From Cellulomonas sp. PhB143 (GTDB lineage Bacteria > Actinomycetota > Actinomycetes > Actinomycetales > Cellulomonadaceae), in NCBI RefSeq assembly GCF_003752595.1, contig NZ_RKIJ01000002.1, positions 1 through 64,000 of the forward strand: DNA of 64,000 bases. The letters run 5' to 3'. Numbering within the stretch: the first letter of the stretch is position 1; every line of letters starts with the position of its first letter. The position numbers and the translations under genes were made by a program. Of this stretch, positions 1 through 64,000 are shown one piece after another. Under the pieces are notes generated by a model. It was given only the letters and a program-made list of their open reading frames with translations. It had not been told where the DNA came from and made no database searches.

Positions 1-121
1 GCCGGGCCCGGGGGGGGGGGGCCGGCCGCCCCCCCCCGGGGCGCCCCCCCCGCGCCCCCCCCCCCCCCCCCCCCCCCTCTCCGCCCCCCGGGGGGGGGGC
101 CCCCCCCCACGTCTCGGCGGG
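1..121. other. Homopolymer-rich low-complexity start of window
   Basis: Bases 1-108 are almost only runs of G and C, with homopolymers of ten or more, unlike any other part of the window. Bases 109-121 read ACGTCTCGGCGGG, which matches the outer end of the right arm of palindrome family A (seen at 1048-1060). No gene is visible. The stretch may be a low-quality contig end produced where a hairpin-forming repeat could not be read; this is an inference. Confidence 0.6.
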
Positions 122-145
122 CGGCGGGTGGTCGCGGGTGGCGGG

Positions 146-928
146 TCAGCGGGCGGCCGCCCAGGCCGCGAGGGCGTCACGCACGAACCTCGCCCCGCCG
201 GCGCCGCCGTAGTGCGCCGCGAACCGCTCGTCCGCGACGTACGTCTCGCCCAGCCCGACGACGTATCCCGCCACGGGCTCGCCGCCCGCCCCGGGCGTGC
301 CCGGGATCGAGGCGAGCCAGCCGACGTGCTCGGCCGCGAGCGCCTGCGCCTCCTCCCCGGCCGGGTCCAGCCCCGCGCCGGCCGCCGACGCCCACCGCCC
401 GGCGAGGGAGCGCTGCCGCTCCTGCCAGGCGGTGCGGTCGTCGTCGGACATGCTGCGCCACCACGCGTCGCCCGCGGCGTAGGCGTCCGCACCCCACCGC
501 CGGGTCACCTCGTCCCGGTGGGTGGTGTGGTCGAAGCCGTCGAACATCTCCTGCGCCATGAGCCCTCCTCGCTCGTCGCGGGTCCCGGTGCGGTACCCGA
601 TCGTCCGCTCGACCGACGCGATCTGCCGCACCAGCCGGTCCTGCTCGCCCCGCAGCCACCCGAGGTGCGTGCGCAGGGCGGCGACCTCGTCGTCGCCGCC
701 GGCGAGCGCCTCCGCCACCGCCGGCAGGCCGAGGCCGAGCTCGCGCAGCAGCAGGATGCGCTGCAGCCGCACGAGCGCGTCGGCGTCGTAGTACCGGTAC
801 CCCTGGTTGCCGACCCGGCTGGGCCGCAGGAGCCCGACGGCGTCGTAGTGCCGCAGGGTGCGGCTCGTCGTGCCCGCCAGCCGGGCAACCTCCTGGATCG
901 ACCAGTCGCGCGTCGCCTCTCGCCTCAT
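146..928 (-). CDS. MerR-family regulator with TipAS-type ligand-binding domain
   Basis: Predicted one-component activator. The N-terminal 70 residues form a MerR winged helix (SIQEVARLAGTTSRTLRHYD, then GLLRPSR and a GYRYYD wing). A coiled segment follows, and residues about 110-250 match the TipAS antibiotic-recognition fold (EMFDGFDHTTH, WWRSMSDDD, HVGWLASIPG, YVADERFAAHYGG). The family senses thiopeptide-like drugs or other ligands and activates its own and efflux promoters; the ligand here is unknown. The start is placed at the ATG at 928 because a MerR-type promoter puts the expected +1 on that codon, giving 260 residues. A GTG nine bases upstream is the alternative. Confidence 0.85.
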   Translation of the reverse strand: MRREATRDWSIQEVARLAGTTSRTLRHYDAVGLLRPSRVGNQGYRYYDADALVRLQRILLLRELGLGLPAVAEALAGGDDEVAALRTHLGWLRGEQDRLVRQIASVERTIGYRTGTRDERGGLMAQEMFDGFDHTTHRDEVTRRWGADAYAAGDAWWRSMSDDDRTAWQERQRSLAGRWASAAGAGLDPAGEEAQALAAEHVGWLASIPGTPGAGGEPVAGYVVGLGETYVADERFAAHYGGAGGARFVRDALAAWAAAR

Positions 929-935
929 GCCCACC

Positions 936-966
936 ACGGTAGGAGCTGACGCAGCGTCAAGGTCAA
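936..966 (-). promoter_or_regulatory. MerR-type autoregulated promoter with 19-bp spacer
   Basis: Read on the minus strand, TTGACC (-35, 966-961) and TACCGT (-10, 941-936) are separated by exactly 19 bases. The spacer holds the perfect palindrome TGACGCTGCGTCA (959-947). A long spacer with a centred dyad is the hallmark of MerR-activated promoters. The -10 lies seven bases before the ATG at 928, so the transcript is predicted to be leaderless. Confidence 0.55.
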
Positions 967-993
967 CCCTCGCCCCCTCCGGTCCCCGGCTGA

Positions 994-1059
994 CCGCCGA
1001 GACGTCGAACTCCGCCCCTGAGATCGGAGATCTCGGGGCGGAATTCGACGTCTCGGCGG
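994..1059. repeat. Palindromic element family A, copy A1
   Basis: A 66-bp near-perfect inverted repeat. The left arm is 32 bases starting CCGCCGAGACGTCGAAC, the loop is GGA (1026-1028), and the right arm is 31 bases ending TTCGACGTCTCGGCGG. The arms differ by one mismatch and one bulged base. It lies just downstream of the HAD phosphatase stop, between two minus-strand genes, so it could act as a terminator. A GC-rich tandem CGGCGGG repeat continues to 1093. Copies A2 (7002) and A3 (52831) have the same architecture. Confidence 0.85.
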
Positions 1060-1093
1060 GCGGCGGCGGGCGGCGGCGGGCGGCGGCGGGCGG

Positions 1094-1813
1094 TCAGGGA
1101 AGCAGGAGGTCCGCCAGCTCCGCGGGGGTGCGGACGACGGCGCTCGCCCCCGCGGCCTCGACCTCCCCCGCCTCCGCGTAGCCCCAGGCCACGGCGACCG
1201 TCGGGATCCCGTGCGCCGCGGCGCCCCGCACGTCGTGCTCCCGGTCGCCGACCATGACCGCGCCTCCGGCGCCCGTCGGCACCCCCGACGCACCGAGCAC
1301 CGCGAGCGCGTGGGCGATCACGTCCGCCTTCGAGCTGCGGGGCCCGTCGTCGGCGTCCGCGCCGAAGACCGCGTCCACACCGCCCACCAGGAACCGCGCC
1401 AGGTCGAAGTGGTCGACGATCTCGCGCGCGAACACCTCCGGCTTCGAGGTCGCGACGGCGAGGCGTACGCCCGCCGCACGCAGCCGCGCCAGCGCCTCGG
1501 GGACCCCCGGGAACACCGAGTTGCCGCCGAGCATGCCGCCCGCCCGGAAGTACTGGCGGTAGACCGCGATCACCTCGTCCGTCCGCCCCGCCGGCACCCC
1601 GAGCCCGGTGAGGGACTGCGCGAGCGGCGGCCCGACCATCCGACGGAACCCCGCGTCGTCGGGCAGCGGGAGCCCCAGCTCGACCAGCGCCGCGCGCATC
1701 GAGGAGATGATCCCCGGCGCGGAGTCGGTGAGGGTGCCGTCGAGGTCGAGCAGGGCGAGGCGCGGCGGGCGGGCGAGCGCCGGTCCGGTCGCAGCGGTGT
1801 CGTCGGTGTCCAC
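1094..1813 (-). CDS. HAD-family hydrolase, phosphoglycolate phosphatase-like
   Basis: A 239-residue HAD phosphatase with the C1 helical cap typical of Gph and 5'-nucleotidase-like enzymes. Motif I is DLDGTLTDS (Asp23 nucleophile, Asp25 acid/base), motif II lies in AVATSKPE, and motif III/IV is MVGDREHDVRGA near residue 190. Such enzymes dephosphorylate phosphoglycolate or nucleotides in the cytosol; the substrate cannot be read from sequence. The first 17 residues (TDDTAATGPA region) are unconserved, so an internal start is possible. It is followed by palindrome A1. Confidence 0.85.
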   Translation of the reverse strand: MDTDDTAATGPALARPPRLALLDLDGTLTDSAPGIISSMRAALVELGLPLPDDAGFRRMVGPPLAQSLTGLGVPAGRTDEVIAVYRQYFRAGGMLGGNSVFPGVPEALARLRAAGVRLAVATSKPEVFAREIVDHFDLARFLVGGVDAVFGADADDGPRSSKADVIAHALAVLGASGVPTGAGGAVMVGDREHDVRGAAAHGIPTVAVAWGYAEAGEVEAAGASAVVRTPAELADLLLP

Positions 1814-1918
1814 GGAGGTCAGCGTCCCACGCGCACCGACCCGGCCGAAGCGCTAGCGTGCCCTCGACAGCCGGGACGGCGCGCGGGCGCCGTCCGACTC
1901 GACCACGGAGGCAGCACC

Positions 1919-2662
1919 ATGTCCGAGGCGACCACCGAGTCCCTGACCCAGACGACGATCGGCGTCGCCCGGCGCGTGTGGGCCACGGCGCTCGTGCGCG
2001 GCGTGCTCTTCCTCGTCCTCGGCCTGGTCATGTACCTGTGGCCCGACGTGGGCGGCAGCATCCTCACCTGGCTCATCGCCATCCTCTTCGCGCTCCAGGC
2101 GATCATCCTGTTCGTCGAGGCGGGCCGGCTGCGCGGCACCGACGCGGACGGGGCGAAGTGGCGCACCGCGCTCGGGGCGCTGGCGGCCGCGGCGGCCGTG
2201 GCGGTGCTGCTGTGGACCGAGGACACGTTCACGCTCATCCTGCGCGCCGTGGCGATCTGGGCCCTGGTCGCGGGCGTCATGGGCGTGATCTCCGCGGTGC
2301 GGGGCTTCCGGGCGCGGCGCCCCAACTGGGACTGGGAGCTGACGAGCGCGGTCTTCTGGGTCCTGTTCGGCGTGCTCGTCCTCGTCAAGCCCCTGGACGA
2401 CGTCGGCACGGTCATCACGGCGATGTCCGTCTTCCTCATCTTCACCGGCGTGGTGCTGACCGTCGGCGGGTACTCGCTGCAGGTCTCGGCGAAGGACGCC
2501 CGCACCGGCGCGGCCGGCGCGCCCGCCGCACCGGCGTCGGCAGCCGCACCGGCGCCCGCGCCCGCGCAGCCCCCGTCGCGCGGCACGGCCAGCAGCCTGG
2601 AGCAGGCGCCGCGCGACGCCCCGAGGGACGTCGACGAGGCGCCGCCGGGCTCGACCTCGTGA
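1919..2662 (+). CDS. HdeD/DUF308-family membrane protein
   Basis: A 247-residue protein with about six hydrophobic helices in three hairpins (LFLVLGLVMYLWP, ILTWLIAILFALQAIILFV, and later repeats). This is the HdeD/DUF308 pattern, in which proteins of unclear role are often acid- or stress-related in enterobacteria. The last ~65 residues are an Ala/Pro-rich, probably disordered tail. The ATG at 1919 follows GGAGGCAGCACC, a good ribosome site. The next gene starts within its stop codon, suggesting one transcript. A paralogue lies at 49524. Confidence 0.8.
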   Translation: MSEATTESLTQTTIGVARRVWATALVRGVLFLVLGLVMYLWPDVGGSILTWLIAILFALQAIILFVEAGRLRGTDADGAKWRTALGALAAAAAVAVLLWTEDTFTLILRAVAIWALVAGVMGVISAVRGFRARRPNWDWELTSAVFWVLFGVLVLVKPLDDVGTVITAMSVFLIFTGVVLTVGGYSLQVSAKDARTGAAGAPAAPASAAAPAPAPAQPPSRGTASSLEQAPRDAPRDVDEAPPGSTS

Positions 2663-3144
2663 CCCGTCGCCCGCCACGCTCCCCCGCGGCGAGCCTCGCC
2701 CGGGCCCTGCCCGCCGTGCTCTGCCTGACCGCCGCGGCGACGCTCGCCGCCTGCTCGGCGGACGACGACGCCGGGTCCCCCGCGCAGCAGCTCGCGGACG
2801 CCTGCGCGGACCAGCCGGGCGCAGAGAACATGTCCGTGGCGGGCCCGACCGTGACCGTCACGCTCGCCGCGTCGGCCACGAAGGACCACGACGCGCTCGC
2901 CACCTGCCTCGGCGACGCGTCCGGGATCGCCCCCTCCGTCAGCCAGGAGCTCACGGGTGACGACTCGGTGGAGCGGCTGCTGGGCCCGGACGGCATCAGC
3001 GTGGACGCGGGCGACTGGAAGGTCGGGGCGCAGATGCTCGTCGACGGCGAGCCCTTCGGCGAGGACACCCTGGGCGAGCTCACCGCCGGGACGCTCAGCC
3101 TCGACGACGTGAGGCTGCGGATGACCTACACCGACGTGTCCTGA
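2659..3144 (+). CDS. Small secreted lipoprotein of unknown function
   Basis: The GTG at 2659 overlaps the preceding TGA (GTGA), implying translational coupling with the HdeD-like gene. The 161-residue product has an Arg-rich n-region, a hydrophobic h-region and the lipobox LAAC (Cys32), so it should be anchored on the outer face of the membrane. The mature part, about 130 residues, contains two cysteines (DACADQ and ATCLGD) that could form a disulfide. I do not recognise the family. Its 3' end overlaps by 19 bases the 3' end of the convergent gene at 3126. Confidence 0.7.
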   Translation: MTRRPPRSPAASLARALPAVLCLTAAATLAACSADDDAGSPAQQLADACADQPGAENMSVAGPTVTVTLAASATKDHDALATCLGDASGIAPSVSQELTGDDSVERLLGPDGISVDAGDWKVGAQMLVDGEPFGEDTLGELTAGTLSLDDVRLRMTYTDVS

Positions 3145-3998
3145 CCCCCGCGCCGGGCGACGCCCGCCGCGAGGTGCTCGCGAGCGAACCGGAGAGACTC
3201 CACCAGGTCCGCCCGGCGCTCCGCCTCGGACCCCTTGCGCGTCGAGATCTCCACCACCACGTCCCCGGCCCAGCCCCGCTGCGCCAGCTCGAGCAGCACC
3301 TCGGCGCACGGCTGGGTGCCACGCCCGGGGACCTTGTGCTCGTCGAGGACGTTGCCGACGCCGTCGGCCAGGTGCAGGTGCTTGAGCCGGTCGCCGAACG
3401 CGCGGGCCATGGCGAGCGCGTCCTGCTGGGCGACTGCCGTGTGGGACAGGTCGAGCGTCACGGCCTCGTACCCGTGCTCCGTGGGGTCCCAGCCGGGCAG
3501 GTAGGCCACGACCTCGCGCCGCCCGCCCCGCCACGGGTACATGTTCTCGACCGCGACGGTCACGTCGGTCAGGCGCGACAGGTCGTGCACCTGCCGCTCG
3601 AACCCGGCCGCGTAGCTGCGCTGCCACCGGAACGGGGGGTGCACGACGACGGTCCTCGCCCCGAGCTCGACCGCCATGTCCACGGTGCGGGTCAGCTTGG
3701 GCGCGGGCCCGCCGCGCCACACCCGCTGGCTCACGAGCAGGGTCGGGGCGTGCAGGCTGCGGATCGGCACGTCGAACCGGTCGGAGAGCTGCTGCAGCGC
3801 GACCGCGTCCTGCGTCGACTCGTCGCCCCAGATCATGACCTCGACGCCGTCGTACCCCAGCTCGGCCGCCGTGCGGAACGCGTACTCGGCCCGCTCCGGG
3901 TAGACCGACGCGGTCGAGAGCGTCACGGGGTTCACGGGTACGGGGTTCACGGGTACGGGGTCGTGGTTCTCGGGGTCCCCCGACGTCGGCTCCGCCAT
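3126..3998 (-). CDS. Sugar phosphate isomerase/epimerase-like TIM barrel protein
   Basis: A xylose isomerase-like TIM barrel of the AP_endonuc_2 superfamily, about 290 residues. Conserved metal-site features are visible: GYDGVEVMIWG near the N-terminus, ARTVVVHPPF, VAVENMYPW, VTLDLSHTA, HLHLADG and the C-terminal VVVEIST. The Glu, Asp, His and Glu in these strands usually bind a divalent metal. Members isomerise or epimerise sugars or inositol derivatives; the substrate here is unknown. The start could be this ATG or one nine bases upstream. The N-terminus has a tandem 15-bp repeat coding VPVNPVPVNPV, probably recent slippage. Confidence 0.75.
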   Translation of the reverse strand: MAEPTSGDPENHDPVPVNPVPVNPVTLSTASVYPERAEYAFRTAAELGYDGVEVMIWGDESTQDAVALQQLSDRFDVPIRSLHAPTLLVSQRVWRGGPAPKLTRTVDMAVELGARTVVVHPPFRWQRSYAAGFERQVHDLSRLTDVTVAVENMYPWRGGRREVVAYLPGWDPTEHGYEAVTLDLSHTAVAQQDALAMARAFGDRLKHLHLADGVGNVLDEHKVPGRGTQPCAEVLLELAQRGWAGDVVVEISTRKGSEAERRADLVESLRFAREHLAAGVARRGGQDTSV

Positions 3999-4043
3999 GG
4001 CGCACACGATAGACGGGTCACCCGGGCGTCGCGTCCAGGCTCG

Positions 4044-6122
4044 CTACCCGCGCAGGGGCAGGGTGAGGGTCGCGGGCGGCCCGGGCCGGTCGCCGTCGTC
4101 GCGGCGCACCACGCGCACCGGCACGCCCCAGTCCTGCTGGGCCAGGTGGCAGGCGGGGAACACGTCGTCGGCGCCCTCGGGGACGACGTCGCACGAGGCG
4201 GCGCGCACGGAGACGTGCAGGACGCCGCCCTCCACGCCCGGGTCGACGACGAGGTCCCGGAACAGGTCGGTGCCCTCCCCCGCGCCGGCGAGCAGCAGCC
4301 CGGGCGGCGTCGCGGTGACGCTCAGGTGGGTGGACGGGCCGTAGCGGTCGTCGAGCCTCTGGCCGGGCGCGGGCGCGAAGGGCACCTCGAGCCGCAGCGG
4401 GCCGGCACCGACGTCGGTGACGGGCCGGCGGGTGCGGTGCGCGCCGCCGTCGAGCACCTGGCCGGCGAGCCTCGCGGGCACGGCGACGCGGATGAGCCGG
4501 TGCGCGGCCGACTCGACGACCAGCAGGTCGAGGCGGGCCCCGGGTGACGGTGCGCCGTCGGCGGGCGACCACGGCCGGCCGTCCACGAGGACGACGACGT
4601 CGCTCGGCTCGGCGAGTCCCGTCGCCAGGGTCGTGACCTCGCCACTGCCACTGCCACCGCCACTGCCACCGCGGTTGTCAGACCCTGGATCGTCCCCACC
4701 GGCTTCAGGGTCTGACAGGTCCGGGGAGCCGGGCGCGTACCGGCGCAGCGCGCCGTTGTAGGTGTCGGCGAGCACGACGGACCCGTCGGGCAGCGCCGCC
4801 ACGCCGAGCGGGTGCTGCAGGAGCGCCTGGCCCGCGTCCCCGTCGCGGTGGCCGAAGTCGAAGAGCCCCTGCCCGACGGCGGTGCGCACGACGGCGTCCG
4901 CCATGCCCACGGAGGCGTCGGGCGCCGGGTCGACGACGCGCAGCGCGGACGTCTCGGCGTCGGCGATCCACAGGCGCCCGTCCGGGCCCTCGGCGAGCCC
5001 CGACGGCTGCGCGAACCACGCCTGCGGCAGCGGCCCGTCGAGCAGGCCCTCGTTCAGCGTCCCGCCGAGGTGCGCGATCGTGCCGCGCCCGAAGGCCCAG
5101 AGCGTGTGCGTCCCGGCCGCCGCGACCACGAACGCGCCCATCGTCTCCGACCACAGGACGTCCCACGGCGAGGAGAGCCGCACGCTGCGCGCCGGCGCCG
5201 CGTCGTCGAGGTCGAACGGGCGGTCCACCGAGCGGCCCGCGGCGTCCAGGAGGTTGTCGCGGGCACCGACCATGAACGGCTCGCCGGTCCCGGCGACGGT
5301 GGTGACGGCGCCGTCGGCGAGACGCACGCCGCGCAGCGCGTGGTTGACGGTGTCGGCGACGAGCACGTCGTAGCCCAGCGGGCCGCGCAGCTCCGCGGGC
5401 ACCAGGCACAGTCCGTTGGGCTCGCTGAACCGGGCCTCCCCGGGGCCGCCGTCGACCAGGCCGCGCTCGCCGGACCCGATGCGCCGGACGAGGCTCTCGC
5501 CGTCGGGCGCGAGCTCCGCGAGGCTGTGGTGCCCCGCGTCCGCGACCAGGAGGGTGCCGCCGGGCAGGCCCAGCACCTTCCCGGGGAAGCGCAGGGTGCC
5601 CGACGCCGGGGCGGGCGGCACGTACGGGCCGGAACCTCGGTGCAGGGTGCCCTTCGCGTCGTGCTCCGCGACGAGCTCGTCCACCAGGGCCTCGAGCGCG
5701 GAGGCGTGGCCCTCGCCGGCCATCTGGGCGACGACGTACCCCTCGGGGTCGACGACCACGAGCGTCGGCCACGCCCGGGCGGTGTACGCCGACCAGGTGA
5801 CGAGCTCGGCGTCGTCGAGCACCGGGTGGCGCACGTCGTAGCGCTCGACGGCGGCGGCGAGCGCCGCCGGGTCGGCCTCGTGGGCGAACTTCGGCGAGTG
5901 AACCCCGACGATCACGAGCTCGTCGCGGTGCGCCTCCTCGAGCTCGCGCAGCTCGTCGAGGACGTGCAGGCAGTTGATGCAGCAGAAGGTCCAGAAGTCG
6001 AGGACGACGACCTTGCCGCGCAGGTCGGCGAGGGTCACGAGTGTGCCACCGGTGTTCAGCCAGCCGCGGCCGACGAGCTCGGAGGCGCGGACCCGGGGCA
6101 GGCGCGAGGAAGGATTCGGCAC
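4044..6122 (-). CDS. Thioredoxin-like/NHL-repeat protein (NHLRC2-like)
   Basis: About 692 residues. Residues 1-150 are a TlpA-like thioredoxin domain with DFWTFCCINCLHV, where CINC (48-51) is the redox pair. NHL beta-propeller repeats follow (LLVADAGHHSLAEL, VLVADTVNHALRG, LWIADAETSALRV, VVLADTYNGALRR), then a C-terminal beta domain. The order matches NHLRC2-like proteins; a redox or scaffold role is likely but unproven. No signal peptide is seen. GTG at 6122 is preferred because GGAG lies nine bases upstream; the reading frame stays open to 6224. A Gly/Ser/Asp-rich linker at 4640-4720 contains palindrome C1, apparently a tolerated insertion. Confidence 0.75.
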   Translation of the reverse strand: MPNPSSRLPRVRASELVGRGWLNTGGTLVTLADLRGKVVVLDFWTFCCINCLHVLDELRELEEAHRDELVIVGVHSPKFAHEADPAALAAAVERYDVRHPVLDDAELVTWSAYTARAWPTLVVVDPEGYVVAQMAGEGHASALEALVDELVAEHDAKGTLHRGSGPYVPPAPASGTLRFPGKVLGLPGGTLLVADAGHHSLAELAPDGESLVRRIGSGERGLVDGGPGEARFSEPNGLCLVPAELRGPLGYDVLVADTVNHALRGVRLADGAVTTVAGTGEPFMVGARDNLLDAAGRSVDRPFDLDDAAPARSVRLSSPWDVLWSETMGAFVVAAAGTHTLWAFGRGTIAHLGGTLNEGLLDGPLPQAWFAQPSGLAEGPDGRLWIADAETSALRVVDPAPDASVGMADAVVRTAVGQGLFDFGHRDGDAGQALLQHPLGVAALPDGSVVLADTYNGALRRYAPGSPDLSDPEAGGDDPGSDNRGGSGGGSGSGEVTTLATGLAEPSDVVVLVDGRPWSPADGAPSPGARLDLLVVESAAHRLIRVAVPARLAGQVLDGGAHRTRRPVTDVGAGPLRLEVPFAPAPGQRLDDRYGPSTHLSVTATPPGLLLAGAGEGTDLFRDLVVDPGVEGGVLHVSVRAASCDVVPEGADDVFPACHLAQQDWGVPVRVVRRDDGDRPGPPATLTLPLRG
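4676..4717. repeat. Palindromic element family C, copy C1, inside a coding region
   Basis: TGTCAGACCCTG (4676-4687) and CAGGGTCTGACA (4706-4717) are perfect 12-bp inverted arms around an 18-base loop. The element lies wholly inside the NHL-protein gene, in frame, where it encodes part of an acidic linker (LSDPEAGGDDPGSDN). The same arm sequence recurs at 15938-15983 in an intergenic hairpin. Confidence 0.75.
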
Positions 6123-6230
6123 GCCACCATTCTCCACTCCCGCGACCCCCGGCCCCCCGTTCCGCCGAGAGGCGGGGACCGTGCGGCCGGCACGGGGGCG
6201 GCCGACTACGACCACCTCCGTCACGAAGGG

Positions 6231-6259
6231 TAGGCACGCCTAAGTTCTTCGGATAGGTT
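6231..6259 (+). promoter_or_regulatory. Candidate promoter and operator of the heme oxygenase gene
   Basis: TAGGCA (6231) and TAGGTT (6254-6259) are spaced by 17 bases upstream of the heme oxygenase ATG. The perfect palindrome TAGGCACGCCTA (6231-6242) overlaps the -35. Heme oxygenases in actinobacteria are often iron-regulated by DtxR/IdeR, but this dyad has the wrong half-site spacing for the 19-bp consensus. Only an unidentified operator is therefore proposed. Confidence 0.3.
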
Positions 6260-6296
6260 ACCGCCCAGACGCACGACGACCCAGGAGAGACTGACG

Positions 6297-6989
6297 ATGA
6301 ACCCCACCGCCGCCCCCGCGACCCGTGGCGCGAGCGCCCCTGGCCTGCCGCTCTCCGTCCTCCTCCGCGAGGGCACCCGCGCCGACCACGAGCACGCCGA
6401 GGCGTCCGGGTTCATCGGGCTCCTGATGAACGGCAGCCTCGACGTCGCCGCCTACGCGGACCTCGCGGCGCAGCAGTGGGCCGTCTACTCCGCGCTCGAG
6501 TCCACGGGCCGCCTCGTGCGCCTGGACCCGCGCGCCCCGGGGCTCGTGCGCGACGAGCTCGAGCGCGTCCCGTCCATCGAGCGCGACCTGCGGTTCCTCG
6601 TGGGCGACGACTGGAAGCGCCACGTCCGGATCCTGCCGGCGACCAAGACGTACGTCGCGCGCCTGCTCGAGGTCGGCGTGGACCTGCCGGAGTATGCCGC
6701 CCACGCCTACACCCGCTACCTCGGAGACCTCTCGGGCGGCCAGATCGTGCGGCGCATGCTCGAGCGCGGCTATGGCCTGCACGAGGACGGCCTCGAGTTC
6801 TACACGTTCCGCGACATCCCCAAGCCCAAACCTTTCAAGGACGCCTACCGCGCGCGCCTCGACGCCCTCCCGCTCGACGCCGCCGAGCGCGACCGGGCGG
6901 TGGCCGAGGCCCAGCGCGCCTTCCGGCTCAACGCCTCGGTCTTCGCCGACCTCGGGGCCGTGCACCACGCCCGCCCCGCCTCCGCCTGA
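6297..6989 (+). CDS. hmuO: Heme oxygenase (biliverdin-producing)
   Basis: A 230-residue soluble all-helical heme oxygenase that oxidises heme to biliverdin, CO and ferrous iron. His31 in TRADHEHAE aligns with the proximal heme ligand, and YLGDLSGGQ is the distal-helix signature with the flexible glycines. FYTFRDIPKPKPFKDAYR near residue 175 is also family-typical. The length fits HmuO-type enzymes. It stands alone, divergent from the thioredoxin/NHL gene, with no heme-uptake genes in the window; its role is probably iron recovery from heme. It converges on the acetyltransferase gene with palindrome A2 between them. Confidence 0.93.
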   Translation: MNPTAAPATRGASAPGLPLSVLLREGTRADHEHAEASGFIGLLMNGSLDVAAYADLAAQQWAVYSALESTGRLVRLDPRAPGLVRDELERVPSIERDLRFLVGDDWKRHVRILPATKTYVARLLEVGVDLPEYAAHAYTRYLGDLSGGQIVRRMLERGYGLHEDGLEFYTFRDIPKPKPFKDAYRARLDALPLDAAERDRAVAEAQRAFRLNASVFADLGAVHHARPASA

Positions 6990-7001
6990 CCCGGCCCCCT
7001 T

Positions 7002-7067
7002 CCGCCGAGATGTCGATTTCTGCCCCTCGATTCGAAGAATCGGGGGCAGAAATCGACATCTCGGCGG
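7002..7067. repeat. Palindromic element family A, copy A2
   Basis: A 66-bp hairpin between convergent genes, ending on the base before the stop codon of the minus-strand acetyltransferase. The left arm (7002-7033) begins CCGCCGAGATGTCGATTTC and the right arm (7037-7067) ends AAATCGACATCTCGGCGG. The arms pair fully except for one bulged base. Compared with A1, several stem positions are changed on both arms so pairing is kept, and the bulge sits at the same place. A bidirectional terminator function is plausible. Confidence 0.88.
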
Positions 7068-7856
7068 TCAGGCGTGGGTGAACGGGCGGGTCGTGGCGAG
7101 GGCATGGAAGCCGAGCCGCTCGAGGATCGGTCGGCTCGTCGGCAGCGCGTCCACCTGCAGGTAGCGGAACCCCGCGTCCGCCGCGACCCGCGCCCGGTGC
7201 GCGACGACGGCCCGGAAGACCCCGCGCCCGCGCCAGTCCGGCACGGTCCCCCCGCCCCAGATCGAGGCGAACTCCGTGCCGTGGTGCAGCTCGACCCGAC
7301 CGCCCGAGACGGTCCGTGCCCCGGACCGGGCGAGCACCGCCTCGACGGACCGCGGCGTGGCGGCGAGCCCGGCGAGCACCGCGCGCCCGACGTAGCCGTG
7401 CTCCCCGCCGAACACCTCGTCGTGCAGCGCGACGAGCGCGTCGGCGCCGGCGACGTCCTCGACCGGATCGAGGCGCACGCCGTCGGGCGGGGCGACGTCC
7501 AGGTCGAGGTCGGCGATCTCGGCGACCAGCAGCGTCTCGTCCGGCTCACGCGTCAGGCCGGCCGCGACGAGCCGCACCGGGAGGTCCACCGGCTGGTCGT
7601 ACGAGTAGTGCTTCCACTCCCACGGCAGGCCCGCCCGCGCGAACCGCTCGGCCTGCGCGGCGATCACCTCGCCGACGTCGCGGGCGCCGAGGCCGTCGAG
7701 GTCGGCCCAGGTCACCGCGTTCCAGCCGTCATCCGACGAGACCACGCGCACCACGCCACCCTCGCGCTCGACGACGGCCGACGCCTCGGCGGCGGGGTTG
7801 CGCCGGACCTGCTCGTCGTAGGCGGCGAGCACCCGGGCCGCGTCCTGTGTCTGCAT
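7068..7856 (-). CDS. GNAT-family N-acetyltransferase
   Basis: A 262-residue protein with a C-terminal GNAT fold. The acetyl-CoA-binding motif A is PDWRGRGVFRAVVAHRA (R-x-G-x-G type) near residue 205, followed by GFRYLQVDALPTS and a final LERLGFHAL strand-helix. The N-terminal half (DAARVLAAYDEQVRRNP onward) is a divergent GNAT-like half, common in actinobacterial two-lobe members. The substrate is unknown. The ATG at 7856 (MQTQD) is chosen over one 36 bases upstream because conservation-like sequence begins there. Confidence 0.8.
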   Translation of the reverse strand: MQTQDAARVLAAYDEQVRRNPAAEASAVVEREGGVVRVVSSDDGWNAVTWADLDGLGARDVGEVIAAQAERFARAGLPWEWKHYSYDQPVDLPVRLVAAGLTREPDETLLVAEIADLDLDVAPPDGVRLDPVEDVAGADALVALHDEVFGGEHGYVGRAVLAGLAATPRSVEAVLARSGARTVSGGRVELHHGTEFASIWGGGTVPDWRGRGVFRAVVAHRARVAADAGFRYLQVDALPTSRPILERLGFHALATTRPFTHA

Positions 7857-7919
7857 GGCGGAAGTCGACCAGACCGGCGGGCACGCTGTCACCGGGAAAT
7901 CCCGGGGGGAGACGGGCTG

Positions 7920-8228
7920 CTACCGGTCCGGGTCGGGATCCGGGCCGAGTTCCGGTTGCTCCTGGGGCTCGATGCGGCCGACGACGCGCACCCGCACCGC
8001 GACCCCGTGCACCTGCGGCGGCAGGCCGTCCGTCATCGTCGCGCTCTCGACGTTGACCTGGAGCACGTAGTCCACGGCCCCCGCGTCCCCGGGATCGACC
8101 GGCTCGCGCACGGCGTCGCCCGCGGCGCCGTCGGCCGGCGCGATCCCGACGCCGGCGATCCCGGCCCGGTCCGCGAGCGAGGCGCGCAGCGCCTCCTTGG
8201 CCTCCCGGGCCTCGTCGATCGTGGCCAT
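7920..8228 (-). CDS. Small protein resembling the N-domain of the adjacent protease
   Basis: A 102-residue protein starting 32 bases after the protease stop, likely in the same transcript. ATG at 8228 follows GGAGGAGCAGCC. It has an N-terminal helix (IDEAREAKEALRASLADRAG), then strands GVGIAPADG, YVLQVNVE and VAVRVRVVGRIEP, then an acidic Pro-rich tail. The order helix, G-x-G-strand, Y/F-x-x-x-V strand and V-x-V-R strand echoes residues 5-110 of the protease. I infer a free-standing pro-domain-like partner, perhaps an inhibitor or chaperone; no named family is recognised. Confidence 0.6.
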   Translation of the reverse strand: MATIDEAREAKEALRASLADRAGIAGVGIAPADGAAGDAVREPVDPGDAGAVDYVLQVNVESATMTDGLPPQVHGVAVRVRVVGRIEPQEQPELGPDPDPDR

Positions 8229-8260
8229 GGCTGCTCCTCCCGAGCCGTCCGGCACACGGG

Positions 8261-9334
8261 TCAGGCTCCGAGGAGCCGCGCTCCCAACGCGCCCAGGACG
8301 GCATCGATCGGGTTGACGTACGTCAGCCCGTGGCCATTCTGACCCCCGCGCTCCGACCCGGCAAAGAGCAGGCCGAGGGCCACGCCGTCGGCCCGGTACA
8401 CCAGCGACCCCGAGTCCCCGCCCTGCGAGAAGGGCGTCTGCCCGGTGGGCTCGACCTCGATCTGGTCGTCGAACCGCAGCACGCCCAGGCCCTCGCCGTA
8501 CCCGACCGCGACGTCGTCGAGCTCGATCGCCGTCACCCGCCCCGCGGTCGTCCCCGTGGTGCGGCCGATCTTTGCGACGCTCTCGCCGCCCACCGGCGAC
8601 GCGGTCGTCGTGATGCGTCCCGCCGGGTACGTGGGATCGACGTCCGGGTCGTCGAGCAGCGCGAGCGCGCAGTCCACCGTCGCCGTCCGTCCCGCGACGA
8701 GCTCCACGAACGACGCGAGGGTCCCGACGGCGTCCTGCGGCGCCGCCCCACCGTCCGCCGGGCCCGGCTGGACGACGACGTCCCCCACCGCGCCGCCCGG
8801 CCCGCCGACGAGCACGTGGTAGTTGGACAGCGCGTACCGCGCCCCCGCGGGCGCCGACCCCGGGGCCACGAGCTCGACGAACGCGCCGAGCGTCCCCGCG
8901 GTCACCGCGACGTTGGCGATCGAGACGCCGGGACGCAGCGGCCGCACGCGCCCGGTCTCGCCGAGCGCCTGCGCGGACGCCACCGGCGGGCGCGGCCCGA
9001 ACCCGCCGTCGGGCGCGGAGGCGTCCTCGGGCGTTCCGCCCCCGGCCTCGAGGGACAGCGCCCGGACCGGGCCGGTCTCGCGCAGGTCCGCGCCGGGACC
9101 GAGCTGCGCGACCAGCGACTCCGCGATGCCCCGGACCTCGGGGACCTCGTAGCGCACCGCGATCTCGAACGTCTCCTCGTCGTCGGGCCCGACCGGGGCG
9201 AGCCCGATCGCCAGCCGCGGCGTGGCGCGCAGCCCCGCGGTCTGCGCCGCGATCTCCTCCCCCCGGGTCGCGTAGAGCTCGCTGGCGTACTCGGCGAGCT
9301 GGGCCTTGACCTCGCGTGCGGCGTCCCTGTCCAT
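8261..9334 (-). CDS. Trypsin-like serine peptidase (S1 fold)
   Basis: A 357-residue chymotrypsin-fold peptidase. The putative triad is His173 (LSNYHVLVG), Asp221 ([11 protein letters not shown]) and Ser308 (GGDSGSLV). An N-terminal helical plus beta domain of about 120 residues precedes it. No signal peptide is seen with the ATG at 9334, so it may be cytosolic, unlike classical secreted trypsins. The upstream open frame overlaps the divergent sigma-factor gene and is disregarded. It is followed by a small protein resembling its own N-domain. Confidence 0.75.
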
Positions 9335-9454
9335 GCGCCCGAGTCTTGCCCACGCCTCCGACACGCGCCCGCCGTCCCCGCCGCCGGGCGCGTGGCTGCA
9401 TCCGCGCGCGCCGCGGCGGGAGAAGGAGCGGACGTGCCCCGGGCACACCGACAA

Positions 9455-9467
9455 CTGCACAGTGCAG
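9455..9467. promoter_or_regulatory. Candidate operator between protease and sigma-factor genes
   Basis: CTGCACAGTGCAG is a perfect 13-bp palindrome in the divergent intergenic region (9335-9533). It lies about 65 bases before the sigma-factor start. TAGGTT at 9484 could be a -10 for the plus-strand gene. The regulator is unknown. Confidence 0.25.
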
Positions 9468-9533
9468 GCGCGCCTCGCTCGGGTAGGTTGCCGTGCAGAG
9501 CACACCGCCACACCACGAGGGGCCGGAGACGCA

Positions 9534-10109
9534 GTGACCTCACCCGACGGCACGCGGGCGGACGCGGACGCCCGCGTGACCGCCGCGTTCGTCGCGGGGG
9601 ACGACGCCGGGCTGGCCGAGGCCTACCGGCGCTGGGCGGCGCTCGTGCACACGGTCGCCCTGCGCTCGCTCGGCAGCCGGGACGACGCCGAGGACGTCAC
9701 CCAGCAGGTGTTCGTCGCGGCGTGGCGCGGCCGGGAGCGGTTCGACCCCGCTCGGGCGAAGCTCTCGACCTGGATCATGGCGATCGCGCGCCACAAGATC
9801 GCCGACGCCCACGAGGGCCGGTCGCGGGCGCGGCGCCAGCAGCAAGCCGCCGCGACCTCGGTTCCGAACCCCGTGGGAGAGAACGACCCGGTCGCCGGCG
9901 CGACCACGGACCGTGTCGTCGTGGCGGACGAGCTCGCGCGGCTCGGCGACCCGGGCCGCACGATCCTCGAGCTCGCGTTCTTCCGCGACATGACCCACAC
10001 GCAGATCGCGCAGGAGCTCGGGCTCCCGCTCGGTACGGTCAAGAGCCACGTCAGACGAAGCCTCGTCAGGCTCCGCGCACGGTTGGAGGTGGACGGTGCA
10101 GCACGTTGA
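9534..10109 (+). CDS. ECF-type RNA polymerase sigma factor
   Basis: A 191-residue extracytoplasmic-function sigma factor. Region 2 includes [17 protein letters not shown] and [15 protein letters not shown]. Region 4 is [18 protein letters not shown] followed by the recognition helix [18 protein letters not shown] at 9534 follows GGAGACGCA. Its 3' end overlaps the next gene by 14 bases, as is usual for a sigma with its own anti-sigma. SigK-like by partner type; the stress or signal is unknown. Confidence 0.92.
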
Positions 10110-10896
10110 TCCGGAGGTCCTCGCGCTCCTCGCGCTCGGCGAGCGGGCCGACGACGTCGCGAGCGCCGACGAGCGCGCCCACCTCGAGGGCTGCGACGCC
10201 TGCCGCGCGGAGGTCGCGCAGCTCGCCGAGGTGGCCGCCACCGGTCGCGCGGTCACCGACGACGACCGCCCCGTCGACCCTCCGCCCGAGGTGTGGGACC
10301 GCGTGCGCGCCGAGCTCGGGATCTCGACCCCTGCGAGCCCCGAGCCCTCGACCCCTGCACCCCCGGAGACCCGTGCCGTCACGCCCCTGCGCCTGCGCCG
10401 CCCGCGCCGCCGCCGGTTCTCCGCCGGGGCCCTCGCGGCGGCCGCGAGCGCCGCGCTCGTCGTCGGTGTCGGCGGCGGCGTGCTGTGGGGGCAGGGCGGC
10501 GGGACCCCCGAGCCTGCGCCGACCGGCACGTCGACCGGCTCCGCCCCGACCGGCGAGGCCACCGTGGCGAGCGCGACGCTCCAGCCGCTGCCGAGCTGGA
10601 AGGGCGCGACGGGCGAGGCCCAGGTCGAGAAGGCCGCCGACGGCACCCGGCAGGTCGTCGTGACGGTGGACGCCCCGGCGTCGGACGACGGCTTCCACGA
10701 GGTCTGGCTCATCAAGCACGACCTCAGCGGGCTCGTCAGCCTCGGCGTGCTCGACGGCGGCACGGGCACCTTCCCCGTCCCCGACGGCCTCGACCTCGCG
10801 CAGTACTCGCTGGTCGACGTCTCCGAGGAGGGCTACGACGGGAACCCCGCGCACTCGGGCGACTCGATCGTGCGCGGGGGCCTCACCCCGGCCTGA
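10096..10896 (+). CDS. Membrane anti-sigma factor, RskA type
   Basis: A 266-residue, single-pass membrane protein. The N-terminal ~80 residues carry an anti-sigma zinc-binding motif, HLEGCDACR (H-x3-C-x2-C), followed by a membrane helix ([21 protein letters not shown]). A Thr/Ser/Pro-rich spacer leads to an extracytoplasmic RskA/anti-sigma-K domain ([40 protein letters not shown]). GTG at 10096 lies within the end of the sigma gene, so the two are coupled. It should hold the sigma factor inactive until processed by proteases. Confidence 0.88.
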
Positions 10897-10929
10897 ACGG
10901 GGCGCGGCCCGGCCTGACGCCGCCGCCCG

Positions 10930-13900
10930 TCACCGCAGGACGAGGTACCCCGTCCTGCCCGACGACGCCGCGTGCGTCGCGTCCCCGGCGTACGCGACGG
11001 TCAGCGCGTGCAGCCCGCGGGCGCCCGCCGGGACCCGCACGGACGCGGTGCCCTTCGCGGACAGCGACGCCGTGCCGACCTGCGTCCCGGCGGCGTCGCG
11101 GACCACCACGGTCCCCGTCGGGAAGGGCTTGCGCAGCGGGGTCTCGTCGACCACCGCGACGGCGACCGTCACGGTGCTGCGGCTCGTGGCGAGCGGCGGC
11201 ACGGCCAGCGCGACGACCGAGGTCCGCTCCAGCGGGGCCGGCGTCACGCTCGGGTCGAGGCCGAGCACCGCGGCGAGCTTCTGCACGGCTGTGGCGGCGT
11301 CGCCCGACAGGAGCGCGTGCTCCGCGTCGCTGGTCAGGACGGCGTGCCCGTCGACCGCGCTGCCGTCCACCACCGCCTGCTGCGCGAGGTCGCGAGCCAC
11401 CGAGACCACCGGGTCGGCGTCGGTCCAGGCGTCGGCGCCGCCCAGCTGCCCGGCGGCCCGGTAGAGCAGGCGCAGCGCCTTCTCGGGGTCCGCCACGGTG
11501 CCGTCGTCGGCCCAGACGTCCGCGTCGAGCACGGCCTGGACGGCAGCGGCGGCCTTCCCCGTCAGGTCCCCGACGAGCCCCTCGAGACGGTCGCGGGGCG
11601 CGTCGGTGCGCAGGCCCCAGCCGTAGGCGAACTGCGGGTCGTAGCCCGCGTCCCCCACGTTGTCGGGCACGTGGTCGTCGCTGCTCGGCCACGTCACCGG
11701 CAGCCGGCCGGTGAACGGGCTCTCGCCGAAGAGCACGTCCGCCACGCCCTCGCCCTCGGTGCCGGGCAGCCACGAGGCGACGAGGCCGTCCATCTCGTCG
11801 AGCTGGTCGGCGACGAGCTGGGGACGGCCGGAGACGACCAGGACGACGCAGTCCATCGCGCCGCAGACCGTGTCGATCGCCGTGCGGTCCTGCGCGCTCA
11901 GCGTCAGCGAGAACTGGCTGTCCGCGCCGTAGCGGACGTCGCCGACGCCCTCCGCGTAGGGCTTCTCGCCGACGACGACGACGCCGACGTCGGCCCCGTC
12001 CGTGGGCGCGGAGGCGTCGGGGCTGACCGTCACGTCGCCGGAGGACGCCGCGGTGATCGCGTCGCCGATCGTGGTGCCCCGCGTGATCTCCCCCGCCCCG
12101 CCCTGCCAGGAGACGGACCAGCCGCCGAGCTGGCGGCCCAGGTCGTCGGCGGTGGAGCCCGCGACGTACACGTCCGCGTCGTCGGCGAGCGGCAGGACGC
12201 CGTCGTTCTTCAGCAGCACCTGCGACTCGGCGGCCGCCTGCCGGGCGACGGACCGGTGCGCGTCGGAGCCGAACGCGTCCTGCTCGCTGCGGTCGGCGAA
12301 CGGGTGGTCGAAGAGCCCGACGGCGAACTTCTGCGTCAGGATGCGCCGGACCGCGTCGTCGACGCGGGCCTCGCTCACGACTCCGGAGGCGACGTTCGCC
12401 TCGGTCGCCGAGACGAACGCCGCGTAGTTGTAGGGGGCCATCGCCATGTCGACGCCGCCGTTGACGGCGCGCGCCGCCTTCTGCTGGTAGGTGCCGCCGG
12501 GCAGCTTGTCGATGCCTTCCCAGTCGCTGATCGTGAAGCCGTCGAACCCGAGCTCGCCCTTGAGCAGGTCGGTGTTCAGCGCCCCGTTCTCGTGCATCCG
12601 GACCGAGTCCGCCCCGCCGATCGACATCGCCGAGTACGACGGCATCACCGACCCGACGCCCGCGGCGATCGCCGGCCGGTAGGGGTCGACGTAGAGCCGG
12701 TCGAGCTCGGCGGCGTCGGCCACGCGGGTGACGCCCTGGTCGATGGGGTAGCCGCTGCCGGTGACCGACTCGTCGTACGTCGTCCCGCCGTCCCCGAGCC
12801 AGTGCTTGGCGGTCGCGAGCACGGTGCTCGGCGAGTCCATGTCGGCCGCGTCGCGGCCCTGCAGGCCGGTGATCGCGGGCGCGGCGAACGCCTTCACGAG
12901 CGCCGGGTCCTCCCCGAACGACTCGTAGCTGCGGCCCCAGCGCTCGTCGCGCGTCACGCACAGGCACGGAGCGAACGTCCACGGGATGCCGGTCGAGCGC
13001 ACCTCGGTCGCGGTGACCGTCCCCGCCTCCTCGACCAGGCCGGGGTCGCGCGTCGCGCCGAGGCCGATGTTGTGGGGGAAGAGCGTCGCGCCCACCACGT
13101 TGTTGTGCCCGTGCACGGCGTCGACGCCGTAGATCATCGGGATCTGCAGCGGCGTGCTCAGCGCCTGGCGCTGGTAGCCGTCCACCATGTCGGCCCAGCC
13201 CTCGGGGGTGTTCTGCGCCGGCACGGAGCCGCCGCCGGAGAGCACCGAGCCGAGCCCGAGCGTCGCGACGTCGTCGGCCGAGGACAGCCCGAGCCGCTCC
13301 GCCTGCGTCATCTGGCCGACCTTCTCCGCCAGGCTCATGCGGCCCAGCAGGTCGTCCACCCGGTCCGCGGTCGCCAGCACGTCGTCGAGGTACGCCATGC
13401 CGTGCGCGTTGACGACGACCCGCGGGGATGCCACGACGTCGCCGGCGACGGTCAGCGCCACCGGGACGGTGAGCGCCTCCGCCGGCTCGTCGGCGGCGGC
13501 CGTGACGACCTCGAACGGCTGCGTGGCGCCCGACTCGGTCCCGGCGGGGAACGTCAGCGTCCCGCCGAAGTCCTCGTAGTCCGTCCCGGCCTGCGCGGTG
13601 CCGCCCGTCCCGGGCCCGTAGCCGACCTCGACGTCGGAGGCGAGGGGCTCGCCGTCGGACGTCGTGACGCGCACGTCGACGCTCGCCGTGTCCCCCGCGT
13701 CGACGAGCGTCACGGGCGGCGCGGTCACCGTCGCGGCGACCGCCGCGCGGGGCGAGCCGTAGATCTGCACGTCGTCGATCGCCCACCCCGTCCGCGGCGT
13801 GTCGGTCGGCATCGTGATCGCGTAGCCCCACGACCGGGTCAGCGAGAGCTCGCCGTCCTGCGCGCTCGCCGGGCCCGGCTGGTAGTCGCCGCGGAGCGTG

Positions 13901-15849
13901 AACGAGGAGAAGGGCAGCTCGACGAGCTTCCACCGGCTGCCGTCCGCGGACCAGCTGTCCTTGAACGACGTCCGCCACAGCTCGGCGTGCTCCCCGTCCG
14001 GTCCGCCGTCCTTGAGCTCGACCGTGATGTCCGCGCCCGCGGTCGGCGAGGCGGGCCGCGAGTCCTGCGACGCGTACCACCAGAACCGCAGGCCCCCGTA
14101 GCCGCTCCAGTCCTGCGGCGCCGCGAGGTCGTGGCTGATGCCGCCGTACTTCCCCGCCGGGACCTGGTAGGTCCCGGACAGCACGTGGTTGTCCGACGGC
14201 GCCGCCCCGCCGCGGTCGTCCGCGGTCACCTCGACCGTGGGCTTCGACCCGGCGTCGGCGCCCCAGGCGAAGATCCCGACGGGCTCGGTGTCGACCGTCA
14301 GCGGCACGTCGCCCTCGAAGTCGATGATGCTCGCGGCCCGCTCGACCACCGACACGTCGTCGAACAGCCAGGTGCCCGCGCCGAGGTCGCTGAGCGTGAC
14401 CGCGTAGCCGTGCACGGCGCTCGCGTCGAAGCGGTCGGGCGCGCCCGGGGAGTCCTTCTTGCGCAGCGCGTCGAACCGGACGCTGACCTGGTGCCAGCCC
14501 GCCTCGGCGTCGACGAACGACGTCTCGAACTTGGTCGCGCTGTCCGGGCTCGAGCCGCCCGACTTGAGCTCGTAGCGCAGCGTGCTCCCGCTGCCGGTCC
14601 CCCGGAACCAGAACGTGAAGGCGCCGTAGGCGGACCAGTCGTGGGCCTGCGTGAAGTCGTGGGTGAAGCCGCCCCAGCCGCCCGCGCCGATCGCGGCGAC
14701 GTCGGCGCTCAGCGCGTGGCCGCCGTCCGGCGCCCCGGGCCGGTCGCTCGCGACGCGGGTCAGGACGGGCGTGGCCGCCGCGTCCGCGCCCCACGTCGTC
14801 AGCGGCAGCGGGGTCTCCTCGAAGTCGTCGAGCGGCACGGTCGCGCCGACGTCCGGCAGGTCGCCGTGCGCGCGCAGGGTGACGGTGTGCGTGTCCCGCG
14901 CGCCGAGGACGAGGCCCTCGGGGGCGTCGTCGGGCAGCGAGAGGGCGAGCGTCAGGTCGCGGTCCCCGGCGAGGGCGCCGTGGTCCTGCGACGTCGTGGT
15001 CACCGCCGCCGTCGTCTCCCCCGCCGGGACGACGACGTCGGCGTCCACCGCCGCGTAGTCCTCGCCGGCCGTGGCGGTGCCGTCCGCGGACGTCACGTGC
15101 AGCGTCGTGTCGGTGTCCCGCGGCTGCGACAGGCGCACGGGGACGGAGATCTCCTCGCCGGCGTCGGTCGCCGAGGCGGAGCCCACGAAGCCGGCGGTGA
15201 CCGTGCCCGACGTGCCCCACACCTCGACGTCGTACAGCGAGTAGCCGTAGTAGTGCAGCGTCGGCGCCTCCCAGGTGGCCGCGGCGCGCTGCGTCATCGC
15301 GATCCGGACCCAGCGGCCCTGCGTGCCCTGCGAACCTTGGCCGAGCGGGACCACCTGCTCGCCGCCGGGGCCGTCCGTCGTGGCGTAGGCCTGCGTCCAC
15401 ACCGACGGGTCGGAGCCGTCGCCCGGGTCCTCGCTCGCGACCTCGACCGTGAAGGCCGTCGCGTAGGACGCCTCCCACGCCAGGCGCAAGGAGTCGAGGT
15501 CCGCGACGCTGCCCAGGTCGAGCTGGAACCACTGGTCGTACGCGACGTCCTCGTCGGGGCCGTTGCCGCTCGCCCACCGGGTCGAGCCGTCACCGTCGGT
15601 GGCGAGCTGCGGCGGGAACGCGCCGTCCTGGTCGTCCTGGGACTGGCTCGCGGTGGCCGTCGCGTCGAGCGCGAGGTCGCCGAGGCCCGGGTCGCCGGGC
15701 GCTGCGGTCGCCGCGACGGGCACCGCGCCGACGAGCGCGAGGGCGAGGGCGGCGACGACGGCGGCGGCCGCGGAGCCGCGCCGTCGGGCCACTCGGGGGC
15801 GCGGCGCGCGAGAGGCGGGCACGGGGACAGGGCGAGACGTCGACAGCAT
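10930..15849 (-). CDS. Secreted multidomain GH3 beta-glucosidase/exoglucanase
   Basis: A 1639-residue exported enzyme. Signal peptide about 1-49 (VAATAAP cleavage region). Then discoidin-like F5/8C (55-212), Calx-beta (214-325), two CBM11/CIA30-like domains (341-505, 508-700), a second Calx-beta (708-815), GH3 N-terminal barrel (820-1165), GH3 C-domain (1195-1400), a helical stretch and an Ig-like domain (1545-1639). The nucleophile is Asp1109 in TISDWEG; KHWLGDGGT (Lys1015) and GEKPYAEGVGD (Glu1295/1300, one probably the acid/base) are ExoP-like. It should release glucose from bound beta-glucan. No sortase motif or cell-wall repeats seen. Confidence 0.9.
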   Translation of the reverse strand: MLSTSRPVPVPASRAPRPRVARRRGSAAAAVVAALALALVGAVPVAATAAPGDPGLGDLALDATATASQSQDDQDGAFPPQLATDGDGSTRWASGNGPDEDVAYDQWFQLDLGSVADLDSLRLAWEASYATAFTVEVASEDPGDGSDPSVWTQAYATTDGPGGEQVVPLGQGSQGTQGRWVRIAMTQRAAATWEAPTLHYYGYSLYDVEVWGTSGTVTAGFVGSASATDAGEEISVPVRLSQPRDTDTTLHVTSADGTATAGEDYAAVDADVVVPAGETTAAVTTTSQDHGALAGDRDLTLALSLPDDAPEGLVLGARDTHTVTLRAHGDLPDVGATVPLDDFEETPLPLTTWGADAAATPVLTRVASDRPGAPDGGHALSADVAAIGAGGWGGFTHDFTQAHDWSAYGAFTFWFRGTGSGSTLRYELKSGGSSPDSATKFETSFVDAEAGWHQVSVRFDALRKKDSPGAPDRFDASAVHGYAVTLSDLGAGTWLFDDVSVVERAASIIDFEGDVPLTVDTEPVGIFAWGADAGSKPTVEVTADDRGGAAPSDNHVLSGTYQVPAGKYGGISHDLAAPQDWSGYGGLRFWWYASQDSRPASPTAGADITVELKDGGPDGEHAELWRTSFKDSWSADGSRWKLVELPFSSFTLRGDYQPGPASAQDGELSLTRSWGYAITMPTDTPRTGWAIDDVQIYGSPRAAVAATVTAPPVTLVDAGDTASVDVRVTTSDGEPLASDVEVGYGPGTGGTAQAGTDYEDFGGTLTFPAGTESGATQPFEVVTAAADEPAEALTVPVALTVAGDVVASPRVVVNAHGMAYLDDVLATADRVDDLLGRMSLAEKVGQMTQAERLGLSSADDVATLGLGSVLSGGGSVPAQNTPEGWADMVDGYQRQALSTPLQIPMIYGVDAVHGHNNVVGATLFPHNIGLGATRDPGLVEEAGTVTATEVRSTGIPWTFAPCLCVTRDERWGRSYESFGEDPALVKAFAAPAITGLQGRDAADMDSPSTVLATAKHWLGDGGTTYDESVTGSGYPIDQGVTRVADAAELDRLYVDPYRPAIAAGVGSVMPSYSAMSIGGADSVRMHENGALNTDLLKGELGFDGFTISDWEGIDKLPGGTYQQKAARAVNGGVDMAMAPYNYAAFVSATEANVASGVVSEARVDDAVRRILTQKFAVGLFDHPFADRSEQDAFGSDAHRSVARQAAAESQVLLKNDGVLPLADDADVYVAGSTADDLGRQLGGWSVSWQGGAGEITRGTTIGDAITAASSGDVTVSPDASAPTDGADVGVVVVGEKPYAEGVGDVRYGADSQFSLTLSAQDRTAIDTVCGAMDCVVLVVSGRPQLVADQLDEMDGLVASWLPGTEGEGVADVLFGESPFTGRLPVTWPSSDDHVPDNVGDAGYDPQFAYGWGLRTDAPRDRLEGLVGDLTGKAAAAVQAVLDADVWADDGTVADPEKALRLLYRAAGQLGGADAWTDADPVVSVARDLAQQAVVDGSAVDGHAVLTSDAEHALLSGDAATAVQKLAAVLGLDPSVTPAPLERTSVVALAVPPLATSRSTVTVAVAVVDETPLRKPFPTGTVVVRDAAGTQVGTASLSAKGTASVRVPAGARGLHALTVAYAGDATHAASSGRTGYLVLR

Positions 15850-15937
15850 GAACGCACTCCGTTGTGGTCACTGGCTGAGCGGGGGTCCGACAGGCCGAGA
15901 GTAGACCCGATCGCCCGGCCCGCAACCGGCGCCCGGA

Positions 15938-15983
15938 CTTGTCAGACCCTCGCTCGCCTATGGCGGAGCGAGGGTCTGACAAG
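15938..15983. repeat. Palindromic element family C, copy C2
   Basis: Perfect 18-bp arms, CTTGTCAGACCCTCGCTC (15938-15955) and its complement (15966-15983), flank a 10-base loop. It sits between the beta-helix lipoprotein stop (16001) and the GH3 start (15849), both on the minus strand, and could terminate the upstream operon. The outer 13 bases match copy C1 inside the NHL-protein gene. No obvious sugar-repressor (CebR/CelR-like) operator was seen in the rest of this gap. Confidence 0.8.
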
Positions 15984-16000
15984 CCGTTGGGTGAGCGGGG

Positions 16001-17923
16001 TCAGACGGTCGAGGCGTCCGCCGAGCTCTGGGTCGCCGTGCCCGCGCCGCCGCCGGGGCCGCCCATGGTCGACGCCGGGTAGTCGCCGGCCGTCGCCGTC
16101 CCGGCCGCGGTCCCGTCCACGGTCACCGTGTACTCGGCGCCGTCCTCGATCGTCGGCGAGGAGTAGACGACCGAGCCGAACTCCTTCTCGGCCGTGAACG
16201 ACGCCACGACGTCGCCGGAGGCGTCGAGCACCTGGACCGTCGAGCCCGCGGCGCCGGCGCTGTCGAGGGTCGCCATGATCGAGGCCTGGTCGGCGTCCGC
16301 GTCGGGCGCGACCGCCATCCCCGAGCTCCCGACGGCCGTCAGCTCGCCGCCCGAGATCGCGAACGAGCCGTTCACGTCGAGCGCCCCGTTGCCGCCGTTC
16401 GTGGGCCCCTGGACGACGACGGTCCCGCCCGAGACGTCCATCGTCCCGTTGGAGTCCAGGCCGTCGCCGTCGGCGTCGACGGCGAGCGTCCCGCCGGTGA
16501 TCGTCAGGCTCGCGTCCTCGACCGTGCCGCCGGGCATGCCGCCGCCCTGGCCTCCGCCGTCCGGGGCACCGCCACCGCCCCGGCCGCCTCCGTCCGGGGG
16601 CTGCGGCATGTCGGTCGGCGCGCCGTCCGGCGCGCCGCCGCCGGCGGCGCCCCCGGCCGCGGTCTCGGTCTTGCCGCTGCCGGTCGAGGCGTTGACCCCG
16701 TCGTCGCTGGCCGTCACGTCGACCGCACCGCCGGCGAGCGTGATGTGCGCCCCCTCGAGCGCCTCGACGGACGTGCTCACCGTCAGGTCGCCGTCGGCGA
16801 TCCACAGCCCGCCGTCCGAGTGGACGCCGTCGTCGCCGCTCGCGAGGGTGAGCGCGCCGTCGGTGACGGTGACGATGCCGCCGGAGTGGACGGCGTCGTC
16901 GGCGGCGTCGACGCCCACGTCGCCGCCCGAGACGACGACCGCGACGTCGGCCTTGAGGCCCTTCGCGGAGTCGTCGTCGCCGAGCTCGGCGGCATGCCCG
17001 CCGCCGGAGGCCACGTCGAGCGACCCGCCGGTGACGACGAGGTCGGTCTGCGCCTGCACGCCGTCCGCGCCGGCGGTGACCTTCTGCGTGCCGCCGGCCA
17101 GGTGCACGTAACCGAGCGCCTCGTCCTCGTCGTCGTCCGACTTCAGCCCGTCGCCGCCCGCGGTCACGTCGAGCGTGCCGCCCGAGACGACGAGGTAGTC
17201 CTTGCCGCGGATCCCGTCGTCCGCGGCGTCCACGGTCACGTTCCCGGACTCGATGACGAGCCCGTCCTTGCTCGTGATCCCGTCCGCGGCGCTGCCCTCG
17301 ACGCTCAGCGCACCCGTCCCGGTGATGCCCAGGTCGGCCGTGCTGTAGAGCGCCGCGTTCGGGGCGTCCTCGGACGTGTCGTCGTACTTCTTCGCGTCCG
17401 CGAGGTGGTTCTCGGAGCCGTCCGCGAGGACCACCACGACGTCGTCGGCGTCCTCGACCACGAACGGCGAGCCGGTCGCGGAGGTGATGTCGGCGCCGTC
17501 GAGCACGATCCGGACCGTCCCCTCGGCCGAGGAGGCGACCGTGAGCTGCCCGTCGTCGAGCGTGCCCGAGACCCGGTAGGTGCCGGGCGCGGTGATGGTG
17601 ACCGTCGACCCGTCGACGCTCACCCCGGAGGTGTCGCCGTCGGCCGAGACCGTGGCGGAGCCGTCGCCGAGCGCGATCGCGACCTCGTCCGCGGTGTCCC
17701 ACTGCGCGTCGACCTCGTGGGCCGCGGTGTCGTCGGCCAGGACCTGCTTCGCGGTCGTGTCGGGGTCCGCGCTCGCGGCGGCGGAGGTCTCGCTCGCGGA
17801 CGTCGAGGTGCCCGACGACGTCCCGGCCGCGCCGGACCCGTCGCCGTCGGTGGAGGTGCAGCCGGCGAGCAGCAGGGCCGCCACGGCCGAGGAGGTGATG
17901 ATCATGGGAAGTGTGCGTCGCAC
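16001..17923 (-). CDS. Carbohydrate-binding lipoprotein, Cthe_2159/DUF4353 beta-helix family
   Basis: A 640-residue surface lipoprotein: lipobox LAGC (Cys22), then repeated parallel beta-helix rungs such as NVTVDAADDGIRGKDYLVV, TLDVTAGGDGLKSDDD and DLVVTGGSLDV. This is the pattern of Clostridium thermocellum Cthe_2159, which binds acidic polysaccharides and calcium. A Gly/Pro/Asp-rich loop near residues 425-475 interrupts the helix. It is the last gene of the DUF4956-VTC-beta-helix operon, 9 bases after the VTC stop. Likely a calcium-dependent polysaccharide binder; enzymatic activity is not evident. Confidence 0.82.
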   Translation of the reverse strand: MRRTLPMIITSSAVAALLLAGCTSTDGDGSGAAGTSSGTSTSASETSAAASADPDTTAKQVLADDTAAHEVDAQWDTADEVAIALGDGSATVSADGDTSGVSVDGSTVTITAPGTYRVSGTLDDGQLTVASSAEGTVRIVLDGADITSATGSPFVVEDADDVVVVLADGSENHLADAKKYDDTSEDAPNAALYSTADLGITGTGALSVEGSAADGITSKDGLVIESGNVTVDAADDGIRGKDYLVVSGGTLDVTAGGDGLKSDDDEDEALGYVHLAGGTQKVTAGADGVQAQTDLVVTGGSLDVASGGGHAAELGDDDSAKGLKADVAVVVSGGDVGVDAADDAVHSGGIVTVTDGALTLASGDDGVHSDGGLWIADGDLTVSTSVEALEGAHITLAGGAVDVTASDDGVNASTGSGKTETAAGGAAGGGAPDGAPTDMPQPPDGGGRGGGGAPDGGGQGGGMPGGTVEDASLTITGGTLAVDADGDGLDSNGTMDVSGGTVVVQGPTNGGNGALDVNGSFAISGGELTAVGSSGMAVAPDADADQASIMATLDSAGAAGSTVQVLDASGDVVASFTAEKEFGSVVYSSPTIEDGAEYTVTVDGTAAGTATAGDYPASTMGGPGGGAGTATQSSADASTV

Positions 17924-17932
17924 GGGGTGCTC

Positions 17933-18745
17933 CTATCGCTGGGCCGGCGTCGCGCGCGCGGCGTCGACGGCGGTGGCCGGGTCGAGGTACCGCGAGATCA
18001 CGCGGTTCCAGGGGGTCGAGGGGAGCTCGGGGCGCAGCGTGGCGAGGCCCGAGCCGAACTTGGAGATGCGCACGGGGCGGTGTCCGCGGGACCACAGGAC
18101 GCGGTCGAGCGCGGACGCCGCCGAGCCGGTCTTGGTCTCGACGACGGCGAGACCGTCGACGCCGGCCGTGGTCCGCGCCGGGTCGTCGAGGCTCCAGCCG
18201 AGACCGGTGTCGATCGTGGCACGGCTCGCGGTCGCGCCGCCCAGCAGGAGCGTCGTGCGCCGGTAGCGGGTCACGAGGGTCGGCGCGAGCTCGTCCACCG
18301 GCACCGGGGCCACCCCGGCGTCGTGCAGGACGGCGGCGACGAAGTCGCGCCCGTGGGCGGTCAGCCGCCGCCGGTCGTCGGCCCCGCAGGCGGTGCGCTG
18401 CTTGACCGTGGTGCCGCGCGCCCCGCGGGTCTTCACCTCGAGCCAGCAGCCGCCGGTCTCCAGGTACGCGCGGGTGCGGACCTTGAACCGCCGGCGCCGG
18501 CGGCGCACCGTCAGGTGGTAGCTGTCCAGGTCGGGCGTGTCGAAGTACACCGACTCGTACCCGAACGACCGGGCGCCGGCGATCTCGAGGACGGCGGTCG
18601 CCGGCTCCGTCGCGGTGAGCTCGGCCAGGATCCCGTCGGTCGCCGAGAGCGGCACGACGTACTTGCGGTCGACGCGCGTCTGCAGCGCCGCCTGGGCGTC
18701 GAGCGCCTCGAGCCCCACGGACACCAGGCCGGCGACGGCGTTCAC
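17933..18745 (-). CDS. VTC domain-containing polyphosphate polymerase-like protein
   Basis: A 270-residue VTC tunnel-fold protein. Basic and acidic residues lining the tunnel are visible: RVDRKYV (24-30), YFDTPDLDSYH then a run of six arginines near residue 80, LEVKTRG, LVTRYRRTTL, VVETKTG and KFGSGL. In yeast Vtc4 these bind ATP and polyphosphate; bacterial homologues are named polyphosphate polymerases, but activity is rarely shown. It overlaps the upstream DUF4956 gene by four bases (ATGA). The genetic association with a DUF4956 membrane protein and a surface beta-helix protein suggests a shared surface process. Confidence 0.85.
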   Translation of the reverse strand: MNAVAGLVSVGLEALDAQAALQTRVDRKYVVPLSATDGILAELTATEPATAVLEIAGARSFGYESVYFDTPDLDSYHLTVRRRRRRFKVRTRAYLETGGCWLEVKTRGARGTTVKQRTACGADDRRRLTAHGRDFVAAVLHDAGVAPVPVDELAPTLVTRYRRTTLLLGGATASRATIDTGLGWSLDDPARTTAGVDGLAVVETKTGSAASALDRVLWSRGHRPVRISKFGSGLATLRPELPSTPWNRVISRYLDPATAVDAARATPAQR

Positions 18746-19443
18746 CGCCGGGCCCCGGCGCGCTCGGGAGCCGTCGCGGCCCGGGCCGGGGCCGACGGCG
18801 CCGACGGGCCCCGCCGGACGGCCGGCAGCTCTCGGGCCGGGGCCGCGCCCGGCGCGAGGTCCGCGACCGGGGCGAGGGCCGCCGTCGTCCCCCGGGGCAG
18901 CTGGTAGCGCACGTCCACGATCGTCGTGTCGTCGACGAGGTCGACGCGGCGCACGGTCATCGACCGCACCCGGGCGCCGAGCAGCGCCTCGAGGTGCGCG
19001 GTCAGCGCGCGCTCGTCGGTGATGGCCACGTCCAGGACGATCGACTGGCTGCGGTAGCGGCCGTAGAGGCGCGGGTGGTCGCCGACGTACAGGGCGAGCA
19101 CGATCGCGGCCATGAGGACGGGCGCGAGCCAGGCGGGCACGCCGCCGAGGGCACCGAGACCGCCCAGCAGGCCGAGCGCGAGCGCCGCGAAGTAGTAGGC
19201 GACCTCGTGCTGGGCGATCTCCGAGGAGCGCAGCCGGATGATCGACAGCACCCCGAACAGGCCCAGCCCGACGCCCGCGCCGACGGAGCTCGAGGAGAGC
19301 GCGCCCGCGACGGCCAGGACCCCGACGTTCAGCCCCAGGTAGGCGACCACGAGGTCGCGGCGCCGGTGGCGGGGGAAGTAGATGCCGAACGTGAGCACGG
19401 CGATCGCGACGAGGTCGGCGCCGAAGAGGGCGAGCTGGCCCAT
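18742..19443 (-). CDS. DUF4956 domain membrane protein
   Basis: A 233-residue protein. Four or more helices cover residues 5-135 (ADLVAIAVLTFGIYFP, VVAYLGLNVGVLAVAGAL, GLGLFGVLSIIRLRSSEI, LAPVLMAAIVLALYVG). The signature LFGVLSIIRLRSSEIAQHEV is followed by a cytosolic ferredoxin-like domain (SIVLDVAITDERALTAHL, VRRVDLVDDTTIVDV) and a Pro/Ala-rich tail. ATG at 19443 has GGAGG six bases upstream; an in-frame ATG at 19480 lacks one. DUF4956 proteins habitually precede VTC-domain genes. Function unknown. Confidence 0.82.
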   Translation of the reverse strand: MGQLALFGADLVAIAVLTFGIYFPRHRRRDLVVAYLGLNVGVLAVAGALSSSSVGAGVGLGLFGVLSIIRLRSSEIAQHEVAYYFAALALGLLGGLGALGGVPAWLAPVLMAAIVLALYVGDHPRLYGRYRSQSIVLDVAITDERALTAHLEALLGARVRSMTVRRVDLVDDTTIVDVRYQLPRGTTAALAPVADLAPGAAPARELPAVRRGPSAPSAPARAATAPERAGARR

Positions 19444-19548
19444 GAGGTCCTCCAGAGGTCGTGTGGTGATGTCCTCCATGGAGCGCCTCGAGCCTGTGAG
19501 CCGGCTTTGCGGGACGTCAGCGCGCGGTGCGAGTTCCTCCCGCCCCCT

Positions 19549-19606
19549 GTCGAACACGCCATCCGTCTCGTTCCGGGGGCCCGGTACGGCACAGATCACG
19601 TGGTCG
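19549..19606. repeat. Palindromic element family B, copy B1
   Basis: A degenerate inverted repeat: left arm CGAACACGCCATCCGTC, right arm ending ATCACGTGGTCG, around a GGGGGCCC core. It overlaps the 3' end of the AbiEi-like gene and supplies its TGA stop (19596-19598). Much of the length (from CGAACACGCCATC through GGTACGGCACAGAT) matches copy B2 at 20671 in the same orientation. Confidence 0.65.
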
Positions 19607-20564
19607 CGGTCACCGGAGCTGGAGCGGGAGCGGGACGACGACGGTGGCGCGCGAGCTCGCGACCGATCGTCGCGGCGAGCCGCGGCAGGTCCGCCGACGT
19701 GAAGCGCAGCAGGACGACCCGCCCTGTCGAGAGCATCGCGTTCTGGCGCACCCGGTCCGCGTAGACGGCTTCCGGGCTTCCGTGCACGTCGCGGCCGTCG
19801 AGCTCTGCGACGAGCCATCGGCCGTCGCCGAGCCACCACGCCAGGTCGCCGCGCCCGACGAACGTCCCGTCGTCGTCCCGCACCTCGAGCTGGAGCCTGT
19901 CCGGCGGGAGTCCCGCGTCGACGCACTCGAGCCGGGCGAACGACTCGAGCGGCGACTCGCCGCCCGCGTCCGCCAGGCCCCACAGGTCGTGCGTCCGGGC
20001 GACGCCGCGACGCCCTCGCGCGAGGTCGTGCGCCCGGCGCAGCCCCCGGGGTGTGAGCATCCGCTGGGCCAGGACCGAGTCGAGCACCGCGAGCCCGTTG
20101 CGCCGCGGGAGCTCGGGGACGGCCTGTGCGAGCGCCCACTCGGGAGAGGCCACCAGCCGGCCGCCGACGCGCACGCACGTCATCCCGTCGTCGAACTGCC
20201 GGGGCACGACGAGCCCCCGCGGGCGCCGGGCGCTCTCGCCGAGGGTGGCCTCGGGGCGGATGGTCGGCGGCAGCCCCGCCACCCCGAGCAGCGCGAGCGC
20301 GCAGGAGCCGACGGCGACGGCGCCCGGCCCCAGGGCGAGGAGGCCCGCCCAGGCCGCACGACGTCGTCGGGCATCGTGGTCACGCGCCGACCGGGGCGAC
20401 GTGTCGTAGACCCCGGTCGCGATCCGGAGCCAGGCGCCCGACGCGGCGCGGCGCGCGAGGACGGCACGCGCGACGCCGAGGCGCGCGCACTGGTCGGCGC
20501 CGACCAGCCCCTCCTGTGCGGCGGCGAGGGCGAGCACGGGGGCGAGGTCGACGCGGCGGGGCAC
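19596..20564 (-). CDS. AbiEi-like winged-helix plus PD-(D/E)XK endonuclease-like protein
   Basis: About 322 residues. The N-terminus (LALAAAQEGLVGADQCARLG, then GAWLRIATGVYDT) matches the winged helix seen in AbiEi antitoxins and many actinobacterial DUF559 proteins. The C-terminal ~100 residues resemble a DUF559/Vsr-like nuclease core: ESPLESFARL, VGRGDLAWWL, VAELDG, then DRVRQNAML and LLRFTSADL. The Glu, Asp and Glu-x-Asp could be catalytic, although the usual Lys is not obvious. GTG at 20564 is chosen because palindrome B2 occupies the upstream open frame; no ribosome site supports it. Palindromes of one class flank it on both sides. Confidence 0.6.
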   Translation of the reverse strand: MPRRVDLAPVLALAAAQEGLVGADQCARLGVARAVLARRAASGAWLRIATGVYDTSPRSARDHDARRRRAAWAGLLALGPGAVAVGSCALALLGVAGLPPTIRPEATLGESARRPRGLVVPRQFDDGMTCVRVGGRLVASPEWALAQAVPELPRRNGLAVLDSVLAQRMLTPRGLRRAHDLARGRRGVARTHDLWGLADAGGESPLESFARLECVDAGLPPDRLQLEVRDDDGTFVGRGDLAWWLGDGRWLVAELDGRDVHGSPEAVYADRVRQNAMLSTGRVVLLRFTSADLPRLAATIGRELARHRRRPAPAPAPVTATT

Positions 20565-20670
20565 GGCACGAGCCGACCAGAGCGGGCCGCCGCGCGGGGC
20601 CGGGCCCTCGCCGATGTGGACGCCCGCCAGGGACGACCGGGCTGTGGTCGACGTCGTCGCACCAGTTGCT

Positions 20671-20730
20671 GCCGAACACGCCATCTGTCCCGTTCCGGGG
20701 GCCCGGTACGGCACAGATGGCGTGCTCGGC
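20671..20730. repeat. Palindromic element family B, copy B2
   Basis: A 60-bp palindrome with 26-bp arms (three mismatches). Left GCCGAACACGCCATCTGTC, right GACAGATGG-like sequence ending GGCGTGCTCGGC, around GGGGGCCC. It lies between the CopD-CtaG stop (20779) and the AbiEi-like start (20564). No gene or clear promoter was recognised elsewhere in this gap. Confidence 0.75.
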
Positions 20731-20778
20731 ACCCAGGGCCGGGCAGGGCCGCGGCGGGGTCGAACGGGGGCACGGAGC

Positions 20779-22929
20779 CTACGGGCGGTCCGCGGTCCGG
20801 TCGTCGCGCTCCTTGAGGCGCGCGAGCATCGCGTTGTACTCGTCCATCTCGACGTCCCCCGTGCGCGCCACCCGTCGGTCGCGGCGGCGGGCCTCCTTCT
20901 CGTCGGACCGGGACCAGGACAGCGCGACGACGAACGCGAGCGCGAGCGTCGGTATCTCGCCGATGCCCCAGGCGATCCCGCCCCCGCGCTGCTGGTCGAC
21001 GATGGCGCTCGGGCCCCACGGCCTTCCGGTGAGGCCGAAGTAGTCGGCGACGAGCAGCGAGCTCCCCGACATGAGCACGACGCCGAAGAACGCGTGGAAC
21101 GCCATCGTGGCGAGCAGCAGCAGCAGCCGCTGCGGGTAGGCGAGGCGCTTCGGACCGGGGTCGATCCCGACGAGGGCGTTGACGAACAGGTACCCGACCA
21201 GCGTGAAGTGCACGACCATCAGCGCGTGCCCGAGGTGCGTCGTCAGCGCCAGCTCGAAGGCGCCGGTGAAGTAGAACGCGATCATCGAGCCCGCGAACAT
21301 CACGGCGGAGACGACGGGGTTGGCGAAGAAGTGGCCCCAGCGGGAGTCCACGAGCCCGAGCACCCACTCGCGCGGGCCCTTCGAGCCGTCCTTGCGCGCG
21401 GGGATCGCGCGGACCAGGAGCGTCACGGGCGCGGAGAGCACGAGGAAGATCGGCACGATCATCGCGAGCGTCATGTGCTGGATCATGTGGGCGCTGAACA
21501 TCAGGTGCCCGTAGACGGCGGCGCCGCCGTTGGTCGCCCACAGCAGCGTCAGCATGCCGAGGCACCAGGAGACCGCGCGCCCGACCGGCCACCGGTCGCC
21601 GCGGCGCCGCAGCCGCACGGTCCAGCGCAGGTAGACCACGATCCCGGCGATCCCCGCGAACAGCCACAGGGGGCTGATCTCGTGACCGAACGCCCAGTCC
21701 GCGAGCGTCGGCTCGGGCGGCAGCGGGTAGCCGGTGACGATCTCGGCGGCGGTCGGGTCGGCGAAGGGCTCGTCGGGGACCGGCGGCGCCGTCGACCCCA
21801 GGGCGACCGCGACCCCGGAGACCGCGCCCATGACCAGCAGCTCGACCGAGGCCAGCCGCCAGAACAGGCGCGTGACGACCTTCTCCGCCCCCTGGTCGCC
21901 GCCCGACGACGTCCGGCCGGCAGCGGTCCGGGCCGCCGGCGCCCGCGGCGAGAGCCGCAGCCGCTTGATCACGGTCTCGCGGTGCACGTAGCCGAAGAGG
22001 CCGAGGACCACGAGGAGCGTCGCCTTGACGACGATGAGCTGGCCGTAGCGGGTGCCGAGGTCGGCGAGCGAGCCGATGCGGATCGCGGCGTTGGCGATGC
22101 CCGAGACGCCGACCATGACGTAGCACCACACGGCGATCGAGGAGTACCGCGAGACGGCGGTGGCGAAGTTCTGCCGCCCGACGCCGCCGCGCACCCGGCC
22201 GACGAGCAGCCCGGCGAGACCGCCGATCCACAGGGCGGCGCCCGACAGGTGCAGGAACATGGTCGAGACGGCCAGGTCGTGGTCGGCGCTGCCCGAGGCG
22301 TGGCCGGTGCCGGCCTGGATCCAGAACGCGACGACCGCCAGCACCGCCGTGACCATCGCGCCGTTCGCGGTGCGCACCGCCATCACGACCGCCGAGAGCG
22401 CCGCGACCACGACGATGATCCCGAGATACGTCTGCCCGAGCTCGATCTGCGTGACGAACTTCCCGAGCTGCGGCCCGTACGTCGGGTCCGTGATCGCCGT
22501 CCCGGAGAGGGTGGAGTAGCGCATCACGAGCTGCGCGAGCGCGAGCAGCGCCCAGGCTCCCGACGCGACCCCCGCCGTGGACAGGGCCCGGCGCACCGGC
22601 TTGCCGGGGGTCAAGACGCACGCGGCGAGCACGAGCGAGCCGAAGGTCGCCGCCGCGGCGAGCTCGGTCAGGACCGTCGCCAGCGGCAGGCCGTAGAGGG
22701 CCAGGGCGCCCGGGTCGACGAACGTGGGGACGAACGCGCGCGACCAGGTCCCGGCCCCGAGCACGGCGAGCACCGCGACGAGCAGCGCCCCCGGCGCCGC
22801 TGCGACGAGCCACCACGGCGTCCCCGGCGCGATCGCCGGGTCGCTCGTGCGAGCGCCGGCGGCCGCGCCGTCGCCCGAGGAGGTGGCGGGGCCGCGCGTC
22901 GTCCCGGCGCGCGAGGCGGTGGAGGTCAC
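20779..22929 (-). CDS. CopD-CtaG fusion, copper/cytochrome oxidase assembly membrane protein
   Basis: A 716-residue polytopic membrane protein with about 16 helices. The N-terminal half is CopD-like (FLHLSGAALWIGGLAGLLVG, GQLIVVKATLLVVLGLFGYVHRE). The C-terminal half is a caa3-type CtaG domain (FGHEISPLWLFAGIAGIVVYL, HLMFSAHMIQHMTLAMIVPIFL, FHAFFGVVLMSG). His and Met residues in these helices fit copper handling. This fusion is common in actinobacteria and is thought to deliver copper to cytochrome c oxidase. It is separated from the copper genes at 50-54 kb. Confidence 0.88.
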   Translation of the reverse strand: MTSTASRAGTTRGPATSSGDGAAAGARTSDPAIAPGTPWWLVAAAPGALLVAVLAVLGAGTWSRAFVPTFVDPGALALYGLPLATVLTELAAAATFGSLVLAACVLTPGKPVRRALSTAGVASGAWALLALAQLVMRYSTLSGTAITDPTYGPQLGKFVTQIELGQTYLGIIVVVAALSAVVMAVRTANGAMVTAVLAVVAFWIQAGTGHASGSADHDLAVSTMFLHLSGAALWIGGLAGLLVGRVRGGVGRQNFATAVSRYSSIAVWCYVMVGVSGIANAAIRIGSLADLGTRYGQLIVVKATLLVVLGLFGYVHRETVIKRLRLSPRAPAARTAAGRTSSGGDQGAEKVVTRLFWRLASVELLVMGAVSGVAVALGSTAPPVPDEPFADPTAAEIVTGYPLPPEPTLADWAFGHEISPLWLFAGIAGIVVYLRWTVRLRRRGDRWPVGRAVSWCLGMLTLLWATNGGAAVYGHLMFSAHMIQHMTLAMIVPIFLVLSAPVTLLVRAIPARKDGSKGPREWVLGLVDSRWGHFFANPVVSAVMFAGSMIAFYFTGAFELALTTHLGHALMVVHFTLVGYLFVNALVGIDPGPKRLAYPQRLLLLLATMAFHAFFGVVLMSGSSLLVADYFGLTGRPWGPSAIVDQQRGGGIAWGIGEIPTLALAFVVALSWSRSDEKEARRRDRRVARTGDVEMDEYNAMLARLKERDDRTADRP

Positions 22930-22990
22930 CGCACCAGACTAGGCGCGCGCCGGAGCCCGCGGGGCACCGGCCGGTGTGCGGGAGGACACG

Positions 22991-23779
22991 TCACTCCGCG
23001 GGGCGGAGCGGGTGCTGCGCGGCCGACGCCGGAGCGGGCGAAGTCCCGGCGATCTCCGCGGCCCCCGCCGCGTACCGGTCCAGCACCACGGCCGTCAGGC
23101 GAGGGTCCGGCGCGAGCGGGGCCGTGACGACGTCGGCCCCCGCCTCCCGCAGCCGGTCCAGGAAGAACCCGGGCGCCAGCAGGTATGCGGCGACGACGAC
23201 GCGCGCGGCGCCCGAGGCGCGCGCGGCCGCGACCGCCTCGCCTACCGAGGGCCGCGCCATGGACCCGTAGCCGACGGTCACGGGAGCCGGGACCCGCGCA
23301 CGCAGCCCGGCCAGGACCTCCTCGACCGCCTGCGCGGAGCGCGCGTCGCTCGACCCGGCCGCGGCGAGCACGACGGCGTCGCCCCCGGCCAGCGCGGCGT
23401 CAGCGAGGCGGTCGACGAGGACGTCCACCAGCCGTGGGTCCGGTCCGAGCGCGCCCGTCCGGGCCGCGCGTCCCGCGTCGGGGCCGCGGCCGGCGACGGC
23501 CTCGGTCACGTCGACGTGCACGTGGAAACCGGCCGAGAGCAGGAGCGGGACGACGACGGCGTCGCGGCCCTCCCCGCGCGGGCGCGGCAGGACCGCCGCG
23601 TCGACCACATCACCGACAGCGGGCTCCTGCACGTCGACGAACGCCTCCCGCACGTCGAGGTCGGGGCGCGCGGCGCGCACGTCGTCCAGGAGGGCGCGGA
23701 TCGCGGCGCGTCCCGCGGGGCTGTCGGTGCCGTGGGAGCACCCGACGAGGACCGGTGCCGGCCGTCCCTGCAGCGTCAT
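22991..23779 (-). CDS. Sirohydrochlorin chelatase family protein (CbiX-like)
   Basis: A 262-residue two-lobe chelatase. The first lobe has LVGCSHGTDS (His16), VREAFVDVQEP and VVVPLLLSAGFHVHVDV with metal-site histidines. The second lobe repeats the fold (AVVLAAAGSSDARS, TVGYGSMARPSVGEAV, VVVAAYLLAPGFFLDRL). CbiX/SirB enzymes insert cobalt or iron into sirohydrochlorin for cobalamin or siroheme. No cysG, sulfite reductase or cobalamin gene is nearby, so the metal and pathway are open. Confidence 0.85.
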   Translation of the reverse strand: MTLQGRPAPVLVGCSHGTDSPAGRAAIRALLDDVRAARPDLDVREAFVDVQEPAVGDVVDAAVLPRPRGEGRDAVVVPLLLSAGFHVHVDVTEAVAGRGPDAGRAARTGALGPDPRLVDVLVDRLADAALAGGDAVVLAAAGSSDARSAQAVEEVLAGLRARVPAPVTVGYGSMARPSVGEAVAAARASGAARVVVAAYLLAPGFFLDRLREAGADVVTAPLAPDPRLTAVVLDRYAAGAAEIAGTSPAPASAAQHPLRPAE

Positions 23780-23951
23780 CCGCGATCCTCCCGGGGTGCG
23801 TGGACGCCCACCCTAGCGCGGCCCCCAGATGCCGGACCGCGTGCGTGCGGGGCACAATCACCCTGTGCAGACGGCACCCGGGGGTGCCGTGGGGGTCCCG
23901 TTGCCGACTACGATCGAGACGCGCGGTATCACTTATCGGAAAGGACCCGTC

Positions 23952-24362
23952 GTGGTGTCCAGGGGTTCGGCTCGGGGAGCGGCGCTCGTCAGCGCCGTCG
24001 TCGCCGCCTTTTCGATCGCCGCGACCGTGCGCCCGCGTCCCACGGGTCGCCCCGGCGGCCGGACCGCCGGTGACGACCGCGGCGCCCCCGACGACCACGG
24101 CTCCTCGACGACCCTCTGCCGCGCCTGCGGGTGGGACCTCGGCGAGCCGGGCTGGACGGAGTCCGGACCGCACTACGTCGTCTGCGACTGCTGCGCCGCG
24201 GAGTCCGGCGTCGACGACGTCTCGACCGCGCACGCCCGGGCGTACCGCCGGCGGTGGATCGAGCACGGCGCCGTGTGGTTCGACCCGGCCGTACGACCGG
24301 ACCACTGGGACCTGTACGCGCAGCTGTCCACGCTGGAGCCCGCGGGCGCCCTCGAGGGCTGA
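23952..24362 (+). CDS. Double-CxxC zinc-ribbon-like protein of unknown function
   Basis: About 136 residues from a GTG preceded by AAAGGAC. The N-terminus is a possible signal or membrane segment (ALVSAVVAAFSIAATV), followed by an Arg/Gly/Asp-rich linker. The C-terminal ~70 residues contain CRACGWDL and, 20 residues later, CDCCAAESGVDD, then RRRWIEHGAVWFDP and WDLYAQL. The paired CxxC/CxCC layout with R-W-I and W-F motifs recalls a widespread family of small unknown proteins with CPCC-like ribbons. It is alone between divergent and convergent neighbours. Confidence 0.6.
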   Translation: MVSRGSARGAALVSAVVAAFSIAATVRPRPTGRPGGRTAGDDRGAPDDHGSSTTLCRACGWDLGEPGWTESGPHYVVCDCCAAESGVDDVSTAHARAYRRRWIEHGAVWFDPAVRPDHWDLYAQLSTLEPAGALEG

Positions 24363-24370
24363 GCCGGGCG

Positions 24371-25816
24371 TCAGCCCCAGACGAGGGCCTGCGCGGGGTC
24401 CTCGAGCACGCGCGCGACGTCCGCCAGGAACCGCGAGCCCAGCTCGCCGTCGACGAGGCGGTGGTCGAAGCTCAGGGCGAGCTGCGTGACCCACCGCTTG
24501 CGGATCTTGCCCTTGTGCACCCACGGCTGCTGGCGGATCGCCCCGAACGCGAGGATCGCGGCCTCGCCCGGGTTGAGGATCGGCGTCCCGGTGTCGATGC
24601 CGAACACGCCCACGTTCGTGATCGTGATCGTGCCGTCGCTCATGTCCGACGGCGACGTCCGCCCGGAGCGTGCCGTCGCGGTGAGGCTCGCGATGCCCTG
24701 CGCGAGGCCCTTGAGGTCGAGGCGGTGCGCGTCCTTGACGTTGGGCACCACGAGCCCGCGGGGCGTGGCCGCGGCGATGCCGAGGTTCACGTAGTGCTTG
24801 TAGACGATCTCCTGCGCCGCGTCGTCCCAGCTCGCGTTGATCTCGGGGTGCCGGTCGACAGCGACGAGCAGCGCCTTCGCCGTGATCAGCAGCGGAGTCA
24901 CGCGCACGTCCGCGAACTCGCGGTCCCCGCGGAGCCGCTCGACGAGCCGCATGGTGCGGGTGACGTCGACGGTGTGGAAGACCGAGACGTGCGGCGCCGT
25001 GAACGCGCTCGCGACCATCGCCTCGGCGGTGCGCTTGCGCACCGAGCGCACGGCGACGCGCGTCTGGCGCCCGTCGGGGGTGACGCTGCCGCCCTCGCGC
25101 CACGGCTCCTCGTCGCCGGCGTAGGTCGCGAGCTCGCGGGCCGTGCTGCGCTCGTGGTGGGCGACGACGTCCTCGCGCGTGACGATCCCGCCGGGCCCCG
25201 TCGGGTCGACGCTCATGAGGTCGACGCCGAGGTCGCGCGCCAGCTTGCGCACGGGCGGCTTGGCGAGGGCACGCTCGGCCGGCTGGGGCACGGCGGGCGC
25301 GGGCGCGGCGGGCTGAGGGGCGACCGGCTGCGCCGCGGCCGCGGGCGCGACGGCGGGAGCGGCAGGCGCTGCGGCGGGAGCGGCAGGCGCTGCGGCGGGA
25401 GCGGCCGCGCCGGTGGAGCGGCGTGCGCGACGGGAGCCGCCGGGGCCGGCGACGCCGTAACCGACGAGCACGGCGCCCGAGCCCTCGGCCTGCGCGGCGG
25501 GCTCCGGTGTCGCGGCCCCCCCGGCCGCCGCGCCCGCGTCGCCGGTCCCCGCGTCCGCGGGGGCGCCGTCGGGGTCGGTGTCCACGACGACGATCGGCGT
25601 GCCCACGTCGACCGTCGTGCCCTCGGTCACGAGGATCTCGACCACCACGCCGGCCCAGGGGCACGGCAGCTCGACGAGCGACTTGGCGGTCTCGATCTCG
25701 ACGAGCTGCTGGTTGACCTCGACGGTGTCGCCCGGTGCGACGTGCCACTGCACGATCTCGGCCTCGGTCAGGCCCTCGCCGGCGTCGGGGAGGCGGAACT
25801 GCTGATGCGTGGGCAC
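24371..25816 (-). CDS. bkdC: Branched-chain 2-oxoacid dehydrogenase E2 (dihydrolipoyl acyltransferase)
   Basis: A 481-residue E2. Lipoyl domain (1-80) with the modified Lys45 in EIETAKS; an Ala/Pro-rich linker with three near-identical tandem repeats (25340-25400); a peripheral subunit-binding domain (KPPVRKLARDLGVDLMSV); and the catalytic CAT domain ending with SFDHRLVDG, whose His and Asp form the active site. It transfers acyl groups to CoA. It is the last gene of the E1alpha-E1beta-E2 operon; no E3 (dihydrolipoamide dehydrogenase) gene is present. Sequence alone cannot exclude a pyruvate enzyme, but the two-gene E1 favours branched-chain substrates. Confidence 0.88.
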   Translation of the reverse strand: MPTHQQFRLPDAGEGLTEAEIVQWHVAPGDTVEVNQQLVEIETAKSLVELPCPWAGVVVEILVTEGTTVDVGTPIVVVDTDPDGAPADAGTGDAGAAAGGAATPEPAAQAEGSGAVLVGYGVAGPGGSRRARRSTGAAAPAAAPAAPAAAPAAPAVAPAAAAQPVAPQPAAPAPAVPQPAERALAKPPVRKLARDLGVDLMSVDPTGPGGIVTREDVVAHHERSTARELATYAGDEEPWREGGSVTPDGRQTRVAVRSVRKRTAEAMVASAFTAPHVSVFHTVDVTRTMRLVERLRGDREFADVRVTPLLITAKALLVAVDRHPEINASWDDAAQEIVYKHYVNLGIAAATPRGLVVPNVKDAHRLDLKGLAQGIASLTATARSGRTSPSDMSDGTITITNVGVFGIDTGTPILNPGEAAILAFGAIRQQPWVHKGKIRKRWVTQLALSFDHRLVDGELGSRFLADVARVLEDPAQALVWG

Positions 25817-25868
25817 GGGTGCTCCTGTGGCTCTCGGGTGGCGTGCGGTACGGGGCGGCCGGGGTGCG

Positions 25869-26924
25869 CTAGAAGGCGAGCGTACGGTCGACGGCCTCGA
25901 GGATCCGGTCGACGCTCGGCAGGAAGTCGTGCTCGAGCTTCGCGACCGGGTACGGCGCGTGGAAGCCGCCGACCCGCAGGACCGGGGCCTCGAGCGCGTA
26001 GAAGCACTCCTCCGTGACCCGGGCCGCGACCTCGGCGCCCGGCCCGAGGAACGTCAGGGCCTCGTGGACGACGACGCAGCGCCCCGTGCGACGCACGCTC
26101 TCGACGACCGTGGCGGTGTCGAGCGGGGAGATCGCGCGCAGGTCGACCACCTCCACGCTCGTGCCCTCGGCGGCGGCCGCCTCGGCGGCGGCGAGCGTGA
26201 CGTGGGTCGCGGCGCCGTAGGTCACCAGCGTGACGTCGCTCCCCCGGCGGACGACGCGCGCCGTGCCGAGGCTCGCGGCGGACCCCGCCGTCGCGACGCG
26301 GGCGAGGTCGACCTCCGCCTTGTCCCAGTAGCGGGCCTTCGGCTCGAAGAACAGGACGGGGTCCGGGGAGGCGATCGCCTCGCGGAGCATCGTGTACGCG
26401 TCCTGCGGGTTCGAGGGCGCGACGACGCGCAGGCCCGCGGTGTGCGCGAAGAGGGTCTCCGGGCTCTCGCTGTGGTGCTCGACGGCGCCGATCCCCCCGC
26501 CCGAGGGGACCCGGATCACGACGGGGAGCTCGAGGCGCCCGCGGGACCGGTTGTGCAGCTTCGCGAGCTGGGTCGTGATCTGGTCGTACGCCGGGAAGAT
26601 GAACCCGTCGAACTGGATCTCGCAGACCGGGCGGTAGCCGCGCAGCGCGAGCCCGATCGCGGTCCCGACGATGCCCGACTCCGCGAGCGGGGTGTCGACG
26701 ACGCGGTCCTCGCCGAAGTCCTTCTGCAGCCCGTCGGTCACGCGGAAGACCCCGCCGAGCGCCCCGATGTCCTCGCCCATGAGCAGGACCTTCGGGTCGT
26801 CCTCCAGCGCGCGGCGCATGGCCTCGTTGATCGCCCGGCCGAGCGTCAGCCTCGTCGTCGGCGGCGGCGGCGCGGCGGCGCCCTGCTCGTTGCCGGCGGG
26901 CCGGTCCTGGACGGTCTGGCTCAT
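25869..26924 (-). CDS. bkdB: 2-oxoacid dehydrogenase E1 beta subunit
   Basis: A 351-residue transketolase-like beta subunit that pairs with the alpha subunit to decarboxylate the 2-oxoacid and pass the acyl group to E2. Typical blocks are TLGRAINEAMRRALEDDP, LLMGEDIGALGGVFRVTDGL, EIQFDGFIFPAYDQ, GGGIGAVEHHSESPE and HEALTFLGPGAEVAARV. Its start overlaps the alpha-subunit stop by four bases. The first ~25 residues are a Pro/Ala-rich lead. Confidence 0.9.
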   Translation of the reverse strand: MSQTVQDRPAGNEQGAAAPPPPTTRLTLGRAINEAMRRALEDDPKVLLMGEDIGALGGVFRVTDGLQKDFGEDRVVDTPLAESGIVGTAIGLALRGYRPVCEIQFDGFIFPAYDQITTQLAKLHNRSRGRLELPVVIRVPSGGGIGAVEHHSESPETLFAHTAGLRVVAPSNPQDAYTMLREAIASPDPVLFFEPKARYWDKAEVDLARVATAGSAASLGTARVVRRGSDVTLVTYGAATHVTLAAAEAAAAEGTSVEVVDLRAISPLDTATVVESVRRTGRCVVVHEALTFLGPGAEVAARVTEECFYALEAPVLRVGGFHAPYPVAKLEHDFLPSVDRILEAVDRTLAF

Positions 26925-28105
26925 CGGGCGCCTCCCTGCGTCGCGATCTCGGCATCACCATCGGCATCGGCGAAACCTGCCTCGTACTGCGCGTGCCACT
27001 CCCGGTCGGCCGTGACGGTGCCGTGCTCGCTCGCGTAGACGGTGTCGAACATGGACGACGCCGGCGGCGCCTCGATGGCGCGGACGTACGCCCGCAGCCG
27101 CTCGCCGAAGGCGTCGGCCTCCGCGTCGAGGTCGCTCGCCCAGGACTCGTCCCAGGCGCCCTCGGCCTCGAGGTGGCGGCGCAGGCGGTCGATCGGGTCG
27201 CGCTCGCGCCACTCCTGCTCCTGCGCGCGCGAGCGGTAGCGCGTCGGGTCGTCCGACGTCGTGTGCGCGCCCATGCGGTAGGTGTACGCCTCGACGAAGG
27301 TGGGGCCGCCGCCGGAGCGGGCGCGCTCGAGCGCCTCGGCCGTCACGGCGTAGCTCGCGAGGACGTCGTTGCCGTCGACGCGCACGCTGGGCACGCCGAA
27401 ACCCCGGCCGCGGTGGAACAGCGGCACCCGGGACTGGCGGCTCGTGGGCTCCGAGATGGCCCACTGGTTGTTCTGGCAGAAGAACACGACGGGCGCGTTG
27501 GTCGTCGCCGCGAAGACGAGGGCCTCGTTGACGTCGCCCTGGGCGGTGGAGCCGTCCCCGAAGTAGGCGACGACGGCGGTGTCGCGCTCCGGGTCCCCGG
27601 TGCCGACGAGGCCGTCCCGCTGCACGCCCATGGCGTACCCCGTGGCGTGCAGCGTGTGGGAGCCGATGACGAGCGTGTAGAGGTGGAAGTTGTGCGCCTC
27701 GGTGTCCCAGCCTCCGTGGTCGACGCCGCGGAACTGCAGCAGGATCTGCGCCAGGTCCAGCCCGCGGGTGTGCGCGACGCCGTGCTCCCGGTAGGACGGG
27801 AAGACGTAGTCCTGCGGTGCGAGCGCCCGGCCGGAGCCGACCTGCGCGGCCTCCTGGCCGAGGCACTGCGGGAAGAGCCCCAGCTCGCCCTGGCGCTGCA
27901 GGGCCGTGGCCTCGTCGTCGAACCGGCGCACCAGCACCATGTCCCGGTACAGCCCGCGCAGCGCGGCGTGGTCGAGGTGGGCGACGCGCTCGGCGTAGGG
28001 GGCGCTCGGGCCCTCGGCGGTGCGCCTGCCCTCCGGGGTCAGGAGCTGGATCATCTCCTCGCCGCCCGGCTCGTGCGCCGCCTGCGTCCCGTCCTGGTGG
28101 TTCAC
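26921..28105 (-). CDS. bkdA: 2-oxoacid dehydrogenase E1 alpha subunit
   Basis: A 394-residue thiamine diphosphate enzyme subunit. The cofactor motif starts GDGSTAQGDVNEAL and closes with CQNNQW. Also visible are FPSYREHGVAHTRG, HLYTLVIGSHTLHATGYA and the YRMGAHTTSDDPTRYR loop, where branched-chain E1 enzymes carry phosphorylatable-loop sequence in eukaryotes. GTG at 28105 (VNHQDG) has GGAGG nine bases upstream; the frame remains open to 28165. It heads the operon; the upstream gap carries a triple inverted repeat. Confidence 0.9.
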   Translation of the reverse strand: MNHQDGTQAAHEPGGEEMIQLLTPEGRRTAEGPSAPYAERVAHLDHAALRGLYRDMVLVRRFDDEATALQRQGELGLFPQCLGQEAAQVGSGRALAPQDYVFPSYREHGVAHTRGLDLAQILLQFRGVDHGGWDTEAHNFHLYTLVIGSHTLHATGYAMGVQRDGLVGTGDPERDTAVVAYFGDGSTAQGDVNEALVFAATTNAPVVFFCQNNQWAISEPTSRQSRVPLFHRGRGFGVPSVRVDGNDVLASYAVTAEALERARSGGGPTFVEAYTYRMGAHTTSDDPTRYRSRAQEQEWRERDPIDRLRRHLEAEGAWDESWASDLDAEADAFGERLRAYVRAIEAPPASSMFDTVYASEHGTVTADREWHAQYEAGFADADGDAEIATQGGAR

Positions 28106-28163
28106 TCGGGGTTCCCTCCGTGCTCCTGCCGCGGTGCGGGCCCGTCCGGGCACCGCCGCGCGC

Positions 28164-28211
28164 ACCTACGCCTCCGTAGGCTACGCAAGCGTAACCTACG
28201 GTCCCGTAGGT
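28164..28211. promoter_or_regulatory. Three evenly spaced operators upstream of the 2-oxoacid dehydrogenase operon
   Basis: Three palindromes lie in a row: CCTACGCCTCCGTAGG (28165-28180), TACGCAAGCGTA (28182-28193) and CCTACGGTCCCGTAGG (28195-28210). Their centres are exactly 15 bases apart and every half-site is a version of CTACG. They sit 60-106 bases before the bkdA start. A TetR-like or Lrp-like regulator responding to branched-chain acids is plausible; no regulator gene is adjacent. Confidence 0.65.
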
Positions 28212-28265
28212 TGTCGGTGGCGGCCCGTCGGCGCGGCACCGATCAGCAGCCGAGCCACCAACGGG

Positions 28266-29396
28266 TCAGCGGCGCGGCAGCCATCCCGCGCTCACCTTCA
28301 GGAGCAGGTCCGTGGCCTCGGGCTCGCCGACGCTCACCCGGATGCCCTCCCCGGCGAACGGCCGGACGAGCACCCCCGCGGCCGTCGCCTCGGCCGCGCG
28401 CGCGGCGCTCGCACTGCCGAGGGCGAACCAGACGAAGTTGCCCTGGGCGTCGGGCAGGTCCCAGCCCTGCTCGTGCAGCAGCGCGACCATGCGCGTCCGC
28501 TCGGCGACGACGCGCTCGACGCGCTCGAGCAGCTCGCCCTCCACCGCCAGCGAGGCGATCGCCGCGCTCTGCGCGAGGTGGTTCACCCCGAACGGCGTCG
28601 ACGTGGCGCGCACCGCCCGCGCGATGCGCTTGCGGGCGACGGCGTACCCGACGCGCAGGCCGGCGAGCCCGTAGGCCTTGGAGAAGGTGCGCACGAGGAC
28701 GAGGTTGCGGTGCCGGGCCATCGTCGCGAGACCGTCGGCGACCTTCGGGTCGCGGACGAACTCGACGTACGCCTCGTCGAGGACGACCAGGACGTCGTCG
28801 GGCACCTGGGCGAGGAACGCGTCGAGCTCGTCCTGGTGCACCACCGGCCCGGTGGGGTTGTTCGGGCTGCACACCAGCACGACGCGCGTGCGGTCGGTGA
28901 CGGCCGCGGCCATCGCGGGCAGGTCGAGCCGGCCGTCCTCGCGGACGGGGACCGGCACGGCCGTCCCGCCGGCGACGGCGACGACGATCGGGTACGCCTC
29001 GAACGAGCGCCACGGCATCACGACCTCGTCGCCGACGTCGATCACGGCCTCCAGGACGTGCTGCAGGACGGCGACGGACCCGTTGCCCGCCACGACGTTC
29101 TCCGGCGTCACGCGGAAGGGCACGACGTCGCCGCTCAGCGACTCCTCCGGGGTCGCCGCCAGCCGTGCCGCGATCGCCTCGACCAGCTCGGTCGCGTGCA
29201 TGTCCGGGTAGCGGTTGACGTCCTGGGCGGCGTCCGCGATGGCCGCCACGACCGAGGGCAGCGGCGGGTACGGGATCTCGTTCGAGGTGAGCTTGAAGGC
29301 GGCGGCGCCGACCGGCGTGCGCGCGCCCGGCACGTAGGCCGGCAGGGTGGCGACGGCGGGGCGGATCGGGACGCGGGGGCGGCGGCGTGCGGTCAC
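28266..29396 (-). CDS. hisC: Histidinol-phosphate/aromatic aminotransferase
   Basis: A 376-residue fold-type I aminotransferase. Visible are the substrate-side LTSNEIPYPPLP, the PLP phosphate region GNGSVAVLQ, CSPNNPTGP (Asn binding PLP), VVLDEAYVEF and TFSKAYGLAGLRVGY with Lys240 as the Schiff base, then a C-terminal GIRVSVGEP. The HisC/Pat group acts in histidine or phenylalanine/tyrosine synthesis. Alone here without other his genes, so Pat is a real alternative. Confidence 0.85.
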   Translation of the reverse strand: MTARRRPRVPIRPAVATLPAYVPGARTPVGAAAFKLTSNEIPYPPLPSVVAAIADAAQDVNRYPDMHATELVEAIAARLAATPEESLSGDVVPFRVTPENVVAGNGSVAVLQHVLEAVIDVGDEVVMPWRSFEAYPIVVAVAGGTAVPVPVREDGRLDLPAMAAAVTDRTRVVLVCSPNNPTGPVVHQDELDAFLAQVPDDVLVVLDEAYVEFVRDPKVADGLATMARHRNLVLVRTFSKAYGLAGLRVGYAVARKRIARAVRATSTPFGVNHLAQSAAIASLAVEGELLERVERVVAERTRMVALLHEQGWDLPDAQGNFVWFALGSASAARAAEATAAGVLVRPFAGEGIRVSVGEPEATDLLLKVSAGWLPRR

Positions 29397-29464
29397 GGGG
29401 CCAGGATGCCACGTCCGCCCGCGCCGACCCTGCGGGCGCCGGGACCTCCTGGGATGATGCGCCC

Positions 29465-29854
29465 ATGAACTTCCTCGTCCGCGCGCTCATCATGGGTCTG
29501 ACCTTCTGGTTCGCCAGCCTGATCTTCGACGACCACTTCTTCATCGTCGACAACGGGACGGTCCTCGGCGAGATCGTCGTCATCGTCGTGGTCGCGGCGC
29601 TCTTCACGCTGGTCAACATGGTGGTCAAGCCGATCCTGCAGATCATCTCGATCCCGCTGTACATCCTGACGCTCGGTCTGTTCCACCTGGTCATCAACGC
29701 CCTGATGCTCATGCTCACGGCGTGGCTGACCGAGGCGACCGACTGGGGCATCCGCCTCGAGGGCGGGTTCTGGTGGGCCGTGTGGATCGCCCTGATCATC
29801 GCCGTGATCAACGCGCTGATCACCGGCATCGTCCCGGGGCGCCAGACGCGCTGA
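29465..29854 (+). CDS. Phage holin family 4 superfamily IV membrane protein
   Basis: A 129-residue protein with four membrane helices (LVRALIMGLTFWFASLIF, LGEIVVIVVVAALFTLVNMV, LQIISIPLYILTLGLFHLVI, FWWAVWIALIIAVINALI) and the PxxxxLxxLTLGLF pattern of the chromosomal 'mycobacterial 4-TM holin' family. No lysis or phage genes are nearby, so this is a housekeeping membrane protein of unknown role. It diverges from hisC and converges on the hydrolase gene. Confidence 0.8.
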   Translation: MNFLVRALIMGLTFWFASLIFDDHFFIVDNGTVLGEIVVIVVVAALFTLVNMVVKPILQIISIPLYILTLGLFHLVINALMLMLTAWLTEATDWGIRLEGGFWWAVWIALIIAVINALITGIVPGRQTR

Positions 29855-29878
29855 GCACCGCCGCACCGCCGCTCGGTG

Positions 29879-31423
29879 TCACGGGTCGTCCTCCCGCGGC
29901 ACGAGGTGACCCTCGAAGACCCGGGTCGGGCCCGCACGCCCGGCCAGGAACTCCTCGGTCCCGGCGAGCTGGTCCTCGAGCGCGGGGTCGCCGAGCCTCG
30001 ACGCGTCGGCCAGGAGCCGCTCGTGGAACCCCATGCCGTGCGGCAGCAGCGCGCCCCCGCCGCCGTCGGGCTGCGCGCGTCCGGTGATCGTCACGTGGTT
30101 CGGTGACGGCGTGGGATCGCGCCCGTCGAGTCCCTCGACCCACTCGCCCGCGACGTCGAGGCTGGTCACCCGGACGTCGCGGGGCACGTCGTAGGCGCCC
30201 AGCGGTGTGCCGGCGACCACCAGCCGGCGCACCGCGAAGCCCGACGCCGCCATGCCGGCGACCACCGCCGCGGCCATGCCGCCCTGGCTGTGCCCGACGA
30301 GCATCACCTCCTCCTGCGGCCCGATGCCCGCCAGGCGCATCGACGCGAGGACGACCTGGACGCTGTCTGCCCCCTCGCGGACCTCGCGGTCGTGGGACAT
30401 CAGGTCGAGGTTCTGGCTCCACCCCCGCGTCGACCCGTCGCCGGCCTGGGTGCCGGGCACCGTGACGAGCCAGCGCACCGCGCCGTCGGGCCCCTCGTGC
30501 CGCTGGACCGCGACGGCCCCGTCCGGGATCCGCGCCGAGCGCGTCCCGTAGACCGGGTCGACCGTGGCGAGCGCGCCCGCCAGGTCGCGGGCGACGGGGA
30601 CCTCCCGGCCACCGCCGGCGACCTCGGTCACCACGGGGGCGTCCGCGGAGCGGGCGCGACCGCCGGCGAGCAGGGGGCGCAGCGCGTCGGCGGCCCCCTG
30701 CGGATCGCCCCGCGGCACCGCAGGCAGGTGCCCGGTCGCCACCGTCGCCGCCGCGCCGCCGATCGCGACGTACGGCGCGAGGCCGCGCACGACGGGCTCC
30801 TCCGCCTCGCCGAGCGCCGAGGCCGCGTACCCGAGCTCCCAGCCGTCCCCGTCGAGGCCGTGCCGGACGACGGATCCTCCGCCGGCGAGGAGCAGCGCCT
30901 GGACCGCCAGGTAGGGGCTGACGATCGTCGTCGCGGTCAGCAGGACCTGGCCGGCCGCGCCCATCCGACGGGCCACCGCCGCATCGGTCGCGTCGTACCG
31001 GCGGGCGGCGCGCTCCATGCGGTCGGCGATCGCCGCGACGGCCTCGTGCAGGGCGCGCACCGCGGCCCGCGCCGCGCAGGCGTCGGCGAGCGCGCGCTCC
31101 CGCGCGGCGGCGAGGTGCGCGTCGTGCCAGGCGCGGTCCGGGTCGAGCACGTCCGCGCCGCGCACGAAGGTCCCGGCACCGAGCGGGTCGGCTCCCGCCG
31201 GCCCGGCGTGCGCCCAGCGCAGCACGTACGCCGCAGCGTCGCTCCGCACCACGGCGTGGGCGAGGTCGTCGGCCGCCGCGGCGACGCGCCGCGCGTCATG
31301 CAGGATCACCTCCGTCCGGGCACGGGTCACCGTGCCGCCGGAGACGACGACGTCGGCCGTGCGGTCCCGCCCGGGCCACGGCACGGCCGGGCCCGCTGCG
31401 CCCGTAGCCCTGACCGTGCTCAC
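29879..31423 (-). CDS. Alpha/beta hydrolase with helical N-terminal region
   Basis: About 514 residues starting at a GTG that overlaps the upstream stop (GTGA). Residues ~1-180 are Ala-rich helices resembling WXG/LXG-type chaperone or anchor regions; ~185-250 include a hydrophobic hairpin. The C-terminal ~270 residues are an alpha/beta hydrolase: WLVTVPGTQAGDGSTRGWSQ, then the nucleophile elbow LVGHSQGGMAAA (Ser379), RRLVVAGTPLGAYDV and a late Asn-Pro-His region. Lipase or esterase activity is inferred; the pairing with a WXG-like protein suggests secretion through a type VII-like route. Confidence 0.65.
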   Translation of the reverse strand: MSTVRATGAAGPAVPWPGRDRTADVVVSGGTVTRARTEVILHDARRVAAAADDLAHAVVRSDAAAYVLRWAHAGPAGADPLGAGTFVRGADVLDPDRAWHDAHLAAARERALADACAARAAVRALHEAVAAIADRMERAARRYDATDAAVARRMGAAGQVLLTATTIVSPYLAVQALLLAGGGSVVRHGLDGDGWELGYAASALGEAEEPVVRGLAPYVAIGGAAATVATGHLPAVPRGDPQGAADALRPLLAGGRARSADAPVVTEVAGGGREVPVARDLAGALATVDPVYGTRSARIPDGAVAVQRHEGPDGAVRWLVTVPGTQAGDGSTRGWSQNLDLMSHDREVREGADSVQVVLASMRLAGIGPQEEVMLVGHSQGGMAAAVVAGMAASGFAVRRLVVAGTPLGAYDVPRDVRVTSLDVAGEWVEGLDGRDPTPSPNHVTITGRAQPDGGGGALLPHGMGFHERLLADASRLGDPALEDQLAGTEEFLAGRAGPTRVFEGHLVPREDDP

Positions 31424-31680
31424 CACGGGTCCGCCGCGGCGAAGGACTCGAAGCCGCGCGCCGACGCGACCGCCGCCTCGACGAGGCGGGCGGCCTCCGC
31501 GGCGCGGGCACGCACCTCCGCCAGCGCGTCCCGGTAGGCACCGGCGGCGTGCCCGGCCCAGGGCAGGCGGTCCGCGCCCGCCAGCGTCGCCAAGCACGCG
31601 TCGACCCGCCACCGCGCGTCATCGAGGAGCGCAGCTGGCGAGTCGCGGTCGAGAGCGGGGCACGCGCCGGGCGGGTTCAT
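31420..31680 (-). CDS. WXG100-like small helical protein
   Basis: An 86-residue protein, almost fully helical by composition, with a W-A-G centre (LPWAGHAAGAYRDALAEV) between two Ala/Arg/Leu-rich helices. This is the size and layout of WXG100-like secretion partners, which pair as helical hairpins, but without strict sequence proof. It is translationally coupled to the downstream hydrolase through GTGA. No ESX/T7SS core gene (EccC, EssC) is in the window. Confidence 0.6.
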   Translation of the reverse strand: MNPPGACPALDRDSPAALLDDARWRVDACLATLAGADRLPWAGHAAGAYRDALAEVRARAAEAARLVEAAVASARGFESFAAADPW

Positions 31681-31802
31681 GCGGCGACCGTAGGGCCGTC
31701 ACCGCACGGGCGACGGCGCCCTCGGCGCCCGTGTGGACCCGGGTCCTCGGTGGGCGACGTGTGGACGGACGGCCCGCAGCGTCGTCGGGCACGCGTGGAA
31801 GA

Positions 31803-33326
31803 ATGCCGTGCGTGCCCGACAACCAGCGCCCCGCAGAGCAGATCCCCCCCGCAGCGACCCGCGCCGTGCCGGTCCCCGACCGGACCGTCCTCGCCGACGT
31901 CGTGCCACCGATCGCGCTCGGGCCGCTCGACGGGCGCTACCGCGGCGCGGTCGCTCCGCTCGTCGACCACCTCAGCGAGGCCGCGCTCAACCGCGAGCGC
32001 CTGCACGTCGAGGTCGAGTGGCTCATCACGCTGTGCGACGGCGTCCCGGGCGTCACCGACGGACCCGTCGTGCCCGGCGCCCCCTCGCTGAGCGACGCCG
32101 AGCGCGCCTACCTGCGCGCGATCGTCACCGACCTCGACGCGGACGGGATCGCGGAGCTCAAGGACATCGAGCGCACCACGGTGCACGACGTCAAGGCGGT
32201 CGAGTACTTCGTCAAGCGGCGGCTCGAGCGGGCGGCGGACGCGCTCGGCGACGCGACGGTGCTCCCCGGCGTCGGCGAGCTCGTGCACTTCGCCTGCACG
32301 AGCGAGGACGTGAACAACCTCAGCTACGCGCTGATGGTGCGCGGCGCCGTCGGGCAGGTGTGGCTGCCGGCCGCGACGGCCGTGACGGACCAGCTCGCGG
32401 ACATGGCGCGCGACTCCGCGGCCGTGCCGCTGCTCAGCCGCACGCACGGGCAGCCGGCCACACCGACGACGCTCGGCAAGGAGCTCGCGGTGCTCGCGCA
32501 CCGCCTGCGCCGCCAGCTGCGCCGCGTCGAGGGCGGGGAGTTCCTCGGCAAGCTCAACGGCGCGACCGGTACCTACGGCGCGCACACCGTCGCGGTCCCC
32601 GGGGTCGACTGGCCCGCGGTCTCGCGCGCGTTCGTCGAGGGCCTCGGCCTGACGTGGAACCCGCTGACCACCCAGATCGAGTCGCACGACTGGCAGGCGG
32701 AGGTCTACGCCGACGTCGCGCGGTTCAACCGGATCCTGCACAACCTCGCCACCGACGTGTGGACGTACATCTCGCTCGGGTTCTTCACGCAGATCCCCGT
32801 CGCCGGCGCGACGGGCTCCTCGACGATGCCGCACAAGGTCAACCCGATCCGCTTCGAGAACGCCGAGGCGAACCTCGAGCTCAGCTGTGCGCTCCTCGAC
32901 ACCCTGTCGGCCACGCTCGTCACGTCGCGCCTGCAGCGCGACCTCACGGACTCCACGACGCAGCGCAACATCGGCCCGGCGTTCGGCCACTCGCTGCTCG
33001 CGATCGACAACGTCGCGCGGGGCCTGCAGGCGCTCGCGGTGAACGCCACCCTGATGGCCGAGGACCTCGACGCGAACTGGGAGGTGCTCGGCGAGCCGAT
33101 CCAGTCCGCGATGCGCGCGGCGTCGGTCGCCGGCGTGCCGGGCATGGAGAACCCTTACGAGCGGCTGAAGGACCTCACGCGCGGGCACCGGCTCACCGGC
33201 GAGGAGATGCGGCAGTTCGTCGCGGGCCTCGGCCTGCCCGACGACGTGACGGCCCGGCTCCAGGCGCTCACCCCCGCGACGTACACGGGGATCGCCGAGC
33301 AGCTGGTCGCCGACCACCTGGACTGA
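31803..33326 (+). CDS. purB: Adenylosuccinate lyase
   Basis: A 507-residue fumarase-superfamily lyase that cleaves SAICAR and adenylosuccinate in purine synthesis. Signatures include GPLDGRYRGAVAPLVDHLSE, KDIERTTVHDVKAVEYF, HFACTSEDVNNLSYALM, LSRTHGQPATPTTLGKE and the superfamily loop GSSTMPHKVNPIRFEN with the catalytic Ser. The length fits the long E. coli-type PurB rather than the ~430-residue Bacillus type. ATG at 31803 has GGAAG just upstream; a GTG nine bases later is possible. Confidence 0.95.
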   Translation: MPCVPDNQRPAEQIPPAATRAVPVPDRTVLADVVPPIALGPLDGRYRGAVAPLVDHLSEAALNRERLHVEVEWLITLCDGVPGVTDGPVVPGAPSLSDAERAYLRAIVTDLDADGIAELKDIERTTVHDVKAVEYFVKRRLERAADALGDATVLPGVGELVHFACTSEDVNNLSYALMVRGAVGQVWLPAATAVTDQLADMARDSAAVPLLSRTHGQPATPTTLGKELAVLAHRLRRQLRRVEGGEFLGKLNGATGTYGAHTVAVPGVDWPAVSRAFVEGLGLTWNPLTTQIESHDWQAEVYADVARFNRILHNLATDVWTYISLGFFTQIPVAGATGSSTMPHKVNPIRFENAEANLELSCALLDTLSATLVTSRLQRDLTDSTTQRNIGPAFGHSLLAIDNVARGLQALAVNATLMAEDLDANWEVLGEPIQSAMRAASVAGVPGMENPYERLKDLTRGHRLTGEEMRQFVAGLGLPDDVTARLQALTPATYTGIAEQLVADHLD

Positions 33327-33368
33327 CCGCGGGCGGCGCCGCGCCCCCTGCCGCCGCCGGGCCCACCG

Positions 33369-33601
33369 CCGAACGCGCCATCTGTCGGCCGCCACCGCCG
33401 AACGCGCCATCTGTCGGCCGATTCGGCGTTCTCGACCCACCCATGACGCGCTCGGTGCCCGGCACCACCGCCGAACGCGTCCTGAGTCGGCCCACCGGGC
33501 ACATGTGACCCACAGATGACGCGCTCGGCCGGATCGGGAAACGCCGAACGCGCCATCTGTCGGCCCCCGAGGTTCAGAGGGCCGACAGATGACGCGTTCG
33601 G
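33369..33601. repeat. Nested array of family B palindromes in the purB-MFS gap
   Basis: The 381-bp gap between convergent purB and the exporter gene (33327-33707) has no gene. CCGAACGCGCCATCTGTCGG occurs at 33369, 33398 and 33544, and a variant at 33471. Inverse halves (ATGACGCGCTCGG or ACAGATGACGCGTTCGG) occur at 33442, 33511 and 33585. The last pair (33544-33566 and 33579-33601) forms a 23-bp stem with one mismatch. The motif is shared with B1 and B2. Between 33602 and 33693 a tandem GTGCGGC-type repeat fills the rest. Confidence 0.8.
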
Positions 33602-33693
33602 TGGTGGTGCGGCCGTGCGGCGGTGGTGCGGCGGCACGGCGGTGGTGCGGCCGTGCGGCGGTGCGGCCGTGCGGCAGTGCGGCCGTGCGGCGG
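33602..33693. repeat. GTGCGGC-type tandem repeat
   Basis: About 92 bases made of GTGCGGC(C/G) and GTGGTGCGGC units, immediately after the last family B hairpin and ending before the exporter stop at 33708. No open frame, promoter or other signal is recognisable within it. Confidence 0.7.
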
Positions 33694-33707
33694 GACGCCC
33701 GGCCCGG

Positions 33708-35414
33708 TCAGACCCGGGCAGGCTCCTGCGCCGCGTGCTTCGGGTGGTGCCCGTCGCCCAGCCCGTCCTCGAGCTCCGCGCCGGACGGGTCGACCGGCGT
33801 GCCGGCACCCGTGACCGGGTCCACGACGCCGTCGGCCGCGTCCGTCGCCGAACCCGTCGGGTCGCTGCCCCGGTCGATCCGCGTGGCGAGAGGGGTCTCC
33901 TTGACGAAGAGCAGCGCGATCAGGCCGAGGACGGCGAGCGGCGCGATGTAGAGGAACACCGGCATCAGCGCGTCGTTGTACGAGGAGACGATGACGTCCT
34001 TGATCGCGTCCGGCATCTGCTGGACGGCCGCGGGCGTGAACGCGTTCGTGTCCGTGCCGCCGGAGGCGCCGGCGGGCATCCGCTCGGCCAGCAGGTCCGT
34101 CAGGCGCTGGACGAACAGGCTCCCGACGACCGCGGAGCCGATCGACGCCCCGATCTGGCGGAAGTAGTTGTTCGACGCCGTCGCGGTCCCGACCACCCGG
34201 ATCGGGAACGTGTTCTGCACGATGAGGATGAGGATCTGCATGCTCAGGCCGAGGCCGAGGCCGAGGACCGCGAGGTAGGCGCAGATGACCCAGACGGCCT
34301 GCCCGGCGGACAGCGTCGAGAGCAGCACGAGCGAGAGGCCGACGAAACCGAGCCCGAACACCGGGAAGAACTTGTAGCGCCCGGTGCGGGTGACGACCCG
34401 GCCGGAGACGATCGAGGTGATGAGCATCGCGCCCATCATCGGGATCATCAGGAGGCCGGCGACGGTCGCGGACTTGCCCGTGACCATCTGCAGGTAGGTG
34501 GGCATGTAGGCCATGGCGCCGAACATCGCGATGCCGACGAACAGGCCCGCGACGGTCGTCAGGACGAAGTTGCGCTCCTTGAACAGGAACAGCGGCATGA
34601 CGGGCTCGGCGGCGCGGCGCTCGACGAGCACGAAGGCCACGCCGAGGACGATCGCCCCGACGATCAGGCCGAAGATCTGGGCGGAGGCCCAGTCGTACGT
34701 GCTGCCGCCCCACGTGGTGACGAGCACGACGCAGGTGGACGCGAGGGCGAGCAGGACCATGCCCGCGACGTCGATCCGCGGCCGGCTGCGCTCGACCTTG
34801 GGCAGGTGCAGGAACGCGCCGGCCGAGACCAGCGCGAGCACGCCGAGGGGGATGTTCATCCAGAACGCCCAGCGCCAGCCGATCGACTCGGTGAACCAGC
34901 CGCCGAGGAGCGGCCCGGCGACGGACGCGAGCGCGAAGACGCCGCCCATGATGCCCATGTACTTGCCGCGCTGACGCGCGGGGACGACGTCGGCGATGAT
35001 CGCCTGGGCGAGGATCATGAGCCCGCCGCCGCCGAGGCCCTGGACGGCGCGGCCGACGATCAGCGACGTCATGTCCTGGGCCAGGCCGCCGATGACGGAG
35101 CCCACCATGAACAGGGCGATCGCGGCCATGAAGAGGTACTTGCGGCCGACGAGGTCACCGAGCTTGCCGTAGACCGGCATCATGATCGTCGCGGCGAGGA
35201 TGTAGGCCGTGGTCACCCACAGCATGTGGTTCACGCCGTCGAGCTCGCCGACGATGGTCGGCAGCGCGGTCGCGAAGATCGTCTGGTCGAGGGCCGCGAG
35301 CAGCATCGCGACCATGAGGCCGGCGAACACCAGGAGGATCCCCCGGTGCTCGCTCTGGGACACGGTCGTGTCGGGGCCCGAGGCAGCCCGCACTCCGGGA
35401 GAGTTGTTGGTCAT
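33708..35414 (-). CDS. DHA2-family MFS multidrug exporter (14 helices)
   Basis: A 568-residue major facilitator with 14 predicted helices, the DHA2/EmrB-QacA subfamily of proton-coupled drug exporters. Motifs: LDQTIFATALPTIVGEL (motif D1), GKLGDLVGRKYLF (motif A), GRAVQGLGGGGLMILAQ (motif B) and GPLLGGWFTESIGWRWAFW (antiporter motif C). The last ~65 residues are a Gly/Asp/Pro-rich cytosolic tail. It is divergent from a MarR regulator, 98 bases apart, which probably represses it. Substrate unknown. Confidence 0.9.
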   Translation of the reverse strand: MTNNSPGVRAASGPDTTVSQSEHRGILLVFAGLMVAMLLAALDQTIFATALPTIVGELDGVNHMLWVTTAYILAATIMMPVYGKLGDLVGRKYLFMAAIALFMVGSVIGGLAQDMTSLIVGRAVQGLGGGGLMILAQAIIADVVPARQRGKYMGIMGGVFALASVAGPLLGGWFTESIGWRWAFWMNIPLGVLALVSAGAFLHLPKVERSRPRIDVAGMVLLALASTCVVLVTTWGGSTYDWASAQIFGLIVGAIVLGVAFVLVERRAAEPVMPLFLFKERNFVLTTVAGLFVGIAMFGAMAYMPTYLQMVTGKSATVAGLLMIPMMGAMLITSIVSGRVVTRTGRYKFFPVFGLGFVGLSLVLLSTLSAGQAVWVICAYLAVLGLGLGLSMQILILIVQNTFPIRVVGTATASNNYFRQIGASIGSAVVGSLFVQRLTDLLAERMPAGASGGTDTNAFTPAAVQQMPDAIKDVIVSSYNDALMPVFLYIAPLAVLGLIALLFVKETPLATRIDRGSDPTGSATDAADGVVDPVTGAGTPVDPSGAELEDGLGDGHHPKHAAQEPARV

Positions 35415-35441
35415 GAAGGAAACTTACATCTTGGGCGAACT

Positions 35442-35457
35442 ATTCGGGAAGCCGAAT
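35442..35457. promoter_or_regulatory. Candidate MarR operator between exporter and regulator
   Basis: ATTCGG and CCGAAT are perfect inverted half-sites separated by GAAG, in the 98-bp divergent gap. This AT-richer stretch is unusual for the genome and contains the likely promoters for both genes. A single MarR dimer here could control both directions. Confidence 0.5.
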
Positions 35458-35512
35458 CAAGGGTGTTATGGTTCACATCGTGACCGCCCCGTCAGCAGCC
35501 CCGGAGGACCGG

Positions 35513-36058
35513 ATGACCAGCGAGCGCGAGCACCTGCTCGACGACGTGCAGCGCCTCGAGGCCGACCTCGCCGCCGCGCGGCTCACCGAGCAGACCGACT
35601 CCCTGCTCGCCTCCAACCTCACCGTCCAGCAGCTGCGCGCCCTGATGTTCGTGGTCCACCGCTCCCCCCTGACCACCGGCGACCTCGCGCACCTGCTGAA
35701 GGTCGCGCCCAACGTCGCGACCGGCATCATCCAGCGGCTCGTCGAGCGCGAGCTGATCTCCCGCTCCGAGGACGAGCACGACCGCCGCGTCAAGCTCCTC
35801 GTGCCGACCGCGCTCGGCCGCACGCTGCTCGGCGACGTCCAGGACTCCGCCAAGCTCCAGCGCCGCGCCCTCCTCGAGAACCTCGACGACGCACAGCTCG
35901 ACGCGCTGCGGTCCGTCCTCGCGGTCCTCTCGGAGGCCGCGAGCGCGAGCGTCTGGCCGGCCTACGACGCCCTCGCCCGCCAGCACTCGTGCGCCTGCAG
36001 CGCCGGCACCCACGCGGAGGCCGACGCCACCGCGGTCGCGGCGCGCGCCGCCTCCTGA
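35513..36058 (+). CDS. MarR-family transcriptional regulator
   Basis: A 181-residue winged-helix regulator. The HTH region is LTTGDLAHLLKVAPNVATGIIQRLVERELISRSE in part (the central helices at residues ~60-90), followed by the wing EDEHDRRVKLLVPT and a C-terminal dimer helix. ATG at 35513 follows GGAGGACCGG and is preferred to upstream starts at 35468. A Cys pair (HSCACSAG) near the C-terminus could be redox- or metal-sensitive. Divergent to a drug exporter, so a drug-responsive repressor is likely. Confidence 0.88.
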   Translation: MTSEREHLLDDVQRLEADLAAARLTEQTDSLLASNLTVQQLRALMFVVHRSPLTTGDLAHLLKVAPNVATGIIQRLVERELISRSEDEHDRRVKLLVPTALGRTLLGDVQDSAKLQRRALLENLDDAQLDALRSVLAVLSEAASASVWPAYDALARQHSCACSAGTHAEADATAVAARAAS

Positions 36059-36080
36059 CCGCCGCCGGCCCGGTCCCCCG

Positions 36081-37289
36081 CTACGGCCGCCGCGACGACA
36101 GGTACGTCGTCGAGACGTAGCCGATCTTGCCGCTCGCCGTGACCAGCGCCCACCCGCCCGACGGCGCCTTCAGGTGCCGCACCGCCTTGCCCCGCGGGAG
36201 CGAGATGATCCGCGCGGTCGCGGTGGAGGGACCCTTGCGCAGGTTCAGCGAGCTCGCCGTGACGTAGGAGAGCGTCGTGGCCGGCCGGTGCGTCGCCAGG
36301 TACTTCGTCTCGACGTAGCCCCGGTGCCCGGTGGCCGTCACCGGCAGCCACCCGTTCTTGGCCGCCCCGGTGGGCCGCACGGGCTGGCTGCGGTAGAGCA
36401 GCACGACGGTCGAGGCCGAGCGCGACGGCGTCTTGCGCATGATCAGCGTGCTGGGCGTCACGTACCGCAGGGTGCTGGCCGTCACCGTCCTCGACGGCGA
36501 CGCGTAGTCCCGGTGTACCCAGCCGGTGGTCCCGGAGTAGGTGACCTTGAGCCAGTAGCCCGACGACGCCCCCGGCTTCGCGGTCATCCGCCCGTTGACG
36601 GGCAGCACCTTCAGCACGCGATAGGAGGTGCTGGGCCCCGAGCGCAGGTTCAGCCGCTCGGTGGCGTAGTAGGTGCACGACGACGGCACCGTGCGCTGGG
36701 CGACGCTGCGCGCGTTCTTGACGAGGTCGAGCCCGCGCGCCTTGAGGAACGGCAGGGGGTCCGTCGAGGTGCCGGACGGGTACGCGCCCTTCCAGATCTC
36801 CAGGTGCAGGTGATAGCTGGTCGACGTCCCCGAGGAGCCGACGTCGGCGATGTGCTGGCCCTTCGTGACCTTCTGGCCGACCTTCACGTACCTGTCGCCG
36901 TCGAGCATGTGGCCGTAGACGGAGGAGAACCGCACTCCCCCGACGGTGTGGTCGATGACGATCCACTGCCCGAACCCGCCCGACGTCGTCCCCGCCCGGG
37001 TGACCTTCCCGGCGGCGACCGCGTCGATGTCGACGCCGCGCGAGGACTCCATGTCCTGTCCGAGGTGGTAGGTCGAGGAGCCCTTGACCGGCATGCAGCG
37101 CGGCCCGTAGTAGGACGAGAGCCCGTAGCCCTTCGCGGGCAGCGGGCTGACCACCGGCGGGGTCGCCGCGGTCGCCGGGACCACGGCGACGGCCGGGGCG
37201 ACGAGGCCGAGGGCCCCGCAGAGGACGAGCGCGACGAGGCGCCGACGGACGGTCGACATGCTGGCTCTGGGCGTTCCGGCGTTCGGCAT
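36081..37289 (-). CDS. Secreted M23 peptidase with SH3-like cell-wall-binding repeats
   Basis: A 402-residue exported peptidoglycan hydrolase. Signal peptide about 1-42 (ALGLVAPAVAVVPATAA). The M23 LytM domain (50-190) has the zinc motif HLGQD near residue 75 and the HLHLEIW His pair (160-162). Three SH3-like repeats follow, each with LNLRSGPSTSYRVL, LIMRKTPSRSASTV or LNLRKGPSTATARI cores. Likely an endopeptidase or activator for cross-linked wall. The upstream ATG at 37289 has AAGGGGG six bases before it; a second ATG at 37259 has none. Confidence 0.88.
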   Translation of the reverse strand: MPNAGTPRASMSTVRRRLVALVLCGALGLVAPAVAVVPATAATPPVVSPLPAKGYGLSSYYGPRCMPVKGSSTYHLGQDMESSRGVDIDAVAAGKVTRAGTTSGGFGQWIVIDHTVGGVRFSSVYGHMLDGDRYVKVGQKVTKGQHIADVGSSGTSTSYHLHLEIWKGAYPSGTSTDPLPFLKARGLDLVKNARSVAQRTVPSSCTYYATERLNLRSGPSTSYRVLKVLPVNGRMTAKPGASSGYWLKVTYSGTTGWVHRDYASPSRTVTASTLRYVTPSTLIMRKTPSRSASTVVLLYRSQPVRPTGAAKNGWLPVTATGHRGYVETKYLATHRPATTLSYVTASSLNLRKGPSTATARIISLPRGKAVRHLKAPSGGWALVTASGKIGYVSTTYLSSRRP

Positions 37290-37417
37290 GGTGGCCCCCT
37301 TCGGCCACGCCGGGCGGGAGCCTGCGCTCCTGCGTCACCCGGCGCCAGTGGCGAACCTAACCCCGCGGGCGCGGACGCGCTCGCGGGCTCACAGCATCGT
37401 GCGGCAGGCTCGGGGGC

Positions 37418-39004
37418 ATGCCTCCGGACCTGCGCCAGCCCGCCCGCACCTCCCGCCGCACCCGCTCCTCGCGCCCCTCGCGCGCGCTGGCGCTCGCCGC
37501 CGCCGGCGCGCTCGCCCTGCCGCTGGCCGCCTGCACGTCCGATCCCGACCCCTCGCCGACGGGGTCGCCGAGCACGGCCGCGGCCGCGACGCCCGGCCCG
37601 CGCACCTATCGCACGGTCGACATGCAGGCCCCGCCGCTGCCGATGACGCACGGCCCGGCCGCGGCCGACGCCGACGACGCGGACGAGGGCCTGTACGTCC
37701 TGGCCCCGAAGAAGAAGGCCGAGCCGCACCTCGGCGGTCTCATGGTCGACGCGACCGGCGAGCCGGTATGGATCGACCCGGGCGAGACGCCGACGTACGA
37801 CCTGCGCGTGCAGGAGTACCAGGGCAAGCCGGTGCTCACCTACTTCACGGGCGAGTCCGAGAAGTGGGTCGGCCACGGCGCCGGCGACATCCACGTGCTC
37901 GACACCTCCTACCGAGAGGTCGCGAAGGTCACGACCGGCGGCGACCTCGCCCCGCACACGGCCGACCTGCACGACTCGACCATCACCCCGGACGGCACGA
38001 TGCTGCTCACGTCCTACCCGGTCGTGCAGACGGACCTGACCGCCGTCGGCGGCGACAAGGACGGGTACGTGTTCGACGGCGTCGTCCAGGAGGTCGACAT
38101 CGCCACGGGCACGGTGCTGCACGAGTGGTCCGCGCTCGACCACGTCGACCTCGCGGACACCTACGCGAGCGTCGAGCCCGCGAAGGAGGGCGGCGACCCG
38201 TCGGGCACCAAGGACGCGCCGTTCGACTTCTTCCACGTCAACTCCGCGCGGCTGACCCCGGACGGCGACCTGCTGATCTCGAGCCGGCAGTACCACGCGG
38301 CCTACGCCGTGGACCGCGAGTCCGGCGACGTCCGGTGGACGCTCGGCGGCAAGGACTCCGACTTCACGATGCAGGGCTCCGGGGACGGTGACGAGCCGGG
38401 CACGGGCGCTCAGTTCGCCTGGCAGCACGACGTCGAGATGCACGACGACGGCACGGTCACCGTGTTCGACAACGAGGGCGACCCGGGCGTCGGCGACCAC
38501 TCTCGCGGGCTGCGCCTCGCGCTCGACATGGACACCATGACGGCGTCGGTCGACCAGGAGTGGCTGCCGAGCGACCCGAAGCGCCGCGCCGGGAGCCAGG
38601 GCAACCTCCAGGTGCTCGACGACGGGAACGTCGTGGTCGGCTGGGGCGACGCGCAGTGGAGCAGCGAGTACACCGCCGACGGGACGCTGGTGCGCGAGTT
38701 CCCGCTCCTCGGCGGCGAGACGTACCGGACCTACCGGTTCGACTGGCACGCGACGCCGACCAACCCGCCCGCCGTCGTCGTCGAGGCGGGCACCGCGTAC
38801 GCGAGCTGGAACGGCGCGACGGAGGTGGCGAGCTGGCGCCTGGTCGCGGGCGACGACGAGTCGTCGGCCCAGCCGGTCGCGACGGTGCCGCGCGCGGGGT
38901 TCGAGACCGCCCTCGCGCCGGTGCCCGACGGCGCGGCGTACGTGGCGGTCGAGGCGCTCGACGCGGACGGGAAGGTCCTGGGCACGGGGACGCCGGCGGC
39001 CTGA
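37418..39004 (+). CDS. Arylsulfotransferase-family lipoprotein
   Basis: A 528-residue exported lipoprotein: Arg-rich n-region, lipobox LAAC (Cys39), then a beta-propeller of the ASST (Arylsulfotran_2-like) family. Diagnostic blocks are APFDFFHVNSARLTPDGDLLISSR, ITPDGTMLLTSYP and FAWQHDVEMHDDGTVTVFDN. The catalytic His of true sulfotransferases is not certain here, so enzymatic activity is unproven; many actinobacterial members have unknown roles. It diverges from the M23 gene and converges on hemA. Confidence 0.8.
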   Translation: MPPDLRQPARTSRRTRSSRPSRALALAAAGALALPLAACTSDPDPSPTGSPSTAAAATPGPRTYRTVDMQAPPLPMTHGPAAADADDADEGLYVLAPKKKAEPHLGGLMVDATGEPVWIDPGETPTYDLRVQEYQGKPVLTYFTGESEKWVGHGAGDIHVLDTSYREVAKVTTGGDLAPHTADLHDSTITPDGTMLLTSYPVVQTDLTAVGGDKDGYVFDGVVQEVDIATGTVLHEWSALDHVDLADTYASVEPAKEGGDPSGTKDAPFDFFHVNSARLTPDGDLLISSRQYHAAYAVDRESGDVRWTLGGKDSDFTMQGSGDGDEPGTGAQFAWQHDVEMHDDGTVTVFDNEGDPGVGDHSRGLRLALDMDTMTASVDQEWLPSDPKRRAGSQGNLQVLDDGNVVVGWGDAQWSSEYTADGTLVREFPLLGGETYRTYRFDWHATPTNPPAVVVEAGTAYASWNGATEVASWRLVAGDDESSAQPVATVPRAGFETALAPVPDGAAYVAVEALDADGKVLGTGTPAA

Positions 39005-39067
39005 CCGCTGCGCTGCCCTCCGCAGCCCCTCCCGTCGAGAAAGGCCGTGCTCGAGCCGCGGGGCGGG

Positions 39068-40372
39068 TCAGCGGGCGAGCTGCTCCAGCACCACGTCGAC
39101 GTCGACCGTCGCCGGGTCGGCCCCCGCGAGCACCGAGGCCCGCACCCGGGAGATCGCCCGGTGCATCAGGGCGCCCGCGAAGCGGCGCAGCGAGCGCTCG
39201 TGCGCGGCGCGGTCGGCGTCCGTGCTGAACGTGCGGCGGCTGCGGGCGATCTCCGCCTCGAGCTCGTCCTCGATGCGCTCGCGGATGCGCACGATCGCGC
39301 CGTCGGCCCCCCGCAGGCGCTCGCCCTCGACGAACGCGGTCGCGGCCCCGGCCGTCATGGCACGGGCGGAGCGCACGCGCTCGCTGGTCTCCGAGGGGAC
39401 GTTGGCGCGCACCGCCGCGAGGTCCAGCAGCAGGACGTCGTCCTCGTCGGCGACCGCCGGGTCGACGTCCCGGTGCAGCGCGAGGTCGAGCAGCACGAGG
39501 CCGCGGGCCCCGGGGACGTCCCCGGCGGACGACGCGGCCCGCGCCCGGGCCTGGACGACGGCGGCCGCGTGCACGAGGTAGGCCGCCCCGTCCCCGCGGG
39601 GGGACGTGCCGGAGCAGGAGACGACGACGTCGGCGTCGCTCAGCGCGTCGACGAGGTCGTGGGCGACGAGCACGTCGTGCGACGCCGCGAACGCCTCGGC
39701 GCGGCCCGAGGAGGACCACACGCGCACGTCGGTGCAGCCGCGGGCGCGCAGGGCGGCGACGCTCGCCCCCGCGTAGGCGCCGGTGCCGACGATCACCGCG
39801 CGGGCGGCGCGCCACGGCGGCACGCTCGGCTCGGCGAGGTCGAGCGCGACGGACACGACCGAGCGCCCGTCGGCGCCGAGCTGGGTCCGCGCGGCGACGC
39901 CCTTCGACGTGCGCGACGCGTGCTGGAAGGCCCGCTCGAGCGGGGCGCTGGTGGTCCCGTCGTCGTGCGCGGTCGCCAGCGCCCGGCGCACCTGGCCCGC
40001 GATCTCCCGCTCGCCCAGGACCATCGAGTCGAGACCGGCGGCGACGTCGAAGAGGTGCCCGACGGCGTCGGCCCCGGTCCGGACGGTGAAGGCGGACAGC
40101 GCCTCCGCGAGGCTCACGCCCGACTCCGCGGCGACGAGGCCGGCGATCTCCTGCGCGGCGTGGTCGGCGGCGAGGTCGGTGAGGCGGCCGTTGCGCTCGT
40201 CGACGTCCAGGTACAGCTCGAACCGGTTGCACGTCGCCAGCGCGACGGAACCGGTGATCGCCTGGCACGTGACCACCGCCGACCGGGCCACCGAGTGCGC
40301 GCCGGCCGAGAGGACCTCCAGCGCATCGAGGTCGAGATCGTGGTGGCTGGCCGTCATCGACATCAGCACCAC
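39068..40372 (-). CDS. hemA: Glutamyl-tRNA reductase
   Basis: A 434-residue NADPH-dependent enzyme that makes glutamate-1-semialdehyde from glutamyl-tRNA, the first step of C5-pathway tetrapyrrole synthesis. The catalytic Cys48 is in LATCNRFELYL; DSMVLGEREIAGQVRRA is the family signature; a Rossmann strand AVIVGTGAYAGASVAAL and a C-terminal dimerisation helix follow. First codon is GTG at 40372 with GAGG just upstream; an ATG at 40363 is possible. It is transcribed away from hemE, from a 49-bp shared gap. Confidence 0.92.
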   Translation of the reverse strand: MVLMSMTASHHDLDLDALEVLSAGAHSVARSAVVTCQAITGSVALATCNRFELYLDVDERNGRLTDLAADHAAQEIAGLVAAESGVSLAEALSAFTVRTGADAVGHLFDVAAGLDSMVLGEREIAGQVRRALATAHDDGTTSAPLERAFQHASRTSKGVAARTQLGADGRSVVSVALDLAEPSVPPWRAARAVIVGTGAYAGASVAALRARGCTDVRVWSSSGRAEAFAASHDVLVAHDLVDALSDADVVVSCSGTSPRGDGAAYLVHAAAVVQARARAASSAGDVPGARGLVLLDLALHRDVDPAVADEDDVLLLDLAAVRANVPSETSERVRSARAMTAGAATAFVEGERLRGADGAIVRIRERIEDELEAEIARSRRTFSTDADRAAHERSLRRFAGALMHRAISRVRASVLAGADPATVDVDVVLEQLAR

Positions 40373-40421
40373 AGTGCCTCCGATTCAACCATTCCGGCCG
40401 GGGCCTGGGAGACTCGAAGAC

Positions 40422-41483
40422 GTGAATCTGCCCTCTGCGCACCCGTTGGTGACCGGTCTCACGTCCCAGGCGCCCCTCGTCCGCGCCGTCCGCGGCGACC
40501 GCCCCGAGCGCACGCCCGTGTGGTTCATGCGCCAGGCGGGGCGGTCCCTGCCGGAGTTCCGCGCCGCGCGCGAGGGCGTCGCGATGCTCGACTCGTGCCT
40601 GCGCCCGGAGCTCGCCGCCGAGATCACGATGCAGCCGGTGCGCCGGCACGGGGTCGACGCCGCGGTGTTCTACTCCGACATCGTCGTCCCCCTGCGCCTC
40701 GCGGGCGTCGAGGTGGACATCGCCCCCGGCGTCGGGCCGGTCATGGGCCAGGCGTGGCGGACGGCCGACGACGTCGCGCGCCTCGTCGAGCACGAGCTCA
40801 CCGAGGAGGCGCTCGCCCCGATCACCGAGGCGGTGGGCCTGACCGTCGCCGAGCTGGGCGGCACGCCGCTCGTCGGGTTCGCGGGCGCGCCGTTCACGCT
40901 CGCGGCCTACCTCGTCGAGGGCCGCCCCTCGCGCGACCACCTCGCGGCCCGCACCCTCATGCACGCCGACCCGCAGACGTGGGACCGCCTCGTCACCTGG
41001 GCCGCGGACGTGACGGGCGCGTTCCTGCGCGCCCAGGTGCGCGCCGGCGCGAGCGCCGCCCAGCTCTTCGACTCGTGGGCCGGCTCGCTCTCGCGCGCCG
41101 ACTACGAGGCGCACGCCGCCCCGGCGAGCGCCCGCGCACTGACCCACGTGCACGACCTGGGCGTGCAGGTCATCCACTTCGGCACCGGGACCGAGCACCT
41201 GCTGCGCTCGATGCACGCGGTCGGCGCGGACGTCGTCGGCGTGGACCACCGCACCCCGCTCGACGAGGCGGAGGCGCTGCTCGGCGGGAACGTGCCGCTC
41301 CAGGGCAACATCGACCCCGCGTTCCTCGCGGCGCCGTGGCCGGTGCTCGAGGCGCACGTGCGCGACGTCGTCGCCCGCGGTGCCGTCGCGCCCGCGCACG
41401 TGGTGAACCTCGGCCACGGCGTCCCGCCCGAGACGGACCCCGAGGTGCTCACGCGCGTGGTCGAGCTCGTGCACGGCCTGTGA
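40422..41483 (+). CDS. hemE: Uroporphyrinogen decarboxylase
   Basis: A 353-residue cytosolic enzyme that decarboxylates uroporphyrinogen III to coproporphyrinogen III. Signatures are PVWFMRQAGRSLPEFRA with the substrate-binding Arg, AVFYSDIVVPL with the catalytic-type Asp, GFAGAPFTLAAYLVEG and VVNLGHGVPPETDP near the C-terminus. The GTG start overlaps nothing upstream; its stop overlaps the next gene (GTGA). Confidence 0.94.
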   Translation: MNLPSAHPLVTGLTSQAPLVRAVRGDRPERTPVWFMRQAGRSLPEFRAAREGVAMLDSCLRPELAAEITMQPVRRHGVDAAVFYSDIVVPLRLAGVEVDIAPGVGPVMGQAWRTADDVARLVEHELTEEALAPITEAVGLTVAELGGTPLVGFAGAPFTLAAYLVEGRPSRDHLAARTLMHADPQTWDRLVTWAADVTGAFLRAQVRAGASAAQLFDSWAGSLSRADYEAHAAPASARALTHVHDLGVQVIHFGTGTEHLLRSMHAVGADVVGVDHRTPLDEAEALLGGNVPLQGNIDPAFLAAPWPVLEAHVRDVVARGAVAPAHVVNLGHGVPPETDPEVLTRVVELVHGL

Positions 41484-42973
41484 CGCCCGGGCGCTGGGAC
41501 GCGGTCGTCGTCGGCGGAGGCGTCGGCGGCCTGACCGCGGCGCACGCCTTGCGGGGGCGCGGCCTGCGCGTCCTCGTGCTGGAGGCCGCCGACCGCTGCG
41601 GAGGCCCCGTCCGCGGGGGCGCGCTCGTGCGCGACGACGGCGCCCGGCTCGCCGTGGACGTCGGCGCCGAGTCGTTCGCCAGCCGCGGGACGGGGGTCGC
41701 GGACCTCGCCGCCGAGCTGGGGCTCGACGTCGTCGCGCCGTCCGGGCGGAGCGCGTGGATCCAGGCGGGCGGCCGCGCGTTCCCGATCCCCGCGGCGGGC
41801 GTGCTCGGCATCCCCGCGCGGCCGTGGGCGGCGGACGTGCGGCGCGCGATCGGCTGGCCCGGGGTGCTGCGCGCGTCGGCCGACCGCCTGCTGCCCGCCG
41901 GGCGCGTCGACGCGAGCGACCTCGGCGCTCTCGTCCGCTCGCGGTACGGACGGCGGGTCACCGAGCGGCTCGTGGCGCCGGTCGCGACGGGCGTGCACTC
42001 GGCGCCGCTCGGTGCCCTCGACGTCGATGCGGTGGCGCCCGGGCTGCGGGCGGCCCTGGCGCGCGAGGGCTCCCTCGGGGGCGCGGTCGCGTCGCTGCGC
42101 GCGCTCGCGCCGGCCGGGTCGGCGGTGCGCGGCGTCGACGGCGGCGTGCACCGGCTCGTCGACGAGCTGCTCGCCGTCCTGTCGGGCGGCACGGTGGTGG
42201 GCGGCACGGTGTCGGGCGGCACGGAGTCCGCGGGCGGCACGGTGGCGGGCGGCACCCCCCTTCCGCCGGCGGAGGTCCGCACGGGCGCGCGCGTCGTCGG
42301 TATCTCGTCCGGTATCGCGTCCGGGATCTCGGTGGGCGACGGCGGATCGGGCGAGCGGAGCGGCTGGGTCGTCCGCCTCGCCGACGGCGCACCCGTGCTC
42401 GCCGACCGGCTCGTCGTCGCGACGGCGGGCGTGACGGACGGGCTGCTCGGCCCGGCGCCCCGGCGGCCCGCGGGGTCGGACGTGCGCCTCGTCACACTGC
42501 TGCTGCACGCCCCGGCGCTCGACGCCGCACCCCGCGGCACCGGCGTGCTCGTGGCCCCGGGCGGCTCCGATCCCGGGAGGCCCGCGGGGGCGAAGGCCCT
42601 CACCCACGCGACCGCCAAGTGGCCGTGGCTCGCGGCGCGGGTCGCGGGGGTCTTCGGCCCCGGCCGCCACGTCGTCCGCCTGTCCTACGGCCGGCTCGGC
42701 GAGCGCACGCCGGAGCCGACCGTGGCGCAGGCCGCGCGCGACGCGTCGGTCCTGCTCGGCGTGCCGCTCGCCGAGGCCGCCGTCGAGGCGAGCGACGCCG
42801 TCCGCTGGGCGGGCACGCTGCCTCCCCCGACGCCCGCCTACCGGGCCGCGGTCGCCGAGCACGCCGCGCGCGCGGAGGCCGTCGCCGGGCTCGCGCTCAC
42901 CGGGAGCTGGGTCGCCGGGACCGGGCTGGCCGCCGTCGTCGGGCACGCGCGGGCCGCGGCCGCCGCGGTCTGA
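41480..42973 (+). CDS. hemY: Coproporphyrinogen/protoporphyrinogen oxidase (HemY/CgoX family)
   Basis: A 497-residue flavin oxidase. Residues 5-40 hold the FAD dinucleotide motif (VVVGGGVGGLTAAHALRG, LEAADRCGG), and the C-terminus closes it (LTGSWVAGTGLAAVVGHA). In actinobacteria this family works as coproporphyrinogen III oxidase (CgoX) feeding the ferrochelatase/HemQ branch; neither of those genes is in the window. Near residues 235-280 two tandem expansions occur (VVGGTVSGGTESAGGT-type and ISSGIASGIS), apparently replication slippage in frame. Coupled to hemE. Confidence 0.88.
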   Translation: MTPGRWDAVVVGGGVGGLTAAHALRGRGLRVLVLEAADRCGGPVRGGALVRDDGARLAVDVGAESFASRGTGVADLAAELGLDVVAPSGRSAWIQAGGRAFPIPAAGVLGIPARPWAADVRRAIGWPGVLRASADRLLPAGRVDASDLGALVRSRYGRRVTERLVAPVATGVHSAPLGALDVDAVAPGLRAALAREGSLGGAVASLRALAPAGSAVRGVDGGVHRLVDELLAVLSGGTVVGGTVSGGTESAGGTVAGGTPLPPAEVRTGARVVGISSGIASGISVGDGGSGERSGWVVRLADGAPVLADRLVVATAGVTDGLLGPAPRRPAGSDVRLVTLLLHAPALDAAPRGTGVLVAPGGSDPGRPAGAKALTHATAKWPWLAARVAGVFGPGRHVVRLSYGRLGERTPEPTVAQAARDASVLLGVPLAEAAVEASDAVRWAGTLPPPTPAYRAAVAEHAARAEAVAGLALTGSWVAGTGLAAVVGHARAAAAAV

Positions 42974-43037
42974 ACCGCCCAGGCCGCGGCTGCCGCGTCC
43001 GACCCACCTTCACCGCCGCGTCCGACCCACCTTCATC

Positions 43038-43112
43038 GCCGCGAGTTCGATGCTGCGGCGCGAGGTCGATGCCCGCGAGGTCGAACTCGCGCGGGAGCAT
43101 CGAACTCGCGGC
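43038..43112. repeat. Palindromic element family E
   Basis: Perfect 17-bp outer arms, GCCGCGAGTTCGATGCT (43038-43054) and its complement (43096-43112), enclose a second inverted repeat (GCGCGAGGTCGA with TCGAACTCGCGC). It lies between convergent hemY and the membrane protein gene. Just before it, GCCGCGTCCGACCCACCTTCA-type sequence is directly repeated (42992, 43015); just after it GGCACC repeats. A terminator role is plausible. Confidence 0.7.
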
Positions 43113-43186
43113 ACCGGCAGCGGCACCGGCAGCAGCACCGACCGCGGCACCGGCACCGGCACCGCCGCATCCCGGAGCCGGGCGCC

Positions 43187-43756
43187 CTACGCGGCCAGCG
43201 CCTGCTCGCGGGCCCGGGCCCCGCCGATGCGGACCGCGAACTCCCGCTGGTCCCGCACCCGCCGGCGCACCCGGAGCAGCGCCACGGCGAGGCACCCCGC
43301 GCCCGCGAGCACCAGCGCGACCGCGGCCGTGCGCAGCGGGTGCAGGTACTCCTCGTGCCGCAGCCCGGGCGCCACGAGCGCGACGGCTCCGGCGAGCGCC
43401 GCCGCCCCGAGCACCAGCAGCGCCACCGTCCCGGCGTCACGCCACGGGCGCCGCACCCGCACCCCGAGCCGGTCCCGCACCTCGGCGGGGTCCGTCGTGT
43501 CGTGGCCGGTCCCGGTCGCGGGGTCCGCCCACGTGTAGCTGGCGGCGCCGCCGTCGACCCAGACCTGCACGGTCACGGGCTGGGCCTCGGGGCCCGGCGG
43601 GCGCACGGAGAGCGTCGCCCGCGCGGGCACCACCCGCCGCACGGCGACCCGCGCGCCGTACCCGTGCAGGTACGCGGCGAGGTCGACCGCGGCGCCCCGC
43701 ACCCGTGCCCGGAGCTCCGCCTCCTCCGGTGTCCAGACGACCTTCCTGCTGCCCAT
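43187..43756 (-). CDS. Hypothetical membrane protein with Trp-rich N-domain
   Basis: A 189-residue protein. The N-terminal ~100 residues are soluble (VVWTPEEAELRARVRGAAVDLAAYL, VTVQVWVDGGAASYTW). Two membrane helices follow (AGTVALLVLGAAALAGAVALVA, TAAVALVLAGAGCLAVALL), then a basic tail. ATG at 43756 follows GGGAGG at about 10 bases. I do not recognise the family. It is divergent from hemC inside the heme cluster, but no functional link to heme can be read. Confidence 0.6.
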   Translation of the reverse strand: MGSRKVVWTPEEAELRARVRGAAVDLAAYLHGYGARVAVRRVVPARATLSVRPPGPEAQPVTVQVWVDGGAASYTWADPATGTGHDTTDPAEVRDRLGVRVRRPWRDAGTVALLVLGAAALAGAVALVAPGLRHEEYLHPLRTAAVALVLAGAGCLAVALLRVRRRVRDQREFAVRIGGARAREQALAA

Positions 43757-43870
43757 CGTCGACCCGCCTCCCTGAGCTCCCCGAGCCCGCCTGCCCGCGC
43801 GTGTGCAGCGGACGGTAACGGCGCAACCTGGCACGGGCCGGGGATGTTCCTGGGAGCGCCCGGGGAATCG

Positions 43871-43900
43871 TTCTGACGTTCTGTGCCGTCGCGACAGAAT
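43871..43900 (+). promoter_or_regulatory. Candidate promoter and dyad operator of the hemC operon
   Basis: TTCTGA (43871-43876) and CAGAAT (43895-43900) are spaced by 18 bases, fitting a promoter about 37 bases before the hemC GTG. The same stretch contains the inverted repeat TTCTGT/ACAGAA (43879-43884, 43894-43899) with a nine-base spacer, which would cover the promoter. The regulator is unknown. Confidence 0.35.
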
Positions 43901-43936
43901 TTCGACAACGGGCGCGCCGGGGCGGAGACTGTCCGG

Positions 43937-44911
43937 GTGACGATCCGTGTCGGTACCAGAGGCAGCACGCTCGCGACCACCCAGTCCGGGCACGTGGGCG
44001 ACCGCCTGGCGGAGCTCACCGGCCGCGCGGTCGAGCTCGTCCGCGTCCGCACGGACGGTGACGTGCTGACCGGCCCGCTGAGCCAGATGGGCGGCACCGG
44101 GGTGTTCGTCACCGCGATCCGCCAGGCGCTCCTCGACGGCCGCTGCGACGTCGCCGTCCACTCGCTCAAGGACCTGCCGACGACGCCGGCGCCGGGCCTG
44201 CGCATCGTCACCCCCCGCCGCGCCGACCCGAGCGACGCCCTGTGCGCCCGCGACGGCCTGACGCTCGCCACGCTCCCTGCCGGCGCCCGCGTCGGCACCG
44301 GGTCGCCCCGGCGTGCCGCGCAGCTGCGCCTCGCGCGCCCCGACCTCGAGATCGTCGACATCCGCGGCAACGTCGACACGCGCCTCGCGCGGGCGCTGGG
44401 GCCCGAGGCCGACCTCGACGCCGTCGTCCTCGCCGCCTCCGGCCTCGGCCGGATCGGGCGCGAGGACGCGATCACCGACCTCCTCGCGCCCGACGTCGTC
44501 CTGCCCGCCCCGGGGCAGGGTGCGCTCGCCGTCGAGGTGCGCGACGACGCGCTGGACGACGCCGGGTTCGCCGCCGCGCTGGGCGCGCTCGACGACGCGA
44601 CCACGCACCTGGCGGTCACCGCGGAGCGCGCGCTGCTGCGCCGCCTCGAGGCCGGCTGCTCCGCCCCCGTCGGGGCCTTCGCCGAGATCTCCGGCGGGCG
44701 CATGACGCTGCGCGCGGTCGTCGCGCGCGTCGACGGGACCGACAGCCGGCGGGCGCAGGCAGCGACCGCGCTCGCCGGGCTGGACAGACCGGACGCAGGC
44801 CCGGACCGCCTCGCGGCCGCCGACGCGCTGGGCGTGCGCGTCGCGGACGAGCTCCTCGCCGCGGGCGCCGCCGGGCTGGCGCCGCTCCGCGAGAGCGGGG
44901 CCCGGGCGTGA
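43937..44911 (+). CDS. hemC: Hydroxymethylbilane synthase (porphobilinogen deaminase)
   Basis: A 324-residue enzyme joining four porphobilinogens. N-terminal [64 protein letters not shown] in part, and [14 protein letters not shown] are diagnostic. Cys241 in [14 protein letters not shown] carries the dipyrromethane cofactor. GTG at 43937 has GGAG nine bases upstream and begins at the conserved strand; the frame is open from 43883. Its stop overlaps the next start (GTGA). Confidence 0.94.
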
Positions 44912-46932
44912 GCGGCGGGCGGCTGCGCGACCCGCGCGACACGCGTCGCCTCGCCGAGGCCATCGACCGCTCGCGGGAGGTGCGCGAGACGCACGTCGTC
45001 GGCATGGTCGACGTCCCCACCCTCCCCGAGCCGGGCCGGCCCGACCCCGCCGACGACGTGGCCCCCCAGACCCTCGCGGGCATCACCGTGCTGGTGCCCC
45101 GCTCGCGCGACCGCGCCGAGGTGCTGCGCACCCTGCTCGAGGCCCGCGGCGCCCGCGTGCTCGTCAGCCCCGCCATCTCGCGCGCCCGCGTCGAGGACGT
45201 CACGCCGGTCGACGACGCCGTCCGGGCGCTCGCGCGCGGCGAGCACGCCCTCGTCGCCGTCACCAGCGTCAACGCCGTCGACGAGCTCGCTGCCGCCGCC
45301 CGGCGCCAGGACGTCGACCTGGCCGGCGTCGCCACGCGGTGGGTCGCCGTCGGGCCGGCCACCGCGCGCGAGCTCGAGGGTCGCGGGATCCCCGTCGCCC
45401 TCGTGCCGGCGGAGAGCTCGGCGCGCGGCCTGCTCGCCGAGCTGCCCGCCCCCGAGACGGCGGGCGAGCGCGTGCTCCTGCCCCTGGGCAACCTCGCGAC
45501 GCCGACCCTGGCCGACGGCCTGCGCGCCGCCGGGTACGACCCGCACGTCGTGACCGTCTACCGGACCGTGGCCCACCCGCTGGACGCGGAGGTGCAGTCC
45601 GCGTGGCTGGACGGCGGGGTCGACGTCGTCGTGCTCACGTCCGGCTCGGTGGCCCGCGAGGTCGCCCGGCAGCTCGGGCCGCACGGCACCGTCGCCGGCG
45701 TCGCGATCGGCCGACCGACGCAGCGCGCGGCGGTCGAGAGCGGCCTGCGCGTCGACGCCGTCGCCGGCTCCGCCGACGACCCGGGGCTGCTCGCCGCCGT
45801 CGAGCATGTGGTGGCGCAGATGCCCGGACGCGAGACCCCGCCCGAGGCTGCCGCCGCGCCGCCGGCCGCGTCCGCCGCACGACCCGCACCCGCACCCGCA
45901 CCCGCACCCGACCGAGGAGGACTCCCGGTGACCACCCCGCGCCCGCGCCGCCTGCGCACCACCCCCGCGATGCGCCGGCTGGTCGCCGAGACCCGCCTGC
46001 ACCCGGCCGACCTCGTCCTGCCGCTGTTCGTGCGCGAGGGGATCACCGAGCCCGTCCCGATCTCCTCCATGCCCGGCCAGGTCCAGCACACCGAGGCGAC
46101 GCTCGCCGAGGCCGTGCGCGCGGCGTGCGCCGCGGGCCTCGGCGGCGTGATGCTGTTCGGCGTCCCGGCCCGCCGCGACGCGACCGGCACCGCCGGCGAC
46201 GACCCCGAGGGCGTCCTCAACCGCGGCGTGCGCATCGCCCGGCAGGTCAGCGACGAGTCCGTCGCCGCGGGCGGCGCGGGCGTCGTCGTCATGGCCGACA
46301 CGTGCCTGGACGAGTTCACCGACCACGGGCACTGCGGCGTCCTCGACGACCGCGGCCGCGTCGACAACGACGCGACCCTGACCCGGTACGCGGCCCTCGC
46401 CGTCGCCCAGGCGATGGCAGGGGCGGACGTCGTGGCGCCGTCGGGCATGATGGACGGCCAGGTGGCCGTGATCCGCGAGGCGCTCGACGCCGCCGGGTTC
46501 GCCGACGTGACGATCCTCGCCTACTCCGCGAAGTACGCGAGCGCCTACTACGGGCCGTTCCGCGAGGCCGTCGACTCGGCGCTGCAGGGCGACCGCCGCA
46601 CGTACCAGATGGACGCCAGCAACTACCGCGAGGGCATGCGAGAGGCGGACCTCGACCTCGACGAGGGCGCCGACATGGTCATGGTCAAGCCCGCCGGCTC
46701 CTACCTGGACGTCCTGGCCGGCGTCGCCGAGCGCTCCGACGTGCCGGTCGCGGCGTATCAGGTCTCCGGGGAGTACGCGATGATCGAGGCCGCCGCCGCG
46801 AACGGCTGGATCGACCGCCGGGCGGCCGTCCTGGAGTCGGTGCTGGGCATCCGCCGCGCCGGCGCCGACGTCGTCCTGACCTACTGGGCCCTGGAGATCG
46901 CGGGCTGGCTCGACGAGAAGGGGACCAAGTGA
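44908..46932 (+). CDS. hemDB: Fused uroporphyrinogen-III synthase and porphobilinogen synthase
   Basis: One 674-residue open frame. Residues ~55-305 are HemD ([68 protein letters not shown]), closing the tetrapyrrole ring. A ~35-residue Ala/Pro linker with a hexanucleotide tandem repeat follows. From residue 341 it is HemB: SDE/D-rich metal site [16 protein letters not shown] and active-site lysines in [15 protein letters not shown] and [10 protein letters not shown]. No stop separates them. Natural fusion is supported by the linker; an independent HemB start exists at 45928. Coupled to hemC and hemL by GTGA overlaps. Confidence 0.85.
45928..46932 (+). CDS. hemB: Porphobilinogen synthase from an internal start (alternative to the fusion)
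   Basis: Within the fused frame, GTG at 45928 has GAGGAGG seven bases upstream, the strongest ribosome site in the heme cluster. It opens exactly before the HemB domain ([18 protein letters not shown]). A free 334-residue HemB of normal length could be made here, in addition to or instead of the fusion. HemB condenses two aminolevulinates. The Cys/Asp/Cys metal site is the form seen in other high-GC actinobacteria. Confidence 0.6.
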
Positions 46933-48317
46933 CCGACACGACCGGTGCGGGGGCCATGCTCGCCGCCGAGGCGACCGCCCTGACCCACCCCGACAACCAC
47001 GCCGCGTTCGTTCGCGCGCAGGGCGTCCTGCCCGGCGGCGTGAGCTCGCCCGTGCGGGCCTACGGGTCCGTGGGCGGCGACCCGCGGTTCCTCACCAGCG
47101 CCCGCGGTGCCTGGGTGACGGACGTCGAGGGCCGCGAGTACGCCGACCTGGTGTGCTCCTGGGGCCCGGCGCTGCTGGGGCACGCGCACCCCGAGGTGGT
47201 CGCCGCCGTGCAGGAGGCCGCCGCCCGCGGGCTGTCGTTCGGCGCCCCGACGCTCGGCGAGGTCGAGCTCGGCGAGGAGATCCGGCGGCGCGTGCCTGCC
47301 GCGGAGCGGGTGCGGCTCGTCTCGACGGGCACCGAGGCGACGATGACGGCGGTCCGGCTCGCGCGCGGGGCCACCGGTCGCCACCTCATCGTCAAGTTCG
47401 CCGGCTGCTACCACGGGCACGTCGACTCCCTGCTGGCCGACGCGGGATCCGGCCTCGCGACGCTCGCGATGCCGGGCTCGGCCGGGGTCACCGAGGCGAG
47501 CGCCGCGGAGACGCTCGTGCTGCCGTACAACGACCTCGAGGCCCTCGAGGAGGTGTTCGCCGAGCGCGGCTCCGACATCGCCGCCGTGATCACCGAGGCG
47601 AGCCCGGCGAACATGGGGATCGTGCCGCCGCTGCCCGGCTTCAACGAGGGCCTGCGACGCATCACCGCCGAGCACGGCGCGCTGATGATCATGGACGAGG
47701 TGCTCACCGGGTTCCGCGTCGGGCCGTCGGGCTGGTGGGGGCTCGAGAACGCCGAGATCCTCGCGGCCGGCGGCGCGGGCTACACCCCGGACCTGTTCAC
47801 CTTCGGCAAGGTCGTCGGCGGCGGCATGCCGGTCGCCGCGATCGGCGGCCCCGCGTCGCTCATGGACCAGCTCGCGCCGCTCGGGCCCGTCTACCAGGCC
47901 GGCACCCTCTCGGGGAACCCGGTCGCCGTCGCCGCGGGGCTCGCGACGCTCCGGCTGGCCGACGACGCCGTGTACGCCCGGGTGGACGAGGTCGCCTCGA
48001 CGATCTCCACCGCGCTGGGCGAGGCGCTCGACGCGGAGGGCGTCCCGCACCGCATCCAGCGCGCGGGGTCCCTGTTCTCCGCGTTCTTCGGCCCCCTCGC
48101 CGCGGCCGACGGCGTGCGGGACTACGCGCAGGCCAAGGCGCAGGAGACCTTCCGCTACACCGCGCTCTTCCACGCGATGCTCGACGCCGGCGTCAACCTC
48201 CCGCCGTCGGTCTTCGAGGCCTGGTTCGTCAGCGCGGCGCACGACGACGCCGCCGTCGACCGGATCCTGCAGGCCCTGCCCGCGGGCGCGCGGGCGGCGG
48301 CGCGCGCCGGATCCTGA
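46929..48317 (+). CDS. hemL: Glutamate-1-semialdehyde 2,1-aminomutase
   Basis: A 462-residue class III aminotransferase-fold enzyme that makes 5-aminolevulinate. Blocks: [43 protein letters not shown] in part, [17 protein letters not shown] (PLP phosphate), [26 protein letters not shown] and [17 protein letters not shown] with Lys294. The extra ~25 residues at the N-terminus are unconserved. GTG overlaps the hemB stop (GTGA). It ends the heme operon. Confidence 0.94.
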
Positions 48318-48327
48318 CCGACCCTGG

Positions 48328-48337
48328 CCGGGTATAC
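48328..48337. promoter_or_regulatory. GGGTATACCC palindrome after hemL
   Basis: A perfect 10-bp palindrome within CCGGGTATACCCCGG, 11 bases after the hemL stop and about 70 bases before the next start. It resembles half of a CsoR-type site, but the family link is weak. It could be an operator for the ART-like genes or a weak terminator. Confidence 0.2.
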
Positions 48338-48404
48338 CCCGGTCGTGCCATTCTGTCCCGGTGAACCGAGAATTTCGCCCGCTCGTGCGTTGGGCCACGC
48401 GGCG

Positions 48405-48947
48405 ATGATGCCCGGACGCCACTCGGGCTACGAGCTCGACCCGGACGCGCAGAGCACCGTCCGCGAGGCGCAGGACGCCGCGCGGATGGTGCTCTCGCGC
48501 CCGCCGTACCGGCGCCCGTCCTACCGGGCGCTGACGGCGCGCGACCCGCTGCCCCCGGAGGGCTTCGTCGTCACCCAGGCGGTGCCGACGACGTCGGACG
48601 TCCGCGTGGTCGCCGGCCAGCGGGGCGTGCGGTACGTGGTGGCGTTCATGAACCAGACGGCCCGCGACGTCTCGGCGATCTCGCCGGACCCGACGAGCAC
48701 CGAGGTCGCGGTGCTGCCCGGCGCGGTGTTCGGCGCGGCCGGGTCGTTCCGCCCCTACGGCGCGACCTACGACGTCCTGATCGCCGTCGAGTTGCTGCGC
48801 GAGCCGGGGCCCGAGCCGGGGTGGCCCGCGGAGAACGCGGCGATCGAGGCGATGATCTCCGAGGCGCTGCTGCGACCCGGGCTCCCGTCGCCGATCGGGC
48901 GCGAGCGCTATCTCGGCCCGCTGCCCGTCGGGCCGTTCCAGGGCTGA
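48405..48947 (+). CDS. ADP-ribosyltransferase-fold protein, copy 1
   Basis: A 180-residue protein. The strand-helix order matches the R-S-E group of ADP-ribosyltransferases: R41 in SYRAL, the S-T-S-like PTTSD (61-65) followed by VVAG, then YVVAFMNQTARDVSAIS and TEVAVLPGAVF with Glu100 at the catalytic-Glu position. The usual preceding Glu/Gln of the E-x-E pair is Ser. No signal peptide. NAD-dependent modification or a degenerate ligand-binding fold are both possible. Tandem paralogue follows 30 bases downstream. The ATG at 48405 lacks a strong ribosome site; ATG at 48408 is equal. Confidence 0.6.
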   Translation: MMPGRHSGYELDPDAQSTVREAQDAARMVLSRPPYRRPSYRALTARDPLPPEGFVVTQAVPTTSDVRVVAGQRGVRYVVAFMNQTARDVSAISPDPTSTEVAVLPGAVFGAAGSFRPYGATYDVLIAVELLREPGPEPGWPAENAAIEAMISEALLRPGLPSPIGRERYLGPLPVGPFQG

Positions 48948-48977
48948 GAGACCGTCGCCGGCTGGGAGACTGACGGC

Positions 48978-49511
48978 ATGAGCTCCGACATCGCCGACGC
49001 CGTCCTCGCCCTGCCGCCGTACGCCGGCATCTCCTACCGTGGCCTGCGGCCCCAGGACGGGCTGCCGCCCACGCTGTTCATGTCGACCCGGGCGATGCCC
49101 ACGACCCGGGACGTGCGGGTCGCCGCGGGGGTCGACGGCGTCAGCGCCGTGGTCGTCTTCCTCAACCGCACGGCGCGCGACGTCTCCCCCGTCCTCGAGG
49201 GCGGCTCCGGGGAGGTCGCGCTGATGCCGGGCGCCGCGTACCACGCCGTCGGGCGCACCCGCGACGAGGCGTCGGGGCTCGACGTGCTGGCCGTCGAGGA
49301 GCTCCTGCACGAGGGCACCCAGGCGCCGGCGCCCGACTGGCCGTTCGAGGGGGCGAAGATCGCGGAGCTCGTCTCGGAGGCGCTGGCGACGCCGTGGCCC
49401 GAGGGCCGGCGCGCACCGGACGCCGTGGAGGCCGGGCGCTACGTCGGGCCGATGCCGGTCGTGGCGGCGCCGCGGCCGGGCGGTGGCACGGAGGCCGGGG
49501 ACCAGGGCTGA
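48978..49511 (+). CDS. ADP-ribosyltransferase-fold protein, copy 2
   Basis: A 177-residue paralogue of the preceding gene. Shared blocks include SYRGL (Arg21), MPTTRDVRVAAG (41-50), VVVFLNRTARDVSPV and GEVALMPGAAYHAVG (Glu79). The middle motif is TTR rather than TTS, and the first Glu of E-x-E is Ser, so catalysis is doubtful. The C-terminal lobe has EELLHEG and KIAELVSEALATPWPEG, as in copy 1 (IEAMISEALLRPG). The shared layout indicates duplication followed by divergence. Confidence 0.6.
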   Translation: MSSDIADAVLALPPYAGISYRGLRPQDGLPPTLFMSTRAMPTTRDVRVAAGVDGVSAVVVFLNRTARDVSPVLEGGSGEVALMPGAAYHAVGRTRDEASGLDVLAVEELLHEGTQAPAPDWPFEGAKIAELVSEALATPWPEGRRAPDAVEAGRYVGPMPVVAAPRPGGGTEAGDQG

Positions 49512-49523
49512 GCCGGACCGCCT

Positions 49524-50177
49524 CTACTCATCGACGATCTCGCCCTCGACGACCTCGCCCTGGCGCGGGCCGCCGACCGCGGGGCCCGTGGTGGCCTGCA
49601 CCGGCGCGCCGAGCGTGCGCATCCGCAGGCCCAGCACGATGAACGCGATGCCGATGACGATCGCGAAGATGCCGACGATGCGGGCGAGGACGCTCACGGT
49701 CTCGGTCGGGGCGACGAAGCAGGTGATCGACAGCGCGACGAGCAGGAGCCCGCCGATCAGGCTCCAGACCCAGGACCTGCCGCCGCCGCGGCGCATGTTC
49801 AGCGCCACCACGACCTGCAGGACGCCGATCACGAGCGCCCAGATCGCGATCAGCAGGAGCACGACGCCGATCGCGAGCTTCGGGAGCAGGATCAGCACGA
49901 TGCCGAAGACGATCGTCACGACGCCGAGCCCGGAGTTGAGCGAGCCCGCGGCCGACCCGCGGCGGCGCAGGCCGTCGACGAGGCTGACGACGCCGTCGAC
50001 CAGCACGAAGACCCCGAAGACCTGCACGAGGGTCTTGGTCGTGTCGAACGGCAGCACCACGGCGATGATCCCGAACAGGACCGTGAGCACGCCACGGATC
50101 ACGGGCCAGTACCAGACCTTGCGGGCGAGCTCGGCGAACGCCTCAGGGGTCGCGGCGGGCGGGAAGGGCGAGCTCAT
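49524..50177 (-). CDS. HdeD/DUF308-family membrane protein
   Basis: A 217-residue protein with six helices in repeated hairpins (VIRGVLTVLFGIIAVVLP, LVQVFGVFVLVDGVVSLVDG, VVTIVFGIVLILLPKLAIGV, VLARIVGIFAIVIGIAFIVLG). ATG at 50177 has GAGGAG five bases upstream; the frame opens earlier. The tail is acidic (EVVEGEIVDE). It is a paralogue of the protein at 1919 with the same PF03729-type layout. Role unknown. Confidence 0.82.
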   Translation of the reverse strand: MSSPFPPAATPEAFAELARKVWYWPVIRGVLTVLFGIIAVVLPFDTTKTLVQVFGVFVLVDGVVSLVDGLRRRGSAAGSLNSGLGVVTIVFGIVLILLPKLAIGVVLLLIAIWALVIGVLQVVVALNMRRGGGRSWVWSLIGGLLLVALSITCFVAPTETVSVLARIVGIFAIVIGIAFIVLGLRMRTLGAPVQATTGPAVGGPRQGEVVEGEIVDE

Positions 50178-50351
50178 GGTTCTCCTCGGGTTCCGGATCC
50201 TCGTCCCGGCGGGGACGAGCAGCACCTGCATTGTGCCGCGCGGGGGCGGCACGGACCACAGCGCCGCGCGGCTCCTGCACGAGCCCGCTCCCCGGCGCTA
50301 CCGTGGGAACAGGCCGTCGACGAGCCGGTCGGCGCACCGAGGAGGCCCAGG

Positions 50352-50684
50352 ATGGCGACGAAGCCGAACGAGACGACGGTGACCCGGATCGCCCTCGAGG
50401 GGGTCGGCAGCGACGCGGAGGTCGCACGGCTGCGCGCCGCGCTCGAGGCGCTCGACGACGCGCCCGACGTGGTCGTGGAGCTTCTCGGTGCAGGTCGCGC
50501 CCAGGTCGCCGCGATGTCGTGCCGGCCGCCCGACGGCGCGGCGCTGCGGGCCGCGCTCGCCGGCGCCGGCTTCACCGTGACGTCCGTCGAGGAGACGACC
50601 GAGACGCTCGCGACGGAGGCGGCGGCGCAGGCTCCCGCGGCGCAGGCCGCCCACGACGAGGCCGCTCACCGCCGTCGGGCCTGA
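50352..50684 (+). CDS. Small HMA-like protein lacking the CxxC metal site
   Basis: A 110-residue protein from ATG 50352 with GGAGGCCCAGG upstream. Its order strand (TRIALEGV), helix (DAEVARLRAALEALDD), strand-strand (VVVELLGAGRAQVAAMS), helix (DGAALRAALAGAG) and last strand (FTVTSVEE) matches the beta-alpha-beta-beta-alpha-beta of heavy-metal-associated domains. The metal CxxC loop is replaced by GVGSD. An Ala/Glu/His-rich tail follows. It precedes the copper genes, so a link to copper is possible but unproven. Confidence 0.5.
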   Translation: MATKPNETTVTRIALEGVGSDAEVARLRAALEALDDAPDVVVELLGAGRAQVAAMSCRPPDGAALRAALAGAGFTVTSVEETTETLATEAAAQAPAAQAAHDEAAHRRRA

Positions 50685-50689
50685 CCGGG

Positions 50690-50721
50690 CCGCCGGTTCC
50701 CCTCCCGCCGATCACCGGCGG
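50690..50721. terminator. Candidate stem-loop terminator
   Basis: CCGCCGGT (50690-50697) and ACCGGCGG (50714-50721) form a perfect 8-bp stem around a 16-base loop, starting seven bases after the HMA-like stop. There is no U-tract, as is usual in this genome. Confidence 0.35.
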
Positions 50722-50762
50722 GGCACGCTCCACGACCGCGGGTCGGCGACGTCTCGGTCGCC

Positions 50763-50803
50763 TATACCCCCGGGTGGTATGCTCTCCTTACCCCTAGGGG
50801 GTA
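50763..50803 (+). promoter_or_regulatory. Two CsoR operator-like sites
   Basis: TATACCCCCGGGTGGTAT (50763-50780) and TACCCCTAGGGGGTA (50789-50803) both match the pseudo-dyad GTA-CCC/GGG-TAC layout of CsoR operators. They sit 18-58 bases before the csoR ATG, where a bound CsoR would block the promoter. Copper would release it. Confidence 0.75.
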
Positions 50804-50820
50804 TTGACCGAGGAGCGCAG

Positions 50821-51132
50821 ATGACCGAGCACACCGCCACGCCCGCACCGCCGCACGGCTACACGCCGGACAAGGACGCCTACCTCAAGCGCATGCGCCG
50901 CATCGAGGGCCAGGTGCGCGGCATCGCCCGGATGATCGACGAGGACGTGTACTGCATCGACGTCCTCACCCAGGTCGCCGCCGTCACCAAGGCGCTGCAG
51001 GCCGTGAGCATCGGGCTCGTCGAGGACCACCTCGGGCACTGCGTCGTCGACGCCGCCCGGTCGTCGGAGGCCGAGGGCGCCGCGAAGGTCAAGGAGGCGG
51101 CCGACGCCATCGGCCGCCTCGTCCGCAGCTGA
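50821..51132 (+). CDS. csoR: Copper-sensing repressor CsoR
   Basis: A 103-residue all-helical repressor. The metal ligands Cys45 (YCIDVL), His70 and Cys74 (EDHLGHC) have exactly the Cys-25-His-4-Cys spacing of mycobacterial CsoR, so Cu(I) is the likely effector. LKRMRRIEGQVRGIARMI is the DNA-contacting helix region. ATG at 50821 follows GAGGAGCGCAG. Operators lie immediately upstream, and copA 56 bases downstream, probably one transcript. Confidence 0.93.
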   Translation: MTEHTATPAPPHGYTPDKDAYLKRMRRIEGQVRGIARMIDEDVYCIDVLTQVAAVTKALQAVSIGLVEDHLGHCVVDAARSSEAEGAAKVKEAADAIGRLVRS

Positions 51133-51188
51133 CGTCGAGCACCCGGGGCGACGGGCGCCGTCGTCCCCCACCGATCGAGGAGGACACC

Positions 51189-53753
51189 ATGACCACGGAC
51201 CGTACGGCCGTCGGCGAGGTCGACCTCGCCGTCAGCGGCATGACGTGCGCCTCCTGCGTCGCGCACGTCGAGAAGCGGCTCGCGCAGGTCCCCGGCGTCG
51301 AGGCGACGGTGAACCTGCCGCTGGAGTCGGCGCACGTCGTCCTCACCCGGGACGTCGCCGACGCCGAGCTGCTGGCCGCGGTCGAGCGCGCCGGGTACAC
51401 GGCGCGCGTGACGCGGCGGCGGACGGCCGACGGCGGCGGGCAAGCGGGACACTCGGCGCACTCGGGGCACTCGCCGTCCGAGCACGCGCTCTCCGGCCAC
51501 TCGATGCCCGAGGGCCACGAGATGGCCGACGGCGAGGACACGTCCGCGCCCACGCCGGACCGCGGCACCGACCTGCGCCGACGGTTCGAAGTCTCCGCGG
51601 TCCTCGCCGTCCCCGTGGTGCTGCTCTCGATGGTCCCGGCCCTGCAGCTCCCGGGCTGGCAGTGGGTCGTCGCCGCGCTCGCGCTGCCCGTCGTCGTGTG
51701 GGGGGCGCTGCCCTTTCACCGCGCGGCGTTCCGGGCCGCGCGGCACGGCTCGTCGACCATGGACACGCTCGTCTCGATCGGCGTCGTCGCGGCGACGCTC
51801 TGGTCGCTGTGGGCGCTGCTGCTCGGCGGCGCGGGCGAGATCGGCATGCAGATGGAGCTGTCGCTGCTGCCGTCGCGGACCCACGAGGGGCCGCCGGAGC
51901 TGTACTTCGAGGTCGCCGTCGTCGTGACCGTGTTCCTGCTCGGCGGCCGCTGGGCCGAGCACCGCTCGCGGCGGCGCGCGGGCGATGCGCTGCGCTCGCT
52001 CCTGGAGCTTGGTGCCACGGAGGCCGAGCGGGTCGTCGACGACGGACCGCAGGGCGAGCGCCGCACCGAGCGGGTCCCGGCCGCCGAGCTGCGCGAGGGC
52101 GACCTCTTCGTCGTCCGCCCCGGGTCCACGGTCGCGACCGACGGCATCGTCGTCGAGGGCTCGAGCGCCGTCGACACCTCGCTCCTGACCGGCGAGCCCG
52201 TGCCCGTGGACGTCGGCCCCGGCGACGACGTGACGGGCGCGACCGTCAACACCTCCGGGCACCTGGTCGTGCGGGCCACCCGCGTGGGCGAGGAGACAAC
52301 GCTCGCGCAGATCGGGCGGCTGGTCACGCAGGCGCAGACCGGCAAGGCGCCCGTCCAGCGGCTCGCCGACCGGATCTCCGCCGTGTTCGTGCCGGTCGTG
52401 CTCGGCGTCGCGGTGCTCACGCTCGTCGGCTGGCTGCTCGCCGGCGCCGCCGTGTCGTTCGCGTTCACCGCCGCCGTCGCGGTGCTGATCATCGCCTGCC
52501 CGTGCGCGCTCGGCCTCGCTACCCCGACCGCCCTGCTCGTCGGCACGGGCCGCGGCGCCCAGCTCGGCGTCCTGATCAAGGGCCCCGAGGTGCTCGAGTC
52601 CACGCGCCGCGTCGACACGGTCGTGCTCGACAAGACCGGCACCGTCACCCAGGGGCGCATGACGCTCGAGACGGTCGTGCCGGCGCCGGGCACGGATGCC
52701 GACGACGCCCTCGCGCACGCCGGAGCGGTGGAGGCGCTGAGCGAGCACCCGATCGCGCAGGCGGTCGCCGACGCCGCCGCCAGCTCCGCCGCTCCCCCCT
52801 CCGCCGCTCCCCCTTCCGCCGCTCCCCCCTCCGCCGAGAAGTCGAATTCCGCCCCTGTTTCGCCCGTTTCAGGGGCCGAATTCGACGTCTCGGCGGACTC
52901 AGGTCCCTCCACGGGGGCCGACGGCGTCGTGGTCGGCTCGCTGCAGGCGTTCGGCTTCCGCAGCGTCCCCGGCGGCGGCGTCGAGGCCGTCGTGCGCCGC
53001 GCCCACTCGGGCCTGTCCCCCGCCTCCGGGACCGTCCAGCTCGGCGCGTCGCTCAACGCGCGCCGCGTCGTCGTCGGCCGCCTCACCTGGATCGAGGAGC
53101 AGGGCCTGACGGTCCCCGCCGAGGTGTCCGACGCCGTGGCGCGGGCCGAGGAGTCCGGCGCCACCGCCGTCGTCGTCGCCTGGGACGGCGCGGCCCGCGC
53201 GGCGCTCGTGCTGCGCGACCGGGTCAAGGACACCTCCGCCGAGGCCGTCGCCGAGCTCGTCGCTCTGGGGCTGCGGCCGATGCTGCTCACCGGCGACGGC
53301 GAGGGCGCCGCACGCACCGCCGCCCGCGCCGTCGGGATCGACGACGCCGACGTGATCGCCCGCGTCCTGCCCCAGGACAAGGTCGACGTCGTCGGCCGCC
53401 TGCGGTCCGAGGGACGCGTCGTGGCCATGGTGGGCGACGGCGTGAACGACGCCGCGGCGCTGGCGGGCGCGGACCTCGGCCTCGCGATGGGCACCGGCAC
53501 GGACGTCGCGATCGAGGCGAGCGACATCACGCTCGTGCGCGGCGACCTGCGCTCGGCCGCCACGGCGATCCGCCTCTCGCGCCGGACGCTGCGGATCATC
53601 AAGCAGAACCTGTTCTGGGCGTTCGCCTACAACGTGGCGGCGATCCCGCTCGCGGCGGCGGGCCTGCTCAACCCGATGATCGCGGGCGCGGCGATGGCCG
53701 CGAGCTCGGTGATCGTCGTCGGCAACTCGCTGCGCCTGCGCCGCGCCGGCTGA
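51189..53753 (+). CDS. copA: Copper-translocating P1B-type ATPase
   Basis: An 854-residue Cu(I) exporter. One N-terminal HMA domain with GMTCASC (Cys20, Cys23), then a His/Met-rich linker (GHSAHSGHSPSEHALSGH). Eight helices with CPC (437-439) in the transport helix. TGEP actuator loop, DKTGT (Asp481 phosphorylated), SEHP in the N-domain, and GDGVND. Residues about 533-570 after the SEHP helix contain four AAPPS repeats and the palindrome A3, an insertion extending the N-domain loop in frame. ATG follows GAGGAGGACACC. Controlled by CsoR. Confidence 0.95.
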   Translation: MTTDRTAVGEVDLAVSGMTCASCVAHVEKRLAQVPGVEATVNLPLESAHVVLTRDVADAELLAAVERAGYTARVTRRRTADGGGQAGHSAHSGHSPSEHALSGHSMPEGHEMADGEDTSAPTPDRGTDLRRRFEVSAVLAVPVVLLSMVPALQLPGWQWVVAALALPVVVWGALPFHRAAFRAARHGSSTMDTLVSIGVVAATLWSLWALLLGGAGEIGMQMELSLLPSRTHEGPPELYFEVAVVVTVFLLGGRWAEHRSRRRAGDALRSLLELGATEAERVVDDGPQGERRTERVPAAELREGDLFVVRPGSTVATDGIVVEGSSAVDTSLLTGEPVPVDVGPGDDVTGATVNTSGHLVVRATRVGEETTLAQIGRLVTQAQTGKAPVQRLADRISAVFVPVVLGVAVLTLVGWLLAGAAVSFAFTAAVAVLIIACPCALGLATPTALLVGTGRGAQLGVLIKGPEVLESTRRVDTVVLDKTGTVTQGRMTLETVVPAPGTDADDALAHAGAVEALSEHPIAQAVADAAASSAAPPSAAPPSAAPPSAEKSNSAPVSPVSGAEFDVSADSGPSTGADGVVVGSLQAFGFRSVPGGGVEAVVRRAHSGLSPASGTVQLGASLNARRVVVGRLTWIEEQGLTVPAEVSDAVARAEESGATAVVVAWDGAARAALVLRDRVKDTSAEAVAELVALGLRPMLLTGDGEGAARTAARAVGIDDADVIARVLPQDKVDVVGRLRSEGRVVAMVGDGVNDAAALAGADLGLAMGTGTDVAIEASDITLVRGDLRSAATAIRLSRRTLRIIKQNLFWAFAYNVAAIPLAAAGLLNPMIAGAAMAASSVIVVGNSLRLRRAG
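52831..52896. repeat. Palindromic element family A, copy A3, in frame inside copA
   Basis: A 66-bp element with 27-bp arms (two mismatches) around a 12-base loop. The left arm starts CCGCCGAGAAGTCGAATTC; the right arm ends TTCGACGTCTCGGCGG. It is read through in frame as SAEKSNSAP then GAEFDVSAD. It is preceded by a 15-bp tandem repeat (GCTCCCCC-TCCGCC). The termini match A1 and A2, so the element appears able to enter coding regions without breaking them. Confidence 0.85.
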
Positions 53754-53767
53754 CGGCCCCCTCCCAC

Positions 53768-53850
53768 GCCGAGCACGGGGTTGCCGCCGGGTCAGCCATC
53801 GAGATCCGGCGGGAACCCCATGCTCGGCCGGCGCGAACCCCGTGCTCGGC
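53768..53850. repeat. Palindromic element family D
   Basis: GCCGAGCACGGGGTTGCCG-type left arm (53768-53790) pairs with a right arm ending AACCCCATGCTCGGC (to 53828) over 23 bases with two mismatches. A third half, GAACCCCGTGCTCGGC (53835-53850), follows. It fills most of the gap between convergent copA and the ABC permease gene, a likely bidirectional terminator. Confidence 0.7.
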
Positions 53851-53869
53851 AGCCGGCACGAGGTCCGCG

Positions 53870-54673
53870 TCAGCGGAACCGGCGGCCCTCGTCGCGCCGG
53901 TACGCCCACCCGGCCAGCGCGGCGAAGGCCACCGTCCACCCGAGGAGCACGAGCCACGCGCCGGAGTACGCGGCCTCGCCGGTCACCGCCTGGACCACGA
54001 GGTCGCGCCCGGCGCGCGTCGGCGTCGCCATCGAGATGCCGTCGAGCCAGGACGGGAACAGCTGCGGCGGCAGGAACAGCCCGCCGGCGAACGCGAGCGG
54101 GAACAGGATCACCTGCACCACGGGCAGCGCCGCCTTCGCGGACAGCGAGTACCCGACGCCGATGCCGAGCAGCGTGAACGGCACCGCGACGAGCAGCAGC
54201 GTGCCGACCCCCGCGAGCAGCTGGACCGGCGACGGGGCCGCCGCGGTGAACAGCCACCCGATCAGCACGACGGGCACGACGCCGAACAACGAGAAGATCG
54301 CCCCGTTGACGATCCGGCCGATCATGCGGGGCGCGGGGCCCGCGGGCAGCGAGCGCAGGAACGGGTCGAACGGCTGCTGACGGTCCTCCGCGACACCGAG
54401 CCCGTAGGTGAAGAGGCTCGCGGAGCAGATCGCGAACAGGCTCAGGCTCGCGACCGCGATCGTGGACGCGACCGGGTCGCTCGCCACCTCCTCCTGCGGC
54501 ACCACGAAGAAGAACATCGCGAGCGCCGGGAAGATCAGGTTGCCGAGCACCGCGATCGGCACCCGGACCGACTCGAGGAACTGGTACTTCAGGTGCAGCC
54601 ACGTCAGGCGTGCCGGACCGACGACGCCGCCCGCCCCGTCCCTGCTGCTCGCCGCAGCGCCGATCGTGCTCAT
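53870..54673 (-). CDS. ABC-2 type transporter permease
   Basis: A 267-residue membrane protein with about six helices (IAVLGNLIFPALAMFFFVV, IAVASLSLFAICSASLFTY, IFSLFGVVPVVLIGWLFT, TLLLVAVPFTLLGIGVGYS, VVQVILFPLAFAGGLFLPPQLFP). This is the ABC-2 efflux architecture. ATG overlaps the ATPase stop (ATGA). Together they form an exporter, perhaps for a drug or lipid; substrate unknown. Confidence 0.88.
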   Translation of the reverse strand: MSTIGAAASSRDGAGGVVGPARLTWLHLKYQFLESVRVPIAVLGNLIFPALAMFFFVVPQEEVASDPVASTIAVASLSLFAICSASLFTYGLGVAEDRQQPFDPFLRSLPAGPAPRMIGRIVNGAIFSLFGVVPVVLIGWLFTAAAPSPVQLLAGVGTLLLVAVPFTLLGIGVGYSLSAKAALPVVQVILFPLAFAGGLFLPPQLFPSWLDGISMATPTRAGRDLVVQAVTGEAAYSGAWLVLLGWTVAFAALAGWAYRRDEGRRFR

Positions 54674-55635
54674 CGTGCTCCTCCTCCCGCTCGCGCCGCC
54701 GGTTCCTCGGCGGGCCCGACCATCTGCTCGAACGCCTCCTCGAGGGAGGCGCCCCGGATCTCCAGCCCGCGAAAGCGCGCGCCGGAGGTGACGAGCTCGC
54801 GGACCAGCGCGTCGGCGTCGGGCGTGTAGAGCTCGAACCGCACGTCCCCCGCCGGCCCGCCGGCCCGCTCGGCCCGGACGACGCCCGGCAGCTCGTCGAG
54901 CGGGCCGTCGCCGTGCACCACGACCCGCCGCAGCGAGACCTGCGCGAGGATCTCCTCGAGCGAGTCGTCCGCGCGCACCCGGCCCTGGTCGACGACGACC
55001 ACCCGCTGCGCGAGCTCCTGCACCTCCTCGAGGTAGTGGCTCGTGAGCAGCACCGTGCCGCCGCCCGCGTGGTACTCCCGGATCGCTGCCCACAGCGCCT
55101 GGCGGGCACCCACGTCGAGGCCGGTGGTCGGCTCGTCGAGCAGGACGACGCGCGGGCGGCCCACGAGCGAGAGCGCCACCGCGAGGCGCCGCTTCTGCCC
55201 GCCGGACAGCGACCCGGTCTGGCGCCCGGCGAGGTCTCCGATGCCGAACTGCTCGAGCAGGTCACCGGTGGCCACGCGGTCGGGGTAGTGCCGTCCGACG
55301 AAGTCGACCACCTCGCGCACCTTCAGTGTGGGGGGCAGACCGGTCTCCTGCGGCGTCATCCCGAGCGGAACGCGCGCGGCCGCGTCGCGCGGGTCGCGCC
55401 CGAGCAGGCGCACCGTCCCGGCGTCGGGCCGCCGCAGGCCGCTGACCAGCGAGAGCAGCGTGGACTTGCCCGCACCGTTCGGGCCGAGGAGCCCGACGAG
55501 CTCGCCCGCGCCCACGGTGAGCGAGACGTCCTCGAGCGCCGTGACGTCGCCGAAGCGCTTGGTGACGTGCTCGACCGCGACGACCGGGACGCCGTCGGGC
55601 ACGCCGGGCAGGTGATCGACCCTCGACCGCGTCAT
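54670..55635 (-). CDS. ABC transporter ATP-binding protein (ABC-2/DrrA-like)
   Basis: A 321-residue ATPase. Walker A GPNGAGKST, the Q-loop TPQETGL, signature SLSGGQKRRL, Walker B VVLLDEPTTGLD and the switch His in LTSHYLEEV are all present. A C-terminal ~90-residue domain (RRVVVHGDGPLDELPG onward) resembles DrrA-type regulatory tails. Start and stop overlap both neighbours by four bases, so the regulator, ATPase and permease form one operon. Confidence 0.93.
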   Translation of the reverse strand: MTRSRVDHLPGVPDGVPVVAVEHVTKRFGDVTALEDVSLTVGAGELVGLLGPNGAGKSTLLSLVSGLRRPDAGTVRLLGRDPRDAAARVPLGMTPQETGLPPTLKVREVVDFVGRHYPDRVATGDLLEQFGIGDLAGRQTGSLSGGQKRRLAVALSLVGRPRVVLLDEPTTGLDVGARQALWAAIREYHAGGGTVLLTSHYLEEVQELAQRVVVVDQGRVRADDSLEEILAQVSLRRVVVHGDGPLDELPGVVRAERAGGPAGDVRFELYTPDADALVRELVTSGARFRGLEIRGASLEEAFEQMVGPAEEPAARAGGGAR

Positions 55636-55937
55636 GATCCCGCTCCCTTCAGCAGCGCGGCCAGCTGGTCCTGATACTGCTCGAACGCTCGCCGGCCGCG
55701 CGGCGAGAGCTCGAGATATGTGGCCGGCGTGCGGCCCTCATGGGTCTTGTGGACGACGACGTAACCCGCCTCCTCGAGGCGGCGCACGTGGGTCGACAGG
55801 TTGCCGGCCGTCATGTCGAGCAGCTTCTGCAGCCGGGGGAACGCGAGGCTGTCGCGGGGAGCGAGCGCCGCGAGGGTCGCGACGACGCGCAGCCGGGACG
55901 CGGCGTGGATGACGGGGTCGAGGGGCTCGTCAGGCAA
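55632..55937 (-). CDS. Winged-helix transcriptional regulator
   Basis: A 101-residue regulator with one winged-helix domain (RLRVVATLAALAPRDSLAF, LQKLLDMTAGNLSTHVRRLE, wing EGRTPATYLELS). The short length and TAGNLSTHVRRLEEAGYV recognition helix match the ArsR/MarR-like HTH_27 group associated with ABC-2 operons. No metal-binding cysteines. It lies between an integral membrane gene and the ABC genes and overlaps both. The operator pair at 56700 is its likely target. Confidence 0.85.
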   Translation of the reverse strand: MPDEPLDPVIHAASRLRVVATLAALAPRDSLAFPRLQKLLDMTAGNLSTHVRRLEEAGYVVVHKTHEGRTPATYLELSPRGRRAFEQYQDQLAALLKGAGS

Positions 55938-56661
55938 CGGTCGACCCGTCCTGGCGACCCGCGACCGCGCGACGACGACGGCCGGCGCCGAGCTGCGTCA
56001 CGACCGCCATCGCGAGGAAACCTCCGCCGCCCGCGAGCGCCATCACGAGGTACGTCGTGGGCATCCCGACCAGCGACGCCGCCCCGCCGACGAGCAGGAT
56101 CCACACGCCGAGGACGTAGAGCCGCCCGTCGCCCCAGAGCAAGGCGCTCATCAGGTACATCAGCCCGACGACGAGGCAGACCGCGCCGTTGGCGACGAGC
56201 GCGACGACGTCGGCGTCGACGCCGCTGCCCGACACCCCGGCGACGACGAGGTTCATCACGAGGAAGCCGAGGAACCACGCCCACCCGTACATCGCGCCGG
56301 TGCGCGCGCTGGGGCCGCGGACGCCGGACGCGCGCCGCACGCTGTGCACGATGGTCACGACCATCGCCACGACGATCATGACCCCGTAGACCACGAACGC
56401 CCAGGCCGTCGGGTAGTCCCCGGCGGCGCCCGTGGTCGTCCACAGGGCGCCGAAGCCGAGCAGCCAGGCGACGCCCCAGACGCCGTAGAGGATCCGGCCG
56501 TCGGGGCGCATCTGCGTGCCGGTGCGCTCCCGCTGCTCACGGATGAGGCGGGCGCCCTCGGCGGGATCGAGCGGCGGCTCGGCGTCCGGTGCGTAGGGCG
56601 GGACTTGGGGCTGGATGCGGGGCGGGACATCGCGCGGGACGTCGGGCTGGTCGGTGCTCAT
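55930..56661 (-). CDS. Hypothetical multi-helix membrane protein
   Basis: A 243-residue protein, start ATG 56661 with GGGAG six bases upstream. A Pro-rich cytosolic N-terminus of about 60 residues is followed by six to seven helices (ILYGVWGVAWLLGFGALW, WAFVVYGVMIVVAMVVTI, WFLGFLVMNLVVAGVS, VALVANGAVCLVVGLMYL, LYVLGVWILLVGGAASLV). It is the first gene of the operon containing the regulator and ABC exporter; overlap of eight bases with the regulator. Function unknown. Confidence 0.7.
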   Translation of the reverse strand: MSTDQPDVPRDVPPRIQPQVPPYAPDAEPPLDPAEGARLIREQRERTGTQMRPDGRILYGVWGVAWLLGFGALWTTTGAAGDYPTAWAFVVYGVMIVVAMVVTIVHSVRRASGVRGPSARTGAMYGWAWFLGFLVMNLVVAGVSGSGVDADVVALVANGAVCLVVGLMYLMSALLWGDGRLYVLGVWILLVGGAASLVGMPTTYLVMALAGGGGFLAMAVVTQLGAGRRRRAVAGRQDGSTVA

Positions 56662-56699
56662 CGTGGCTCCCTGGGGGTCCGCACTGCGGGTCTGCTTCG

Positions 56700-56724
56700 A
56701 GTTTGCGTTGCAAACTACTTTGCA
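56700..56724. promoter_or_regulatory. Overlapping operators upstream of the ABC-exporter operon
   Basis: AGTTTGCGTTGCAAACT (56700-56716) and TGCAAACTACTTTGCA (56709-56724) are two perfect palindromes sharing the TGCAAACT half. They lie 39-63 bases before the first gene start and are the only such AT-rich dyads in this region. Cooperative binding by the winged-helix regulator encoded downstream is a reasonable inference. Confidence 0.6.
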
Positions 56725-56772
56725 GCCAACCACCACGGCGCCGGATGCGCAAGGGGTACGAGGGACCGACGG

Positions 56773-58143
56773 TCAGGGGGCGGTCGTCGCGCCCGACGTC
56801 GTGCCCGTGCTGCCGGCCGCGCCGGACCCGACCGACGCCCCCGAGCTGCCGGTCGAGCCCGTGCTGCTCCCGGTGCCGGCCGAACCCGTCGCCGAGCCGT
56901 CCGAACCGCCCGCCGTCCCACCGGTGCCGGTGTCCGCCCCGGTGTCCGCCCCGGTGCCGTCCGTGCCGGTGTCCGCCCCGGATCCGCCCGTGCCCGAGCC
57001 GCCCGTGCCGTCCCCGGCGGTCGATCCGCCGGTCCCGGCGTCCGTGGCGCCCGAGCCTCCGGCGTCGGTCCCGTCCGCTGCTCCCGAGCCGCCCGACGTC
57101 GATCCCCCGGACGCCGCCCCACCTGTCCCGGCGCTTCCCGCCCCGGACCCCGCGGCCGCGCCGCCGTCGTCGTCGACGGCACCGTCCTTCGCGTCCGCCG
57201 GGGCGCCGGCACCGTCGTCACCGGCGTCGCCGTCGTCATCGGCACCGTCGTCGGGCGACGTCGCGCGCGTCGCGTCGTCGGCCGTCCCGTCCCCGACCTC
57301 CGTCCCGCCGTCGCCGGACTGCCCGGCGCGCGCACCGTCGTCGGGCACGACGTCCCGCGAGGACCCGGAACCGGACACCACGCGCGAGATGCTCGAGCCG
57401 GAGCCGTCCTGCCCGTGCAGCGCGTCGGTCAGCGGCTTGCCGAGGACGACCTCGACCATGGTCACGCCCGCGACCAGCACCGCGAACAGCGCGGCCGAGG
57501 CGACGACGAGCCGCCGCCGCGTCGACCACCGACGGCGACGCGCGGGCTGCGCGGGCTGCGTCGGCGCAGGCTGCGCGGCCTGCGCCGCCTCGGCGTCGCT
57601 CGCGTCGCCGTCGTGCCCCGGGCCCGCGTGGTGCACGACGCCGCACGCGCACCGGTGCGGAAGGTCCTCCAGCCCGGGCAGCGGCAGCGTGCCCTGGACC
57701 GGCACGCCGGTCGCGGCGACGCCGCGCGGGCCGTCGACGGCGCCCCCGTCCGCGGCGCCCCCGTCCGCAGTGTCGCCGCCCCCAGAACCGGCCTCGCCCG
57801 CCTGCGCCCCCGCACGGAGCGCGGGCCGCAGCGCCGCGACCCCGCGCCGCGTGCGCAGGAGCGAGTGCGTCCACACGTAGTTGCCGACGACGGTCATCAC
57901 GCTCGCGACCGCGGCACCGACGATCGTCCCGGCGACGCCGAGGTACGACAGCGCGACGGTCGAGCTGACGGCGGCGAGCGCGCTGGCCGCGACCTGGGTG
58001 ACCGTCAGCCGCGGGGGTGCGGGGGCGGCAGGCTCCTCGCTCGGCGGGGTGGCCGTCGGGCCGCCGACCTGCGTCGATACCGTCCTGGTCGTCGTCTCGC
58101 CGGTCGGGTCGGTGGTGCGGGGCGGTCCCTGGAGCGTGGTCAC
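56773..58143 (-). CDS. Membrane protein with long Gly/Ser/Thr/Asp-rich C-terminus
   Basis: A 456-residue protein. Residues ~45-95 hold two helices (AASALAAVSSTVALSYLG, TIVGAAVASVMTVVGNYVW), a cytosolic region with CACGVVHH (a small Cys/His motif) and polyArg precede a third helix (LVVASAALFAVLVAGVTMVEVVLG). The last ~200 residues are low complexity, rich in Gly, Ser, Thr, Asp and Ala, probably surface-exposed and disordered. No known domain. Codon-level repeats (GGC/TCC blocks) suggest slippage expansion. Confidence 0.6.
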   Translation of the reverse strand: MTTLQGPPRTTDPTGETTTRTVSTQVGGPTATPPSEEPAAPAPPRLTVTQVAASALAAVSSTVALSYLGVAGTIVGAAVASVMTVVGNYVWTHSLLRTRRGVAALRPALRAGAQAGEAGSGGGDTADGGAADGGAVDGPRGVAATGVPVQGTLPLPGLEDLPHRCACGVVHHAGPGHDGDASDAEAAQAAQPAPTQPAQPARRRRWSTRRRLVVASAALFAVLVAGVTMVEVVLGKPLTDALHGQDGSGSSISRVVSGSGSSRDVVPDDGARAGQSGDGGTEVGDGTADDATRATSPDDGADDDGDAGDDGAGAPADAKDGAVDDDGGAAAGSGAGSAGTGGAASGGSTSGGSGAADGTDAGGSGATDAGTGGSTAGDGTGGSGTGGSGADTGTDGTGADTGADTGTGGTAGGSDGSATGSAGTGSSTGSTGSSGASVGSGAAGSTGTTSGATTAP

Positions 58144-58266
58144 GCCGCCACGCTAGGGGGGCCGTCCGGACGACCCCTGCCGGGGACGCGGGCGTTCCAC
58201 GACGAACGTGTGAGGATGCGGTGACGACGCGGGAGGACGCCGGGAGGCGCCGCCGGGCACGGGTGC

Positions 58267-58278
58267 TATAACCGGGAG
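58267..58278 (+). promoter_or_regulatory. TATAAC -10 box for a leaderless transcript
   Basis: TATAAC (58267-58272) ends six bases before the GTG at 58279, so transcription would begin at or next to the start codon. GGGAG here is too close to the start to serve as a ribosome site. No convincing -35 is visible. Confidence 0.4.
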
Positions 58279-59103
58279 GTGCCCGACGACGCCCCCGAGA
58301 CCCGGCCACCCGGGTCCGGCCCCACGGAGACCCGTCCCCCCGAGTCCCGCCGCCGGGTCGCGGCCGAGATCTGGATCGTCCTCGGCCTGAGCCTCGGGCA
58401 GTCCGCCGTGTACGCGGTGGTGAACATCCTCGCCCGGCTCGCGGAGACGACGGCGCTCGCCGACCAGTCCACGCAGCTCAACCCGACGCAGTCGCCCCGC
58501 CCGTACCTCGACCTCACCTACCAGCTGCTGGGCATCGCGTTCACGCTGGTGCCGGTGGCGCTGGCCCTGTACCTGCTCTCGGCGCGCGGCCGCTCGGCCC
58601 GCGCCGCGCTGGGCGTCGACGGGTCGCGCCCCTGGCGCGACGTCGGCTGGGGCGTCGCCCTGGCCGCGGCGGTCGGCATCCCGGGGCTCGCGTTCTACGT
58701 CGTCGGGCGCGCCGTCGGGATCACGGTCGAGGTGCAGGCCTCGGGCCTGGACGCCTACTGGTGGACGGTCCCCGTGCTGATCCTCGCGGCGCTGAAGAAC
58801 GCGCTGCTCGAGGAGGTGATCGTCGTCGGCTACCTGCGCGAGCGCCTCATCGACCTGGGGTGGGGCCGGTGGCGGTTCGTCGTCGCGAGCTCGGTGCTGC
58901 GCGGCTCCTACCACCTGTACCAGGGCTTCGGCCCCGCGCTCGGCAACCTGGCGATGGGCCTGCTGTTCTCCTGGTTCTACACGTCCCGCTGGGGCCGACG
59001 CCGCGTGGTCCCGCTGGTCGTGGCGCACACGATCCTCGACGTCGTCTCCTTCGTCGGGTACGCGCTGCTGCCGCCGGAGTGGCGGGACGCGATGGGGCTC
59101 TGA
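58279..59103 (+). CDS. CPBP-family intramembrane metalloprotease
   Basis: A 274-residue membrane protein of the CAAX protease/bacteriocin-processing (Abi) family with about eight helices. Motif 1 is EEVIVVGYLRERL (Glu178, Glu179), motif 2 RGSYHLYQGF (His212), motif 3 VAHTILD (His250). These residues form the metal site in Rce1-type enzymes. A short Pro-rich N-terminus precedes the first helix. No bacteriocin cluster is nearby, so its substrate is unknown. Probably leaderless. Confidence 0.87.
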   Translation: MPDDAPETRPPGSGPTETRPPESRRRVAAEIWIVLGLSLGQSAVYAVVNILARLAETTALADQSTQLNPTQSPRPYLDLTYQLLGIAFTLVPVALALYLLSARGRSARAALGVDGSRPWRDVGWGVALAAAVGIPGLAFYVVGRAVGITVEVQASGLDAYWWTVPVLILAALKNALLEEVIVVGYLRERLIDLGWGRWRFVVASSVLRGSYHLYQGFGPALGNLAMGLLFSWFYTSRWGRRRVVPLVVAHTILDVVSFVGYALLPPEWRDAMGL

Positions 59104-59140
59104 CCCCACCGCGCCCCGGCACCTCCCAGACCGGGCGCCG

Positions 59141-60889
59141 TCAGTCGAGCGAGCGCAGCCGCGCCAGCTCGACCCGTCGTTCGGCCTGCTGCACCGGGTC
59201 GGGCACCGGCAGCGACGCGAGGAGGCGCTGCGTGTACGGGTCCTGCGGCGCGCCGAGCACGTGTTCGCCCGTGCCCTCCTCGACGACCTGCCCGCGGTAG
59301 AGCACCGCGATCCGGTCGGCCAGCAGGTCGACGACGGCGAGGTCGTGCGAGATGAACAGGCAGGCGAAGCCGAGCTCGGCCTGCAGCTCCGCGAAGAGCT
59401 CCAGGACCCGGGCCTGCACGGACACGTCGAGCGCGGACGTCGGCTCGTCGGCGATGAGCAGCTCGGGCTCCAGCGCGAGCCCCCGGGCGAGCGAGGCGCG
59501 CTGGCGCTGCCCGCCGGAGAGCTCGTGCGGGTACCGGTCGCCGTACGCCCGGGGCAGCTGGACCGCCTCGAGCAGCTCGTCGACCCGCGCGCGGGCCGCG
59601 CGCAGGTCGCGGGCCCGGCCCTGGACGATCAGCGGCTCGGCGACGCCGTCCGCGATCGTCAGGAGCGGGTTGAAGGTCGACGACGGGTCCTGGAACACGA
59701 AGCCGATGCGCGAGCGGACCGGCCGGACCTCCCGGGGCCGGGCGCCGTTCATCTCGACGCCGAGCACGGACAGAGAGCCGCCCGTCACGGGCGTCAGGCC
59801 CGCGATCGCGCGCCCGATCGTCGACTTGCCCGAGCCCGACTCCCCCACGAGCCCGAGCACCTCGCCGGGCCGGATCGTCAGGTCGACGCCGCGCACCGCG
59901 GGGAACCCCGGCCGGCGGAACCGCCCGGGATAGGTGATCTCGAGGTCGCGGGCCGCGACCACCGGCGTCGCCTCGGCCCACCCCTCGGGTCGCCCGGCAG
60001 CCCGCGCGGCGGTGCGCGCGGTGGCCTCGCCGATGCGCGGCACCGAGCCGAGCAGGCGCTTGGTGTACTCGTCCTGCGGGTCGGCGAACAGCTCGCGCGC
60101 GCCGGCCTGCTCGACGACCTTGCCCTGGTACATCACCGCCACCGTGTCGGCGAGGTCCGCCACGACGCCCATGTTGTGCGTGATCAGCACGACCGCGGTG
60201 CCGAACTCGTCCCGCACGCGGCGCAGCAGGTCGAGGATCTCGGCCTGCACGGTCACGTCGAGGGCCGTGGTCGGCTCGTCCGCGACGATCAGGCCGGGGT
60301 CCAGCACGAGCGCCATGGCGATGACGATGCGCTGCTTCTGCCCGCCGGAGAACTGGTGCGGGTACTGGTCGACCCGCTCGGCGGCGTCGGGGATGCCCAC
60401 GCGCTCGAGGATCTCGATCGCCCGCGCCCGGCCCTCCTTCGCCGAGACCTTCCCGTGCGCCCGCAGGCCCTCGGTGATCTGCCAGCCCACCGTGAACACG
60501 GGGTTCAGCACGGCGGACGGCTCCTGGAACACCATCGCGACGTCCGTGCCGCGCACCGCGCGCAGCTGCTTGGGGCTCAGGGCGACGACGTCGTGCTCGT
60601 CCGTGCCGGCCTTGTTCGCCAGGACGACGGCGCCGCGCGTCGTCGCGTTCTCGGGCAGCAGCCCGAGGATGGTCGAGGCGGTGACCGTCTTGCCGGAGCC
60701 GGACTCGCCGACGACGGCGAGCACCTCCCCCGGGCGGACCGTCAGGTCCACGCCGTCGACGGCCCGCACGGACCCGGCGTCGGTCGCGAACGAGACCGCG
60801 AGGTCCCGGATCTCGACGACGTGCCTCTCCGCCCCGGGCCCCGCGCCCGGGCGCGGGGCCCCGGCGGGCGTGGTGGTCGTGCTGCTCAT
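59141..60889 (-). CDS. Oligopeptide ABC importer, fused double ATP-binding protein
   Basis: A 582-residue protein containing two OppD/OppF-like ATPase domains. First: Walker A GESGSGKT, signature FSGGQKQR, Walker B LIVADEPTTALD. Second (from ~300): GESGSGKST, LSGGQRQR, LLIADEPTSALD, and the OppF-type C-terminal extension (DPYTQRLLASLPVPDP). It powers the permeases encoded just upstream. ATG overlaps the previous stop (ATGA). A fused D-F pair is common in actinobacteria. Confidence 0.93.
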   Translation of the reverse strand: MSSTTTTPAGAPRPGAGPGAERHVVEIRDLAVSFATDAGSVRAVDGVDLTVRPGEVLAVVGESGSGKTVTASTILGLLPENATTRGAVVLANKAGTDEHDVVALSPKQLRAVRGTDVAMVFQEPSAVLNPVFTVGWQITEGLRAHGKVSAKEGRARAIEILERVGIPDAAERVDQYPHQFSGGQKQRIVIAMALVLDPGLIVADEPTTALDVTVQAEILDLLRRVRDEFGTAVVLITHNMGVVADLADTVAVMYQGKVVEQAGARELFADPQDEYTKRLLGSVPRIGEATARTAARAAGRPEGWAEATPVVAARDLEITYPGRFRRPGFPAVRGVDLTIRPGEVLGLVGESGSGKSTIGRAIAGLTPVTGGSLSVLGVEMNGARPREVRPVRSRIGFVFQDPSSTFNPLLTIADGVAEPLIVQGRARDLRAARARVDELLEAVQLPRAYGDRYPHELSGGQRQRASLARGLALEPELLIADEPTSALDVSVQARVLELFAELQAELGFACLFISHDLAVVDLLADRIAVLYRGQVVEEGTGEHVLGAPQDPYTQRLLASLPVPDPVQQAERRVELARLRSLD

Positions 60890-61965
60890 GCTCGTCCCTC
60901 CCTCTCGTCGACGTCGCGCACCGGGTCCGCGACGGGCGCGCCCGGGTCGGTCACGTCGACGACGACGTTGCCCTGGACCGCCACGGACGTGCTCGCGACG
61001 TCCCCGGCGACCTGCTTGCTCGCGCGCCGGGACCGCAGGCGCGGGTCGGCGAGGTCGTTGAGCGACTCGCCGACGAGCGTGATCCCGAGGACCGCGAGCA
61101 CGATCGCGAGGCCCGGGAAGAGCGCCGTCCACCAGATGCCGGAGGACACGTCCGCGATCGCCTTGTTGAGGTCGTAGCCCCACTCGGCCGCCGCGGTCGG
61201 CTCGATGCCGAACCCGAGGAACCCGAGGCCGGCGAGCGTGAGGATCGCCTCGGAGGCGTTGAGCGTGACGATGAGCGGCAGCGTGCGGGTGGAGTTGCGC
61301 AGCACGTGGCGCACCATGATGCGCCGGTGCGGCGAGCCGATCACGCGGGCGGCGTCGATGTACGCCTCGGTCTTGATCCGCACCACCTCGGCGCGGATCA
61401 CCCGGAAGTACTGCGGGATGAACACGACGGTGATCGACAGCGCCGCGGCGAGGATCCCGCCCCACAGGCTCGACTTCCCGCCGGAGATGACGATCGCCGC
61501 GAGGATCGCGAGCAGCAGCGACGGGAACGCGTAGATCGCGTCGCAGACCACGACGAGCACCCGGTCGATCCAGCCGCCGAAGTAGCCGGAGACGAGGCCG
61601 ATGAGGATGCCGAGGAAGATCGACGCGACGATGGCCACGACGATCACCAGAGCGGCGGTCTGCGCGCCCCAGATCACGCGGGACAGGACGTCGTAGCCCC
61701 CGACGGTCGTGCCGAGCCAGTGGTCGCCCGACGGCGCCTGCTGGGCCCCGAACGCCGCGGTCTCGGTGCGCAGCTGCGAGTAGCCGTAGGGCGCGAGGAC
61801 GGGTGCGAGGACCGCCACGACGAGGAAGATCCCCGTGATGACGAGCCCGGCGACGAGCATGAACCGCTGCAGCCCGACGCTCTGGCGCAGGTGGCTGACG
61901 ACGGGCAGCCGGGACCACAGGGAGGGGCGCGGCGGGAGCGCAGGGGCGAGCGTGGTGTCGCTCAT
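60886..61965 (-). CDS. Oligopeptide ABC importer permease, DppC-like
   Basis: A 359-residue permease with six helices. The EAA loop is IGSPHRRIMVRHVLRN, and the N-terminal HWLGTTVGGYDVLSRVIWG and SLLLAILAAIVISGG segments are DppC-typical. A cytosolic ~50-residue C-terminal tail is not usual for the family. Overlaps the ATPase gene by four bases. Confidence 0.92.
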   Translation of the reverse strand: MSDTTLAPALPPRPSLWSRLPVVSHLRQSVGLQRFMLVAGLVITGIFLVVAVLAPVLAPYGYSQLRTETAAFGAQQAPSGDHWLGTTVGGYDVLSRVIWGAQTAALVIVVAIVASIFLGILIGLVSGYFGGWIDRVLVVVCDAIYAFPSLLLAILAAIVISGGKSSLWGGILAAALSITVVFIPQYFRVIRAEVVRIKTEAYIDAARVIGSPHRRIMVRHVLRNSTRTLPLIVTLNASEAILTLAGLGFLGFGIEPTAAAEWGYDLNKAIADVSSGIWWTALFPGLAIVLAVLGITLVGESLNDLADPRLRSRRASKQVAGDVASTSVAVQGNVVVDVTDPGAPVADPVRDVDEREGRA

Positions 61966-61967
61966 GG

Positions 61968-63071
61968 TCAGTACCTCACCCTCGGGTCGATGAGCGCGGC
62001 GATGACGTCGACGACGAAGTTCGTCAGGGCCACCACCACCGCGATGAGCACGACGATGCCCTGCACGGCGACGAAGTCCCGCGCCTGCAGGTAGTGCGCG
62101 AGCTGGAAGCCGAGCCCCTTCCACTCGAAGGTGGTCTCGGTCAGCACGGCGCCGGAGAGCAGGAGCGCGACCTGCAGGCCGATCACGGTGATGATCGGGA
62201 TCAGCGCGGGGCGCCACGCGTGCTTGCGCAGCAGCCGCCCCTCGCGCACACCGCGCGAGCGCGCCGCGGTGACGTAGCCGGTCGAGAGCGTGCCGATGAC
62301 GTTCGTCCGCACCAGCCGCAGGAACACGCCCGCGGTGAGCAGCCCGAGCGCGACGGCGGGCAGGACGGCGTGCATGAGCACGTCCCCGACCGCGTCGGGG
62401 TCGCCCGTGCGGAACGCGTCGATCAGGTAGAAGCCGGAGGGGTTGTCGAGCGTCTGGAGCTCGATCTCCGTTCCCGTCGAGGCGCGCCCCGCGACGGGGA
62501 ACCATCCGAGGCTCACGGAGAACACCAGCTTGAGCAGCAGACCGGCGAAGAAGACGGGGGTCGCGTAGCAGAGGATCGCGAAGACGCGCAGGACGGCGTC
62601 GGGCAGGCGGTCGCGGCGCGAGGCCGCGAGGAGGCCGAACGGGATGCCGACGAGGAACGCGACGATCAGCGCGTAGACGGCGAGCTCGAGCGTCGCGGTG
62701 CCGAACGTCGTCAGGACCTCGGTCACGGGGCGGTTGTCGCTGAGCGTGGTGCCGAAGTCGCCGTGCAGCAGGTCGCCGAGGTACTCGACGTACTGCACGA
62801 GGATCGGCCGGTCGTAGCCGGCCTCGTGGATGCGCTGCTGGAGCTGGTCGGGCGTCAGCCGCCCGCCGAGCGCCGCCGTGATGGGGTCGCCGGTCGCGCG
62901 CATCACCACGAAGACGGTGGTCACGAGGATGAAGATCGTGGGGATGATCAGCAGGAAGCGGACGACGATGTAGCGCCCGAGCCCGCCTCCCCCGCCGGAG
63001 CGGCGCGGTGCGACGGCGGTCGCGGTCGGTGCCGGCGTGCCGGGCGCCTCGGTCGATGGTGCTGTGCTCAT
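61968..63071 (-). CDS. Oligopeptide ABC importer permease, DppB-like
   Basis: A 367-residue permease. Diagnostic are GRYIVVRFLLIIPTIFILVT, LHGDFGTTLSDNRPV, YVTAARSRGVREGRLLRKHAWRPAL in part (the EAA loop) and the C-terminal DPRVRY. A Pro/Ala-rich N-terminal 30 residues precede the first helix. Lies two bases before dppC-like start on the same transcript. The upstream hairpin at 63123 separates it from the binding-protein gene. Confidence 0.93.
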   Translation of the reverse strand: MSTAPSTEAPGTPAPTATAVAPRRSGGGGGLGRYIVVRFLLIIPTIFILVTTVFVVMRATGDPITAALGGRLTPDQLQQRIHEAGYDRPILVQYVEYLGDLLHGDFGTTLSDNRPVTEVLTTFGTATLELAVYALIVAFLVGIPFGLLAASRRDRLPDAVLRVFAILCYATPVFFAGLLLKLVFSVSLGWFPVAGRASTGTEIELQTLDNPSGFYLIDAFRTGDPDAVGDVLMHAVLPAVALGLLTAGVFLRLVRTNVIGTLSTGYVTAARSRGVREGRLLRKHAWRPALIPIITVIGLQVALLLSGAVLTETTFEWKGLGFQLAHYLQARDFVAVQGIVVLIAVVVALTNFVVDVIAALIDPRVRY

Positions 63072-63122
63072 GGGGTCCTTCCGGTGGTGCGCGGCCCCCG
63101 CGGTCCGCTGGGGCCGCCGTCA

Positions 63123-63165
63123 CGCCCGGACGGCCCGCCCCGGGCAGGGGCGGGCCGTCCGGGCG
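63123..63165 (-). terminator. Strong intercistronic hairpin after the binding-protein gene
   Basis: Perfect 19-bp arms (63123-63141, 63147-63165; CGCCCGGACGGCCCGCCCC) enclose a GGGCA loop. It starts 14 bases after the binding-protein stop and lies upstream of the permease start. Such intercistronic stem-loops commonly cause partial termination or protect the upstream message, giving more binding protein than permease. Sequence is unrelated to families A-E. Confidence 0.75.
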
Positions 63166-63179
63166 CCGGCTCGGGCTGG

Positions 63180-64000
63180 TCAGCCCTTGCTGAGGGCGGC
63201 GTAGCGGAACTTGAAGGACGCGTCGAGGGTGTCCTTCGCCCCCTCGACGTCCTTGCCGACGACGGCGACCTGCGCACCCTGCAGGTACGGCACGGTCGAG
63301 AGGTCGGCGGCGACGTCGTCCTGGATCTTCTCGATGAGCTTCGTCCTGGCGTCCGGGTCCTTCGTGACGGCCTGCTGGAGGATCTCGTCGTTGACGGCCT
63401 TGTTGTCGTAGTGGTTCGCCAGGAAGTTCTCCTTGAGGAAGAACGGCGTCAGGTAGTTGTCGGCGTCCGAGTAGTCCGGGAACCAGCCGAGCTGGTAGGC
63501 GGGGTAGACGTCGGCCGTGCGGTCCTTGGAGTACTGGACCCACTCGGTCGTCTGCAGGTTGACCTTGAACAGGCCGCTCTTCTCGAGCTGGTCCTTGATC
63601 AGGGCGTACTCGTCGGCCGACGACGGGCCGTAGTGGTCGTTCGAGTACTGCAGGTCGAGGGTGACCGGGCTCGTGACGCCGGCGTCCGCGAGCGTGGACT
63701 TCGCCTTGTCCGCGTCGGGCTTGCCCTGGCCGTCGCCGTACATCGTCTTCAGCGGCTCGGTGGCGCCCGTCAGGCCCTCGGGGACGAAGGAGTACAGGGG
63801 CGTGTAGGTGCCCTTGTAGACCTGGTCGGCGATCTCGTCGCGGTCGATGAGGTCGGCGACGGCCTGGCGGACCGCGAGGGCCTTCGCCGGGTCGGCGTCG
63901 TCCGTCTTGGCCCCGAACGGCTGGGTGTCGAAGTTGAACGTGATGTAGCGGGTCTCGCCGCCGGGGCCCTCGACGACCTTGACCTTGTCGTTGCCGCGCA
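63180..64000 (-). CDS. Oligopeptide ABC importer substrate-binding protein (partial)
   Basis: The C-terminal 273 residues of an SBP_bac_5 family protein; the gene enters from beyond base 64000, so the signal peptide and N-lobe are missing. Visible are VRQAVADLIDRDEIADQVYKG-like start of the second lobe (in parts VRQAVADLIDRDEI and VYKGTYTPLYSFVPEG), LADAGVTSPVTLDLQYSND, WFPDYSDADNYLTPFF and VPYLQGAQVAVVGKDVEG. It supplies peptides or similar solutes to the permeases downstream. Confidence 0.92.
   Translation of the reverse strand, partial: RGNDKVKVVEGPGGETRYITFNFDTQPFGAKTDDADPAKALAVRQAVADLIDRDEIADQVYKGTYTPLYSFVPEGLTGATEPLKTMYGDGQGKPDADKAKSTLADAGVTSPVTLDLQYSNDHYGPSSADEYALIKDQLEKSGLFKVNLQTTEWVQYSKDRTADVYPAYQLGWFPDYSDADNYLTPFFLKENFLANHYDNKAVNDEILQQAVTKDPDARTKLIEKIQDDVAADLSTVPYLQGAQVAVVGKDVEGAKDTLDASFKFRYAALSKG

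Follow-up and report, generated by a model that had tools for sequence, protein, structure and literature searches.

A dispersed 66-bp palindromic family with covarying arms in Cellulomonas sp. PhB143, probably a mobile DNA element

The window analysed here is a stretch of 64,000 nucleotides at one end of a contig of Cellulomonas sp. PhB143, the genome of which (3.2 Mb) is assembled in 17 contigs. Two 66-bp hairpins of one family (family A), here termed A1 and A2, lie beside genes for a HAD-hydrolase-like protein, a heme oxygenase, and a GNAT-like protein, and a third copy resides in a copper P-type ATPase gene (Table 1). A1 is 34 nt past the stop of the HAD-hydrolase-like gene; A2 is 12 nt past the heme oxygenase stop (6989) and directly adjoins the stop of the convergent GNAT-like gene. 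Both thus lie just downstream of a stop codon, as the original prediction had stated. The nearest named relatives of the heme oxygenase are from Cellulosimicrobium, Isoptericola, and Puerhibacterium (~67% identity). In Isoptericola variabilis, the heme oxygenase stop is followed after 7 nt by a perfect hairpin of 29 bp with an unrelated sequence (L059 after 837), and Puerhibacterium has a hairpin related to, and covarying with, this one (L058 after 10621); these would represent other hairpin families in sister genera. The window also contains hairpin family B (GCCGAACNCGCCATCTGT...; 20670-20731 and 33337-33633), with several copies clustered in the window and a motif that has only 8 matches per strand in the genome, as well as inverted repeat C (GCCGCGAGTTCGATGCT...; 43038-43112), the arms of which are 91% complementary.

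Table 1. Family A copies and associated features in the window.
Feature	Coordinates	Strand	Remarks
A-type arm, outer end	109..120	-	ACGTCTCGGCGG; contig starts in homopolymer junk
Copy A1, 66-bp hairpin	994..1059		24/25 outer pairs, inner 6-bp stem, triloop GGA, bulged T26
HAD-hydrolase-like gene	1094..1813	-	ORF/gene call; name read from sequence
Heme oxygenase gene	6297..6989	+	Name read from sequence
Copy A2, 66-bp hairpin	7002..7067		25/25 outer pairs, inner 6-bp stem, triloop GAA, bulged T26
GNAT-like gene	7068..7892	-	ORF; name read from sequence
Copper P-type ATPase gene	51189..53753	+	HMA, E1-E2 ATPase, and hydrolase domains; host of third copy
Third copy of family A	52831..52896	+	In-frame inside copper P-type ATPase gene

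A1 and A2 are both exactly 66 nt long and have the common ends CCGCCGAGA...TCTCGGCGG. Their minimum free energies are -59.7 and -60.4 kcal/mol, respectively, when folded as RNA, and -38.1 and -39.5 when folded as DNA; fold z-scores are -10 to -14, and an equally good fold was obtained in 0/200 shuffles. Read from both sequences, the two copies differ by two-sided changes at outer-arm pairs 10, 16, and 20 and at four inner-stem pairs, and by one-sided changes only at pair 17 and at one loop base. The original observation of perfect or near-perfect hairpins that differ by paired changes is confirmed.

Family A comprises about 80 copies scattered across the genome. The 15-nt arm motif has 438 matches genome-wide (vs. 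27 for the reversed control), and 72 copies match both arms (control 0). Copies were collected with sequence-only patterns, which retrieved 72 to 81 copies (reversed control 0); because these patterns carry N at the variable stem sites, the copies were not selected for pairing there. We read 78 copies together with their surroundings, all of which are exactly 66 bp; one additional copy is 67 bp. These are loci of a single genome that cannot be dated, and collection by similarity under-samples decayed copies. Arm positions 1-9, 11-15, and 21-25 hardly vary, which contradicts the earlier view that sequence is not what is constrained; variation is restricted to arm positions 10 and 16-20 and to the 16-nt core, which usually adds 5-6 pairs around a loop of 3-4 nt. 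Base pairing falls to background right outside the 66-bp boundary, so that a hairpin continuing into the flanks is ruled out. Although A1 and A2 share the step of their bulge (T26), the conserved bulge that had been proposed from them does not hold for the family: it occurs at this step (step 1) in only 21/78 copies (27%), at step 2 in 13, and at step 3 in 10, and 13/78 copies have a tetraloop without a bulge.

Among 69 intergenic copies, 35 lie between convergent, 27 between tandem, and 7 between divergent genes, whereas 10, 34, and 25, respectively, are expected from the available intergenic space (gene calls were made with our own codon-usage script). The median distance of copies from a stop codon is 23 nt, and the upstream stop is the nearer one in 21/27 of the copies between tandem genes. 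A similar context distribution has been published for REPs (PMC3733652). At one locus (L082 2914-3874 = C10:78413-79373), a 960-bp stretch holds three A copies in alternation with two small genes, each encoding ~100 aa.

Several contig ends appear to involve hairpins of this type. G/C homopolymer junk directly follows CCGCCGAGAMGTG at window positions 1-120, at the start and end of contig C4, at the start of C7, at the ends of C11 and C12, and internally at C10:54222; base 13 of CCGCCGAGAMGTG at these breaks is G, as in sister families of family A, vs. C in family A itself. The breaks are probably hairpins unreadable to sequencing or assembly; likewise, the arm near the start of the window probably belongs to a hairpin left unassembled, and the window likely begins with ~110 bases of artefact. 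A-type hairpins at three further contig ends (L206, C3 end; L207, C12 start; L225, C13 end) are apparently interrupted by a transposon that has GGCGGTYTC ends and encodes a transposase-like C-terminus. The C3 and C12 junctions have a common loop triplet, TTC, as if duplicated, and the C12 and C13 junctions are at equal distance from the hairpin end; a search with the 28-aa transposase-like C-terminus gave no family placement. Insertion sequences that target REPs are known (PMC1525189).

Seven copies lie within called genes, all at one frame offset (an eighth candidate is doubtful, being in a weak 179-aa gene call). The host genes include those for the copper P-type ATPase, an EttA-like ABC-F protein, UreF, an AMP-binding enzyme, and an MFS transporter. 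The encoded peptides are mostly variants of (S/P)AE(K/T/M)SNSAP.....GAEFD(V/F/I)SA(D/E), and divergence is greatest for the copy within the AMP-binding gene; the third copy in the window encodes SAEKSNSAPVSPVSGAEFDVSAD (plus one flanking base per end), residues that are absent from relatives. For the two of the seven host genes that were compared, encoding the ATPase and the ABC-F protein, relatives are without an insert at the corresponding linker, which is variable in both. Offset 2 of the element often contains a stop, and offsets 0 and 1 are mostly open; given two open frames, the occurrence of a single frame in 7/7 copies has a chance of about 0.016.

The two arms of a copy vary together. 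The same six-site haplotype is present on both arms in 36/78 copies, compared with 5.4% expected from arms of different copies. Mutual information between partner sites is 0.22-0.62 bits, vs. a mean of 0.06 for same-arm pairs, and neighbouring sites within one arm are nearly unlinked (near linkage equilibrium). Paired cells and the covariation score are above all 500 shuffles and all slid controls. The compensatory covariation predicted from A1 and A2 is therefore real and far beyond chance (0/500 shuffles; 36 arm-matched copies). The original prediction had set selection on structure against arm differences that break pairing as often as they preserve it; in a hand tally of departures from the commonest pair, 111 keep Watson-Crick pairing vs. 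83 that break it, so that pairing is kept only somewhat more often than it is broken.

The A pattern was found in 0/58 relatives, which include three congeners, and the exact pattern has no match in named GTDB genomes. Sister families are present in two other genera, and one of these is shared by two species of another genus, G026 and G298, with flanks that are about 89-97% identical. Across 14 shared copies (322 pairs), 34 changes are one-sided and 8 are two-sided, vs. 1.9 two-sided changes expected under independence (nominal P 0.0009), an expectation that takes no account of hot spots (e.g., position 16) and thereby overstates the two-sided excess. In 5/8 two-sided changes, one Watson-Crick pair is switched for another. 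Relative to G026, copies L164, L170, and L172 are missing from G298, and L171 and L168 are remnants; at L168/L188, the G298 orthologous hairpin is seemingly reduced to GCCGAGAAGTG followed directly by CTTC, as if deleted between the arms.

Thus, the covariation on which the original prediction rested stands, but it does not demonstrate that the folded form has been under selection. Compensatory changes can also arise without selection when replication switches template from one inverted-repeat arm to the other, a mechanism described in the literature by which both arms change at once (PMC8794818); broken pairs are numerous relative to compensated ones, and one-sided changes at orthologous copies outnumber two-sided ones; an RNA-specific signature is absent in the features examined; and gene-internal copies pair equally well (24.1/25, vs. 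23.9/25 for extragenic copies), which is a weak argument in that intragenic copies may simply be young.

By one alternative, selection acts on every copy as a hairpin in RNA that terminates transcription or protects the 3' end, working in both directions where genes converge, and the compensatory changes reflect the RNA fold. The strong 3'-end and convergent bias, the very stable folds, the excess of pairing and covariation over all shuffles, and the unrelated long hairpins just past the same heme oxygenase stop in 2/14 named relatives are consistent with this, but we regard it as rather unlikely. Terminators require neither invariant blocks nor a fixed 66-bp length, and the in-frame intragenic copies pair as well as the others. 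In addition, 0/97 flanks have 4 or more T in 8, and no U-tract follows a stem in window positions 1-20000; a U-tract terminator is rejected on both counts. Mismatches on the transcribed strand of tandem copies comprise 6 G-U vs. 12 A-C, which shows no preference for RNA wobble. The C(GNA)G triloop, present in about half of the copies, is split evenly between the mRNA strand (8) and the opposite strand (8), and this lack of strand preference, together with the other loops of the sister families, rules it out as an RNA signal. There is no Rfam match at gathering score in the window. Taken by themselves, the wobble, loop-orientation, and U-tract results neither exclude nor support an RNA role, and termination or mRNA 3'-end protection is plausible as a secondary effect at some copies.

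Alternatively, the differences between copies might have been inherited from a small number of founding subfamilies with separate palindromes, in which case there would have been little repeated compensatory change. Some haplotypes do recur (CATTCC in 6 copies; TATTCC, AATTCG, and AATTCC in 4 each), and mismatches often set one common allele against another, as with C-C and G-G at position 20. Against this, 20 distinct matching haplotypes are found among the 36 arm-matched copies, mutual information reaches 0.62 bits between partner sites compared with the low same-arm average, and paired changes occur at orthologous copies of two close species; we consider such an origin improbable. A scan of 440 kb around the copies found, beyond the 67-nt copy, two one-mismatch arm matches outside elements, both in genes; single arms are not dispersed across this sequence, and DNA-uptake-type dispersed single arms are rejected. 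A primary role as a palindromic binding site for a host DNA-binding protein (e.g., in chromosome organisation), spread by recombination, would fit the nearly invariant blocks and variable spacers of each arm, but it is highly improbable given this lack of dispersed single arms, the absence of family A from three congeners, and the fact that binding needs neither a 66-nt near-perfect palindrome nor in-frame insertion.

The constant length, the invariant blocks, the patchy occurrence, and the insertions in-frame argue for a mobile element with blocks that are recognised in trans, and we infer that family A is probably a REP/RPE-like mobile DNA palindrome that is non-autonomous and has a constant unit of 66 bp. 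A putative trans-acting activity would spread the element and would need the constant blocks of each arm. Insertions would persist where they are harmless, just 3' of stops and above all between convergent genes, with purifying selection leaving copies 3' of genes; in-frame insertions would be tolerated in flexible protein linkers, to which the 66 nt would contribute 22 codons in one reading frame. Template switching in the hairpin may copy a change from one arm to the other at the DNA level, and/or a folded single-stranded DNA mobile intermediate may keep the arms complementary; the two are not separable here, and both act on DNA. A Y1 transposase (PF01797, RAYT) gave no match in the PhB143 genome, and control genomes were matched. 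No duplicated flanks indicative of target-site duplication are apparent by eye among the 78 copies, and no clean empty site was found.

A more speculative proposal, which we hold to be possible, is that family A is a self-templating mobile hairpin: one arm would be rewritten from the other whenever the element moves or replicates, only the recognition blocks would stay fixed, propagation would proceed without a Y1/RAYT transposase, and the covariation would be a mutational by-product. If so, the family would explore sequence space yet stay palindromic, and such covariation would mislead covariation tests for structured RNA. More generally, because DNA-level arm copying can yield the same pattern, strong stem covariation among dispersed copies need not imply selection on an RNA fold. 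Its 80 copies and close sister species make the system well suited to separating template-switch correction from structural selection. Family A appears to be an undescribed protein-invading palindromic family in actinomycetes, with no counterpart in Rfam or in the literature searched.

In comparison with known systems, family A resembles intrinsic (Rho-independent) terminators in being a GC-rich hairpin just past stop codons, but differs in the absence of a U-tract, in constant sequence and length, and in copies inside ORFs. Template-switch hairpin maintenance (PMC8794818) explains changes on both arms without two separately selected mutations; it is known from RNA genes, whereas family A is a dispersed repeat for which we infer arm copying. 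Bacterial MITEs (Correia/NEMIS, RUP, ERIC) are likewise short inverted-repeat elements, some of which are fused in-frame to genes (PMC2229807); they share terminal inverted repeats with family A, although the latter is inverted repeat over nearly its entire length; no target-site duplication was apparent by eye, and no parent IS was seen in the 440 kb scanned for single arms. REPs and REPINs (GTAG and CGTC super-families) are also palindromes dispersed in many copies, most of which lie near stops and between genes that are convergent or co-directional (PMC3733652). Family A differs from them in its longer stem (about 31 bp), its intragenic in-frame copies, and the lack of a Y1/RAYT transposase match in its genome, although CGTC REP families are also without a dedicated transposase (PMC3733652); furthermore, there is no unpaired GTAG/CGTC tag at its ends, where pairing reaches both 66-bp limits, and no common tag outside. 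RPEs are 105-146 bp long, with 12-bp contiguous terminal repeats, and occur in intracellular alphaproteobacteria (Ogata et al., 2000; reviewed in PMC2229807); family A, at 66 bp, is almost wholly self-complementary and belongs to a high-GC actinomycete, and the comparison is by published description, with no claim of homology. No mobiliser is known for either, and both are palindromic hairpin repeats that lie between genes and in-frame in conserved proteins, for family A in seven intragenic copies of one frame.
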